The notes under the pieces are model-generated. The model made no database searches. It was not told the origin of the DNA and saw nothing but the letters and a program-made list of their open reading frames with translations. From assembly GCA_903813345.2 (NCBI GenBank), contig CAIIXF020000011.1, positions 33,348,166 through 33,412,165 of the forward strand: 64,000 bases of DNA. The letters run 5' to 3'. Origin of the DNA: Owenia fusiformis (taxonomy: Eukaryota; Annelida; Polychaeta; Sabellida; Oweniidae). Below, in pieces: positions 1 to 64,000 of the stretch. Numbering within the stretch: position 1 is the stretch's first letter; each line of letters starts with the position of its first letter. Position numbers and translations under genes: made by a program.

Positions 1-532
1 ATTTGATATGAAAGGGAACAGTTCAGATTGTTATTTTTTACGATATGACCAATGGAATCCATTCACATGGAGGAACTTCTAGGCAATGATTCAGGATGTT
101 TATTATTTCAGTCGTACTTTTACAAATTGAAAAAGAGAATTTTGGGATGAAGCCAAAGACTTGTTAAGTTGTATATTTGGTACTTTAACTCACGGAGTCT
201 ACCAATACCATACATATCTTGACTTAAGTTATTGAACATTTGAACATCAGAAATACTAAGGAAATACAGTTGAATACATTGGACTGTAAAGCAATGATTT
301 GCATAACTAAATAAATGCACACGAAAAGATTTGATTAAAACATATAAAAGTACATGCAGAACGAAGTTGTGTCAGATCAAGAAATACAACACGATTATAG
401 AAGTATATGTAAAGTTAATATTTATTGAATGCTGGTGATAGTCACTGCTAACATTGAAAGATGTCATGGTTTATAGGAGGAATCAGGATCAATGCTAAAG
501 AAAAGGTAGGACCTGTTATCATTTATTTATAT
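1..532. other. non-coding flank, nothing recognised
   Basis: AT-rich sequence with only short, stop-riddled frames. I see no exon with paired splice sites, no RNA gene and no repeat with clear ends. Confidence 0.5.
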
Positions 533-998
533 TTGCTGGAATTACACCACAAAATCCGCTAAAACGTTTTAGTGGAAGGCGCTTTATAAAATCGCCATTC
601 TGATTACACCAACATTTCTAAAGCGTCTTAGGAATTATATTTTGGAATAACACCTGTTTTTTCTAAAACGCCTTTCGTGCACTTTTAACGATGTAGTTAT
701 GGATAATATCCAGCATACATGTATGTGCACATCTCCTGTAAATGTATTCTTTTTGCATCTAAGACAAAACTGATCTTCCATAATATGTACATATTCTCTG
801 AAGAGGTCTTACAAAACCCGATCGGTATTACACTGCACACTTAAAGTGCCTAACGACTTATGCCGTTTACTAGTGACAAGGGTTCTTGGAGTTTTAGAAA
901 AGCGCTTTTGTGAAAACCACAATCGTGATTACACCTAATTCATAAACCTGGTTAAAACCGAAGAAGCTTTTGTAAAACGCCATGTGTAATTCCAGCAA
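533..998. mobile_element. MITE-like element with 15-bp terminal inverted repeats
   Basis: The ends match as a perfect inverted repeat, TTGCTGGAATTACAC at 533-547 and its complement at 984-998. The 466-bp interior is non-coding and repeats short words such as gattacacc and taaaacg, as expected of a small non-autonomous DNA element. I could not see a convincing target-site duplication, so the superfamily is left open. Confidence 0.6.
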
Positions 999-1849
999 TT
1001 GTATATAGGGGTTGTCCAAATGCAGTAAAGATGTTTTGTTATTTAAACTACAGGGAGCACAAAATTATGTATGAGGATGTGCTTCAGATGAGTGATTTAA
1101 GATTAAATGCATTTTTTCATTGTCGGATCAAGTCTTTGCCTTGTTTCAGCTTGGGTGAATATCAGGCTAAGCCATTTTACTCTGGATCAGAAAGAAGTCC
1201 TATATATCTATACATGTATATACTATATAGAAGACTTTGGTACCCCAAGCGCAGAGGCTAGTTTAGATGTTGCCATATTACATTGAAACTTTTTGGGTTT
1301 GTGCTTATGTCATATCTTAGATGGTCGTAGGTTATGAAAAATGGTCTCCAAGAGTTATTTGTACTCTTGAGCATTAACTAACATCATGACATTTACTTTA
1401 ACCTTGACATTGTCATATTTTCAAATACAGAAACACCTGTCTAAGTTGAATGCCTTAGGAATTTCTAAAAGTGTTTGACTTGGAAGGTATGCATTTACAG
1501 AGTTCAATTTATATAAATATGTTAATGTTTAACTGAACTTTGAAAAGTGTTCTACTTATTGAGATGCTCCATGGATCTATTATAGAGGTGATCCACTTTG
1601 AAAGTTTTACTGTATTTCAGTTTATTCATATACTTGAACTCTCACTCGCAAAAGGCAGTTTATACATACATATACTTTGACTTCTTTTATATTTTCTGTG
1701 TATGTATTGTATTGTAAATATAGCTGATTTTGTGAAGCGGGTTTGTAGCATAAAAGTTTATAACTAACACACTTTCAAACTTTTGTTGAATTAAAAGATG
1801 TCACTGTGATCAACATATTTTTATGTTTTATATTTTCTTAGCTTCATTT

Positions 1850-2062
1850 ATATTAGACTAAAAATGCAAACAATAGTAGAATCTTGAATTTAAACCTGAT
1901 TTATGATCTCCTTTGTTTTATACATGTAATTAAAAGAGTCTTAAGACGGTCATATTTTTCATGAAGTTTTCTGAGATTCATTTATGAGACTAAAAATGCA
2001 AACAATATAATAGTAGAATCTTGAATTTAAACTTGATTTATGATCTCCTTTGTTTTATAATT
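1850..2062. repeat. direct duplication, period about 130 bp
   Basis: The block beginning gactaaaaatgcaaacaat near 1856 recurs near 1987 and is followed each time by the same tgatctcctttgttttata. The two copies differ by a short insertion and a few substitutions. No function is seen. Confidence 0.6.
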
Positions 2063-3255
2063 GTAGATGATTCAATTATTACATGATTTAACAAACTGGT
2101 TGAGTTGGGATAGGTCCATGTATTCATTACCCTGAATTATTGAGTTTGATTCAGAGATCATTTTAGCATCTGCATAACAAGAGAGAACCTTACTTATTTA
2201 AATGTATAATATGGAAATCATCATGGATGAGCAAAAGTAGGATTTGATTGTCTTGGCAATTTTAGATGTTTATTGTAATTTAAAGAGTCTTAAAGGTCTG
2301 TCACTCTTGCAAATGGTGTACCTTCGTGTATTTTAGGTATACTTACCAAATGCATTATGGGATGTTACCTTCCTTAAAGCACTATTATGATAGTTACACT
2401 TCTCATTGTAAATAAGGTGGAAAATAAAGGAGTTCATGAAATAGACAAGTTTTCGTTTGACTTTACTTCATTTTAATTCAAGTCATACTTGTTTCTAAAT
2501 GCTGAATGTTAACTTTAACTTGAAGTCATTTAATGAGGAATTTTGTATGAGTTGTGGATATAGACATATGCCCTCTTCATAAAAAAACATGTATATTTGT
2601 AAAGGTATACCCTTGATTTCTGATAAAGAAAACATGTAGGTCTTTTAATGAAAATGAGTTTTTCTGAAAGTTCTAGAGAAAGTTTGGATAATTAACACTT
2701 TTTAGTAACAGTATACTTGAGATATATGAACTTTGTGAAGAATTGTTGGTTGTGTATAAATGTTATTATTTGACCAGTTTATTCATAAGATGTACGTTCA
2801 TTTAACCTTGATAGGTAAATGTTATCAGTAAAAATATAATATTTTGAGTATATTCCTACAAAAAACAGTTTGGGGGTTATTGACATCCTGGTTTTGTTTT
2901 TGTTGGATTTGATCTCAAAAGCAAACTTCTCAAAGGATAATATTGATATTTGATTTTGTATTCTGCTATATTCAAATATTTTGTGTTTTTGTGGTTAGTT
3001 ACAGATTTCTGTCTATTCACGTATGTCATGTAACGCTATTATGTTTTGTTGATTTTCAATTTATTCTAAATGAAGATTAAATCATGTTTTGGTAATGTTA
3101 TGTATATCTGTAATTTGATCTTCACTACTATACCATATTGTTTCCTCGGCAAAATATATCTTGAGAATGACCATTTTTTGACATAGTATTGCCAAATTGG
3201 CAAGGAAGTCTGTGACCAAATATTATTATTATTTTAGACTGAATTGAAATTATCG

Positions 3256-3434
3256 ACAGTAAAACCTGTGTATATTGAGCATTTGTTGTCCAGAAAAAAT
3301 GTTCATTGTAGATAGGTATTCATTACAGAGATGGCAATTTATACAGAAGTCAGTAGAGTATGTGTGGAGGAAGTGTGTCTACTAGAGACAGGTGTTCACT
3401 AGAGAGAGGTGTTCACTAAGACAGGTTTTACTGT
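3256..3434. mobile_element. small MITE-like element with 14-bp perfect inverted ends
   Basis: ACAGTAAAACCTGT at 3256-3269 is matched by its exact complement at 3421-3434. The 179-bp body is non-coding and contains repeats of gtgttcacta near the right end. This end motif resembles a dispersed inverted-repeat family in invertebrate genomes, but I cannot name the superfamily. A related half-motif (cagtgaaacttgtgtaagtg) occurs near 45119. Confidence 0.55.
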
Positions 3435-4347
3435 AATAACAACAAAAGAGAAAAGCCTGTGAAAATCACAGTTTTCTTGTTATTTGGAAATCTCATAATG
3501 ATATAATAGTTTTACTTAAATCATAAACTTACATATATTTAAGTTTATTGGATTTAAAATTAAATTTTCAGGAACGGTGTGAATTATTGCACATTTTCTA
3601 TTTAAAGATGACCTAAATCTTCTCAAAGTATTAGAATGGAATTCTCTTTCAGCAAGGCTTAGTTTTGGATAATTGGAATTCTTATTTTGTTTATTTAAAG
3701 CGAACTAATGTAAACAAATTATTGTGAAAAAATGACATGTCAAATCCGATGCATTTACTTTATTGAGCCATTCAAAACATGTTCAATATCAATGTGTGTC
3801 ATTTGTTGTGGCCTTAGTTTCTGGTATCCATGGTTACTGCCTGTATCTCTTGTTATGTCCTCGCATTCTGAATATTATCATTATTAATTGAACTTTTGAA
3901 GACCCGGAATAATAATATGTCAAAATTAATTTAGTCATGGAGCATAATCGTCAAAAGTTATTTTACTTTAACAATTTGACTTACAAATTGATTGACATAT
4001 TATGCTCGTATTACAATGACCCTAAGAAACATTTGAAGTTAGTTTGTTAAACTTTGTTTGGCTTGGAATCTAAGACTGTTGTTATCAATGACTTTTGAAT
4101 AATACTGGAGACATACTGCCAAGAGTCCACCAATAATGAATGAGATATTTGATTCTGTGCCTACATGTATTTCAATGTCATTGAGGCAATGGCAGGATAT
4201 GGGTGTGAACCTTATTTATTGGACAGCATTATGACAAGGACCTCCAGCGCTGTAGACCCTCTCCAAATGTCCATTCTTTCATTCTGCATAGAGGGTAAAG
4301 GTTTTCAAGTGGCACAAGTTGTTGGTATAGCTAACAATTTTTGTTGA

Positions 4348-4402
4348 GGTATTGTATCATTTAAAGATCGCTAAGGTATTGTATCATTTAAAGATCGCTA
4401 AA
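4348..4402. repeat. 27-bp tandem duplication
   Basis: Two adjacent identical copies of the unit that begins aggtattgtatcatttaaag. It is too short for any functional inference. Confidence 0.7.
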
Positions 4403-7400
4403 TGTGCCTGCTAAAAAACAGCTATAAAAAAGATTTGAAATAGATGCATTAAAAGGATTCAAGTTGAGCAGTAAAATGTGCATTCATCAGATGTATTAGT
4501 GATTGGATAATTTTGTTCATTGGTGCTCGCATTGGGAATTCCCTGGACATCAACAGTTATAACTATTTGGACATACAACATGGATGGTCACGCAACCAAA
4601 TCATCTTTAGATGAGAGAGGATATTAGTATATCATACTCACAAAATAACAAATAGAGGATTTAAAGGACCTCAAACAATTGGCATAGGATTCCTTTAAAA
4701 GGAGGCAAAATTTGGAGAATAACTCAACTGTTGTTACGAAACATGATATTATAACTGGAGGATAAAAATGCGTTGATTTTATGTGCATTTGTCTTTAAGG
4801 TACAGACTTTAAAAGTTTTTTTTAAATAGGACTTGTGATTTGGGGGTACGTGTTTGGGTTATGTTGTATTCAGACATGCTAAGCAAGACATTTAAATACC
4901 TGAGTTTTAAATGTGTTAAAATTAGGACCTTTGATATTGCAACTTTTATTTGTTTTCATAAAGTTTATTTGGAGATTTATTTTCTTTTTGAATATAAAAA
5001 CGAAATAAATGTATAATGTTTGATAAACTGCACATACAACGTGCATAAACAAAATCATTCTAAAACCATAAAACGTAGGTATCAAATCACTTTCTGAAGA
5101 GATGGCAATTTATTTACAAATGTATAATTTGAAACACATACTTAGAGCATTTACAGTTAAAAAAGGATTAATGTTGTAGAATACAAATGAGAGTTTAGAG
5201 AAGTAAAAGTCAGTATTTGTACATTTTATATGAAGCTGAAATATAAGACCGGTGGGACTAAAAATGGGACTGTCAGATTCATTGAGTTTGAATGTAAGAC
5301 TGGTAGGGCTAAACAAGTGGGATGAATCTAATTTAAAGTTACATTCTGCTACTGTTTGGAAGTTGATTTAATAGATTTTGTGGTGCTTAATTTCGAGGTA
5401 TTGTCTAAATTTGTTGACCTACTTACACAAATTGATCCCATGAAATATTGTTATTAATAGATTTAAGATGCTGTTCGAGTTAAGTGACATGAAATGAAGC
5501 TTTGCTGATTGACAGAAAAATAAACCCAAAGACCCAAGGGGTATAATGGACTTTTAAGTACTAACGTATTACATACTTTTGTAAACAGCTTTGTAAAGAA
5601 TGTCACACCAGGTAGTATTCCATAAAAAGACTGGCATTTGACTTGTACTTTGAGGTATTCCCTACAAAAATATCATACTATGGTCCTTATTGTTTTATTG
5701 AGTTGTCAAGGAAACACTCATTAGATTTCTTGATTTTTAAGGATTTCTATAATATTTGAAATTATTTTCATGTTTTTTTTATTTGATTCTTGATTATGCC
5801 TCATATTTTCTTTTTATTACTTTATGAAATTGGATATATTATTCATGGGTTGTACTCTGCTGCTTCAGTGGGAAATATAACATGTTGGTCATACTTTAAA
5901 ATACAAAATTTGGAAATAGAAAAATTAGCAAGGAGTATTTATATTCAAGAAGACAGTACTCTGAATCATATAAAAATGCCAAAAAGTCAGTCACTTCATT
6001 CAAATTTTAGCAAGATATCAAATGGAATGTGCATGTTCAGATGAGAATTTTAAGATTAAGAAAGTCACCCCACTGGGTGTTGAGGAGAAAGTAATGCAAT
6101 CAGCGTCACAGTTCATTTTAATTTAACACTGAATCCTAATCACATTTCATTTAACCTGAGTCAGTTTTAGAGCTATTGTTGCATTGGCTTAGTCTCATGA
6201 AGATTATTAGTAAAAATAACTGTTTTGATTGTGTACCATTGTTAAGGGAATTCTTCAAATGGGGTGAATTACTAAATAGGAACTAACATGGGATTTATTA
6301 GTAGTTCAATAGAAAGGTATGTAACACATATTAAGGTCACTGAGCAGAGCAGCCCTGTGTTTATGGTACTTCATTTAGTTAGGAGGGTAATACTCCAGCT
6401 GTAAAAGTAAGAAATATGTGAAAAACAAAGAAGAAAAGAACATGGATTCATTTAAATGAATGGGACTATGTAAGAAATTGATATAATCAACAACGATCTT
6501 CACAAGGGAAATCAAAAGTACAGAAAATGTGATTTTTTGGAAATAGACATATAAAGACACATCATGATGTATGATCGGGCACATGGCTCATGTATTCATG
6601 GACCACCTCAGTGATAATAACTGAAACAACAAGGATCTTGACCAATTGTTAGATAATGGATTTGATGAACAAGCAAATTGTGTGGAAGAAACAACCCTTG
6701 CATATGCTCAAATTGTCTGAATTAATAGGATACGGATACAACAATGACGTAAAACTGATAAAAGAACTTTAACGAAAGTAAGGCCATGTCTAATCAATGA
6801 AATTATAAAAGTAGCTGTAATGCCACTTATAAGGAAAATTTGGTTTCCAGTTTTCATCCGATGCTGCTTCATCCACATTCTAGACAATATCATATCCTAA
6901 CTTTGCCAATTTTTTCAATATATTTAATTTGATTTTCCCCTAATTTATGAAACTGAATGGGGCATGGGTTTCTTTCACTTTCCTCAGATTCAAGCATTAG
7001 TCATGAGGAATTAAGCACAGTTGTGTCCTGTTCAGCACAGTCATATCATGACCATCCAAAATATATTCCACTAATTTTGACAATTTCAGGTTTTATTCTA
7101 ACATAATTTTATTCCTTATTTTCTATACAATATCATTTTCCAGTATTTCTATATAAACGTGTTTACTTTTTAGCCTGAACAAGTTTTAGATAAGTTTTAC
7201 CTGAATAAGTTTTAGATTAATTTAAATGTTTTCGATAAAATTTGAAGGGTAATCATATTAATGTTTTCACTTCTCATTTCAACTGTTTTTGGAAAACATC
7301 ATCTGATGTCATCAGGATGTCATATGAAGAGAAATATTGCACTTGACATATTTAATTTTCATTTATTTATCAGATATTTGAATACTAAACAGGTATAAGA

Positions 7401-10400
7401 ATTTGAGTTCAATTTCATTGTGAGGAACTTACTTTGGTGGAATATATATTGAAAGAGAGAGCTGAAGCATAGATGGAAATATTTAAATAAACGGATATCA
7501 CTTTTGGAATAAGTCATTTGGAATAAGACATTTTTTATTTGATAAGATATACATTAGTTTATACAATACAAAACAGAAGAAAGGAAGACAAGATATATTT
7601 TTGCTAGTATGCTAAACGCAGAAATTGTTATGGTAAACTTCTCCATTTTGGGAAATATATATATATAGCATCAAAAATACAGTTATAACCTAATGTTAAT
7701 TTAACATAAAGGTTCAACGAGGCTTAATACTCATTTGAATCAAGTACAGTTTAAAGTACCTATCATTTAAAAATATATTTATTCGAAATCATCAAATATC
7801 ATTTAATTATCACCATATGACCTGTTTAGAGCATGATTCACATGCTATCACCTTAAAATCCCCAACTATAGATAAAATGATAAATAAATATGCTACCAAC
7901 TTGAAGTTTCAATTCATAATAGTACTTGACTCCATATGCAAACAATCATTTAGGATTTATTTCAGTAGTTTTTGCAGTAAAATAAATCATAATATTCAAT
8001 TCAGCAGATGTAGAAGTGAATAAACTTTTGCAATAATTCTTCTGAGATATGGGCAATGCGTACACATTTTCAAATAAAGAAATGTTTATCGGACAGTAGA
8101 TACAATATCAAAGTAAAGATATGCTTCTTACAGAGGAAGGTTAATTTTATGTACATTTCGTCTTAATTGATAAGATTTAGTAGATAGTAGTTATTTATAT
8201 TTCTTATTACATTGCCGATTGCTATTGCTACAAGTTAAATCGTTTGAAATTGTTGTCTCTTTGCCGCAGTTCAGCGAAAGTGCACTTGACATTATGGATT
8301 AAATATGACGTAAACAGGATTTGAAGGATCATACCATATGGTATAACATTACATGTGAAGTTACAATATAAATATATAATATATACTAGCTACTGAATCA
8401 TCACTAACTAGTCAGTCGTCAGGAAATTGTTTTTAACTTTTTATGCTTTTGAACTTTAACATTTCAAAAAGCTTGCATGTAATAAAATCAGTTTGAAACA
8501 TTATAAATCACATTTTAAGCATTTGAAGCGCAAACATAATATATTATGGATTATACCAGGCACAAGTCTAGTAACGAGAAATATGATAAAAACATAATAG
8601 AAAGTAATATTCTTTAAGAACTAAAGAAAGGGAAATTAATCATAAGACTCCTTTATGAAGAATCAATAAATTGTGAAGTTCAATTAATCCTTTATCTAAT
8701 TTATTTGTATAAGAACAATGGATCATTTCCCATTGCGAGTTAGATAAGGTTCTATTAAGAAATAGCTACATGTACTTTTATTCATATCTTTCTAGTTCTG
8801 AATCATAATCTTGTTCATATTTTATTCAAGTTCACAACAAGTTGGACGCGATCATCAAAACAACCTGGACACTATAGAGCGACAAACAAAAAACGTTACC
8901 AAGTTTGAATTAATTTTTAAAAGTTTATTGCATATTCATTTAGTTACTAAGCTACTATGAAATGAACACATTAATAAAACTGTAGATCACTTAAAAAATC
9001 ATGAGGTCAAAATCCGAAACGTGAGGTGATGTGCTTACTTTTAAAGCTGATAGTAATACACATTTTTTGCTCAAATGTCAAGTAGCTAGAGGTGGGGGAA
9101 ATCACTTAATCATTATCTTAATTTTGATGGTTATGTTTTGAAAGGTGATTAAGACTGAATAGACTTTATAAGGATGAACAGGTACAACATCTAAGTTAGA
9201 AAATTGTTGTATTTTTATAACTTTGATTTGTATCAAATTGAGTTCGAAACATGTCACATAATATATACAATATCAACATTTCAAAATTGGTCGTTTAGTC
9301 ACTAAACTAAAATAACACACCAGTTAATCTTTTTTGTCAACGATTTAGATTCATATCAAAGGTCTTAGTATGAATATTTGTAACACATACCCCTATAGGA
9401 GTACAAGTGATTGGTAGTAACCTTACACAAAATATCAAATGAACTTAAGAACTGCTAAACAAGAAACTGAAAAAGGGTTCATTTCATATCAAAGAAATCA
9501 AATTGAAGGAACTAAGTTTAAATAGACAGCGGAAATTGAAATTAACATTCATTACTGTGAATATGTTATGAACATGGCACCCTTAAATGGGAGTGCCACC
9601 ATTCAAGTTTAATTTCATATCATCTAAAAAGAAAACAGTTTTATGAATAACATATTCCTAGTGAGTGTTAAGTATCTCGATTCATTGTCTATATTTAAAA
9701 ACAGGCGGAAGATAAACCAGGAACATTTCAACCTATTATAGCAAAAGCGCTATAGGATTAATATTCAAACATCATAAACCAAACAAAGAGACAGTCACAA
9801 ACAGAACTCTCAAAAAGGGGATACCATCGGAATTTAAGTGGATATAGACATTTGTGTGTTTTCTGAGAATCAACCAGCTACTATTAGGAACACTTGAAGA
9901 ATTTGGACAAAAGAACAATCTACTTCTTAAGCCAAGTGACCACAAACGATCACTCCTGGATGTTTGTTAATAAACAGATTTTAAAACCACCTGACATTAC
10001 GGGGGATAGTTTTAAGTGAGACCTTCCAAATCCTTAAAGACAAAAGGAATCACGATGGTTCCCTATATGAAGTCAGTCTGACCTGTGGTTGAATAGAAAT
10101 TGAAGTTCGATTGGCTCATTAAATTTTAATGGCCGTTAAGATTGATAAAAATCATTCAAGAAACCTGCCTAAGTGGACATAAAATTTTCTTAGGCTTAAA
10201 AGGATTTTATTTGTTATTCAGAATCTGTCTTCAAACTTGATACAACAGTTATTAATGTTGGCACACTTCTGAATCACGTAGCTGCTAAATTAGGTGTTAT
10301 CACCCTTGATAGTGAACTGCAGCATAAGGATATTTACTCCAAGGATTACGAACGTGCACAATCTCAGGAATATGCAATAAAAGAAACACTTCTGGCGTTA

Positions 10401-10476
10401 TGTTATATGGTTTGGATTTAGTGACATGACTTCCAACTATTGATGTTGTGTTGCATTAGATTGTACAATTTTGCAG

Positions 10477-11251
10477 TATTATGGAGTCAAATAATGGGGA
10501 ACGCCTTCATGTACCCAGACCCACATGGATAGGGCCACTTGGATCAGGCATTGTTTCATCACCATTCTATGGGGCAGGCTCACCCCCGAATGTCCCTCCA
10601 AGGTCATATCTTCAGTTAGATTCTCCCCCTTTACATAGGCGGTCAATGGGATTTCTAACAAACCCACATCTCTCCCCAGGACGTTCACGTAAAATTTCCG
10701 CACCATCTAAACTGGAGGCCGATAAAATACTAGATGAAGATGAGGGGGGATTTCCAGTTAGAATGCGACATTCAGCACAAGTAATGCCAAATCGTCATAT
10801 TCGAACTCGAACCTTACCTGTGTCCCCTCTAGTCATTACACCTGACGGTGAACAGACTTCAAGATCTCTAAACGAATTACTTGTGCCTACCTCCCCAAAT
10901 CTGGATATACCTAGGGAGAAGGGATCAAGGTCCCCTAGGAATAGAAGGTCCTATGATGAAAGCACCTCAAGGGACCGTAATTCCTTATCTCCTCTCATCA
11001 CTCGTAAATTTCTGTCATTTAAAAACAAGCTTAGTAGCTCGCCTACGCATACAGATAATAGCGACCGTTCACCATCCCCCTCCCCATCGCCAAAGAGCCA
11101 CAGGAAATCATGGCGTAGTTTCAGCGTGAAAGACCTCTTACACCCACCGAGAAAACATGGGACAATAACTCCACCTATATTCAGCGAACTAGGCCTAGAT
11201 TATGATTTTGTCATCATCGATCACTGTCTCCATATAGATGCTGATTTTGAG
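10477..11251 (+). CDS. first coding exon of the ARHGAP20-like gene (Ser/Pro-rich N-terminus)
   Basis: This exon encodes 257 residues from ATG 10481 and ends at phase 0 with a GTATGT donor at 11252. An acceptor (tgtacaattttgcag) ends at 10476, four bases before the ATG, so the 5' UTR is spliced. The protein is rich in Ser, Pro and Arg: an SPPNVPP stretch near residue 30, a basophilic RSRKISAPS site near 70, an SPSPSPSPKS run near 205, and the basic SHRKSWRSFSVKDLL near 210-225. It looks like a disordered regulatory tail with many kinase and 14-3-3-type sites. Its link to the downstream DH-PH-RA exons is inferred from strand, phase and position, not from a domain match. It is clearly coding: the frame stays open, with codon-like variation, for 770 bases in AT-rich DNA. 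Confidence 0.75.
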
Positions 11252-12084
11252 GTATGTTCAAAAATCAAAACATATACTAGTACATGTATACAGGATATGT
11301 TTTTTCTTCATTTGAAGTCATTTATCTTTGCTAAGGATTACCTATATTGACTTTTGTTTTACAGATCAGATGATGAGATCTCCATCATGTAAGAGAACAT
11401 GTGTTACCTTGTGGCTGCATATGTCAACTTATGGATAAATAATGTTTATTTTTTATTTCAGAAATCAAGAGTAAATTAAAGGGTCTTGTTTCAAATACTA
11501 AGTATATAATTTGCAGTGAATAAGTACTAGGTGCTTCGGCCAATTCCATATGAAATCTGCGGTAGTTTGCATTTGTTCAACACTATTTCCCTACCTCTAA
11601 TCCAAAAAACATTTTTATGACTTATCATCATTACATTCATCTGTGGAACTGAAGTTCTTTTTTACCGATAGTGTTGATATAGAATATTTCCATTACACAC
11701 ACATCTGACACTGACAATGTTTCTACTCTAAAAAATATGATATGATATTCATCTTTTTTCTGTCTTGAAATGATATGATTAAACTATGATTTATAGACCC
11801 TGTGTTTGGACAAAATGCATTACAAATGATCCATACGGTGATAACATCCTGAAACATACTTTACATTTATCAAATTAGACATTTCATAAAGAATTTGTAT
11901 TTGAGGTTTGGACAAAAGTAACACGTTCCCATCAAAAAGATTTCATATCAGTATTGGCCATTTTATTTTTGGCATCTGTGAAATTGCCATTTCTGCTTCA
12001 TTATTTGGTAGTATATCTAAACTTTAAAAGTGTAACTTTATTTTATTTCCTCTTTGTTTACTCTCATTTTCTTGTTTTCACAAG

Positions 12085-12168
12085 GAAAATATATCAACCC
12101 AGAGACTTTTGATATTTCTTGAATTGGTTGATTTCAAGACCTGCAATGTTATCTGTTCTGAATCTGAG
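12085..12168 (+). CDS. possible exon of the ARHGAP20-like gene (28 codons)
   Basis: An open 84-base segment lies between a strong acceptor (cttgttttcacaag) and a GTAACT donor. It begins and ends in phase 0, which fits the phase-0 end of the exon at 10477-11251. The predicted peptide contains STQRLLIFLELVDF, an amphipathic helix-like run, but I do not recognise a domain in it. The support is splice signals plus phase only, and an open run of 28 codons is not rare, so this is tentative. Confidence 0.35.
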
Positions 12169-13389
12169 GTAACTGTCTCCTGGGCTTCATCTTTATTATA
12201 AATTGGTTTGACTCAGGTGTATCAATTTGTGTCATTCTGTTTTTTGGTGTGGCTCAGATGTATCTGTATCAATTTGTGTCTTTTTTTCAAAGGAAGAATC
12301 CTTGTTGCATTAAAGGGCATAATACATGTCTATAATTGCCTTTTTATATAAGTTTATTATAACCCCTTGTATAATATAGCCCTTTGATAACTTTGCATAT
12401 TAGGCCTTATAGAATGAGGCCTGTTCATATATGGCCTTTTTTGATTTACCTATACATGTATATGATATATGTATGTCAGGCCTTCATACACTGTATATTA
12501 TCAATAAGGCAATGGTGCATACAACTTCTTGAATACCATTCATGTAATACCACCATATATCATATATAAGGCCTTATTAGACATATATGACTTATATATG
12601 CAGGCCCTACCCTACACCTATACCTCTAAATAGCAAGCTCTCTGATATATCTGTTATACACACCATGAATATGAAATAAAGGAGTGACACAGGGACATGA
12701 ATATTTCAAAGAACAGGATAAATGTTTTTTTAAGTTTTCAATGAATTGATTCATTTTCAATATAAATGAACAATAAACCCATGCTTTTTTACAGTATACG
12801 CTGGTCTCATTTCTTGAACTTCCATACAGTACACTGTACTGTATTAAATGCACCGAGTACAGAAGGCCTATTCACAGAAAATGCGTTAACACATGCAATC
12901 GAGTGCGTTTTGGGGTGATGTGATGTGAAATCACATTTAATGTCAGGTTGTTTACCTTTTTATTCAGTTTCTATACTTTTTGAAACTCCAAAATGAAGTT
13001 TTTTAGAACATATTTCCATTCTTACCAAGATGCCAAATATTGATAACTAATATGATAATTTAGTATGCTACAATATCTGTCACCAAGTACAACTTTTGCT
13101 GAAAGCACATATATTTTTGCTATGATTGTAAAATTGTATAATAAGCAATAACAAAACTAAAGAGATATCCTTATTCAAATATTAAAAAAACCTTCTTAAC
13201 GGAACTTGTCATTGATATACAATATGCAGTAATTTGCTTATTAGAAAAAATTATAGAAAGTAAATCTTGGGTTCCTCTGATTTATCAGAATCCTTCTTTC
13301 ACATGAAATACTTAAAGTATTTTATTTCAAGGAGATACAGAATGTTAGAGGCTGTGGACAATGTGGTTCTTTTCTTAAAACTGTCACAA

Positions 13390-13715
13390 TTAAGCTCGAA
13401 ACTAATTGATTTCTTGGCCCTGTAAAATATATTCAGCACAGGTCTCCCCCAGAGAAGGGGAGGGGGTATTGTCTATTATTATGAAATACATTGTTTATAA
13501 GTAGATTTCTGGTAGGATCTGGGTTGGAATTCTTTCTTATAACTGGCACACTTTTCTTAAAGATGAAGTTCGAAACAAATTGATTTCTTTGCCCTGTAAA
13601 ATGCATTAAGCACGGGTCTCCCTAAAGAGAAGGGGAGGGGGTATTGTCCATTGTTATGATGAAATACATTGTTTATCAGTAGATTTCTGGTAGGATCGGG
13701 GTTGGTATTCTTGTA
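13390..13715. repeat. imperfect tandem duplication, period about 170 bp
   Basis: Two diverged copies share attgatttctt, the segment gagaaggggagggggtattg and the segment tagatttctggtaggatc, at about 13400-13530 and 13570-13710. It is non-coding and probably a local duplication or an older repeat. Confidence 0.6.
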
Positions 13716-16700
13716 TGTATAGTGATAAGACAAGAATTCTATCAACATGTGGATGTTATTGCAGGTAATTGAAAATTAATCAGTAAATTCAAAGTTCATT
13801 GTCAATATGCAATATGCAGGATAGGATGTACTTTAACAAGTATATATATTGTTGAAAATATCTGATAAATGAACATTTATTAATAAAACAAAAAATACTA
13901 AATTTTATACATAACTTTAAAATAGTTTTTTTATCGCTATGTATTTCAGTCAATTATAAACATTTATTTCAGTTTTGAAAGCCTAACTGTGACCAGGATA
14001 TTGCTTGTCCAGTAGTGATAAAATCTGATAACGTTTACAGGATTGGTAGATTTATGACATACCAAACATATTCTAGTGTTGTTGTTATTTATGTCTTGTC
14101 TTTTTGTTGTGTGTCACAAACATTTGATTATTTATCTAAACGCATTTATTTGACAAAATGTATTTTAGCATTCGTTTTTATTATAAGAATAGTTATCTGT
14201 GTCACATGTTTGAATATTTCATTCATTAAATCTGTATAGAGTTTTATATTTAGAATAATGTTTTCTGGGTTATTCAAATGAAAATTTTATAATACAACTG
14301 AGCATTCATATTTACATGTGAAAGACAGTATACTTTCACATGTTGCAATTTCATTGCCCTGTACTATATGTACTTTATCTGACTTTGCTTTCTTCAGTAT
14401 TAGGCACATTTTTGGTGATTGATAGTTGCATTGTTTTGGAATTCATTCAAATAATCCTATATTTTAATTGATCGATTTACAATCCTTAAAATTAAAAGAG
14501 TAGAACTGATTTTAAATGTAAGATCAAAATTCTGGCAAGAGCCTCATATGGACTGAAGTGTTAGGCATACAGATACGCCATCTTTAAATCAACAACATAT
14601 TCATTTCTCATATATGCAGATTTATATACATGTACATGTATTTGGAAACACTGTTTCGTATCCTTGATCAAAACTTCTCAATGTTTCATAAACCCTATGT
14701 TAACTATATTCAGACCTTTCCCACGTTTCTTCACTAGATTTGGTTATCATAAAATCTTTATCAAATGCTACTAGTTGTCTGAAAGCCAGACGGGCAAAAT
14801 AAGAGCTCAAAGTAGGATGAATTGAAACAAATGAAATGCCAATGACAAGTTTTGATAAGCAGTTAGATTTTATGATAATGTTTTCAGTCTATTTGATATT
14901 TCCACTGTCTAAAATGTCTTCGGTATTCCTCAATTTGATTGATCTTTTTAATAAGATACATATAAACATTGATATTATAGAATAAGTTCACATGAATTTC
15001 ACTTTTTAATTTTGAAGTTTTAGCATACAACTAAATGTAAATAAAGATAATAAGAACATCCTGAATATATCAGATATTGTTGGAGATATATGGCCACCTG
15101 TTGAACTGTTGTTTCTTAAGATTTCATTAATTTTACTTAAAAGTTTGTTACATTTTCCTAGCTATAGTTGTTTTTGTATTGTTTATTTTCTGTAATATAC
15201 ATTTTGTTTGTCAGTTTTGGATTTTGTGTCATTCAGACACGTTTACTTTTCTCCCAATGACAATTGAATAACTTCTCCACCTATTACAACATATTTCAAT
15301 ATCTTCGCACTTCACAATGTAATATTTAGGCGGATATTTGTAATACTTCCGTGCTTAATATGAACAACATGTTAACTTTCAATGTCAGCTATTTACTTTT
15401 AAAAGTCTTTGAGAGTGAAATATTTTGATTTGAGGAAAAGTTGTTTATTTAATTCTATACCTGAATATATCATTATAATTTACCTGTTCACATGTATCAA
15501 CAGGGGCCCTTCAAACCTTTTAGAGACCCTGTCAGAAAATAAAAGGGGATGGGACTTTTTAACATGGAACAATCATTAAAAGGGCACACAGAATGAAGTA
15601 AAATTGACATACTTAGAATCTGCATTTGGAGCTTTTATGAAACTTAAAAAAATCAGACTTTTTACTAAAACTAATAAGGAGAAAATTGGTCAAAAACTTG
15701 CCTGAGAGAAAATTTTTAGAATGGATAGACTCTTTCACTTTTAAGAGACGCATTTTACTTTTGCTTGATTTCAAAACAAGATTAGAAATCTCATTAACGA
15801 ATATTAATAGATACTTTTGCCATTTATTGAAACCTGATAATTGATGGTAATAATATTGCCAGGTGACCTATGTTTTGTATCAAAGGTTAAACTAACTCAT
15901 GAATAAAAATTGAAGTCCAAGCAGTCTCACCACCTGCATTTCAAATTACTATAATTAACATATTTATTCTCAATGTTAAGAACTCTTGTGGGATCAACGA
16001 GGAAAGGTAACAGGCAAGTAATCCATTATTGTAAAATTACATAATAAAAGCATACTATCAAAGTATTAATGATATAACATAAGAAAGAAATCTGAAAGTA
16101 TGAACTGTAATACAATGGTTGTTATCGTCTTTGAAAGTTATGTTACTTGTTAGTGGCGTTGATTTCCAAAATGACCAGATGACAAATGAGAAATCTTGAG
16201 TCAGGATTTAATAAACAAGCAGTCAGTCTATAAAGTATTTGACATTGATGTATTTGATTTGTCTGTACTGTTTATAACACCAGTTATATGGTGAAATAAG
16301 AATTATATTCCAAGTGAGAGGGGAGGAGTAGCACAGCTGGAGAATTTTGTAATAAGACTTGTAAGAGAATAATATTTGTGGATTAATATTCCTAGACCAC
16401 AATCTAGCATCTGATAGGTAGGTCCATGAAGATTGATTTATTGTTATGTAAGCTTCAGTACTTTTAATATTGACTCAAAGGAGTAGATTAAATTGCTGGA
16501 AATTCCTTCTCCTCTCCATGCTCATTCATTCCTAATAGGGATTGCTCTTATGTTACCACACATCGTGGTGACATATTGCTATAGTCTCCATCTTTTTTTG
16601 TGGATGTTGTTTGGCAGTCAGCGTTTGGCAGTTAGTGGTGGCATTTCTTATCTGTAACAATTGGCAGGTGGTGATATTTTGCATGTTAATGCCTTGTTTA

Positions 16701-19700
16701 TGATTATGATATTTTGGTTGAGATACATTATTTATATCTGGTGAAAATTATATGAGGCTATATTTATCTTTTAACTATGTGCAGTAGATTGTAAGGTGAT
16801 TCCTTTATGAAATGGCCGATTTTTCTCTATAAGGTTTATCATTACATCATCTCTTCACTATGTTACTATAGAAACGATCATATCATCGCATTTTACATCA
16901 GCATCATGTTGTTTTATTTTTGCAATTTTATCTACTATTAATCAAAAACAGCCTTCACCTTTCAAACCACTCACAGGTTACATTCATTAAAACTCCACTT
17001 ATAAATTGTACAATTTCATTTTTTATTGAGGAATAAGAAATAATACAAGAATACAAGCGATTTTGTTTGTATTTATTTTCTTTCTCTTTTGTAATGGTTT
17101 ATTTTTGTATAGTCGCATGTATAAAAGAATATAATCTCCAGTTGAATGTGTGATATACACCTAATGTGTACATTTATATGGTTGCATGTGCTCCAGTAGT
17201 AGGCCACATTGGCACATAGCCTCTTTTTAACAGATTTTACTCTTGCCACGAATTTTCTACTTCTTTTCTCAAACTTATTTCAATAAGTCAGATTTTTTCA
17301 TTTTTTAAGACATGAGTACAAAAGTTGATTTAGAGCATTTTATCTCATTCATACTGAATTTTTAATGGGAAGTTTAAGTAATTTTGTTTTTATGAGGAGT
17401 TACTTTTATAAGAGTTTGGTATAAGGGTATAACTAATCACAGGCATGCAAAATTGATTCTTTTTAAGATATTGTACACATGTTATAATTTACATATCAAG
17501 AAATCTTTTTGACATGTTTTGTTTAATCATTCACAGGGGCAAAACTTGTCAAAATTACAAATAGTTTAAACCTGAAAAATTTCCAGGTTCCTTTTGAAGT
17601 TTTAATGTCCAAGATGTTAGAAATTTCATTTCTGGTTTGTAATTTTGCATGTTGTTTAAATCGTGCACTTTAGGTTTGGAACTCAATCATTTATACAATA
17701 GATGGCTATGCGAATAAGGTAGGTTGTTTTTGCTTTTGGTAGGTTGATAGTGTTCTGACAGCATGTGTCTAGTTTTGGCTTTTTGGATTTTATCAGGTGA
17801 TCTGGTTTTTGCATAGTATAAGATGACAAATATTTTCTCTAATCTCAGCTTTAAACCATCCAGGGATTTTCTGCAGAGAGTGATCCTTTGGTTGTCATTA
17901 TATTTTGGATCTCATACTTTGAATAATACTTATTATGGATCTTATACTTAGACAAAATTTAAAGATTAACCACTATCTAAATCTATAGATGAGCCTCTGT
18001 TTAATAGTTGTTGGCTGACACGTCACACCATATCGTCACACCATATCATTGTCACTGATTGATCAAATGAATTTTATTGATGGTTAGCTATCAGAAACAA
18101 AGTGTCAAATTTACAATTGAAATTTGAAAAGTAGTGACCTGAGATTTGAAAAAGGAGTACCCCAAGTGCCGCAGTGCCAACACCTTGTATATTCATGTTT
18201 ATAAAGCTCTGTTTTAAAGAAGCAAAAAGGTAAATATAAAAAAGGAAAAGGTAAAAAAGTATTAGAATTAATTAACCATTTATTATGGCATTACAAGATC
18301 ATTAGTGTATCATAAGCCCACATATCTCATCCTCCCACATTTTAAAATGAATATATATTTTTCTCAGTCCATCCTTTGATCAGAGGATCCAGTGCTAACT
18401 GCTTCTAAACATGTTTACTTGCCCATACATAAAATTGATCATTATCTTAATTTAATCGTAAGGTTGTTACTTTCATCAAAGACATAACATTAATCAGGGT
18501 TCCCGTCTTTTCATTAGTGACCTGACGGTTTTTAGATACAGTTGAAATAATGATGACATGCAATTATTAAAGATTGTTTATAAGTGTCAGTGAGTTGGTT
18601 GACCTTAGACTTGAGCGACCCAACCTCGAACTGGAGTGGACATGTCGAGTGTCAAATCTATCATTTTTGTTATGATTTTGATGTTTGAGACACCAAGAAA
18701 AGATATATAATACTGGTGTTTCAATTCTGGCTTTTGGACTGATGTTCCTGCTTCTGTTTATAGTTGTCCAATGTTATGTCTCTTTCGGTATATTCTTGGT
18801 TGATATTCTTTAAGGCAAAATATGTTGATGCATTCGTAACTTGGGTCATGCCCCATCTTATGAATGACAGTTCTAATTAATTAACTTCAGGATGTCTTTA
18901 TGTTGCTATCAATCTGCTGAAGGACCTGATCTTAAGGTAAAGGCATAAAAATTGAAGTTGCAAATTCCCTCATAATTACAGAGGCAAATTTGGTAAAAGC
19001 AACAAGGGCAAATGATTGACTGTTGCCAGGGAGGATTCAAGGGGCCCCTCTTATCAAGTGATTTTGGGCCAAAATTGTCACATGTGAACCACTTAGAATT
19101 TTTTGAGAAGTGAAGCCATTGGTAAATGCTGTCTATGAGCCTGAAAGCCCTGAACAGATTTCCAAAATGAGTTAGAGGTTTGTAAATGTGTTTGATGTAC
19201 GATTAACATTCCGGAATTATTCATTCATTGATTGGTTTATACCAAATATGGAAACCATATACATCATTTTAAAGTATAAGGTGTTGCGGTTGTACTAACT
19301 TCACTTTTAAATGATTAATCCATGGACTTTGAAGAAAGATAATCCTGCATATATGCACTCTCCTGATTCAAGACTATATGTAATCCATAAAAGCCATAAA
19401 GCCCATGATTTAAACCAATTGTCAATTTGAAATTGGAATTTATTTAGGAAAATCTAAAAGTGCATGATTTACTTGTAAAATCTTAATCTGTTTTCTTTGG
19501 CAGAGTCTTCTTGGATGTGGGCACATAATCTCATAACTTTGTTGACTTTCAAAATATTGAATAATCTGAATATAGCCTTGGAAATATTTATGGAATAAAG
19601 TTGCTTACTACTGGTTTATGTATGTGTTTGACTACAAGTACATTCTTATGTTGGTCAAATGATTTATTTCAGTTGTGTGTTTGTATCTCATGATAAATTG

Positions 19701-19730
19701 TATTTTGGTAATAGAAATATTAACATAATA

Positions 19731-19765
<35 letters not shown>

Positions 19766-19976
19766 TTTTATTTCAAAGAATAAGCATGTTAAAGCAATTG
19801 CAAAAAACAATTACAGTACAGTTACATGTAATCCTACATTTAACAATTTTACAATACAGTACAGTGGTTAAATATTTCGTCTTAAGAGACATAATATGGT
19901 TGCTTTCCATTGGTAGCTTTAAGTTAAATGTATGTTTTTAAGATTAAAATGTTTGTTGTTAGATGTGTATGGTTTT

Positions 19977-20322
19977 GATATCTGGTGTTTGATGTGTTTG
20001 TACGTGTATGTGATATCTGGTGTTTGATGTGTTTGTACACGTATGTGATATCTGGTGTTTGATGTGTTGTACATGCATGTGATATCTGGTGTTTGATGTG
20101 TATGTACATGTATGTGATATCTGGTGTTTGATGTGTTTGTACATGCATGTGATATTTGGTGTTTGATGTGTATGTACATGTATGTGATATCTGGTGTTTG
20201 ATGTGTTTGTACATGTATGTGATATCTGGTGTTTGATGTGTTTGTACATGTACATGTATGTGATATCTGGTGTTTGATGTGTTTGAACATGTTTGTGATA
20301 TCTGGTGTTTGATGTGTTTGTG
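19977..20322. repeat. 35-bp minisatellite, ten copies
   Basis: Ten consecutive units begin gatatctggtgtttgatgtg and end in a variable gtacatgtatgt-type tail. The period is 35 bp, with one copy shortened by 1 bp and one lengthened by 6 bp. The antisense strand lacks stops in all frames across the array, which creates three overlapping reading frames that are not genes. Confidence 0.9.
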
Positions 20323-20886
20323 TCTTGCATTTTTCTACAAGTCATCATTTTTGATGCTTCACCCATTCAGGAGATGTGACATTGCTTGATGGTGTGACAG
20401 TCTGATGATGTGACTAAGTCTATTGCTGTGACATAGCCTGTTAGACTTACTTACTTAAATTGTAGTGAAAAACGTAATGACAATCAAGTCTAAATTGTTT
20501 GAAGGGGGAACTTAAAACTACTCTTTAGGTTTATTATTCTCATATTCATTTATTAGTACTATTTATATCAAATATGCTCTTAGTAGAGAGCTATTTATAG
20601 CAAGTTTGAAGATGATATTCCAGACATTATGTATAAGACCATAATTATGAGATATTGGTGCTTGTACAAGTTAACCATAAACATTTAGTTAAGTGGTTCA
20701 ATATGGCAGCCATTACCAATGATACAGCCTACCATGACAAAAACTACTCATATGGTAGGCCAGTTTTAGGACATATCCATGTATAATGTCAGACATTATA
20801 ATATTGTCAGTAAGCTTAAATTGTATGATGTTAGTAAGCCTACATTGTATAATGTCTATTTTAATTCACCAAATTACCCATCCCAG

Positions 20887-20955
20887 GCCTTCCTTTGTAA
20901 CTTAGTTGTTAGTCTTAATAACTTATGTTTTCTTGCAAAAAGGGAAAATCAGGAG
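20887..20955 (+). CDS. possible exon, DH-domain candidate (23 codons)
   Basis: The segment lies between an acceptor (caaattacccatcccag) and a good donor (GTAAGT at 20956). It is open only in phase 0 and encodes AFLCNLVVSLNNL followed by a charged end. A DH domain has an 'h..FL..L' helix at about this place ahead of the tryptophan and tyrosine motifs found in the next two candidates. The match is weak and relies on order and phase. Confidence 0.3.
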
Positions 20956-21199
20956 GTAAGTAGAAAATGTGATCAAAAAAAATTTGATCATTAATGGTAA
21001 CTCACTTACATATACATTTTATTGGGAATGTTTCATTTCCATTCATCCAATATACCATTAAGTGTGTTCCTAGTGCCACATCATTGGGCCGGAAAAGTAA
21101 AACATCATAAGATACATACATACCTTGATATAACATAACCAAATACTGAACTGACATTGAAAAATGGCCAAGTCATCTCACCATGGTGTCTTAACTTGA

Positions 21200-21487
21200 A
21201 TATCTCAAAATAAAATCATACAAGCAAAAATAGAAGTTATTACATCCCAAAGTGATTTGTACTGGCCCATTAATAAAAAAGCCTGTTTCATCTGCCATAT
21301 TACAATTGTGTGGTCTGAAAAAGATCAGGGGCCTTCAATCAAACACACTGTTCTATGTAGATTTGCCAAGCATGATGATCTCTTCTATCAAAATAAGGAA
21401 GTTAGAAAGCTACAGTGGCATGGTGTTGTTATCTCATTGTTAGGAGGATTTGTCACATTTCTTATTGTTGAGTTTTTGTATAGTTGA
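21200..21487 (+). other. orphan coding-like segment ending in a membrane-type helix
   Basis: One frame is open from 21200 to the stop TGA at 21485-21487 and its last 75 codons look protein-like. It has Cys residues (ACFICHI), an acidic and basic middle (KHDDLFYQNKEVRKLQW), then a hydrophobic run HGVVISLLGGFVTFLIVEFLY that would suit a transmembrane helix, and a stop one residue later. There is no in-frame ATG at the start and no clear acceptor. It may be a last exon of a nested gene, a pseudogene fragment or part of a transposon. I do not recognise the family. Confidence 0.3.
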
Positions 21488-22012
21488 TCAAGTATCTCTA
21501 GATACCTGTTGTTTAATCAGCTGGATGCGGATGAGTTATTAGCCAAATAATTTTGCCATTATTTTATACATACAATACAAACCTTGGAAAATGTCACGGG
21601 GGTTCCGTTTTTTAAATGAAGACTGTAGTGGGAAAGTATGGAGTTAGCATGAAATAGAGTAAAGAATTTTGTAGAAAACATTCCAAATTGTAGACAGTGA
21701 TTGAAAAAATCTGTCATTTCATTCAAATTTAGGGAGAATTTATGTAAAATGTGCCTGGATGTGTTAAATTTTACCAAAGGGGACCTTGCAATATAATAGA
21801 TATATTTTGTTGATAAATTACTTCTAATCAACAAAATTTGATTCTCTCAATATGAAGAGTCATTTCCTGAGAATTATGTAGATCTAGATTATTTCATACA
21901 TTTTGTATGTAAAAAATTAAATGTGATTCCTTTGGTCATTTTCTATTGAAACATTCAGTATTTTGTCTTGGTTGTTATGTTAAGAAAGGGTATGATGATT
22001 TGGCTCACTCAG

Positions 22013-22109
22013 TGGCTAAGGAGCCCCATCAGCTCTGACATTGCCATTTGCTTTCACATCATCAACACACTCCTTGTGTATGTTAAACCATATTGGACAT
22101 ATCTCCTTG
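22013..22109 (+). CDS. possible DH-domain exon (WLRSP...VYVKPYW)
   Basis: The segment runs from an acceptor (ggctcactcag) to a GTGAAT donor. It is open in phase 0, consistent with the candidate at 20887-20955, and ends in phase 1, which is the phase needed by the next candidate at 22297. The peptide has a W near the start, then SDIAICFHIINTLLVYVKPY. That spacing resembles the DH pattern 'W....igdiF....l..Y..Y'. This is an inference from pattern and phase; no full-length alignment was possible. Confidence 0.4.
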
Positions 22110-22296
22110 GTGAATAATACAGGAATAAGAGGATTTACCAAGGAAAATAGAAATCGCTTGATCTTAATGGAATAGAACTGCCTAAAATATCTTTATTCAT
22201 ATATTTTGGAAGGTGTTGCTATATAAGTGCATGAGAAGTTGGCATCTGTCAGAAGGGCCAGTATATAATTTAAAATCATTTTCTCGAATATCATAG

Positions 22297-22461
22297 CCTT
22301 ACTGCACAAATCCTATCATAAGTACTGGATAAGTACTGATAGAATCTGTGAAGATGTCATACAGGATATAAACTTTAATAGTTTCATTGAGCAGAAAAAA
22401 TGGAATAAATACATATCAGGATTATTTAAGAGAGAAAGCTGTCATTTACAAAGGTGGAAAG
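22297..22461 (+). CDS. possible DH-domain exon (SYHKYW...FNSFIEQKK)
   Basis: An open 165-base segment runs from an acceptor (tctcgaatatcatag) to a GTAAAT donor. It begins in phase 1, completing an Ala codon with the previous candidate, and ends in phase 1. The 54 residues include HKYWISTDRICEDVIQ and FNSFIEQKKW, which fit the DH region of 'A..lL ... F..Fi' just upstream of the VQRIPEY motif coded at 42002. One further exon (phase 1 to 0) would be needed to join it to that exon, and I did not find it. The upstream intron would be only 187 bp. Confidence 0.45.
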
Positions 22462-22551
22462 GTAAATCATTAGTATTTCTTCCTATTTTAGAAAAATATT
22501 TTTTCCCTAAAATTGTTAATATCCTTTTTTTTGCATTCATATACATATATT

Positions 22552-24323
22552 CAGGCCCGTAAGACACTTTTCTCCAAGGGGGGTGCAGTTTTTAGCTTAC
22601 TAAAGAGAACATAAAATTGTCAATTTTTTTGCCGCGTAAATCAAATCACGTTAGACAGAGGGGGGGGGTCAGTTACTCCCTATATTGGTTTGGAAATTAA
22701 CAAATGCAACTTCCAAACGTTCCAATTGTTTTGTGGGGGGTGTGAGGAGTGGTCCACTCCCCCTAGAAAATTTTACAGTTTTGAGATGCTATTTTGTGCT
22801 TTCTGGGCACTTTCAAAGTGTAAGTCTCTAAGTTAGTAGTACGCCACCACCACAAGAATAAGAGTTGAGTGAATAAAAAACCGAGCATTCAGGGGGGTCT
22901 GGGGGTTCTCCCCCAGGAAAATTTTGAAATCTGCTTGTATTTGGAGCGAATTTGGAACCATCTGGTACGCCTGTGCGTTATGAGTTAATAAGAAAAATGT
23001 GAATTTTTTTTCAAATTCTTTTGGGGGTGTCAAAGAGGATGAGAGGGTGAAGTTGGGTGGGGTGCCAGTAGGGGAGCAAGGGGTTGTCCCCCAGAAACAT
23101 TGACCATATCAAGGTGCTATTTGATGATGTCTGGGCAATACATGAAATTCAGAATATTTATTTTGTTTTGTGGGGGATGTGAAGGGTAGCTAACTCTCCT
23201 AGAAAATTTTACAATTTAAAGATGACATTTGGTGCTTCTGGGCACTTTTAAAGGTATTAGTCAATAAAAACATTGAAAAACAATTACAATTTTTTTCAAA
23301 TTTTGGGGGTGTCAAAGAGGGGGGGGGGGGAGAGGGGTGCCAGAGGGAGAGATGGGGCTGGGGTGCCAGAGGGGGAGCAAGTGTTTGTCCCCCATATCAA
23401 AACTTACAATATCAAGGTGCTATTCCATTAGAAGTTTGGGCAAAAAGTGTCTGTGCCTAAAAGCGCATATTTCCCAAGAAAATTTTACAATTTTAAGATG
23501 CTATTTGGTGCTTTCTGGGCACTTTCAAAATGTATGAGTCAATAAAAAAATTTGAAAAATCTCAATTTTTTTTGGGGGGGGGGTGTTAAGGGGGGGGGGG
23601 GCTGCCAGAGGGGGAGGTGGAGTGGGGATGCCAGAGGGCGAGTAAGTGTTAGTCTTCTAGAATCATTAACTTTATCAAGGAGCTATTTGATGATGTCTGG
23701 GCAATTTAAAAGTGTCTGAGACAATACATAAAAACAAATTCAGAACTTTTCCATTGTTTTGTTTGGGGTGTGAGGGGTGGCCCACTCCCCCTAGAAAATT
23801 TTACAATTTTACGACGCTATTTGGTGCTTTCTGGGCATTTTCAAATTGTATGAGTCAATTAAAGAATTTGAGAAAATCACAATTTTTTTTTTGGGGGGGG
23901 GTCAAGAGGGGGGGGGGGGCGCCAGAGGGGGAGGTCAAGGGGGGGGGGGGGGCGCCAGAGGGGGAGGTTATGCAAGTGCAAGATGCAAGAGGGGGAGCAA
24001 GTCCCCCAGAAACACTAACTATATCAAGGAGCTATTTGATGATGTCTGGGCACTTTAAAAGTGAGACAAAACACTAAAATAAATTTAGAACTTTTCCATT
24101 GTTTCGTGGGGGTGTGAGGGGTGGCCAATACCCCTAGAAAATTTTACAATTTTAAGATTCTGTTTGGTGCTTTCTGGGTACTTTCAAAGTGTATGAGCCA
24201 ATGAAAAAAAATTACAAAAAAATATTTTTCAAAAAAAAAATTTAAAAATTTAAAATTTATTTTGGGGGGTAACAAAGGGGGGTGCGGTCGCACCCATCGC
24301 ACCCCCCCCATCTGACGGCCCTG
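22552..24323. mobile_element. G-rich non-autonomous element with internal tandem repeats
   Basis: The ends form a short imperfect inverted repeat, CAGGCCCGT at 22552 and ACGGCCCTG ending at 24323. They are flanked by the direct repeat ATATT, extendable to ATATTCA depending on where the left end is placed. Inside are about five diverged copies, 275-435 bp apart, of a block containing agaaaattttacaatttt and tttggtgctttctgggcac, separated by long G runs and purine-rich gccagagggggag repeats. There is no gene. It looks like an old satellite-bearing DNA element. Confidence 0.6.
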
Positions 24324-27300
24324 ATATTCAATAGCAGGTGTTTCATGGATTCTTGTCTTCGGGGTAGAAGATTTGGTTTAAGTTCTTCGAAAAAAGGAAA
24401 CATACTATATCCATATATTTGTTTGAATTTATGATTGTTTTATTGCAAAGTTTGTTTAACCTTTTTCTGTGCTTTTTATTGGAGGAATTATTAGTGGTTA
24501 CATCTTGTGGTTTATAATCGTCATCTTGTGTGTTTTGCCCAGGTATATGACCACCGGCTCCCTCTATTGACAATGCTCTATGAATACAATGCACAATTTA
24601 GAGCTTTGTAAAGAAAAGATGCTTTTTTTTACAAATGCTCATTATGGGACTCACATTCCCATAGGGTAAGATTTTTGGACAAAAAATCAGCTTTTGAATA
24701 TCCGTATTCAGTACAAGTTTAATATGACTTTTTTTAACTGAACTGAAAATTGTACATTGTTAAAATGTTAATGATTTGAGATGTGCTCATATACCTACTG
24801 GATCATTGTCCGGGTGTCTGAAGGCCATTCAGATTGTATACTTTGTGGTTGGTTTTTGATCTATGATAGCCAGATAAATATCCCTGAGAGGTAATTATGC
24901 AGAAAAGGTCTCAAAGAAAGAGAAATAAGGTCTTTGAAGTTATAGGTTCATCCAAAACTAATGTAGCCTTCCTGTTAAAATACATTCCCATGGACTGAAC
25001 TAAATTGCAATAATGATAACCCTCCAAATAATAACTGACTGAGTGTCAGATTTTCCTTTCAAACCCAACATGACTTGATTTTTTCATTGTCTTACCAAAT
25101 ATAAAAGATCAATTATATCATGTCTTGTAAAAGATTCACTCTATCAGCACCAGCATGAGACGGAGCATCACCAGCATGGGTGTCAAACCACCCATAGTTT
25201 TCACCTTGTATCTTCAAATGATTGTACCCCAGTTACACTTGGTTCTCTCTATTTCTTGAAATGTATTATGAATTGCACTTTGAATTATAGTAAGTTTGAC
25301 TGTCCTTTGCCTGTGTACCTCTAAATCATTCAAATCAATTTATTGGGTGTCATGAGATGGTTTTCCTTGTTTGACAATGGTCAGCATGTTTCAGCATGAT
25401 TTTTCATTTAACACAGTGCATGTGTTTTTTATAATCAATTTAATTACCCAATGTACAATCACACTTCAATAAGGAGATAATCAAGCTTATGTTATTTCTT
25501 AAGTTAAGCTATTACGTTTTTTTCATCAGTCCATTGTTCATGTGGTTTGTTTCATTAGGAACTTAATGGTAAACTCAATTGTGATAAAATGCAGGTCAGA
25601 GTATAGAGGTCAATTATGCTTTTTAGACGAATGTGGAGAAAAGTATTTAGGATATATAGTGTTATTAATTAGATTTTAATTATGGTAATGGTTGGGTCAC
25701 TTGACATCATCTTATTGAAATGTAAGGTAAGTTAACATTTGGATATCAGATTTTAGTCTCTTATGTGATGGACAGTGATGTACATGCAATCATATTTGTA
25801 CCTCTCTCCCCTCCCCTCCACAGGAAATGTTAGGAGGGGGGGGGGGGTGCAGGGTCTTAGTGTAAGTCTTAAATCAGATTCAAAATTCATAAATTTTAAT
25901 TTTTCAAAAAAAATTTTTTTGGTATGAATTTAATTTGGAATGCAGATTTAATTACATCCTGTTGCATTTTCCTTGATGTATTTTGTTATTGAAATTTGGC
26001 ATCAAAACATGAAGGATACGCCTCATCCCAGTTAAGGTTGACTTGGGGTAGTGACCACAAATATTTCACCATTAATAAACTATTTACAACTATTGATACT
26101 TGTACCCAGTTTACCTTTGATAAGACACATTTTGAGACGTTGAATGGTTTTTCTGATTCAAACTTATGAATCAGAGATTTTTGAAAGGTTATTGTGTAAT
26201 ATGTGGAAGTTAATGTCAAAATAATGTAAGGTTTACAAATTGGCATGTACAACCGAACATTTTGATTTACTACTATGGAACTGGATAATTTTGTTTTTAA
26301 TTGAATTTATGAGTGAATCAATCTAGGCCTATTATTTTGAATAATACCTAGTTAAGACATCCCGCCCACTACTATAAGGCTTCTTGACCTTGCCGAAGGC
26401 AAATTTATAATGATTTTGAAATTGCACTCTAAGCATTCACCGATATTACTTAACGTTTTCTAAAAGTTTTAGTTTGGATTAAAAAATCATTGTTAATTAA
26501 TGATTCAGTTGTTGTAATTTAACGATTTTGATTAAGTTACACTTTGACATAAAACTTACAAAATAAGAAAAAATGGGATGTTTTTGTAAAGGACGTGCTG
26601 AATATTGGCCCTAAAACAAAGTGATAAAATCAATAAAACAACTTTAACATTGGATAAATTACTAGTGTGATCAGTCTTTCAAGTAGACACTTGTTGGAAA
26701 GAGTGACACATATGTATAGACAGATTATTATTCAATGATTTATGAAGATTCCCATGGTATTTATAAATACGAGAATAAACTGGATTAATTGACAAATATA
26801 CATCATTCAGTGCAAAAATGACGGAAGTTATTGGAGACTAGACAATAGAAAACATTAAAATATTGATTATTGGCAACAAAAACTAGGAAAGCAATATAAG
26901 AATAGAGGAAATTGGATTTAATAATTCAATCCAAGCTTCAATCTGATCACAGGAGTTGAAGGAAATGCCTTTTTATGTTGCCGTGACCTGTTACTTATCG
27001 AAAAAAGGCGAACAGGTATATCAATGTTTCCTGTTATTTAAATTGATAAACCAATTGAAAACTGGTTTAATTTTGTCTTTGAAGTCAATAGAGTTATAAT
27101 CAGCACTCAAATCAAATTAAAACTGTAATTTGTTCCTGTTCACGTTTTAAATTATTTTTTAAACTTTTAATTCTAAAATCAATTTGTCAGTTGTTTATAC
27201 CCTTTGTACAGAGATTGACTCTGCATATTTTAACATAAAAGAGAACTAGCCTCTATAGAATTTGATATCTAGCCTCTTTACCCGCCTCTATATATCCAGT

Positions 27301-29061
27301 TTCTATGTAGACTTTTAAATTTCAATGGCAAGTTCTAAAATTCGTTCTGTTCAAGTTTTGTTTTGTTCCATGCCAGTCGTAGTACTTCGACTGTGAAGAG
27401 TCAAATGACCCATTTATATATAGATCAAAATGCAACTGTCAACAGTAAACCCCATGTCTAAAGTCAGGTTTCTCAACTTGACTTGACTTAATGTATGTAT
27501 TTCTCAGGGCTTATTGTTACAGGTTAACCTGATAGACATTAAAAAGGTGATTGCATAAGTGCAGTACTTATTACCTATGATTGTTGACATCTGAATTGAT
27601 TATTGTGACAATGCTAAGATTGACCCCTGACATACCCCTGTTGAAAAAGTTTTAAACTTTTTCATATAGTCTGTTTCTAGAGTCTCTTAGCTCTATAAGT
27701 CAGTCATTGTTAATTTAATTCATTTCTGAATTAAACATGGTGGGGTGGTAATCTTTTATGTAAGACGTTTAAAAAACCTACTTCATTTGAATTTCAACAA
27801 GAATGAACTGAGTTCCCAAGAATGGACATTTTGAAGTCCTCTTCAACAAAAGAAATCAAGTTATTACCTACACAATGGACAATGTAATATACCCTGGCAT
27901 TATTTCATCAGTGAGAGGCATACATAACATGTGACAACCTCTCAAAGCGAAACAACTCAATGAATCTTAAACAGGACGTGTCATGAGCAGTACCAATTTT
28001 AAGGAATTAACAAAGTTACCAAAGTTTCACAAAGCAGTAAATGAATTCCCCCTGTGTCACTTTAGTTTCAGATATTAAAATTCTATAAACCGATATCTCA
28101 CAAGAGTTGACATTTGTATTCATTAATGTTCAGTTCTGATTCAGGCTCAAATATGAAATAATGAGAAGTCTATTCTTCCACTCATTCAATTTATGATTTA
28201 TTCTGACAGGGGTGGCCGTGGCAGATATCCTGTTTCCAAATGGGCAGTTTTTTATTTCAAGAAGAACTGTTTTTTAATACAAATTATCTTATCTATTGAC
28301 CATTCAATTTGAATCATAAATCTTCAATTTTGAAGTTTCTTTGCTGAATTACTTTGTTTCAAATACTGGGAAACACTTCTCTTATTTGGTTACCATAGCA
28401 ACAGAATACTGTGATAATAAATTTGGGCAAGTTATACAGTTATTTGATTAAAATTTGGGTTCTTTTCTTTTGAAGATGTATAAAGGCGATTAAAATTGTC
28501 CCTCCTAGCAATTTGTAGTAATATTTTATTGAATCCTTCCAAAACATGGTCAAAACTGGTCAAGTCCAAATCATGCTTTGTCACCCAAAAAATACTGAAG
28601 TCCCATATTTTTTAAATGAATACCTTATTCTAACCATTTCTGGCTTATCCGTTTACTTCATTTTTTATCGTTACCTTATTTTTATTCTTTTTGATTTGGC
28701 AAGAAAGAGGGTGGATTGTTAACTTTTATTTTGCAAGGGAGTCCGCTTATACGTGCACCTCCTTGGGTTTGATTGAAATGAATCTTTTGGTTGACCTGAA
28801 ATGGGGGTCATCTTTGTGACTTTTTATCCCCTACCCCATATTGTCCGAGCACACTTCCATCTAGTGCCCAGACAATTGGGTTCACTTGTGGTCCTGTATT
28901 GAAATCACAATAAACCCTGGATTGACCAGGTGGGAGAATAACTGGAAGAATGATTTGATGGGTCTGGTGGTAGGGACATTTACCTGTTAATGGATCTCAA
29001 ATTAGTCTAGATATTCCTTGTTCAAGAAAGTAACAATTGATAAAACGATGATTTACCATAG

Positions 29062-29067
29062 AACCAT
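29062..29067 (+). repeat. target-site duplication, left copy (AACCAT)
   Basis: AACCAT directly precedes the terminal AGTAGTAGAG of the element and recurs directly after its right end at 39402-39407. Six base pairs is the duplication size known for Polintons/Mavericks. Confidence 0.92.
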
Positions 29068-29148
29068 AGTAGTAGAGTATGTCCACCTGACTGGGATTTT
29101 GAATCCTGCTCAATTTAACATTGATTCCAATGGCATTCCAATGGCTTC

Positions 29149-29216
29149 CACGTGACTTATTGCCTGCTCTCTCTGCCTGCTCCCTCTCACGTGACTTTTC
29201 ATTCCCCTCTCACGTG
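29149..29216. promoter_or_regulatory. cluster of three CACGTG palindromes in the left TIR
   Basis: CACGTG occurs at 29149-29154, 29188-29193 and 29211-29216, each followed by act or actt; the last two are TCACGTGACTT. This is the core bound by bHLH-zip factors such as USF, MYC/MAX and TFE/MITF. The cluster is copied in the right TIR at 39253-39320. A regulatory role is inferred only from density and symmetry. Confidence 0.4.
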
Positions 29217-29389
29217 ACTTATCATCCGACGGTAGAGGGGACGGGGGAGTTGACGTAAACTGTCCCCACCCTGTCCCCTTTCTAATGTAAGAACCATACC
29301 TATCACTATAAAACTAGTGAAAATTACATTTCTGATTTAGATGCACCATGTCTTTATCGAGGTCACAGGAAAAACTTTTGGAAAGAGAA

Positions 29390-30560
29390 TAATTTTAGAG
29401 TATTTTTTCAGTCGTTATGGTTGAGTGAATGTTGCTTATTTTTGAGTTTGAGGCATTTAATCAACAAATGGATACTTGATTCTTACTCCTGAGACATTTT
29501 AGAGTATTTTTCCACTCTTCACGCTTGAGTGATTTTGGGTGATATCTGGAGTTTGAGACATTTTTTCACCAAATGGTCACTTGGTTCTTACTCCAAAGAC
29601 ATTTTAGAGTATTTTTTCAGTTGTTACAGTTGAGCGATTTTTGCCTTATTTATGAGTTTAAGGTATTTTATCACCAAATGACCACTTGATTCTTACTCCT
29701 GAGACATTTTAGAGTATTTTTCTAGTCTTCACGCCTGAGTGATTTTGGGTGATATCTGGAGTTTGAGACATTTTTTCACCAAATGGTCACTTGGTTCTTA
29801 CTCCAAAGACATTTTAGAGTATTTTTTCAGTTGTTACGGTTGAGTGATTTTTGCTCTATTTATGAGTTTAAGGTATTCTATCACCAAATGACCACTTGAT
29901 TCTTACTCCTGAGACATTTTAGAGTATTTTTCTAGTCTTCACGCCTGAGTGATTTTGGGTGATATCTTGAGTTTGAGACATTTTTTCACCAAATGGTCAC
30001 TTGATTCTTACTCCAAAGACATTTTAGAGTATTTTTTCAGTTGTTACAGTTGAGTGATTTTTGCTCTATTTATGAGTTTAAGGTATTTTATCACCAAATG
30101 ACCACTTGATTCTTACTCCTGAGACATTTTAGAGTATTTTTCTAGTCTTCACGCCTGAGTGATTTTGGGTGATATCTGGAGTTTGAGACATTTTTTCACC
30201 AAATGGTCACTAGATTCTTACCCCAAAGTCTTTTTAGAGTATTTTTTCAGTCGTTACGGTTGAGTGATTTTTTGAACTATTTATGAGTTTGAGGGAATCA
30301 CCGAATGGACACTTGATACTTACTACCGAGTCATATTAGAGTATTTTTCAAGTCTTCACGCCTGAGTGATTTTGGATGATATCTGGAGTTTGAGACATTT
30401 TTTCACCAAATGGTCACTAGATTCTTACCCCAAAGTCATTTTAGAGTATTTTTTCAGTCGTTACGGTTGAGTGATTTTTTGAACTATTTATGAGTTTGAG
30501 GGAATCACCGAATGGGCACTTGAGTCATATTAGAGTATTTTTCAAGTCTTCACGCTGTAG
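29390..30560. repeat. tandem array of ~105-bp monomers in ~210-bp dimers (left TIR)
   Basis: Two related half-units alternate. One contains cagttgttacggttgagtga, the other tctagtcttcacgcctgag. Both share attttagagtattttt, tcaccaaatg and ttcttactcc. The motif attttttcag marks dimers at 29402, 29611, 29821, 30031, 30241 and 30448, a period of 207-210 bp. Degenerate monomers continue to about 30855, beyond the inner edge of the TIR. Confidence 0.9.
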
Positions 30561-30607
30561 TAATTTTTGACAAGATCGCCTGCTCTCACAATTTAACATC
30601 GATTCCA

Positions 30608-31147
30608 ATGGGCCGTAAGGGGACGGGGAGTTGACGTAAACTATCCCCCACCCCTCCGTTTGACTGATTTTGGGCTATTTTGGAGTTTAAGGCATCTTTT
30701 TACCACATGAACACTTGCTATGCACCCCTGGTCATTTTAAGCATTTTTTGAGCTGAGTGATTTTTGCATTTTTTTTTTACCAGTCACAGTTGAATGATTT
30801 TTGCTCATTTTTGAGTTTGAGGCATTTTATCACCAAATGGATACTTGATTCTTACATGCTGACATAAGCACTTTTACAGCAGGACAATTTTATGCAGACA
30901 TAGTGGATATGCAAATGAACTGATAGTTTCATAACTTGCAGAACTATGTTTACTTAACTAATAACAGATAATAAAGTCTGTTTGAGTTTGAGATATGGGA
31001 GGGGGAGGAGGAGGAGGAAGGAGTACAGATGACATGTGGGACAAGTATATACAATTGATCAAAGGTTATGTTTACACTTCTATTCAGTTCTCTTGTGACT
31101 CCTTGTCACCTGTTTTGAATGAAATATATTAACTTATAATATAGTTG
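30608..31147. other. inner left region between TIR and ATPase gene
   Basis: It begins with a second copy of a motif from the outer end of the TIR (ggacggggagttgacgtaaa, about 30619-30638), then degenerate array monomers to about 30855. An inner inverted block (30859-30975) follows, then a purine-rich gaggaggaggagg tract near 31003-31020. No gene. The ATPase promoter should lie here; ttataatata just ahead of the start is a TATA-like candidate only. Confidence 0.5.
30859..30975. repeat. inner inverted repeat block, left copy
   Basis: It matches the complement of about 37590-37710 with moderate divergence. Shared words include cacttttacagcaggacaat, aaatgaactgata and ataacttgcagaac. It is separate from the near-perfect 1540-bp TIR and much more diverged. 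Confidence 0.75.
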
Positions 31148-32746
31148 ATGAAGTTAACTTGTCATTATTGCAGAGGCAGTATAGGAACCAACATGTTTTC
31201 TTGCTCTTTGTGTTCAGCAACCTTTTCCAGGGAAGATAATTTGAAGAGACATAGAGCATCAACTTCATGTGATGAAACATCCGTGGAATCAAATGGAGCT
31301 GATACGACTACTATTACCGAACCACGACTCCCATCAGAAATGAAATTGATTCATCCATTTACCATGATGATTGTGGGACCAACGGGCTCAGGCAAGTCGT
31401 CACTTGTCAATAAAATTATCCAAAATGTTGACCAAGTAATCAAACCTTCTCCTCAGCGGATAGTATGGTACTTTGGACAGTGGCAACCTCTATACGTAGA
31501 AATCAAAACCAAATATCCTCAAGTTGAATTTGTGATGGGACTGCCTGATGATTTCGGGGAGATAGATCCTTCTATGAATAATCTAATTATCATAGATGAC
31601 ATGATGGCTGATGCAACAAGAGACAAGCGAGTCTCAGAACTGTTTACTCGAGGATCTCATCACAGGAATCTGAGCGTTATTTGCATTCTTCAAAATTTGT
31701 TCCATCATGGACGGGAGAGCCGCACAATGAGTATCAATACACACTATATTGTCTTGTTTAAGAATCCGAGAGATCAGAGTCAAGTAAAAGTATTAGCCCA
31801 ACAGATGTACCCTGGTCATGCAGCAAAGCTTTTGACATCTTTCAGGCAGGCCACTACAAAACCTTTTGGCTATCTGCTTATTGATTTAAAACAACAAACA
31901 CCAGAGGAAAAGAGATTGATGGATGGGAATTGTCAGGAAAAATTGATAAATCAAAACAGAGAACCTGTTCATACCACATCCTTGGCAAACTATTACATTT
32001 CACGTGATGATCCAGTGCATCTGTCGGGTCCAAACTCCACGCTGACAAATATTAAGAAAGAAAACAATCTGGAAAATTCTCAGTCCAATGATCGGTTTAC
32101 TATGGATGTTAACACACACACAAAACCTACAATGCATCAATTTAACAATTGTAATGCAGATGAATGGCCATGGCAAAGTCTACTTCAAAGGCTTCCACAT
32201 TGTGGCGACTGTGGAGTGGTGATGATGTCTCCCACTGATGCCCAAAGGCACAAGCACCATTGTGAAGATGGACAAATGCCTCACAAGAAAATGCGCTACA
32301 ATGGAGATGTTGTCACAAACCCCACCTATTCAGAGATGAAAAATTCTGTCATCAGAGATATGTCTGACGAAATTAACAGACTAGGGAAAAAGTATGAAGA
32401 AAGAGGTATGACAAAGAAAGAGATCAGCGAAAAACTAAAGATGAAATTGTTCCCTGAAGCTAAATCTAGATTGCTGAAACGATATGGAAAGCTCCTCAGA
32501 AAGATAGTAGACCTCCAGGGTTCCGAGCTGCATCAAGATATTTTAGTTAACATTCAAGATCTAATTGAAGAAGGACTGCCTACATCGAAAGCCATAGGAA
32601 AATCATTTGCCAGATTTTCGACATTGATAGATGAAATTTTTGACATGGAAGAAGACAGCATGTCCGAATCTGACAATGGATCTAATTCTGGAGTTGATGA
32701 TGACATAGAGAGTGATACTTTAGAAGAAGTAGATGAATTAGAATAG
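31148..32746 (+). CDS. zinc-finger packaging ATPase (FtsK/HerA, A32-like)
   Basis: This 532-residue protein is predicted to pump the element's DNA into capsids, the role of the A32-like ATPases of Polintons and related viruses. Numbering from ATG 31148: a C2HC-type finger at about 19-41 (CSLC...H...C), Walker A GPTGSGKS near 77-84, Walker B LIIIDDMM near 146-153, an ILQNLFHHGRESR segment near 180-192 with candidate arginine-finger residues, and a second CxxC...HxxxC finger near 352-372. The C-terminal 30 residues are strongly acidic. An in-frame TAG lies just upstream. A splice-acceptor-like cattattgcag precedes a second ATG at 31193, so the true start could be Met16 in a spliced transcript. 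It stands alone on the plus strand and converges on the integrase. Confidence 0.9.
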   Translation: MKLTCHYCRGSIGTNMFSCSLCSATFSREDNLKRHRASTSCDETSVESNGADTTTITEPRLPSEMKLIHPFTMMIVGPTGSGKSSLVNKIIQNVDQVIKPSPQRIVWYFGQWQPLYVEIKTKYPQVEFVMGLPDDFGEIDPSMNNLIIIDDMMADATRDKRVSELFTRGSHHRNLSVICILQNLFHHGRESRTMSINTHYIVLFKNPRDQSQVKVLAQQMYPGHAAKLLTSFRQATTKPFGYLLIDLKQQTPEEKRLMDGNCQEKLINQNREPVHTTSLANYYISRDDPVHLSGPNSTLTNIKKENNLENSQSNDRFTMDVNTHTKPTMHQFNNCNADEWPWQSLLQRLPHCGDCGVVMMSPTDAQRHKHHCEDGQMPHKKMRYNGDVVTNPTYSEMKNSVIRDMSDEINRLGKKYEERGMTKKEISEKLKMKLFPEAKSRLLKRYGKLLRKIVDLQGSELHQDILVNIQDLIEEGLPTSKAIGKSFARFSTLIDEIFDMEEDSMSESDNGSNSGVDDDIESDTLEEVDELE

Positions 32747-32804
32747 ACTGTGTTACCATGGATGTATATGGAACATAAACTTTCCTCTGTAAAATTATGT
32801 TAAT

Positions 32805-32852
32805 TTTATTTGTATTTTTATAGATATCTGTTTTGTATACAATACTAATAAA
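32805..32852. terminator. facing poly(A) signals between ATPase and integrase
   Basis: AATAAA at 32847-32852 on the plus strand lies about 100 bp after the ATPase stop. AATAAA on the minus strand (32805-32810) lies about 150 bp after the integrase stop. The two signals overlap tail to tail, typical of convergent genes in compact elements. Confidence 0.5.
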
Positions 32853-32957
32853 TAATTTTATGTATCCATCAATCAAGGATTTGTTTGCATTGACTACACA
32901 ATATATCTGTGTGCTCTCTCAATTAGTACATGGCTGTATATTTATCTTATAAAACAT

Positions 32958-34103
32958 TCACAAGTCCTTCAACCTAGTTTCACTAATCCACTCATTAAAT
33001 TTACTAGGGAAGCCCTTCCATGACACCAAAACCTCTCTCAGTCTTCCACGATGACGGTGCTTCAGTATTTTATCAACTCTAAAGTTTGTACCAGGATGAA
33101 TCTTCTGCATCTCATCTTCATATACACTGCCTTCAATCTCTTCTCCTTTCAAATCAACCAATGTATATACAGGTGGTCTCGTGGCTCTCCGAGACTTCAC
33201 AATAAAATATTCTTCACTCCATTGTTGATCATAGCCTCGGTCAAATGCCGAGCGATAGGCAGACAATCTTACATTGTCACCTACATCAAACTTGAATTTG
33301 ATTAGTTTGCTTCGTGCAGTTTGTTTGGACAAATAAATATTTTCCCATACACTATACTCATTTTCTTTGGTGACATCTTTTGGAGCCATTTTAATTGAAC
33401 GATGATAACTCTCATTGTATGATTTAACCAGATCCTGCAATTTGTCAATCCAGCGCCTTCGTCCCGTGGCAAAAAAGTAACGATGCATTTTGTTTTTCAT
33501 AGTTCGTATTGCTCTCTCAGCCAGGCTAGCTTTTACATCTGTTCTTGTTGTAAAGTAGTGAATTTTTCTTCGATGCAGAAGTCCTTTGACCAGTCTATTA
33601 TCATACTCTCTTCCAGAATCACTTCTAATTTTCCATGGTTGACGACCCTTGGCAAATACGCGTTCCATAGCTTGTACCATCTCCTCTGCCTTTTTAGTTT
33701 TGAGTGGTTCTGCCCATAGGTATTTACTGAGTGTGTCTATAAAAAAGGCGACATAACGATACTGATCATTTTGGTCAGCTGTATCGATGAAGACTCCAGT
33801 GTCACAATCCCATTGTTCATCAATGTATCGCACCTCTACCTTTCTACGTAAAAACTTCCTCTTAACCTTTCTGAATAGGGTGTATGACTCTTGCGATTTC
33901 AACCATTGTTTCACTTCATTCTTGGTCACACCTTTATCCTTGACTTTCCGCCAAAATTGGGATATGCCCGAATAAGATCCAGGTTGGTCTGAATCATAAT
34001 AGGTCTTTTTCAACATACGCGTTTTTACTCTAGATAATGCTGTTATTTTAGCCTCAGGTGAATTATTTTGTGTTTTTGAAGTCAAAATGTTTTTCTTCTT
34101 CAT
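32958..34103 (-). CDS. retroviral-type integrase with C-terminal chromodomain
   Basis: This 381-residue integrase should cut and join the element's ends into host DNA, giving the 6-bp duplication. The N-terminal part has the GSYSGISQFWRKVK and VKQWLKSQESYTLF region typical of metazoan Polinton integrases of the C. elegans F54H12.3 type. The rve catalytic core follows, with D101 in QWDCDTG, D162 in RSDSGREY and E196 in KASLAERAIRTMK. Residues 339-381 form a chromodomain (FRVDKILKHR ... VSWKGFPSKFNEW) that could steer insertion to marked chromatin. All three acidic residues are present and there is no break. ATG 34103 is the first in frame, and a TATA-like gtatata lies about 50 bp upstream at 34151-34157. 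Confidence 0.93.
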   Translation of the reverse strand: MKKKNILTSKTQNNSPEAKITALSRVKTRMLKKTYYDSDQPGSYSGISQFWRKVKDKGVTKNEVKQWLKSQESYTLFRKVKRKFLRRKVEVRYIDEQWDCDTGVFIDTADQNDQYRYVAFFIDTLSKYLWAEPLKTKKAEEMVQAMERVFAKGRQPWKIRSDSGREYDNRLVKGLLHRRKIHYFTTRTDVKASLAERAIRTMKNKMHRYFFATGRRRWIDKLQDLVKSYNESYHRSIKMAPKDVTKENEYSVWENIYLSKQTARSKLIKFKFDVGDNVRLSAYRSAFDRGYDQQWSEEYFIVKSRRATRPPVYTLVDLKGEEIEGSVYEDEMQKIHPGTNFRVDKILKHRHRGRLREVLVSWKGFPSKFNEWISETRLKDL

Positions 34104-34688
34104 ACTTCAATGTTAGGTGATGAACTGCCGAGATAGTGACTCACATTGAATATATACTTGACAGAATTATAGTTTGATAATAGAACCTTAGTAACCTTTG
34201 TATCTTGTGGGTGTTTGGCAAATTTACCTCTCTGAGATTAATTATCAAACTGATCTACTGTAAAGATTTCAAAGCAATTTGGAATTGGTTATTTTCATGA
34301 AGGTATATTTACACTATTTCTTCTCACGAAAACTTTGGGACAGTATAGTGAAGCAATGAGACAGCATACATGCTTCTGGACTGAAGAAGATTGACATATC
34401 ATTAGGATAACTTTTTGCTGATAACCAAAATACAATACATGGACACTAACTATATCATGAGTATGAATATATTAATTCTTTATTTTTCCTCTTGTTACAT
34501 AATAATAACATTACTATGAGTATGTTCTTAAAAACATTTCAATAACATAAAATACAGATAAATATTTCCATTGTTTGATAACATCTTCTTATATATGTTA
34601 CATGACAATTTAGTTGTAATTAAATACATAAATCACATCTAATAACTAGACTAAGATATACAAATATATATTATTATACTTATGAGTA
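34104..34688. other. intergenic region between integrase start and protease stop
   Basis: There is no gene here. The minus strand carries AATAAA at 34479-34484, about 205 bp after the protease stop, the likely 3' end for the capsid-gene transcripts. The integrase promoter should lie in the left part. Confidence 0.5.
34479..34484 (-). terminator. poly(A) signal behind the virion gene block
   Basis: AATAAA on the minus strand, downstream of the protease and upstream of the integrase start. It could serve all four virion-type genes if they share transcripts. Confidence 0.45.
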
Positions 34689-35141
34689 CTAATATTGATA
34701 TTGAGGTGCTCTCACAGAATTTATAGTGTCATTCACAATTTTATCGTTAAGTTTTTTGTTTTCTGAAAATATATTTTCTACAATGTTTTTCATGCTTAAA
34801 CCTTCACACTTTAGTAAAAGAAACGTTATGCAAAAATGTCCACATTTTATGCTCGAAGGTGATTGGACGGCTTTTTTATTGTTTATCACCTGTCTAGAAA
34901 AGTTATCAAAACCATAAAACGAAAATGGTTTTCCTAGCGGATCAAAGAAGTCGATAGTTGTATCATTAACATAGTAAGCTAGCCAATGTTCTCCTAAGTA
35001 ATCTTTTGGCATACTATTTACAACGAAGTAATCACCTTCCTGTAAAATACTAGGCATCTGGTCACTTGCAAACACCCCAAGGAATCCCTTTTCGGGGAAA
35101 GAATGTTGTGATAACATCTGACTTATTTCATTCGTATCCAT
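34689..35141 (-). CDS. adenain-type cysteine protease (PRO)
   Basis: This 150-residue protein has the fold signature of the adenovirus-type/Ulp1-like maturation proteases found in Polintons, which cut capsid precursors. His52 lies in GEHWLAYYV, Asp67 in FFDPLGKP, Gln93 in VQSPSS and Cys100 in SIKCGHFCITFLL. The order His-Asp-Gln-Cys and the Q-to-C spacing of seven match the family. It is shorter than the roughly 200 residues common for adenain. Its ATG lies one base after the stop of the capsid gene (TAA-A-ATG), the tightest junction in the block. It probably needs coupled or re-initiated translation or its own transcript. Confidence 0.87.
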   Translation of the reverse strand: MDTNEISQMLSQHSFPEKGFLGVFASDQMPSILQEGDYFVVNSMPKDYLGEHWLAYYVNDTTIDFFDPLGKPFSFYGFDNFSRQVINNKKAVQSPSSIKCGHFCITFLLLKCEGLSMKNIVENIFSENKKLNDKIVNDTINSVRAPQYQY

Positions 35142-35142
35142 T

Positions 35143-36477
35143 TTAATCTAGAATGACATTACGTGAAGCATCAACTTCGAATTTCTGAGGGAATGTAGCC
35201 ATTAACATAAGGTTGACTGGTTCTGCTAAAGCTTGAGCGAACTGTACATTCACCTTCACGTTCCCTCTCTTAATGAGTGGGAATGTAAACTGCTTGCTAG
35301 TTTTATCTTGAGCCTGGATGTCAAACTTAAAGATGGCGCACCCGTTCTTAAAATTTTCTTGATTTATAATTAAACCTTCTTCGTCTTCAATATCAGAAAA
35401 CAACCTTTGATATTCTCTTGTATACAGGTTATTCAGTGTATTCGTAAAAACAGGTCTCAGTGCTCTCTCCGGTACACTACTTCCATCGACTTCAACTTCT
35501 AAGTGATTTACAAAGAAATGTTGATAGTTAAACGGGTTCAGTTTATAGTCTCCACTGGCTGCTTTGGAAGACACCATAAAACAGAGCAAACGTGATGGAA
35601 CACTACCTTGAAAACAATCATATACACTGTAGTTCATTTGTCCAGCAGGAATGGTGAATACCTTAATGACATTTTGTTCATATGGATATATAGCATTCCT
35701 TTGCTTCAATTCTGTGTTGTAAGCATCTATTATTCCTGGCGCTGGACTAATCATAGGAACTCTTAAGTAAGAATCAAGAATTTTTACTTGATAATTAGCA
35801 TTTTCCTCATTTGATAACAATTGAAAATTAAAACGTGAAGGGGTCAGTTTGATTTTTATCTCAATTCCATTTAATATAAACTTATTCATTTCAAACACAT
35901 CCTCTAGAAATGGACCTTGTAAATCGACAGCTTGGGAAGTGTATGTTTTTTGAAGTCTTTCTTGCAATCCCATATTGTTTCCACTGACTGCATCAACATC
36001 GTCCATGTATTCAACATTTTTAATAACAGGACTGTCTTTGTAAAAGAATTCACTTTGTAAACGTGAGTTGTGCGCATCTGTAGAAGAGTGAAGTAAGCGT
36101 TTTATATGTGCCTTGTATGGATAGTTCATCATAGAAGAAGTGATAACTTGTTGCTGTAACATGACATCGACTTGTTCGAACATGGCATGCATCCATCCAG
36201 TGACAGGAGCAACATTGCTAAGAGGGACACTGTCCAACACTGTTCCATCTCCTTTAGTTAACTGTACACGGACATGTAGATTACTTCTTTTCAAGTCAAT
36301 GAATTGGCTTGAATTATTCGGTATCACAAACTCCAGGGGGTTTCCGGCAGCAATCGGATTAATAGGTCTGATCTCCACATAATTAATAGCTGTAACTGAA
36401 GATTGAGTTGGAGGAGTTTGGAAAAAGTCTAAATTCGTGTTCATTACATCACCGCTGTTTCTTATTTTGAAGGCCAT
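35143..36477 (-). CDS. probable major capsid protein (F54H12.2-like)
   Basis: This 444-residue protein resembles the family often labelled uncharacterized protein F54H12.2 in invertebrate genomes. In C. elegans that gene lies beside the integrase-like F54H12.3, a pairing repeated here. Visible family features are the N-terminal NYVEIRPINP and FVIPNNSSQFIDL, then LHVRVQLTKGDG and a middle MFEQVDVMLQQQVI segment. The length and beta-rich, low-charge composition suit a small double jelly-roll capsid protein, and its position between a protease and two small virion-type genes supports that. The fold is inferred, not shown. Its ATG lies 16 bases inside the end of the upstream basic-protein gene. 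No disruption is seen. Confidence 0.8.
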   Translation of the reverse strand: MAFKIRNSGDVMNTNLDFFQTPPTQSSVTAINYVEIRPINPIAAGNPLEFVIPNNSSQFIDLKRSNLHVRVQLTKGDGTVLDSVPLSNVAPVTGWMHAMFEQVDVMLQQQVITSSMMNYPYKAHIKRLLHSSTDAHNSRLQSEFFYKDSPVIKNVEYMDDVDAVSGNNMGLQERLQKTYTSQAVDLQGPFLEDVFEMNKFILNGIEIKIKLTPSRFNFQLLSNEENANYQVKILDSYLRVPMISPAPGIIDAYNTELKQRNAIYPYEQNVIKVFTIPAGQMNYSVYDCFQGSVPSRLLCFMVSSKAASGDYKLNPFNYQHFFVNHLEVEVDGSSVPERALRPVFTNTLNNLYTREYQRLFSDIEDEEGLIINQENFKNGCAIFKFDIQAQDKTSKQFTFPLIKRGNVKVNVQFAQALAEPVNLMLMATFPQKFEVDASRNVILD

Positions 36478-36854
36478 ATTGAGAATTGTGATTTGCTTTT
36501 TTTCCCCGACTTTGTCTTTTTCTTTTCTGTTTTTCTTTTCTTATCAAGACTCTTCTTAATCTGATTGCTTAAAGGTTTACTGTCTGCATTCGCAAGTTTT
36601 CTTTTTAAAGTTGCTTCGTTGTGTATGTAGTCACTCTCTATATTTTTCTGACGTTTAATGTCTGACTTCGCTCGTTCCACAACAGCTTGGATTGGTGAAA
36701 CCACTTTAACTGGTTCTTTTATAGATTCAACAGGGATCCATCTGGTTCTCTGCTTCCCAAACCCTATCTGTGTTGAAATTCTCCCCTCTCTACTCGCTCT
36801 GATCAACGTTTGCCAGGTGTTGGGATTATCTTTGTAGGTTTCTAGTCTCGGCAT
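36462..36854 (-). CDS. small basic protein, candidate DNA-condensing or core protein
   Basis: This 130-residue protein opens with PRLETYKDNPNTWQTLIRAS and becomes very basic. The last 45 residues hold long Lys-rich runs (KKRKTEKKKTKSGKKSK), ending QFSIWPSK. The charge, small size and place next to the capsid gene suggest a virion DNA-binding protein, in the manner of adenovirus core proteins; there is no domain match to prove it. Its start follows the previous stop by four bases and its last 16 bases overlap the capsid gene in another frame. Confidence 0.6.
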   Translation of the reverse strand: MPRLETYKDNPNTWQTLIRASREGRISTQIGFGKQRTRWIPVESIKEPVKVVSPIQAVVERAKSDIKRQKNIESDYIHNEATLKRKLANADSKPLSNQIKKSLDKKRKTEKKKTKSGKKSKSQFSIWPSK

Positions 36855-36858
36855 AATT

Positions 36859-37275
36859 CTACTTGATTTGTTTTAAATGAAGTGTACAGATTATTCTATG
36901 AGAGTTAAATGAGATCGGTTGATCGTTGTTTGCTTTTATATGAATTTGAACTCGATCAAACTGGGTTCTTGCAAGATCTAAATAAAGAACCGGGTTAAAT
37001 GTTCTCCAGCCTTCGTCTGGACTTATTCTTCTTAATATCTGTTGTTTCTCTCCACTGATAATGCTTGTATCAATCAGGTCACAAAATATGTCAATGTATT
37101 CGATATCTGGAGAAATCTCGAGTCTGGGTAGCTTAATGTCGTAAAGTCCAAGCTTCCAATCACCATCTAGATTCAGGTAGTTTGGTAGTTTAACTGTAAA
37201 GTCTCTATTAGTATTGAATGGGAAATAATCCAGAGAATCTGTACTTTCCATAAATATAAACATATCATTTGGCAT
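36859..37275 (-). CDS. small conserved virion-type protein, possible penton/minor capsid
   Basis: This 138-residue protein is first in the minus-strand block. It starts with a short stretch ending DYFPFNTNRDFTVKLP, then NLDGDWKLGLYDIKLPR. The pattern 'yfp.Nt...F.v.Lp..l.L.g.w.vgL.ei..p' recurs, as I recall, in proteins beside F54H12.2-like capsid genes in metazoans. The role is unknown to me; a minor capsid or penton-like part is a guess from position and beta-rich composition, and it is short for a single jelly-roll. A TATA-like atttataag lies about 60 bp upstream at 37333-37341. Confidence 0.6.
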   Translation of the reverse strand: MPNDMFIFMESTDSLDYFPFNTNRDFTVKLPNYLNLDGDWKLGLYDIKLPRLEISPDIEYIDIFCDLIDTSIISGEKQQILRRISPDEGWRTFNPVLYLDLARTQFDRVQIHIKANNDQPISFNSHRIICTLHLKQIK

Positions 37276-37861
37276 TGTTAAAGCTATATGTTGACGACTC
37301 TGCTATTAACTCACTTCTGGTTTTATCAAAAACTTATAAATTATCACTGACACACATTCATTGTTTATCCAGATGTGATTAATATTTGTATGACAAGAAA
37401 CTTTGACCTGTGATGTAGTGATATGATGGTTCTTCAGCTTATGCAACATCACACTTTGTTAACAATTTATTATCTGTTATTAAGTAAACATTGTTCTGCA
37501 AGTTATAAAACTATGTCAACAAACTTTGACCTATGATGTAAAGTGACAGATGAATATGTAGCTTATACAACATCACACTATGTTATCAATTTGTTATCTG
37601 TTTTTATAAGTAAACATGGTTCTGCAAGTTATAAACATATCAGTTCATTTACATATCCACTACTAGTATGTTAGGGTGAAATTGTCCTGCTGTAAAAGTG
37701 TTTATGTTAGCATTTGATCTTGTGAGACCTAGAAAGTGTTATTTGGTGAAAAATGCCTAAAACTCCCAAAATAAGTGGGAATCAGTCAACCGTTACAGAA
37801 ATCACTCAACCATGATGACTGAAAAAATACTCTAAAATGACTCAGGAGTAAGAACCAAGTG
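37276..37861. other. inner right region between virion genes and TIR
   Basis: Non-coding. It contains the candidate promoter for the minus-strand block, a diverged tandem pair (37398-37634), the right copy of the inner inverted block (about 37590-37710), and one or two degenerate monomers of the TIR array (37740-37855). Confidence 0.55.
37398..37634. repeat. diverged tandem pair, about 120 bp each
   Basis: Copies begin aaactttgacct at 37398 and 37521. Both run through acatcacact.tgtta.caat and end gttctgcaagttataaa. Differences include substitutions and short gaps, so the duplication is older than the near-identical TIRs. Confidence 0.75.
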
Positions 37862-39401
37862 TGGAATCGATGTTAAATTGTGAGAGCAGGCGATCTTGTC
37901 AAAAATTACTACAGCGTGAAGACTTGAAAAATACTCTAATATGACTCAAGTGCCCATTCGGTGATTCCCTCAAACTCATAAATAGTTCAAAAAATCACTC
38001 AACCGTAACGACTGAAAAAATACTCTAAAATGACTTTGGGGTAAGAATCTAGTGACCATTTGGTGAAAAAATGTCTCAAACTCCAGATATCATCCAAAAT
38101 CACTCAGGCGTGAAGACTTGAAAAATACTCTAATATGACTCGGTAGTAAGTATCAAGTGTCCATTCGGTGATTCCCTCAAACTCATAAATAGTTCAAAAA
38201 ATCACTCAACCGTAACGACTGAAAAAATACTCTAAAAAGACTTTGGGGTAAGAATCTAGTGACCATTTGGTGAAAAAATGTCTCAAACTCCAGATATCAC
38301 CCAAAATCACTCAGGCGTGAAGACTAGAAAAATACTCTAAAATGTCTCAGGAGTAAGAATCAAGTGGTCATTTGGTGATAAAATACCTTAAACTCATAAA
38401 TAGAGCAAAAATCACTCAACTGTAACAACTGAAAAAATACTCTAAAATGTCTTTGGAGTAAGAATCAAGTGACCATTTGGTGAAAAAATGTCTCAAACTC
38501 AAGATATCACCCAAAATCACTCAGGCGTGAAGACTAGAAAAATACTCTAAAATGTCTCAGGAGTAAGAATCAAGTGGTCATTTGGTGATAGAATACCTTA
38601 AACTCATAAATAGTGCAAAAATCACTCAACCGTAACAACTGAAAAAATACTCTAAAATGTCTTTGGAGTAAGAACCAAGTGACCATTTGGTGAAAAAATG
38701 TCTCAAACTCCAGATATCACCCAAAATCACTCAGGCGTGAAGACTAGAAAAATACTCTAAAATGTCTCAGGAGTAAGAATCAAGTGGTCATTTGGTGATA
38801 AAATACCTTAAACTCATAAATAAGGCAAAAATCGCTCAACTGTAACAACTGAAAAAATACTCTAAAATGTCTTTGGAGTAAGAACCAAGTGACCATTTGG
38901 TGAAAAAATGTCTCAAACTCCAGATATCACCCAAAATCACTCAAGCGTGAAGAGTGGAAAAATACTCTAAAATGTCTCAGGAGTAAGAATCAAGTATCCA
39001 TTTGTTGATTAAATGCCTCAAACTCAAAAATAAGCAACATTCACTCAACCATAACGACTGAAAAAATACTCTAAAATTATTCTCTTTCCAAAAGTTTTTC
39101 CTGTGACCTCGATAAAGACATGGTGCATCTAAATCAGAAATGTAATTTTCACTAGTTTTATAGTGATAGGTATGGTTCTTACATTAGAAAGGGGACAGGG
39201 TGGGGACAGTTTACGTCAACTCCCCCGTCCCCTCTACCGTCGGATGATAAGTCACGTGAGAGGGGAATGAAAAGTCACGTGAGAGGGAGCAGGCAGAGAG
39301 AGCAGGCAATAAGTCACGTGGAAGCCATTGGAATGCCATTGGAATCAATGTTAAATTGAGCAGGATTCAAAATCCCAGTCAGGTGGACATACTCTACTAC
39401 T
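37862..39401 (-). repeat. right terminal inverted repeat, 1540 bp
   Basis: Exact inverted partner of 29068-30607, with the same ~210-bp dimer array (37910-39080) and the same outer end with CACGTG at 39253, 39276 and 39315. The ends are AGT...ACT. Equal length with no indel suggests recent formation, or homogenisation during replication. Confidence 0.95.
39253..39320. promoter_or_regulatory. cluster of three CACGTG palindromes in the right TIR
   Basis: Mirror copy of the cluster at 29149-29216. It faces inward toward the minus-strand virion genes, whose start is about 2 kb away. Confidence 0.4.
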
Positions 39402-39407
39402 AACCAT
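39402..39407 (+). repeat. target-site duplication, right copy (AACCAT)
   Basis: Directly abuts the terminal ACT of the element and matches 29062-29067. Confidence 0.92.
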
Positions 39408-40348
39408 GGTTACAACCAACAAAATCACAAAAAATGGACAAAAAACTAAAACCATGTTTTAAAGAGGAGCTTGTAAAACAAGCATATTTGCATTAATTGG
39501 TGTTGAAATAATATGATTTGGCAGCCATATGCTCTACCAGGATGCAAGGTGTCTCAGACTGGGGATGACCACAAGAATGGACCTAACGTGACTCTCATCA
39601 CGAAAATCAGCTGTCTTAAGGAGGGACACATTATATACAGTTGAAAAATAGTATTGACGATTTTGATGTCTCTCTTCAGCAAATTTTGAATTATCACTTG
39701 TCGTGAATTTTTCGTAGTGACCTCATTGGATGATTAAAGCTTAGATGAATGTTAGTCTCACAATGACGCTTTCAGCATTAAAAAGGTGTATTTGACAAAG
39801 CTTTACACCTAGGCATTTTGACTTAGCCTGAAATCATTGGTAAGGCGCTTAATTTTATCTTTAAAAATCTCAGGTCTTAAAACGAAGGATGTGTATGAAT
39901 GGTAAGGTGTTGAGTCTTTTCATATGTGATGTCAAGTGATTCTCTGTATTTGTCATTTTTTGTATACATCAACTTGAAGTTTCTTTTTAGAGTTTAGATT
40001 CATATTGAGTATTGTAGGAGGTGGTGCTATTTTATACTAGAGACGGTAACTGTAATAGGGGAAGTACATTCAACAAGGACTGTATTAACTAGGATTAAAA
40101 GTCCCAGATTATTCACATTGGATTTGGACTTGTTTACTATAGGTTTTGGTATAAGGATAACCATCAGGGGACGTATTATACATACTTAAAAAAGTACTGT
40201 ATATAGTGTATATAGATGAAGTGTATTTCACCACCTGGGAGAATTGATTACAATAGAAAGAGGACAGTTAACACCAGAATTGAAAGTCCTATATCAAAAT
40301 AATATGTGCCAGTAAATATAACAGTAGTAGTCATAAGTTCAAAGCTAC
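39408..40348 (+). other. intronic sequence right of the Polinton
   Basis: Nothing recognised apart from the resumption of host intron sequence after the duplication. Confidence 0.5.
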
Positions 40349-40495
40349 ATGTATGCTCTAAAAGTAATCAAAGATGGAAATACTCCCATCAAAAAATGGA
40401 TATATGTTACACCATCACCAAAATCATCACCTAAATCAACGCCTAGATCAACACCTAGATCAACACCAAAATCATCACCTAAGCTAACACCTAAG
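40349..40495 (+). CDS. possible alternative first exon (SP/TP-repeat)
   Basis: An ATG at 40349 opens 49 codons ending exactly at a GTATTG donor in phase 0, the phase required by the DH exon at 42002. The peptide has a MYALKVIKDGNTPIKKW start, then repeats of the type SPKSTPRSTPRS. It could give a shorter isoform starting just before the DH exon. The low-complexity body arises from a near-repetitive DNA tract (atcaacacctag-type), so a chance open frame is possible. Confidence 0.35.
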
Positions 40496-41364
40496 GTATT
40501 GAAAGTGTCATTTTGGTTACTAGTATCAATATTCTTTTCCAGAAATTGAAAAAATGTTTGAGAAAAACGAAAATATTTCTTGATTTTCAGTAAGATCTAT
40601 CAAGATTTACTAGGAAGATAAGATTGTGAAATTCTACAAAAGCAAGTAAAATTTTCCATTCATAAAATGTTTTAAAGGCAAGTTTTTTTTAACTAATCTC
40701 TCATAAATTAAAAACTGAATAGCTGCCCATAAAAATGACAGAACTTTAATTCAACATTTTGAAGGTCAATTCATAAACAATGATAAAAGTTTAAAACTTT
40801 GATCGTAACACAAAAAACTTTTCATCGCAACTTTTTTACTTTCTCGAAACACACATTTAATCTTTTTAAAATGTGTAATTTACAATAGCGTATACCAGTG
40901 ATAGATGCTCATGGGTTATTTTGAAAGAAATGCGATAATAAAAGTGAATCAAAATTGAGAAAGAGCCTTACAATTTCTATATTGAGTCTTTATATAGCTC
41001 TTTTGGTTTTCATATATCATTCTTTTCACGTTATTGTTGATATTAAGTTGATCAATTAATATACAAACTGAGGTGACATTTACTATATTTTATTTTAATC
41101 TTCCAAGTGTTTTATTTTGCCTCTTTAACATCATGTTTAAACTTACCGATAGGGATGATATATTAAGATAACATTGGAGATGAATATAAATGAGTTTGAA
41201 TGACTAAAAACTTCCGAGTGACGCATTTATAAAAAACAGTATTAACCTCCACAGTTTGGTCTGGAAGTTTCATATTGATTGAGCTATTGTATTTGTTTAG
41301 AAAAATGAGTTGAAATGCGCATTGCCCAATGCCCAAGATCTGGGGTATAAAAGTATGCAAACTG

Positions 41365-42001
41365 TATGACCATTACCCCTTAGAAAGCCTTGTTCTTATG
41401 TTTCTTTCTATGTATTTCAAGGTACAAAGGATCCCAGAGTATGACCATTACCCCTTAGAAAGCCTTTCTTTCTATGTTTTTCAAGGTACAAAGGATCCCA
41501 GAGTATGACCATTACCCCTTAGAAAGCCTTGTGCTTATGTTTCTTTCTATGTATTTCAAGGTACAAAGGATCCCAGAGTATGACCATTACCCCTTAGAAA
41601 GCCTTTCTTTCTATGTTTTTCAAGGTACAAAGGATCCCAGAGTATGACCATTACCCCTTAGAAAGCCTTGTGCTTATGTTTCTTTCTATGTATTTCAAGG
41701 TACAAAGGATCCCAGAGTATGACCATTACCCATTAGAAAGCCTTGTTCTTATATATTTCTTTCTATGTATTTCAAGGTGCAAAGGATCCCAGAGTATGAC
41801 CATTACCCCTTAGAAAGCCTTGTTCTTATGTTTCTTTCTATGTATTTCAAGGTACAAAGGACCCCAGAGTATGACCATTACCCCTTAGAAAGCCTTGTTC
41901 TTATGTTTCTTTCTATGTATTTCAAGGTACAAAGGATCCCAGAGTATGACCATTACCCCTTAGAAAGCCTTGTTCTTATGTTTCTTTCTATGTATTTCAA
42001 G
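41365..42001 (+). repeat. tandem repeat of a splice acceptor plus exon start, nine acceptor copies
   Basis: The unit contains a pyrimidine tract, tatttcaag and then gtacaaaggatcccagagta. The gtac junction recurs at 41422, 41486, 41561, 41625, 41700, 41777, 41852, 41927 and 42002. Spacing is 75 bp, with two 64-bp copies and one 77-bp copy. The last junction is the true start of the DH exon. Since 75 is 25 codons, the last copies form an open frame in register with the exon. Confidence 0.93.
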
Positions 42002-42112
42002 GTACAAAGAATCCCAGAATATGACCACTATCTGAGTGATCTCTTAGATGAGACTGATCACAATCACCCCGATTATGAGGAACTAAGCAGAGCTGCTACC
42101 AAAGTACAAAAT
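42002..42112 (+). CDS. ARHGAP20: DH-domain exon (VQRIPEYDHYL)
   Basis: This exon encodes 37 residues, phase 0 to phase 0, between tatttcaag and GTAAGT. VQRIPEYDHYLSDLL followed by a T..HPDY..L motif is the conserved last third of a DH (Dbl homology) RhoGEF domain, which catalyses nucleotide exchange on Rho GTPases. Human ARHGAP20 is usually described with PH, RA and RhoGAP domains but no DH domain, so a DH part on the same gene is notable. The first part of the DH domain must come from upstream exons. It is preceded by eight extra copies of its own acceptor. Confidence 0.88.
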
Positions 42113-42115
42113 GTA

Positions 42116-42320
42116 AGTGCAATTTCAATATGTAACATAGTGCGATTTCAACTATAAATATACTATAAAGTGTGATTTCAACCATATATATATATACTAC
42201 AAAGTACGATTTGAACGATAAATATACTACAAAATGCAATTTCAACCATATATATACTACAAAGTGCAATTTCAACGATAAATATACTACCAATATGCAA
42301 CAAGTGCAGTTGCAACAGTA
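42116..42320. repeat. degenerate ~35-bp minisatellite touching the donor site
   Basis: About six units of the form tgcaatttcaaccatatata and tactacaaag begin within the intron's first bases, right after the GTAAG donor of the DH exon. The copies are diverged. Confidence 0.75.
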
Positions 42321-43044
42321 AAACTTATGCAACAAAATCCATATTTCAACTGAAGAGAAATACAATTTCTTACCAGACGCAAGAACTTACCAGATGCTTA
42401 CATTCTGTATACATGTACATGTATATTTAACAGAAACAACACTAAAATAAAGTCACATGTTTTTATGCTAACTGTAACAAGGTAAAATCAAGGAAGGGAA
42501 TTTTGTTAAACATTTTGGGGAAGTGTGCCAAATAAAAATTTGGGAACTCCCATAGTTTCATCAGGAAACTTTAACATGAAATTAATGGGTGTTTTTTGCT
42601 TAAGTAAACAACCTTAGGTGTCAATCTGCCATTTATTAAACAATTATCAAATTTACAATTACTATTCTTACATTAAGTCAACTTAACCTCTTATTTTAAA
42701 ATACATGCCACATGTAGGACTGTTAAAAATAGTTATTTAACTTTTAAGAAAAGTTTCAATTCTGAACAGTCAGGAAGTCTTCCTCTAGCGTCATAATTCT
42801 TTGGCTGATAAGCATTTGACTGAAAGACTTGTTCAATCATGTACATGTAGTTTTGGAGAATTTTTATTTAGTTTTGTTTTGATTCAAGATCAAGTATTAT
42901 TAGAAATAAATCATAGAGATTAGAGCAGACATGAATATGTGACCCATTTTGTAGGGTTTGATAAAGTACATTGAAGAAGAATTTATAAAAGAATGATCTC
43001 ACATTCAGTATATCGGTTTAGATAAACTCTAGCTCTTGTTGAGA

Positions 43045-43129
43045 GTAATATCCCTCTAACGATGTCTTACAAAGGGTAATATCCCTCTAACAATGTCTTA
43101 TAAAGGGTAATATCCCTCTAACAATGTCA
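43045..43129. repeat. 31-bp tandem triplet before the next acceptor
   Basis: Three copies of gtaatatccctctaacaatg at 43045, 43076 and 43107 end 14 bases before the acceptor at 43143. They replace the pyrimidine-rich tract expected there; ccctct within each copy may serve instead. Confidence 0.85.
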
Positions 43130-43143
43130 CTTGTGGATTGCAG

Positions 43144-43281
43144 ATGGTGAAGGAGAGAGGAGATGAGGTGAACTTTGCAGAGAATGAGTTCAAAGTTGAG
43201 AATGTCCAGGATCGTTTCCCCAATGACAACCTTGGCCTTCAGTCAGCCAGGGAGGCTATTGCCTCACATGCTCCACCCTCA
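43144..43281 (+). CDS. ARHGAP20: DH-to-PH linker exon
   Basis: 46 codons, phase 0 to 0, between acceptor ttgtggattgcag and donor GTATGT. The peptide MVKERGDEVNFAENEFKVEN continues the last DH helix into a charged helical linker. The sequence VQDRFPNDNLGLQSAREAI is not a known motif to me. Together with its neighbours it keeps the frame open. Confidence 0.82.
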
Positions 43282-43895
43282 GTATGTATTAATGATGATT
43301 ATTTTTGGTTTTTTAGCTCATTTTGTTAGGACTCACTTTTTTAAAAGTGGCACATGGTTCATACAATATGTCAATAAAAGTTATTTACATATAAATATAT
43401 GCCACTGAGTTCAATCAATAATATATCATTCATTACTTCTGTCTCAGCTTAATATCTAGCTTTGTTATGATCAGAGATCATTTTAAAATGTAAAGTATAA
43501 GCTCAGCCATAAGCTGGCTCCTTTACCATGATTGCTGGAAGTTGATTCGAGAATTTAAAGTTAAAACTCTGGCCATTGCCCCAGATTATACTCACTGCCC
43601 TTTCCATTATAACATCAGTCAACATGTGTTTTAGGGACACGTGTGGTCACGTTTTTAATGAAACACATGAAAGATTTAACTTCTTGATAAGGTAGTTGGA
43701 CCAAAATCAAATCATAATGCTATTCTAAAGTTTTGAACTTTGAACTTAAATTCTTGTCTACAAATTCTGCCAGATATAAGTTATTTTCTTAAGTTTACAT
43801 TTATTTCATCAGCAAAATCTAGGTATGAGAATAATATAACAATTAACAGATTTAAAATCTTGAATAAATATTCAACTTTTCTTCCTCCTTTCCAG

Positions 43896-43990
43896 AAGAG
43901 TAGATCCATGAGTAGGAGAAAGTCGGCCCCCAGTGCTGTGCTGCTGAAGACACTGAGTGGCAAAAAACACAGTAGTGCTAACTTTGCTAG
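43896..43990 (+). CDS. ARHGAP20: linker exon with RRKSAPS motif
   Basis: 95 bases from acceptor tcttcctcctttccag to donor GTCAGT, phase 0 to 2. It encodes KSRSMSRRKSAPSAVLLKTL, matching the basic RRxSAPS segment at the N-terminus of vertebrate ARHGAP20. That site would suit basophilic kinases or 14-3-3 binding. In vertebrates this segment is near the start of the protein; here it follows the DH exons. Confidence 0.87.
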
Positions 43991-46896
43991 GTCAGTACCA
44001 AACAATGTTCTCAACATCATACTGAGTGCATACTTATTGTAGATTTTTTCACAGTTGTAAAAATGTATTTTGGCTATTTGAAAGAAAGTCCAAAACTCCT
44101 TTTATCAAAAAGATCACTGAGGTTTTAGAAATCATTTGTTTGCTTCTCGATTTCTGCATTCTCTAAATTCGATATACTATTGTCATTTTATTTTCATTTT
44201 AAACAATGAAGTTCTTGCATCACTTCAACATGTACACATGCACTTATAGATACAATTGAATCATTCAATGGGAAGTTACGTAGTTCAGCTGCAATAGTGT
44301 TGCAAGAGCAATTCAAACAACAACATACAACTTGACATATTCAGACCATACCCTGGTGAATCTGCCGTGCATACATAACAAATTTAAGACAATCGTATTT
44401 CAAATTGTATTTCAATCGTATTGATGTTTTGAAATTGTTATCTGCTGTTATCTTGGACAATGACAGTGATATCATTTAATAACTTGGACTTGACTCTTTG
44501 GCATTGACTGATAGTTGAAAAAATGTCATAGTCCTTCATATACTTACCATGCAAATAGAGAAACAAAGTGGAAGGAATTCAATCAACATGCATGAAATCA
44601 TCACACAAGTAAACAAGTAATAAACAAATCAACAAAAATAATATTTTAAATTATTTATCAGATATTTGAAGAAAATACTCAATAATAGTCTAATAAGTAA
44701 AAAATTGGATGGGCAGTCAAATGTACTCCCTAATATTCAATAAACTTGAGATAAGACAGTACTTAGGATTTTTGTAAAAGTATTATTTAATTTGAGCCTA
44801 ATACCCTCACACCCAAAACCACTGGTATTTCACCTTACATGTACTACCAACTGATAAAAGCCGGAACAAGGAACAAAAATGTCAATGGTTTCAAGTTCGG
44901 GAACAAATTATTTTAGGAAGGTAAATTGATTTGGGTGATTCTTAGAGATAAGAATTCTTCAAATGTTGTCTAATCTGACTGACTCAAAGTTTATGGCGCA
45001 GTTTGTTACAGTGTTATCTGAATTTTATGTTCATGTATATATGTATAGAGTGTGATATTTTGATTATTGTTCCTATGTATCGTTATGACTTCAGTAAAAG
45101 TACATGAACATGTAGTACAGTGAAACTTGTGTAAGTGAACAGCTCTCTTATGTGACCACACTTGAAAGAAATTACTTTTTTATTAGATTTATAGTCAAAA
45201 TGTTTTGGTAAATCATTTTATTTTTTTATATGATATCCTGTGAATGTCACAGTTATGATGGAATTATAGTAATTACCCCCCCCTCTTCCCCTCCTCCCCC
45301 TTCAAGTATGAATGGTCACCCTAATATGTCATTATCTTCCCAAGTGCTTTATTTTATTGCACGTATAAATTCAATGCATTTTACTTTATTTGTATGGTGA
45401 ACTGATGATCTGATTCTATATGAGCTCATGTACAATAAATAAACAAAATAAAATATCACTAAAGAGTGACTGGAATATTTATGGCTGACTTCAACAGCTT
45501 CTAAAATAAGGCTACTCGTGCTATAACTGATAAAATACTGTACTGATCTGAGCCAATACCAATCAAGATTGTCAATTACTTCATTAACATTTTGACAGCC
45601 CTTGCAGTAGTCATTATGTTAAGTGTTTGTAATTAAATAAAAACAAAGGTCAAAAGGAACATAAGGAGTGGGCCATATAATTAAAAGGTGCACAGTGATA
45701 TTTAATGATATTAGTTATCTACTAAACAACATTTCAATCATATCCAGTACAGTCGTCTGTATTCATACACTGTTAATGGTACTTATTTAGCACTTAGTGA
45801 GCATGTTATGATTTATTATTGGCTTAAAACAAAGTGACAATATAAAAGGATTAAGCGATGGATTATCTCTGGATTAACACAGATCATCAATAATGCAAAG
45901 GATTAAACTTGAAATTAAATCATGTTCATGAAAGTGACACACATACATCTGTATATGCGGATCCTTGATGTCGAATCAGATGACTGACTTGAAGTTCGGA
46001 TTAATCACTTTAAAAACATTTTAAGTTAAAACTTGGCAGCACCCCATTAAGGCTTGTCAAATATTTAAACATTGGGCATGGAAATAATAAGAAATTATAT
46101 AACGCATTGTTTGGATAAATAAAGGAATTCAAAAGATGAACTATTTATATTATTTTTTGGATACTGTTCAATTGACAGACAACTAAACCAAGATGTCGTC
46201 CACTTTAATCGTTGATATTTTTCTGATTAGATTGTATTAAAGTCTTTAATGTTTAGAGTGTACCTACTTGTACTGAAAGGAGTCCCCTTAATATGAATTT
46301 ACCTTCTTTACACTATAGATGTATAGTATGACATCATAGACAATATAAACGCAAAGTTAAAATTTAGCAATTCATTTTGATTGATTGCAACAATAAATTG
46401 AATTTAAGAGATGGACATTATAAACTAGATTATCAAAATCCTAATAAAAATGCGGAGAAACAGATCTTTCGATGTGCTCATGGTAAAAGAGAGAAAGCAG
46501 TTAATGATGCCTAAGAATAAATGGTTTGATTTGGAAAGGTAGGCATGCGGCATGGCAACTAATGACAAGTCGTTACATGGATAGAAATGTCTGTCTGCAA
46601 CAACTACATAATATATGTACATGTATAATGTGTAATTTACTATATATAATATCAGAACTGTGTTAGGAGACTACCACTGACTGTATAACACATACAATTG
46701 ACACACCTGTAGAGATGGTTTCTGCCTGGTTTATGGTTTATCATGATGCGGTACATGAATCTTCTCAGCATTCCATTTGGGATTAGCCTCTTAGATTTTA
46801 TTAAACCCATCTTGATTCACAAGGTTTCAATTGTTCCTACCTCTAGACCCAGTGGAAAGCAACGATGATTAAACCATGATTCTTTCTATTTTTCAG

Positions 46897-47014
46897 CAGT
46901 CTGAATTCTTCAAACACATCCCTACCTGAGACAGTGAGCCCAAGGGGTTTCGGGGGACATGCCTTGGATATCAACAGGACGTATGTCACAGAGGGACCAG
47001 TGCAATTCACAACG
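46897..47014 (+). CDS. ARHGAP20: exon before the PH core, with tandem NAGNAG acceptor
   Basis: 118 bases, phase 2 to 0, donor GTGAGT. The acceptor reads ttttcagcag, so either AG can be used and the product would differ by one Ser (start 46897 or 46900). It encodes SLPETVSPRGFGGHALDINR and an ending YVTEGPVQFTT that leads into the first PH strands. The neighbouring exons 43896 and 52741 fit it in phase. Confidence 0.85.
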
Positions 47015-50000
47015 GTGAGTTCTTACGTCTTTATTGAGGTTTGGCTCATTTTTTCAAAAGGCCCATTTCCTATGTGCCTTGTAGACCAGTAGCTTGCCAT
47101 AGATGTGATTCAATCTGAATTAGGTCCCTGCCCTATTTACTATGTGAAATCACTGTTTATTTATCGTTTCATGTTTCATATTCACGGTCACTAGGTGTCT
47201 AAAGTAAACTGGTAATTGCAATACAAATGAAAATTGTAACTTGAATATGTGTGTGAAAGTCTGTGAATCAGTCCGTTGTTCAAACGAAAGTTGTGTAAAA
47301 CTGGCCAATAGGACCACATCGAGACGAAGTAAATTGGATAATCGGTATTATGTAGTACCTGAATAGCCAATAAATCCCATTCATAATTCGAAAATAGCCC
47401 TCAATTAATAGAAGCTTGGATGCAAGTTGTTAAGAAAACATATGTTTAAGGGTTTGAGGTACTGCCTTGTTATATAATATTCAATTTAAGAGGTTAATCA
47501 CAATATTAAGAACTCTTTAAATTTGGGAAATTCATACTTATTGGCTGAACAAAATTGTAAAAAGGGGAGGGGTGTTTGGCCTTCAGGGGAATTGATGCAT
47601 AATGGGTGTATCCAAGCAGTCATACAATTTTCAAATTTCTTTACCAGTGTGTGGATTTGTTTCTCACACAGTACCATCAATGGTGATATGTCTGTCATGG
47701 TCAGTGTCGAGTTTGTCATCTATGATGCTCTCTACAATTTAATCTGCCCATGAATTAGCAGTTGTATCTTTAGATGGTAGACTATTCACCCATTTGCTCT
47801 TCTTTCATGGCTTGATTTCAGTTTTCTTTTCTTTCTTGGGTTATTTTACTTTTATTTCAATGAATTTTTGTTTCATGGCTACTGTATTGCATATTCTGTT
47901 GTTTCATTGCCATACATCAAATTTGGACACTCCCCCTTCTATTCAATTTCATCTCTTTGTTGAGGTTATGTGTGTTGGAGGTAGATTCACTAGAGCTTGA
48001 AGCATGACTAACCTTTCACATACATGTACTTAATACAATAAAAGTACATTTTATAGGGGCCATACCTTTCATTCATAGAGTTGAGACCCCTGGAAAGGGT
48101 GTATCATGGTGATATAGAACATATATGTATCACTTCAATATATTACGTCAGCATTGTCTGCCACATTAATTGTAGAACAATTATTGTATAGCAATGATAG
48201 ACACTCAGACTATAGGCAGAAAAAGGTTAAAAATATAACTTCTTGAAGGGTATTAACTAAATCCTATTTGGTCCTGATTTGACCCATTCACAATATGGTC
48301 CAAAAACAGTGGTATTTTGGGGTTTCTCGCTAGAATCCATATGACAGGGCCCATATGTATACAAACCTGGCCCTGAAATTAGATTTTTCTCACTCAATTA
48401 CATTTGAGAGTAAGGTATTAGCCACGGTCAAATGAAAAAGGAAGTTTAACTTAACATTTAACGTTTAGTTGATTCATTCATTGTCAATGCTAATACTGCA
48501 ACCCAACATTAGAAAAAGATTACCATAGACTTTATGTATACATGGCATATAAACATGTACATGCATAATCGCGAGTAATATTTTGGCATCAGATCCCATG
48601 TCTCGCTTAGAAACGTGTATAATGTGGCGTTGTATTTTGAAGTAAACTGGTAATCGGAAAGCATCAACACAGGTTTTTGGTTGGGATATATACTGGTTCT
48701 GTAATTTATGATATCAGAAAGCATGTGACCTATATATTGGTAGATTGATACCCTAAAGGATAAATACATTCAACATACCTGACCCCCGGAAAAGCCACCG
48801 CAGAGGTCAAATCTTGATGAAGTGCCGTTAAACTTAATGAGAAGAGAATGGACACACAAAGAAAGTTATAAAGACATTACTGCTATGGAACGGAGACTCA
48901 CAGGACAAAACGATCAAAGAATAATCTTGTAATGGATACATAATCGGCAAAATATTGAGTCACAACAGTTGTAAAGATTTAAATCATTGCTTGCCAACAA
49001 ATGTACAGGATTAATATAAACAATTGTTTCCTGATTTGTATTTCAAACTGAGGAATTTTAGAATAAACCAACAGGTAAAAGTACACACAAAATCAGAAGA
49101 AGAGTTTGGTGGAAGGAGTTGAAGATAAGGCCTACATTTGAAGGATAAACCCACAGACGTCAGTAATTGGGACAGCCAAGTATATCATGTCATATCAAAA
49201 CTAGATAAATATCAAACAAAATGTCAAAAGATTGTTATTAGGTATGTAATAAGAACTAATAAAAACAATACAAGGTAATAAGAAGTTATAATACCATAGC
49301 AACAATCACAAGATGCCATTCTGATCACAATTTTGGAATCATTAAGTTTGTGATTGTTTTCTTTCTAATTAACAATTTGACCAAAGTTAGCCACTAATTA
49401 CCAGACTTTATATGTGTGTACATTTGTGTATTAAGTTCAAATTGTCCTTCAGTTTGGATGCCAGTCCATAAGTGGATTAACATAAAACAAACATTAGCCC
49501 ACTTGTCAGCTAGTATATGTCATTATTAACTTTGGGGTTTAAAATATGAATAGTGAAAAATATACATTATAATCCAAAGCTGAGGACGGAGTTTGTTTCT
49601 AACAAGTATTGATGAAAAATTTCACAGTCGGAAAAAATTAAAGGACAGATGATCAAGGAATTATAATTGTATGAAAAGGTAACGTCTGTTTTTGACTACA
49701 TTATTAAATGTCAATTTAATAATCCAAATGATCATAATAATGAAGGAAGAATATTGGAAATTCTAGTTGAAATCAGTGTTTGGACTAAAAAAAAAGTTGT
49801 TGGACATTTTAGAAATTTGCAGCGTATGACTATATAATTATATTGTGCTCATCCCGGATGATGACATTGAAACTGGACACTTTAATTGTTTTTTCTCGCT
49901 TCTGTCCTGAGGCTTGTACTGTAAATTGCTAGCAAGTTAAACTCACTGTTGAAAATTGTGAATCAACTGAGAAGCATTACATCCAAATGACTGAAATGCT

Positions 50001-50741
50001 CAGTCAGATAGAGCCTTGGAAATTATACACTGGCTTTATTAGGCCACTTTAACTGAATGACTGAGTGGTTTTTGATGTACAGTAAAAATTGATTCATCTG
50101 AATGTCTTTTTATGAATCAAACTGAATGCTTAAGTGTTGAGATTTATGAATGGACTTTGCCTACTCTACTAGCACTAAAGATCTACAAGTGTTGAAATTT
50201 TATAGATTCTAACAGAGGAGAAGTTAAACAAACTCTCGATTTGTTTGTAGAATTACTTCACAGGATAAAGCTGTGTTTGGACATTCAACACTGAAATCTC
50301 AAAGCAGAAAACCCCAGCCTTTTAGACAATATTTCCAGTAGATTACACCAGGAGCTAAAGTTCTAACTGGACAGTAACGTAACCCAAGACAGCCTTGTAG
50401 TTAGAATTTTAACTGGACAGTAATAAAACAGCCTACAGGCCAACAGTGTTTTTATTTATTAACATAAACATCCTGAGAATCTGGAAGTAACAGGTGAACA
50501 CATGGATCACAGTACGAGTACTATCATATCTAATGTTGGAGATTTAATATAAGTACATACATGAGGGTTGGATGTTAAACATAGTATAGTGTGTGGATGT
50601 TAAATATATACACATTCTCTATATGTCAAATCCTGGTTTGGATTTAACACTATATTGCTGATATAAAGCAGCAACTGGGATGGATTAACTCAGTTAAATA
50701 TTTAGGAAATATGAATAGGATAGAGCACTAAATATTCCAAG
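47015..50741 (+). other. intron, nothing else recognised
   Basis: AT-rich intron. Overlapping open frames near 47500-47750 on both strands have no splice sites or recognisable domain and are not annotated. Confidence 0.5.
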
Positions 50742-50882
50742 ATGAATCCTGTTACAGCGTGGATTCCGCAACAGTTTGATCGGCAAAGTACGATAATCAT
50801 CGATGATGGCACAACTTGGATCCCAGATTGTGTTGGTACTGGGCACGTCATTGGATACAGTTGTGTTTTTGTACAGTCCTGT
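50742..50882 (+). CDS. ARHGAP20: probable alternative first exon (MNPVTAWIPQQF...)
   Basis: An ATG at 50742 opens 47 codons that end exactly at a strong GTAAGT donor in phase 0. That is the phase of the PH exon at 52741. The peptide includes FDRQSTIIIDDGTTWIPDC, whose STIIIDD part resembles the first PH strand ('tLlIDG') that precedes the QTQER strand in ARHGAP20 proteins. Base composition is less AT-rich than the flanks. It would give an isoform lacking the DH part but keeping PH, RA and RhoGAP. No upstream acceptor is seen, as expected of a first exon. The promoter is not identified. Confidence 0.55.
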
Positions 50883-52740
50883 GTAAGTAAAACTGAGGGG
50901 GGTACAGATTGAGATGGGCTGGGGGTAGAGTCTAGAAATTTAAGATACCATTTTTCATTCCTGGTGGTTTGTTTCTCTGATTATAAGTCATGGCACATGT
51001 ACCCTCAAATTATCCCATGGCTCAGAGCATCGTAATTATATTTGAACTTCTTGAAAAGGGTACCCTAAAATGTGAATAGTGTTATAAATACAGGTACTAT
51101 TATGATCACCTCTTAACTACTGCAGTGTGATATACACATACAGTAGTAATAATAATGAAGATAAGGTCATAATTAATATAATTGTACCATTAACATTTTA
51201 CATATTAAGCTGTATATTTGGATATGAGGTAACATTTCCTAGTTATCAGCATTATGCCCTCTTTTGGTTTTACCATGAAAAGTAAAGTTGCAGCGAGAAC
51301 TTTAAGTAGGTCCAAATAAGGACCTTTTTGAAAAAAGTGTGCTATGGAAAATAGGTTCAAATTTTCATAAAGCATGTCCCTTTTCAAAGAAAAATTTGGA
51401 TTTTCGAAAACAAAGAAATCAGACCACCCTTGTTAATTGTCTTATCTGTTGCATGGACAGGTAGTGATAGGTCAGGTCTCTCCTCTTTGGGAGTAGTAGG
51501 AGTGGATGCATTCGGATTAGTCTCATCATGGTCAAGAATAGAAGCCATGAGTGTCTGGTTAATCAAGACTGTCATAATATTGATGTAGATTAGTGTCACT
51601 TGGATGCTCAGATAGATTGCATGTGTTGGCTATAAGCTCATTTTGTGACATACAACAGTTGACTCTGTTATCACTCAACTGTGATATACAGCTCATTATT
51701 ACTACTCTCCTGTTTAGTATTTTTGTAAAGGTCATTTTCCATGATCACATTTTGAATCATATTGTCACGTTTTTCAGTTTATCTGGAACATTTGGGAGCA
51801 AACCTAGCATTGCATTGAAGGTTATTTCCTGATGTCTCTAACCCATCTTGGCTGGTATCAGGTTCAACTCCAGTGGTACTGCTGGCTGACTATCAACCTA
51901 TCTCCCATATATTACACAACTTTTATCTGGTAACCATGACAACTCAAGATATTGTATCCATCTTCCATGTCTTATCAGTATCTTTAGATTGCATTTGAAG
52001 TTTGCTATTTTTCACATGAGATTTTGGGCATCATTAGGATTTGAATGATGTAAGCAAGATGAAGATGGCATTTCATCATTTATGTTGCACAATCAGACAG
52101 GCATTTGTCATTGTGGTAAGCTACACCTTCTCCATCTCTGCCCCTCTGGATAAGATTCACAGTGAGAGATGGGCAGAATGAACATTTGTTTGATTTTATT
52201 TGTCATGATATGAATAAATGTTTAAGTTTGTGTTTTCCATGAATGGTCAAGTGAAATAATTACTAGTTTACTGTATGTATGTGTGTTTGTTTGTTTATGT
52301 ATATTTGTTTGTTTGTTTGTTGTATTATTTTTCATGTTTGTCAGAATAGACTCTTTGACTGGCGCTAGATTGTTATTATTTGTTTGAATGAAATCAACTG
52401 TAATTAGTTGTTTGGTTCCCAAACAAAAGTATATAATCAAGTGTTTATTTTTGCGTTTAATTGATTAATTAATAACATATGCAAAGTAACAACTTTGGGA
52501 GCATACAAATACAAATAAGCAAAATCCTATAATTGGAGGCTCTATTTGTTTACTAATCTCATAGAAATACAGTCTCCCGGGAACATTTTCAACAGATGAA
52601 GTTAGGGACCTTGTCCTAGAAGGGGTGACATACTTTTAAATTGACCATCTAACCTCAAATAAGACATCCTTAACTTCACCTGCGACCAATCTAATTGATT
52701 AATTGCACAATGATTAACATTATTATTTTTGTAATTTCAG

Positions 52741-52805
52741 GGTCTGCAGACGCAGGAACGCTACCTCTTTCTTTTCAATGACCTGCTACTTATCGCAAAA
52801 CAAAA
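52741..52805 (+). CDS. ARHGAP20: PH-domain exon (GLQTQERYLFLFNDLL)
   Basis: 65 bases between acceptor gtaatttcag and donor GTAAGT, phase 0 to 2. GLQTQERYLFLFNDLLLIAK is the central strand pair of a PH domain and is strongly characteristic of ARHGAP20. The PH domain helps bring the protein to membranes. Confidence 0.94.
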
Positions 52806-55800
52806 GTAAGTCCATTTTTATATATATGTGGGGTAATCCAAGTTCATTGTTAAAAAGAAGAAGATAGACGTCTGGCTAGGAAAGCAGAAAGACTTGGAGC
52901 ATTACACTATGATATTAACATGTAGGTCTTTGAGAGAAAAAATCCATGTTAAATATGAAAATTTAATTAACAGATATAAGTGTTCTGCAGGGGGAGGGGG
53001 AGGGGAACATGGGATGAGTTATTGTTTGCAATAGGAGTTGACCTTAGATCTAGTACTTTGTCACCTGTCATGTATAATTATATATTTAAAATATACAAGT
53101 CAATATACAGTTTGTACATGTTAGCAGGGACTAATTACACCTGGGGACTAATTACACTGTTGATGATGCTAAAGCATAGTGATAATGGAGTGTTTGGCAA
53201 TTATACCAATTACAATATGTTAACTTTTACTGCTCATTGCTCATCCATATTCATAAAGCATAGTTGTTGTACCCTGAAGTCAAAAGTCATGTTGCACTGG
53301 GTCATTCCAATCATTTTTTATCTAGTCGTACTGTGAGTTGTAATATTGAAATGATGGCCAGTTTTCATGGTAATTTTGATTGAATTCTGTATTTTTTGAT
53401 TTCTTCATGATTATTGATTACCTTGTATTTTTCCATAGAAAAATGTTGACTTGGTCATTATTGGCGATTTTTGTACCAGTTGCATTAGATTTTATATGTC
53501 TGGAAAATATTATATGATTCAGTTTAATATTTGGTTTCTGGGATTTGTTTCAAATAGTGAACTAACAGGAAATGTTAAAAATGTACAAATTCACTATTGG
53601 TCAGTAATCCAATGTCAAGGTCAATGGTAGTATTAGGAATAAGTTGCTTTCAATTTTGAACTGGTCAAACATTGCGAGTGTATACAACATTTATTGTATA
53701 CACACTCGTTTCACAAGTTCACACATTTCTTTCTATTCTTATAGCCTCTTGTTGATTTTTGATCATGTTCTTCAAACACATCGTTTATGACGTATCTCAT
53801 GAAATGCCCCAATTCTCACAATTTGTGAATTGATCACTATAAGATATACAGTATCAGGTTTCTTTCGAGGGTATACAATTGCAAATGCAGTATATGAACT
53901 TATTTTGTATTTGGTGTATGAGTTTGTATATTTGGTAGTCTCAACCTGATGCAATAGTTTCACCTTAGAATATAGAACAGACACGCAAACGTCTTTGAGT
54001 CTATTGTCCAGCCGAGCCAAAATAATTCAGATTTGTTATGATTTTCATGTACGTGTTGTATTATTTTTTCAAACAGTGATTTAACCAGGGGTTTCTTGCG
54101 ATTTAATTGTTTTGCTCAATGTCCTTTTTAGGGGACTATATACAATTTGTAGACTAAAACATGTCTTTTTCCTATTGTTACTCAACCATTCCTCTTTATT
54201 TGGTGTACAATAAAATATGAATCTTAGAGATAATTTGTTGGTGAGGGTTAAAAAATATATATCCTAGTGAAATTGTTCTTTTAGACCAAAAAGCGATCAT
54301 ACAAACAAATGGATCATGTCTTTCACAAAAAGAAAACTCCAAATAATTGAAACATTTGCATATAAATATTTATCAGCCCTATATCTGCAAAAGTAACATT
54401 TAGGGACAAGATGGAGTGTTTTACATGGGATCATATAAATTACATTTTGATACACTTTCTCCATTGTGCAAACATTGTGTTTGAACTGGGATATTGATAC
54501 ACATCTTTGTGAATTTTGAACTGTCCTTACTTCATGTCAATATTTTGGAGTGATAAGTTGTAAAGATCGTGAAAAGGGGGCTCACTATATACAGAAGCAG
54601 TTGATCAGTCAGTTTCCTACTGCACGAAAATAAAAAGCTTGGTCATTTAAAAGTGAGTGTACACCATTAAGTGCAAAAGTTGAGTGATCAAATTTTAGAA
54701 ATTATCTCAATATTGCAGCGAGAAAATATGTAAAAGGTGAAATGGATATACATGTATGTAACGTAACATTCTTCCTTGGACTTAGACAGGAATTCTGATT
54801 TCTCCAATTTTGGATTTAAACCAACTCTAATCCAGTTGAACAGGGGGAATTCTTGGATGAGCGATAATTGAAATATGAAATGCACCTGTAGACTATCATT
54901 CATATCTGAGGTAATTTTAGCACAGATTTGGGCAATTTAGGCCTTTTGGTTTACAACACAGCAGAGTGTCTCACATATTGTCTTGTACATTTAAGTTAAA
55001 GGAATATCATCCCCTAATATAATATCATTATTCTACTCATTATAGCACAGATAAAGGTATGATATTCTCGAAATTAACTCATTTTATTATCTCAGATTAT
55101 AACTCCAATAAAGTCTATAATAGTATGATGAAGACATAAAAATGTAAACACTTTTGCATTATGATCCCCAAGACATGAGGTATTGGTTACTTACGATAAA
55201 CTACCATCTTAGAACTGTTAACGTACCTTGGTATCGTTAGCAGGCTTTGATCTACATGTAATCTAAGTGTAATTAAGATAATATAAACAAAACAGACTTC
55301 TGATAATAATGACCAACAGATTTGATTGATTTAGAAAACCTGTGTTGAAATATCAAATTCTGATGGATTACATCTTGCCAAGGTATGCTAAAGGAAGGTA
55401 GAGAAGGTTATTTAATTATTATGGATGAATGTATAACTTACTTGGATTTATGAAATTCACTTGGGAAATAAGTTTTTAAAGATTTAGGTATGTTTTAATA
55501 TTTTATTAAGTCATTTAAGTATAGGAACTGATAGATAAAACATATATTTAAGGCTTTGTTAAAACTGTTTTCATGGTATATGTTTTTATAATACATATAC
55601 ACTGTTAAAATGTCTTTTTTTTATATCATTGGCATTTAGACTATTTATTTTGCATATAATTCTAAAAACTTGCCAACTTATTGCAAAATAATATCTATAT
55701 TTGGAAAGAATAACAACCCCTCTGGTTGATGTGTTATATGAATTTGGATATTTGTCCTTTTTAAACCCTCTACTCAGTAGGGGTATATTTTTTATTCATG

Positions 55801-57856
55801 CTTTCTTTTAATATATTAAGTTCAAGGTCTTGGCTTATTGTTTCACAACCATGGCATATAAAATCGAACCATTGCTATTCAAATCATTTTTGAATATTTT
55901 CTTTATTATTTTGTTCATATAATGCCACTTACATGGGGATGCTTGTAACACCAATATTTTGCCAATTATGGGCTGTATGAAAGTTAATTCAATCATAGAA
56001 TTATTATATTTTATTGAAAAACTGCAAAACATAAAAAATGGCAGATTTGAATTGAGCAAAATTTAACATATACAATTATAAATTGTAAAAAAGTTTATTT
56101 TATCGACTATTTAGCCGAATTATCATCACCTTAACAAAGTAAAACTTAAGGTAATCATTTGTGGGTCAATTATTCTTAAGAATCTAGCAAATAATTAAGA
56201 AATAAACAAGGGTGAGCATTCATAAAATAGGAACAGCATCACAAATATGACATATGGTACGGCAAAAAATAAGGACCTGTGAGAAAATAAGATGAATACT
56301 TTATTTGAACCAGTATGTTCTATCTAAACAGGTAAGTATATTTAAGCTTCATGTAAAATTCTGTCCAAATAGGCAAGCTTTATTAGATAAACTTAAATTT
56401 ACAATAAAAAAAGTTCTTGATGTGGCATTTTATAACTACAGGACAAGTGGCTCCCTCTCAGGAACAATTTATCAGCGAGAAGTTGTTCCGTTTAATTTGG
56501 AGCCTTGTCCCAATGTTTATCTGTTTACCGAGACCTGAATTATGTCAATCTACATTTATCTCATTAATTAAGGTACGCAGCAGGTAGCTTTGAATTACAA
56601 ATGAAAGTTTGAATCGCACATGTGTTAGAACTTCTTAAGATTATGCAAGTAAATAAAGATATGTATCAATTAGGAGAATAAGAGGATGAGAACACGTTGT
56701 CCTAAGGATTTAATTAGACCTTAAATACAATAGACACATTAGTTTATCATTGTACAATCCACTTACAGAGGTTCAAACAAGGTAAAGTTATAAAGCAATA
56801 CCTACAACAAAGACCGCAATGAAATAATAAAGGTGTGGAAAATGCCGAAATCGAAGCTTTACATATGCGTAATAGAAATATTATTTGTCAGAAATGTATT
56901 TATTTTGGTTTGTTGCCTAAAAGTAGTATACAAGTCTGTGTTTCAAATACCTGAGGTAAAATTCTTGAAGTTGATGAAAACAAAGGATTATGGGTATTTG
57001 ACCGTGAAATATCCATTAAAATTATATCAATTCGTCTTGGTTTCTTAAAGTTCAAAGAAATTGGGTTGACGAGTTATATAATTTGGTTTCGGGCAAGTTT
57101 CTAATCTTTATGTTTTCGTCAATTTAAGTTTTAAAAGTCATAATTTTGGTTATTGGATATACCAGACTGGGAATCAGTAGACAACAACATTTCAAAAAGT
57201 ATAATACTTAATTGTAATACTGTAATTTCAATTGATTATAATGAATAACTAATTGGGATGTCTAGCCATATAATGATGATGATGTCATCTGTACGTCATT
57301 GTTATAACCTTATAAAAAGATACTTCATTTTTTGATCAGTTTTCATATTTTATCAATGAAATACAAAAAATAAAAATGTGAAATGTATGGTTCAGTACCA
57401 AAGAAATGTATATAGTGATCATATTAGTCTATAGTAATGTTCCTACAGAAGCTCATGCAGTTGAACTTTTTCTGAACTGTATGTAAGAGACATCGAATCA
57501 AAACATAAAACCACAATGTGATCATCTAACAAACATGCCTTGGTGCCAAACATATTTGAATATCTAAAACGCAGTGGCAAGACTAGGACATAACTTTGGT
57601 CAAAAAGTTGTGATGTTGCATATTCCAAACTGATTAAAACAATCATTCGAGTGAATTAATGCCTATGTAATTTACTGATGCATTTTACTAAATGAAGTCA
57701 CTATGTTTTGACTGCTTCGTTTGTTACAGAAAATCCAAACGATTCCTGGTATTTCTCGATAATTAGGAACATTAATTTAAAGAATTTCTCCTGAATTTGG
57801 TGATATAAAGAGAGGAGAGAATGTTTTATTTCATATTGGTGTTGTTGTGTTTGCAG
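52806..57856 (+). other. intron, nothing else recognised
   Basis: A 5-kb AT-rich intron with no convincing exon, RNA gene or element. Short frames in it lack splice context. Confidence 0.5.
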
Positions 57857-58048
57857 ATCCAGTACAGCGTTTAAACTAAAACATAGGATTCGAGTACGTG
57901 AAATGTGGACAGCGTCTTGCCTTGACGAAGTTTGCGAATCCCACAAGACACATGATAAGTCCTTTGTGATTGGCTGGCCAACAACAAACGTCGTGGCGAC
58001 ATTCTCGACACCAGAGCTCAAAGAAACCTGGGAAAATAAACTTAAACA
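57857..58048 (+). CDS. ARHGAP20: PH-domain exon with the MWTASCLDEVCE signature
   Basis: 192 bases, acceptor tgttgtgtttgcag, donor GTACGT, phase 2 to 2. It encodes STAFKLKHRIRVREMWTASC, then KSFVIGWPTTNVVATFSTPE and the C-terminal PH helix ELKETWENKLKQ. MWTASC.DEV and SFV.GWPT.N.VATFS are family hallmarks of ARHGAP20. This is the strongest single identification of the host gene. Confidence 0.96.
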
Positions 58049-59202
58049 GTACGTTTTTTATGTATATTTATTGATAAGTTTGTATCTCCAACAATAAGCT
58101 AGAAATCCAATAAAAAAAATTTAGCTTTTCGAAAAATATTGAACATCAATGCTGCATTTTTTCAAGAAACTACTGAAATCCAACTTCTTTTAAGGTATAC
58201 AGTTAGGTGATATTTGGTCCTGACTGCTGAATGTTGACTAATATGTCATTATATTTCTCCAACCTTAACACCTGTTTCAACACAACACTCACTTTTAATA
58301 ATTAAGTCACATCAATCAGAACAATTATTCATATTTTGACGGAAAGAAGTCAATTGTGTACATCTGATTTACGGTCATTTTGTTATCCTGGTCAATAATA
58401 ATATAGGTCAAGAGGGAGACCCGGGTCATTCCTTATGTTCAATTTGATAGATCCGTCATGAAAAACTATAAATAACCAATATTTATAGATATCAAATACT
58501 TGAATGTTTAATGCATTTTTACGGACTATGAAAACTTGAGGGTAATCCAGTATAAAACAAGCAAACTTCAGCAGCTTAAATACCACTTATCGAATCAAAA
58601 TTAAAACTTTGTGTATTTTTTACTTGACTTCTGTTTTATAATTCTGCCCCTTGGTGCAGGTAAATAATGTTGAAGGATTTGCATGCCAAAGTGAGTGCAA
58701 ATATGAATATGAACAACCGAATCAGTTCAAATGAAATTCAACTCAAAGTACCCATGAAGAAGAAATTATTGACAACAAATTTGTTTTTAACTCAAAAAGT
58801 CCTGCTTTCTTTCGATGAGGATCTTATCTGGAACGATTGAGCATTCTCATTGGTTTGCAAAAAAATTGCCACCAGAGACGTTATTTTATATTATCTTAAT
58901 ACTAAATGCTGATTAATGGTAAGTTTCATTTTGAAGTTTGATTTTCCAATTTATTTATTTGATGATGATTGTGTTCGTATAATTGGAAGAAATAAAATCA
59001 TGAAACTTTTTCATTATTTATGAATTTTATCAAGCTATAGTGATGTGTAGCCCAAAATGTGAAGACACCAAAAGTGAAAGTAAATGTTCATCAGCATGTA
59101 GTCTGTAACTGATACTTATCTTGTTATCAGTCTATGTCTGAGATTAGAGTAAAATGGCCATTTTGTTCTCTCCATAAAAGTAAACATATACAATGTGTAG
59201 AG
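58049..59202 (+). other. intron, nothing recognised
   Basis: AT-rich intron sequence without further exons or recognisable repeats. Confidence 0.5.
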
Positions 59203-59534
59203 CAGGGGCGGATCCAGGAACCAACAAGGGGGGGGGCCCAAATTTCAGGTCAGAGAAAAAAACGTCCGCGCTTGCGCGAAAAAAAATTTTGGGCCCCTAA
59301 AATCCAAAAGTGGGCCCAAATGTTGAAATTTTGAGGCCCATTTTCTTCAAAATTCGGCCTGAAATTAACAAATAAGGCCTTAAAAGGCCCAGTAATGACC
59401 AAAAAGGCCCACTTTTTGGGGCCTGAAGGCCTTGTTTGGCCCAAAAATTTTTTTTGGGCCCAATTTTTTTTTTCTGGGCCCACCCAAGGGGGGGGGGCCC
59501 GGGCCCCTGGGCCCCCCCCCCTAATCCGCCAGTG
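59203..59534. mobile_element. hAT-like MITE
   Basis: It starts CAGGGGCGGATCC and ends near CTAATCCGCCA, with the 8-bp direct repeat GTGTAGAG at 59195-59202 and 59532-59539 around it. An 8-bp duplication and CAGGGGCGGATC ends are typical of small hAT derivatives in invertebrates. The interior is full of gggcccaaa and long G or C runs and has no gene. The exact right end is uncertain by three bases, because the duplication overlaps the terminal GTG. Confidence 0.75.
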
Positions 59535-59539
59535 TAGAG

Positions 59540-60383
59540 GACCAACTTATGAATGAAATCAACATTTGGGATGTCTAAAGTCAATGTCTGTTTCATATAC
59601 ATATTTGTTGTTTTCCAGATTTAACAATTTTGTACATGCATTATACATTTTTGTTTGATTGTTGTAAGTGGTCCAAGATTTATTACAGTCAAAAGTTCAA
59701 TGAGAAAATACAAACAAGAAATTCATTTTTCATTGACTAGCTAGTATGTTATTGTTATCTTTAGGATGCACCTCAGTTTAACAGTGCCAGTGATAAAGAT
59801 AATAAAAAGTGATAATGGCGTAAATAATGCTTCTTTCGGGTCAAATATGTTAGCATCATTTATCAACAGTTTAGATTATTTTCCTTCATAGATTCTAAAC
59901 TGTTAGAAATTATGACACCACACAGATAAATGCAAAATGTCTGTATAATTGTATAATATGAGCTCATACATTTCTTATGTATTTATACGTATATTTCCTG
60001 GATGATATTTTACTGTCGCAGCATTGACATATGTGTCACGACAAACTCATTATTTTACTGAGGAATTTTTTGATGATATGAATTAGAGAATATTTTTATG
60101 TACCCCTTCACAATATAGTACACATTTGTAATATGAGTCAGCGCTTATTTTTAAATACTGTGCAAAAATACTATGTAAAAAGTTTCCCAGTTATAATTTT
60201 TTAATTGATGCATACATATTATTTCATATTGACATTTTGTACATAATTGTATCTAGAAATGAATTTTGTTTTCTGTAAGTCAAGCCACTGAGAAAAGACT
60301 GAATCTAAACCCAGCTTTGGACAAGTGAACTGAGACCTTGTGAAGCTGTATACTGTCATTGACATGAATATTTGTGTTTACAG
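59540..60383 (+). other. intron, nothing recognised
   Basis: AT-rich sequence up to the acceptor tgtgtttacag at 60383. Confidence 0.5.
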
Positions 60384-60468
60384 ACAAATTGCTGATGAGA
60401 AGGCAAAAGAGGAACCAAAGACCATCACACTGAAGGTGCTCAATAAAGATATGGACACGTTCCCCTCG
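60384..60468 (+). CDS. ARHGAP20: start of the Ras-associating (RA) domain
   Basis: 85 bases, acceptor tgtgtttacag, donor GTAAGT, phase 2 to 0. It encodes QIADEKAKEEPKTITLKVLN and ends KDMDTFPS. In ARHGAP20 the PH domain is followed at once by a 'kdyPKsI.LKif.kD' strand that opens the RA domain, which in vertebrates binds Rap1. The rest of the RA domain and the RhoGAP domain are expected beyond the window. Confidence 0.9.
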
Positions 60469-63400
60469 GTAAGTCTTGAGAGAATTATGGGATTATTTCT
60501 TTTGAAAATACTAGCGCCATCTTTAAAAAGTATACTGGTATGTGATTGAGTTTTCAATAGAAATTTTCATGTACTCCATATAATTTACTCAAAATATCAT
60601 GAAGCGAAGAAAGAAAAAAATTTTGTCTGATGAATTACTCAGCGCCATTGGGTGCATACAAGCAAAATGTCTATATATATATGGATTGAGATGCCCATGT
60701 ATATTTGTACACGCATGTGTATTTGCTGAATACTCGAACAACACTAAAAACTCAATTTTTTGAAGTAGTTGCAGTTGAATAATTCATGATCAAGGTCGAC
60801 ATTTTTTATATACCTGAGTCCCTCTTTTTATGAGATCGCTCATTTTTTCTCTCCACCTTTCTAATGGTGTCAAAAAGTTGAATTTTAGAAAGATGAAATA
60901 TATCTCAATTTTTATTCATCAAAAGCATCTGTCAACATTAAATTGATAGATGTTTTTAAACACATTGTACTTTTCTGGACTTTTGCCAAACTACCTTTTT
61001 ACTTCATTATTTTAACTGTTCTTTAAATTAACTCTTTTTCTCAATGTTAGAGTACATTTCAAAAAAACTATACATGTTTGTATTTTAATGGTCTTGTAAG
61101 ATGTATTTTCAAACATAAAACTTAAATCTTGAAGTTTATTTAACATCACCTTTGAAATGTCATATATTTCCATTCAAAATTTTTTAGCAATTGCTTTCTG
61201 AACAAATGATTCTAGTACCTCAATGTGTAAATGTCTTCTCTCAAATATTTGCGGGACTTTAAATCATAAAAACTAAATATACAGATTTATGACAACTTTA
61301 CTTAACCAATGTATACCATAGGGACATCACTATCACGGATTACAAACTCTTAAAACTTCTTAAATACACATAAAAACGGAAAACTCTCAAAGTTATTGTA
61401 TATCTTAAAAGTTGCTATTTAGAAAAGGTCAGGGCTAAGTTTGGTTTGTGTGATGTTGAAGGTATTTTTAAATACTTGGTTTAGGTTTTGATCTATCTTA
61501 TCAGAGTTTAATGCTCAGTGCTTCATAAAAAATCTCAAGTTCAACAAGGGGCTATGTAATTGCTAATGAAAACAGCGTTAACCTTCATCTTATCACAAAA
61601 AGGAGAAAACGATCAAATTAACCTCTGTAATTCGCAACCACTTGTCTCGATAGTTCTTACTGCGCTCCCAATCCTGGATATTTTTCTTATTTTCTTCAAA
61701 TGATTTTTTGTTTGTCCTTTGTTTGCACAATTGAGTATGATTCTATTTTTACTGATGTGTTAATCCATCATTTTTCATTCTTTCTGTTCTCCACATTAAA
61801 GAATGTTACGATTCAAAAATATTTATTCAGGTTATCTTAACATGGCACATTGTACACATTGTGTTGTAATTAGCCTCTCTGCCAGACAAGAATTTAATTA
61901 TGAATAAGTAAGGCGTGTAAATCACCTCTGACCTTTCTCACCTCAAAAATGAATAGAACCAAGAAATAATCGAACCTGGCAGGATGTGAGTCAATAGAAA
62001 GTTCATCTCGACTTGATCTTTATTGATAAGACAAAATTCTCATTCATTAATTTAAAAAACTACTTGACCAAATTCCAAAGTCCAATATTTTATTCACATA
62101 TGAACCAAAAAGACCACATTTGGCTTTTGTGTGTCAGTCGTGGTGAAAAAGTAAATACATAAATTGAAATTTATATATGGATATTGAGAAAAATTCCTAA
62201 TGAATAAATCCCGGGCAAGACCTGCTTTGAATTTGAATTAGGTATATGTCTTTACGAAGTTATGAATATCGTATGAATATCGGTATATTTTTTTAGCCGG
62301 ATGAATTTTACATCCGTGTACTTTAGCATTGTATTTTACATTATATCCAAGATAGGTTATTGCACCCAAAAAGATAATTAAATAGATAAACTTTTCTAAG
62401 TGGGCCATAACTCATCTTCAAATATATGGGACTCTTAAGTTAAAGATAGGGCAATAAAACACAATTGTAGCTTATGATTCTTTTGAGTGAAATCTTTGAT
62501 GACGTAATTGGGCCCATCACAAGTTCAATAAGTGGATTTTCTGTAAAGGGGGTGTTGTAATAAAATAAATACATGGGATATGATAATGGCAGACTGCCTT
62601 TTTGCCTAATTGATATTTGGCATTGATAGATATACATGATGATCTACTTGTATCTAGGGTTGGATTGTATACTGTAGTCTCAACCCTTCGAAATATTGTC
62701 TTGGTACTTGTTTATGTATTGGTATGCCCATTTGAGGTGAAAAGGGGTGAAAAGATCAATTGGGAAAAGACATGAGGTTAACCTTAACACTGCTCCATAA
62801 AATATATAAAAATGTGGCAGAAATGCACTTATGCTTTACGATATATTGTAAAGAAGAGGAGTAAAATTTCTCTGAAGAGAGTGAAATATTTTGTGCCCTC
62901 TGCTGTGAGGTGACCTGGTACACGAGGATGACGCACTTGCTGCTGAATCTATCATTGTTCATGTCATCGTGCCAAGATCACTGCATTCTTCGCTATACCT
63001 CCAGATTTTTCATGCCCATTTCATGATTTTCTCTCTAAAGCTGAATGCAATGGTCTCCAGTTTTCTTGTATTCTGATACTTTATGATGCAGATGCATCGT
63101 ACTGTTGGTTAATTCTAAATTTTTTATTGAATTATATGGTTTTATTATTACAACGCAGGATGTTTCATTTTTAGGTACGTTCTTGACCCTCATGTTCATG
63201 GTTTATGTCTACATAGATGGCAACTTGTAACATATCATCCCATCAAAACTCATTCATATTTTTAATCAAAATTTTTTGTTTGATAAACTTTGAAGAGGAT
63301 TATGTTTAAATCAAAGTTTGACTGTTTACCAATAACACGGTAGATCAACAGTATAAGAAATAAGTAAGTTTAGTTTTCGAGATCAGTTAAGTTTGTTCCA

Positions 63401-64000
63401 ATATGTTATTGCCCCAATTCCAGAAAATGCCACAGTGAAGGTATAAATGTTTGGCCGCAGGTTTAAAACACTTGATATTGGCATTTTAAAACATGCTCAG
63501 GGGTTCAGGTTAACGGATTTAGTAGAGTCATATGATTATGGAGTGGTCCATGTATTTATAATCCAATAGGTATATATACTAGGCCCAGATTTTGGATTTT
63601 TGTCCCTCAAGCAAAACTTAAAAAGGTAATGCTTTCTCCTGCAAAATATAAGAGAGAGCAGGCTGATTAACAATAAATGAAGTAAATAAACTCTGAATTA
63701 TACAGAAATTCAAGAAAATAGTTGTTAACTTTATGCAATGTTGAAAAATTATCAAAATTTTACTTAAGATTTTAAATATTTTGACAAACTGCTCAGATGA
63801 TCTTTACCCTTGTATAAGTTTAATAAACACTTCACGCAGAACTACTCCTTATTTTCATCCTTTAGTTATTCAATCATACAACATTCTTTGTAACCTTAAT
63901 GGAATTATGCCAAATATGATATCCCAAGTACATATAAGGCAATTACGAAATGTATCAAATAACATGGATTTTAATATAAACTGTCTTGAACTTGCATGGC
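60469..64000 (+). other. intron, nothing recognised
   Basis: I searched for the next RA exon and found no acceptor-donor pair with a suitable open frame. The gene continues past 64000. Confidence 0.5.

What the first reader, a model, noticed from the sequence alone, without database searches (positions are those of the whole stretch)
29068..39401. A PolB-less Polinton that keeps a full virion and integration gene set
Integrase, packaging ATPase, adenain-type protease, probable capsid protein and two small virion-type genes are all intact between perfect-length TIRs, yet no DNA polymerase B is present and no gap could hold one. Known Polintons depend on their own protein-primed PolB. This element is either a satellite that borrows replication proteins from a helper element or the host, or a distinct lineage with another replication mode. 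At 10.3 kb it is well below the usual 15-20 kb.
Basis: partly seen in the sequence, partly recalled or inferred. Interest (0 to 1): 0.92.

Follow-up and report, generated by a model that had tools for sequence, protein, structure and literature searches.

The report
Polinton without its own polymerase
A virus-like mobile element in an animal genome keeps its genes for building particles and inserting into chromosomes but has no gene to copy its own DNA, and it sits in a genome with many similar elements and with relatives that still carry that gene, so it probably lives as a satellite of them.

Summary
Window 29068-39401 is a 10,334-bp element with 1,540-nt identical TIRs, a 6-bp duplication (AACCAT) and six intact genes (packaging ATPase, RVE-chromo integrase, adenain-type protease, probable capsid, basic and 138-aa proteins), without PolB or room for one. 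Its genome (498 Mb) holds 80 loci with this capsid gene; of 74 spanning over 1,200 bp, 16 have a PolB match within 15 kb and 58 do not (PolB counts are lower bounds). Four other PolB-less elements are bounded by TIRs and 6-bp duplications (8.2-10.5 kb), one PolB-bearing relative too (15.2 kb). PolB-bearing and PolB-less forms are interleaved in the capsid tree (at least five changes). Genes of PolB-less copies have dN/dS of 0.1-0.45. The window element is a mosaic. All six bounded elements begin AGTAG. Best reading: recurrently arising Polinton satellites, replicated in trans by PolB-bearing kin while keeping virion and integration genes. Trans-replication is inferred, not shown.

The parts
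29062..29067 (.). left 6-bp target-site duplication AACCAT
   Evidence: read
29068..30607 (+). left terminal inverted repeat, 1,540 nt, terminus AGTAGTAGAGTATG
29149..29218 (+). three CACGTGAC motifs near the outer end of the TIR (repeated in the right TIR); TGACGTAA and TATAAAA lie further in; promoter role inferred
   Evidence: no other CACGTGAC in the 53.7 kb of window outside the element
29393..30560 (+). about 105-bp tandem units alternating in two types (210-bp higher-order period) inside the TIR
30856..30975 (+). subterminal inverted repeat beyond the TIR (85% to 37590-37713)
   Evidence: query inL against L001, converted to window coordinates
31148..32746 (+). packaging ATPase, 532 aa, long type: zinc finger + A32-like P-loop ATPase + C-terminal zinc finger and helical part
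32958..34103 (-). RVE integrase with chromodomain, 381 aa
34689..35141 (-). adenain-type cysteine protease, 150 aa
35143..36477 (-). probable major capsid protein, 444 aa
   Evidence: fold not tested
36462..36854 (-). basic protein, 130 aa (33 K/R, 13 D/E), possible DNA-binding virion protein
36859..37275 (-). small conserved protein, 138 aa, candidate minor capsid (penton) protein
   Evidence: PDB profile search not significant
37862..39401 (-). right terminal inverted repeat, 1,540 nt
39402..39407 (.). right 6-bp target-site duplication AACCAT

Best explanation
The element is a PolB-less, Polinton-derived satellite virus/transposon. It makes its own integrase, packaging ATPase, maturation protease and capsid proteins, but its linear DNA is copied in trans by the protein-primed DNA polymerase of PolB-bearing Polintons in the same genome, which act on a shared AGTAG terminal signal. 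Such satellites arise repeatedly from PolB-bearing Polintons by loss of the PolB part and exchange modules with them. Shown: anatomy, absence of PolB, PolB-less families beside PolB-bearing kin, shared termini, repeated change of PolB presence, module exchange, low dN/dS. Inferred: that kin PolB replicates them, that virions form, and the direction of change (loss rather than gain).
For: (1) 16 of 74 capsid loci spanning over 1,200 bp have a PolB match within 15 kb; 58 do not. (2) Four further PolB-less elements are bounded by TIR and 6-bp duplication: 10,547, 9,040, 8,168 and 9,678 bp; a bounded PolB-bearing one is 15,159 bp. (3) PolB-less L010 and PolB-bearing C519 are 89.6% identical over 5.3 kb of shared genes; both L010 TIRs match the end of C519 next to the 138-aa gene (85% over 457 nt), with the same first 14 terminal bases. 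(4) All six bounded elements start AGTAG, five of them AGTAGT, a short tandem repeat of the kind used for sliding or jumping back in protein priming (role recalled). (5) dN/dS between two copies with intact capsid ORFs, the bounded C9 element and C3:2820296, where no PolB was found nearby (L005/L008): capsid 0.16, integrase 0.13, protease 0.35, 138-aa gene 0.11, basic gene 0.29 on four changes. (6) Capsid tree: at least five gains or losses of PolB forced by well-supported branches. (7) The window integrase groups with a PolB-bearing element (99/99), its capsid with L009/L010 (99/95), its ATPase with the long type of L016 and L057 (99/99); such exchange suggests replication in the same cells. 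(8) Near-identical copies of the L011 type (up to 99.7% over 2.9 kb) show recent spread.
Against: No direct evidence of replication, virions or expression. AGTAG termini may serve the integrase rather than the polymerase. Low dN/dS was not tested for significance and could be partly inherited from PolB-bearing ancestors; for the window copy itself synonymous sites are mostly saturated. The PolB searches scored only 38 of 200 and 38 of 116 candidates and used two PolB types, so some 'PolB-less' loci may carry an undetected PolB, and some lie near contig ends; only the bounded ones are certain. No PolB-bearing helper with the window's own TIR was found. The PolB label is not clustered on the capsid tree beyond chance (shuffled mean 5.3-5.4 changes). 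Some PolB-less copies are damaged: L010's integrase reads in two overlapping frames, L006 and L007 have a stop in the capsid gene, and in the C3 element the integrase is in two ORFs and no basic gene was matched.
Confidence: 0.6

Rival explanations
1. The PolB-less families replicate without any family-B polymerase: the integrase inserts copies made by host polymerases (or by copying of the donor during repair), and capsid genes serve transfer between cells or hosts.
For: Loci without a PolB match are the majority (58 of 74), and several capsid groups with 8 or more members show none by search. PMC10120064 (passages) says that many protist elements of this supergroup lack a detectable polymerase and suggests an alternate mode, while adding that the enzyme may just be undetected.
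Against: Terminal AGTAG repeats are kept as in PolB-bearing elements. Repeated change of PolB presence is easier if the function is supplied in trans. No replication gene is recognisable in the element.
Confidence: 0.2
2. Ordinary internal-deletion derivatives: dead or dying copies made by abortive replication of PolB-bearing Polintons, with intact genes only because they are young.
For: L010 looks like a recent PolB-less derivative of a C519-like element (capsid dS 0.11). C9:19508496 is 99.1% identical over 981 bp beside the capsid to a PolB-bearing copy and has no PolB in the next 8 kb. Several PolB-less copies have broken genes.
Against: The L011 type has multiplied (8 loci by capsid identity; the five compared are 94.5-99.7% identical in their longest blocks) with dN/dS below 0.5 in five genes. 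The bounded elements lack PolB but keep capsid, protease, ATPase and 138-aa genes. The window element is mosaic, not a simple deletion of any PolB-bearing copy seen.
Confidence: 0.15
3. Assembly artefact: PolB was dropped from a collapsed repeat.
For: The element has long identical TIRs, which can confuse assemblers.
Against: Five PolB-less elements at different places each have matching TIRs and their own 6-bp duplication, with different gene orders.
Confidence: 0.02

Closest known systems
Polintons/Mavericks, probably group I (with Vsr-like insertion in PolB)
   Same: RVE integrase, A32-like ATPase, adenain-type protease, capsid-type genes, long TIRs, 6-bp duplication. PolB of a relative in this genome has a weak, not significant Vsr-like match (E 0.053); a Vsr-like insertion is the group I mark per PMC10328495 (passages).
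   Different: No PolB; 8-10.5 kb instead of 15-20 kb.
Polinton-like viruses (PLVs) and protist elements without detectable polymerase
   Same: Capsid and ATPase genes without pPolB (PMC11071308, PMC10120064: passages).
   Different: PLVs mostly lack the RVE integrase and carry other replication proteins. This element keeps the integrase, has no recognisable replication protein, and lies in an animal genome among PolB-bearing kin.
Virophages (Lavidaviridae)
   Same: Works like them in the proposed life style: own capsid, replication helped by another genetic element.
   Different: The helper proposed here is a close relative, not a giant virus; the virophages in PMC3671162 (passages) carry helicase or polymerase genes.
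Non-autonomous DNA transposons
   Same: Depend on an enzyme supplied in trans (general definition in PMC6431247, passages).
   Different: Those usually keep termini and lose genes (recalled); this keeps virion and integration genes and lacks the polymerase.

Membership tests
Polinton/Maverick | RVE (DDE) integrase, often with chromodomain | tested here: met
   PF00665 4.4e-10 and PF00385 7.1e-7
Polinton/Maverick | long TIRs and 6-bp target-site duplication | tested here: met
   (the 6-bp rule is recalled)
Polinton/Maverick | protein-primed DNA polymerase B | tested here: not met
   no space; six of 19 gap ORFs scanned with Pfam, none; one PolB of the same genome best E 0.11 in the window
Polinton/Maverick | A32-like packaging ATPase and adenain-type protease | tested here: met
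Polinton/Maverick | double jelly-roll major and single jelly-roll minor capsid proteins | tested here: inconclusive
   capsid gene shared with PolB-bearing kin; structure prediction unavailable; PDB profiles gave nothing convincing
Polinton/Maverick | size 15-20 kb | tested here: not met
   10,334 bp; PolB-bearing relative 15,159 bp
Polinton-like virus (PLV) | no pPolB, mostly no RVE integrase, another replication protein | tested here: not met
   RVE integrase present, no replication protein recognised; definition from PMC11071308 (passages)
Satellite virus with own capsid | replication depends on a helper | not testable with these tools
   candidate helpers exist in the genome but dependence needs experiments

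The most novel reading that the evidence does not exclude
This animal genome hosts a Polinton community that works as a shared-polymerase system: most capsid-bearing elements (58 of 74 loci, by search) have given up PolB, a minority supplies the polymerase for all through a common AGTAG terminal signal, and modules reassort among them. Polintons would thus have capsid-bearing, integrating satellites of their own kind that arise over and over.
Probability: 0.35. Interest if true: 0.88.

Novelty: new variant of a known kind. Interest (0 to 1): 0.74.

Why it matters
Polintons are known for making their own polymerase. If most copies in a genome keep capsid and integrase under selection but borrow the polymerase, the virion genes are what selection guards: indirect evidence that Polintons really move as particles and meet in the same cells. 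Surveys can miss such elements: PMC4028283 (passages) set aside Polinton-like elements under 10 kb as incomplete, and three of the five bounded PolB-less elements here are under 10 kb.

Tried and rejected
No relatives were found in the viral and prokaryotic collections at the sensitivity of the scans: five viral-contig scans and one genome-contig scan; one further scan could not run. PHROGs gave only weak hits. The galectin hit of the capsid in the PDB (E 3.6e-5) vanished with the family profiles and is taken as chance. A PC4-like identity for gene X was considered; its PDB profile found nothing, so it is not claimed. Gene X as a constant companion of PolB was considered and is not claimed: it is in five PolB-bearing elements, but no match was found in the flanks read of a sixth (L050, L051). 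Fusion of two small ORFs to explain the long ATPase was considered; searches with those ORFs (E 1e-2) did not match the window or L016. A 'PolB-only segment' was considered: 11 of 27 PolB loci have no capsid match within 15 kb, but several are degenerate or short pieces, so it is not claimed. TIR identity was not used to date the insertion, because sequence just inside the TIRs is only 85% inverted-repeat identical, which suggests TIR homogenisation. Rows left out of counts: capsid-tree labels were known for 19 of 30 genome rows, 11 were unknown and not counted; the integrase and ATPase trees used 11 and 18 rows, without some split or near-duplicate genes.

Papers: seen as passages only: PMC11071308, PMC4028283, PMC10120064, PMC10328495, PMC6431247, PMC3671162. 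Search listings only; from titles and abstract starts none was about PolB-less capsid-bearing Polintons of animals. Two relevant papers (adintoviruses; nematode Polinton polymerases) are recalled and not held, so absence from print is not claimed.
Full report
What is there. The element spans 29068-39401 (10,334 bp) and is flanked by the 6-bp duplication AACCAT. Its TIRs are 1,540 nt and 100% identical; most of each TIR is an array of about 105-bp units in two alternating types. Just inside the TIRs a shorter inverted repeat (30856-30975 against 37590-37713) is only 85% identical, so the perfect TIR identity may reflect homogenisation during replication and not only youth. Six ORFs fill the interior: a 532-aa ATPase on the + strand; and integrase, protease, 444-aa capsid candidate, 130-aa basic protein and 138-aa protein on the - strand. 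Pfam identifies ATPase, integrase and protease. Walker motifs and the adenain catalytic pattern are present. Gaps are at most 586 bp, and no PolB trace was found. Host exons with an ARHGAP20-type PH domain (57804-58094) and a RhoGEF match (41723-42154) lie downstream on the + strand, so the element probably sits in or near a host gene of an animal. Of the ATPase relatives listed (120 of 150), those naming an organism are six from bivalves and one from an assembly of a bivalve gill symbiont. The species was not given.

Relatives. The capsid has few relatives in the protein collection (3 and 6 hits). The window's own genome (498,259,871 bp, 525 contigs) has 92 capsid matches, merging to 80 loci, 74 of them spanning more than 1,200 bp, some of these split copies. 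Of ten 10-kb stretches read, nine match all six window genes and L018 five (no basic gene). Seven (L009-L015) have the order 138-aa gene, basic gene, capsid, protease, integrase, ATPase on one strand; L016, L017 and L018 differ. Some genes are split or shortened (L009, L010, L015, L017, L018).

PolB. A 1,204-aa ORF in L021, next to the capsid of L014, is taken as the polymerase: it is related to a 1,233-aa ORF in L024 with DANALY and GNSAYG motifs, and following frames of L021 have GNSAYG and MDTD (motif roles recalled). It has a weak Vsr-like match (PDB 1odg, E 0.053); a Vsr-like insertion marks group I Mavericks (PMC10328495, passages). Pfam did not recognise it. In some copies the gene lies in pieces, possibly through introns. 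Two genome searches with these proteins (67 and 56 matches; 38 of 200 and 38 of 116 candidates scored) place PolB within 15 kb of 16 of the 74 loci and not of 58. PolB counts are lower bounds, and a few loci lie on short contigs.

Bounded elements. With TIRs and 6-bp duplications resolved, PolB-less: window 10,334 bp (AACCAT); C12:14378287-14388833, 10,547 bp (GATTGG); a C9 element, 9,040 bp (ATTGCT); a C1 element, 8,168 bp (TAGAAA; gene order ATPase, integrase, 138-aa, basic, capsid, protease); a C3 element, 9,678 bp (TATCTC; five of the six genes matched, integrase in two ORFs). PolB-bearing: C12:33251975-33267133, 15,159 bp (ATTTGG). L011 has inverted repeats but its exact ends were not resolved; of C519 one end was recognised. 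All six bounded elements begin AGTAG, five of them AGTAGT. A gene X lies in five PolB-bearing elements (L013, L014, L015, L017, C519); no match to its profile was found in the window or in the other stretches held, which include the bounded PolB-less elements but also flanks of a sixth PolB-bearing one, C4:25105257 (the profile was built from those five). A 49-nt stretch inside the window element (37401-37447) is 84% similar to part of the TIR of the PolB-bearing L013 (E 1.6e-6).

Origin. In the capsid tree PolB-bearing and PolB-less rows are interleaved, and well-supported branches force at least five changes among 19 labelled rows. Shuffled labels need about as many (mean 5.3-5.4), so presence of PolB hardly follows the capsid tree. 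PolB-less L010 and PolB-bearing C519 share 5.3 kb at 89.6% identity. Both TIRs of L010 correspond to the end of C519 next to the 138-aa gene, including identical first 14 bases, as if the PolB part had been replaced by an inverted copy of the other end (inference). The window element is not a simple deletion of a copy seen here. Its capsid groups with L009/L010 (99/95, 71% identity), its integrase with the PolB-bearing L013 (99/99, 64%), and its ATPase with P0007, L016 and L057 of a long type (99/99), apart from the short type (100/100). The tree tool warned of long branches and of partly filled rows in the ATPase tree.

Activity. Five loci of the L011 type are 94.5-99.7% identical in their longest pairwise blocks (shorter blocks down to 92.8%). 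Between two with intact capsid ORFs (L005/L008) dN/dS is 0.16 capsid, 0.13 integrase, 0.35 protease, 0.29 basic (4 changes only) and 0.11 for the 138-aa gene. L004/L008 gives 0.16, 0.15, 0.34, 0.42 and 0.21, and L005/L006, where L006 has a stop in the capsid, 0.16, 0.12, 0.29, 0.44 and 0.21 in the same order. L005 lies in the bounded C9 element; for L004, L006 and L008 the lack of PolB rests on the searches (for L004 also on inverted repeats in L011). No significance test was made. For the window against kin, synonymous sites are mostly saturated. Against: some copies are damaged (stops in L006, L007; split integrase in L010 and the C3 element).

Mechanism. Most likely, kin PolB primes on the shared terminal repeat and copies the satellite, capsids made by satellite or helper package it, and the satellite integrase inserts it with a 6-bp duplication. 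The duplication and the gene set are shown. Trans-replication, packaging and the role of the TIR motifs (three CACGTGAC, TGACGTAA, TATAAAA) as inward promoters are inferred.

Known or new. PolB-less members of the wider supergroup are known in protists (PMC10120064, passages), and PLVs mostly lack pPolB (PMC11071308, passages). What nine paper searches did not list is a set of PolB-less, integrase- and capsid-bearing Polinton derivatives in an animal, recurrent and beside PolB-bearing kin; most subscription papers are not held. By the polymerase criterion it is not a canonical Polinton; it is a new variant of that kind.

Noticed in passing
window 41723-42154 and 57804-58094, + strand: RhoGEF-like and ARHGAP20-type PH-domain exons of a host gene; an upstream ORF at 10460-11347 may be another exon, so the element may lie in an intron.
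   Followed up: partly
L013, L014, L015, L017, L048: A conserved gene X of unknown function lies in five PolB-bearing elements; no match in the PolB-less ones nor in the flanks read of a sixth PolB-bearing one.
   Followed up: partly
window 31148-32746; L016:911-2629; L057:2391-4115: Two forms of packaging ATPase coexist: a long one with an N-terminal zinc finger and a C-terminal zinc-finger/helical part, and a short one of about 230 aa, often followed by two small ORFs.
   Followed up: partly
L019, L021: The PolB gene of these elements lies in pieces, and in both one break falls at the same conserved position (after LIGN), which suggests introns.
   Followed up: no
G000, 11 of 27 PolB loci: PolB matches without a capsid match within 15 kb, several of them degenerate; PolB-only elements were not excluded.
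   Followed up: no
window 41326-42054: Tandem array of about 75- and 139-bp spacing that overlaps the RhoGEF-like ORF and repeats part of it in frame.
   Followed up: no
window 22695-24260: G-skewed local repeat family (five copies of about 129 nt).
   Followed up: no
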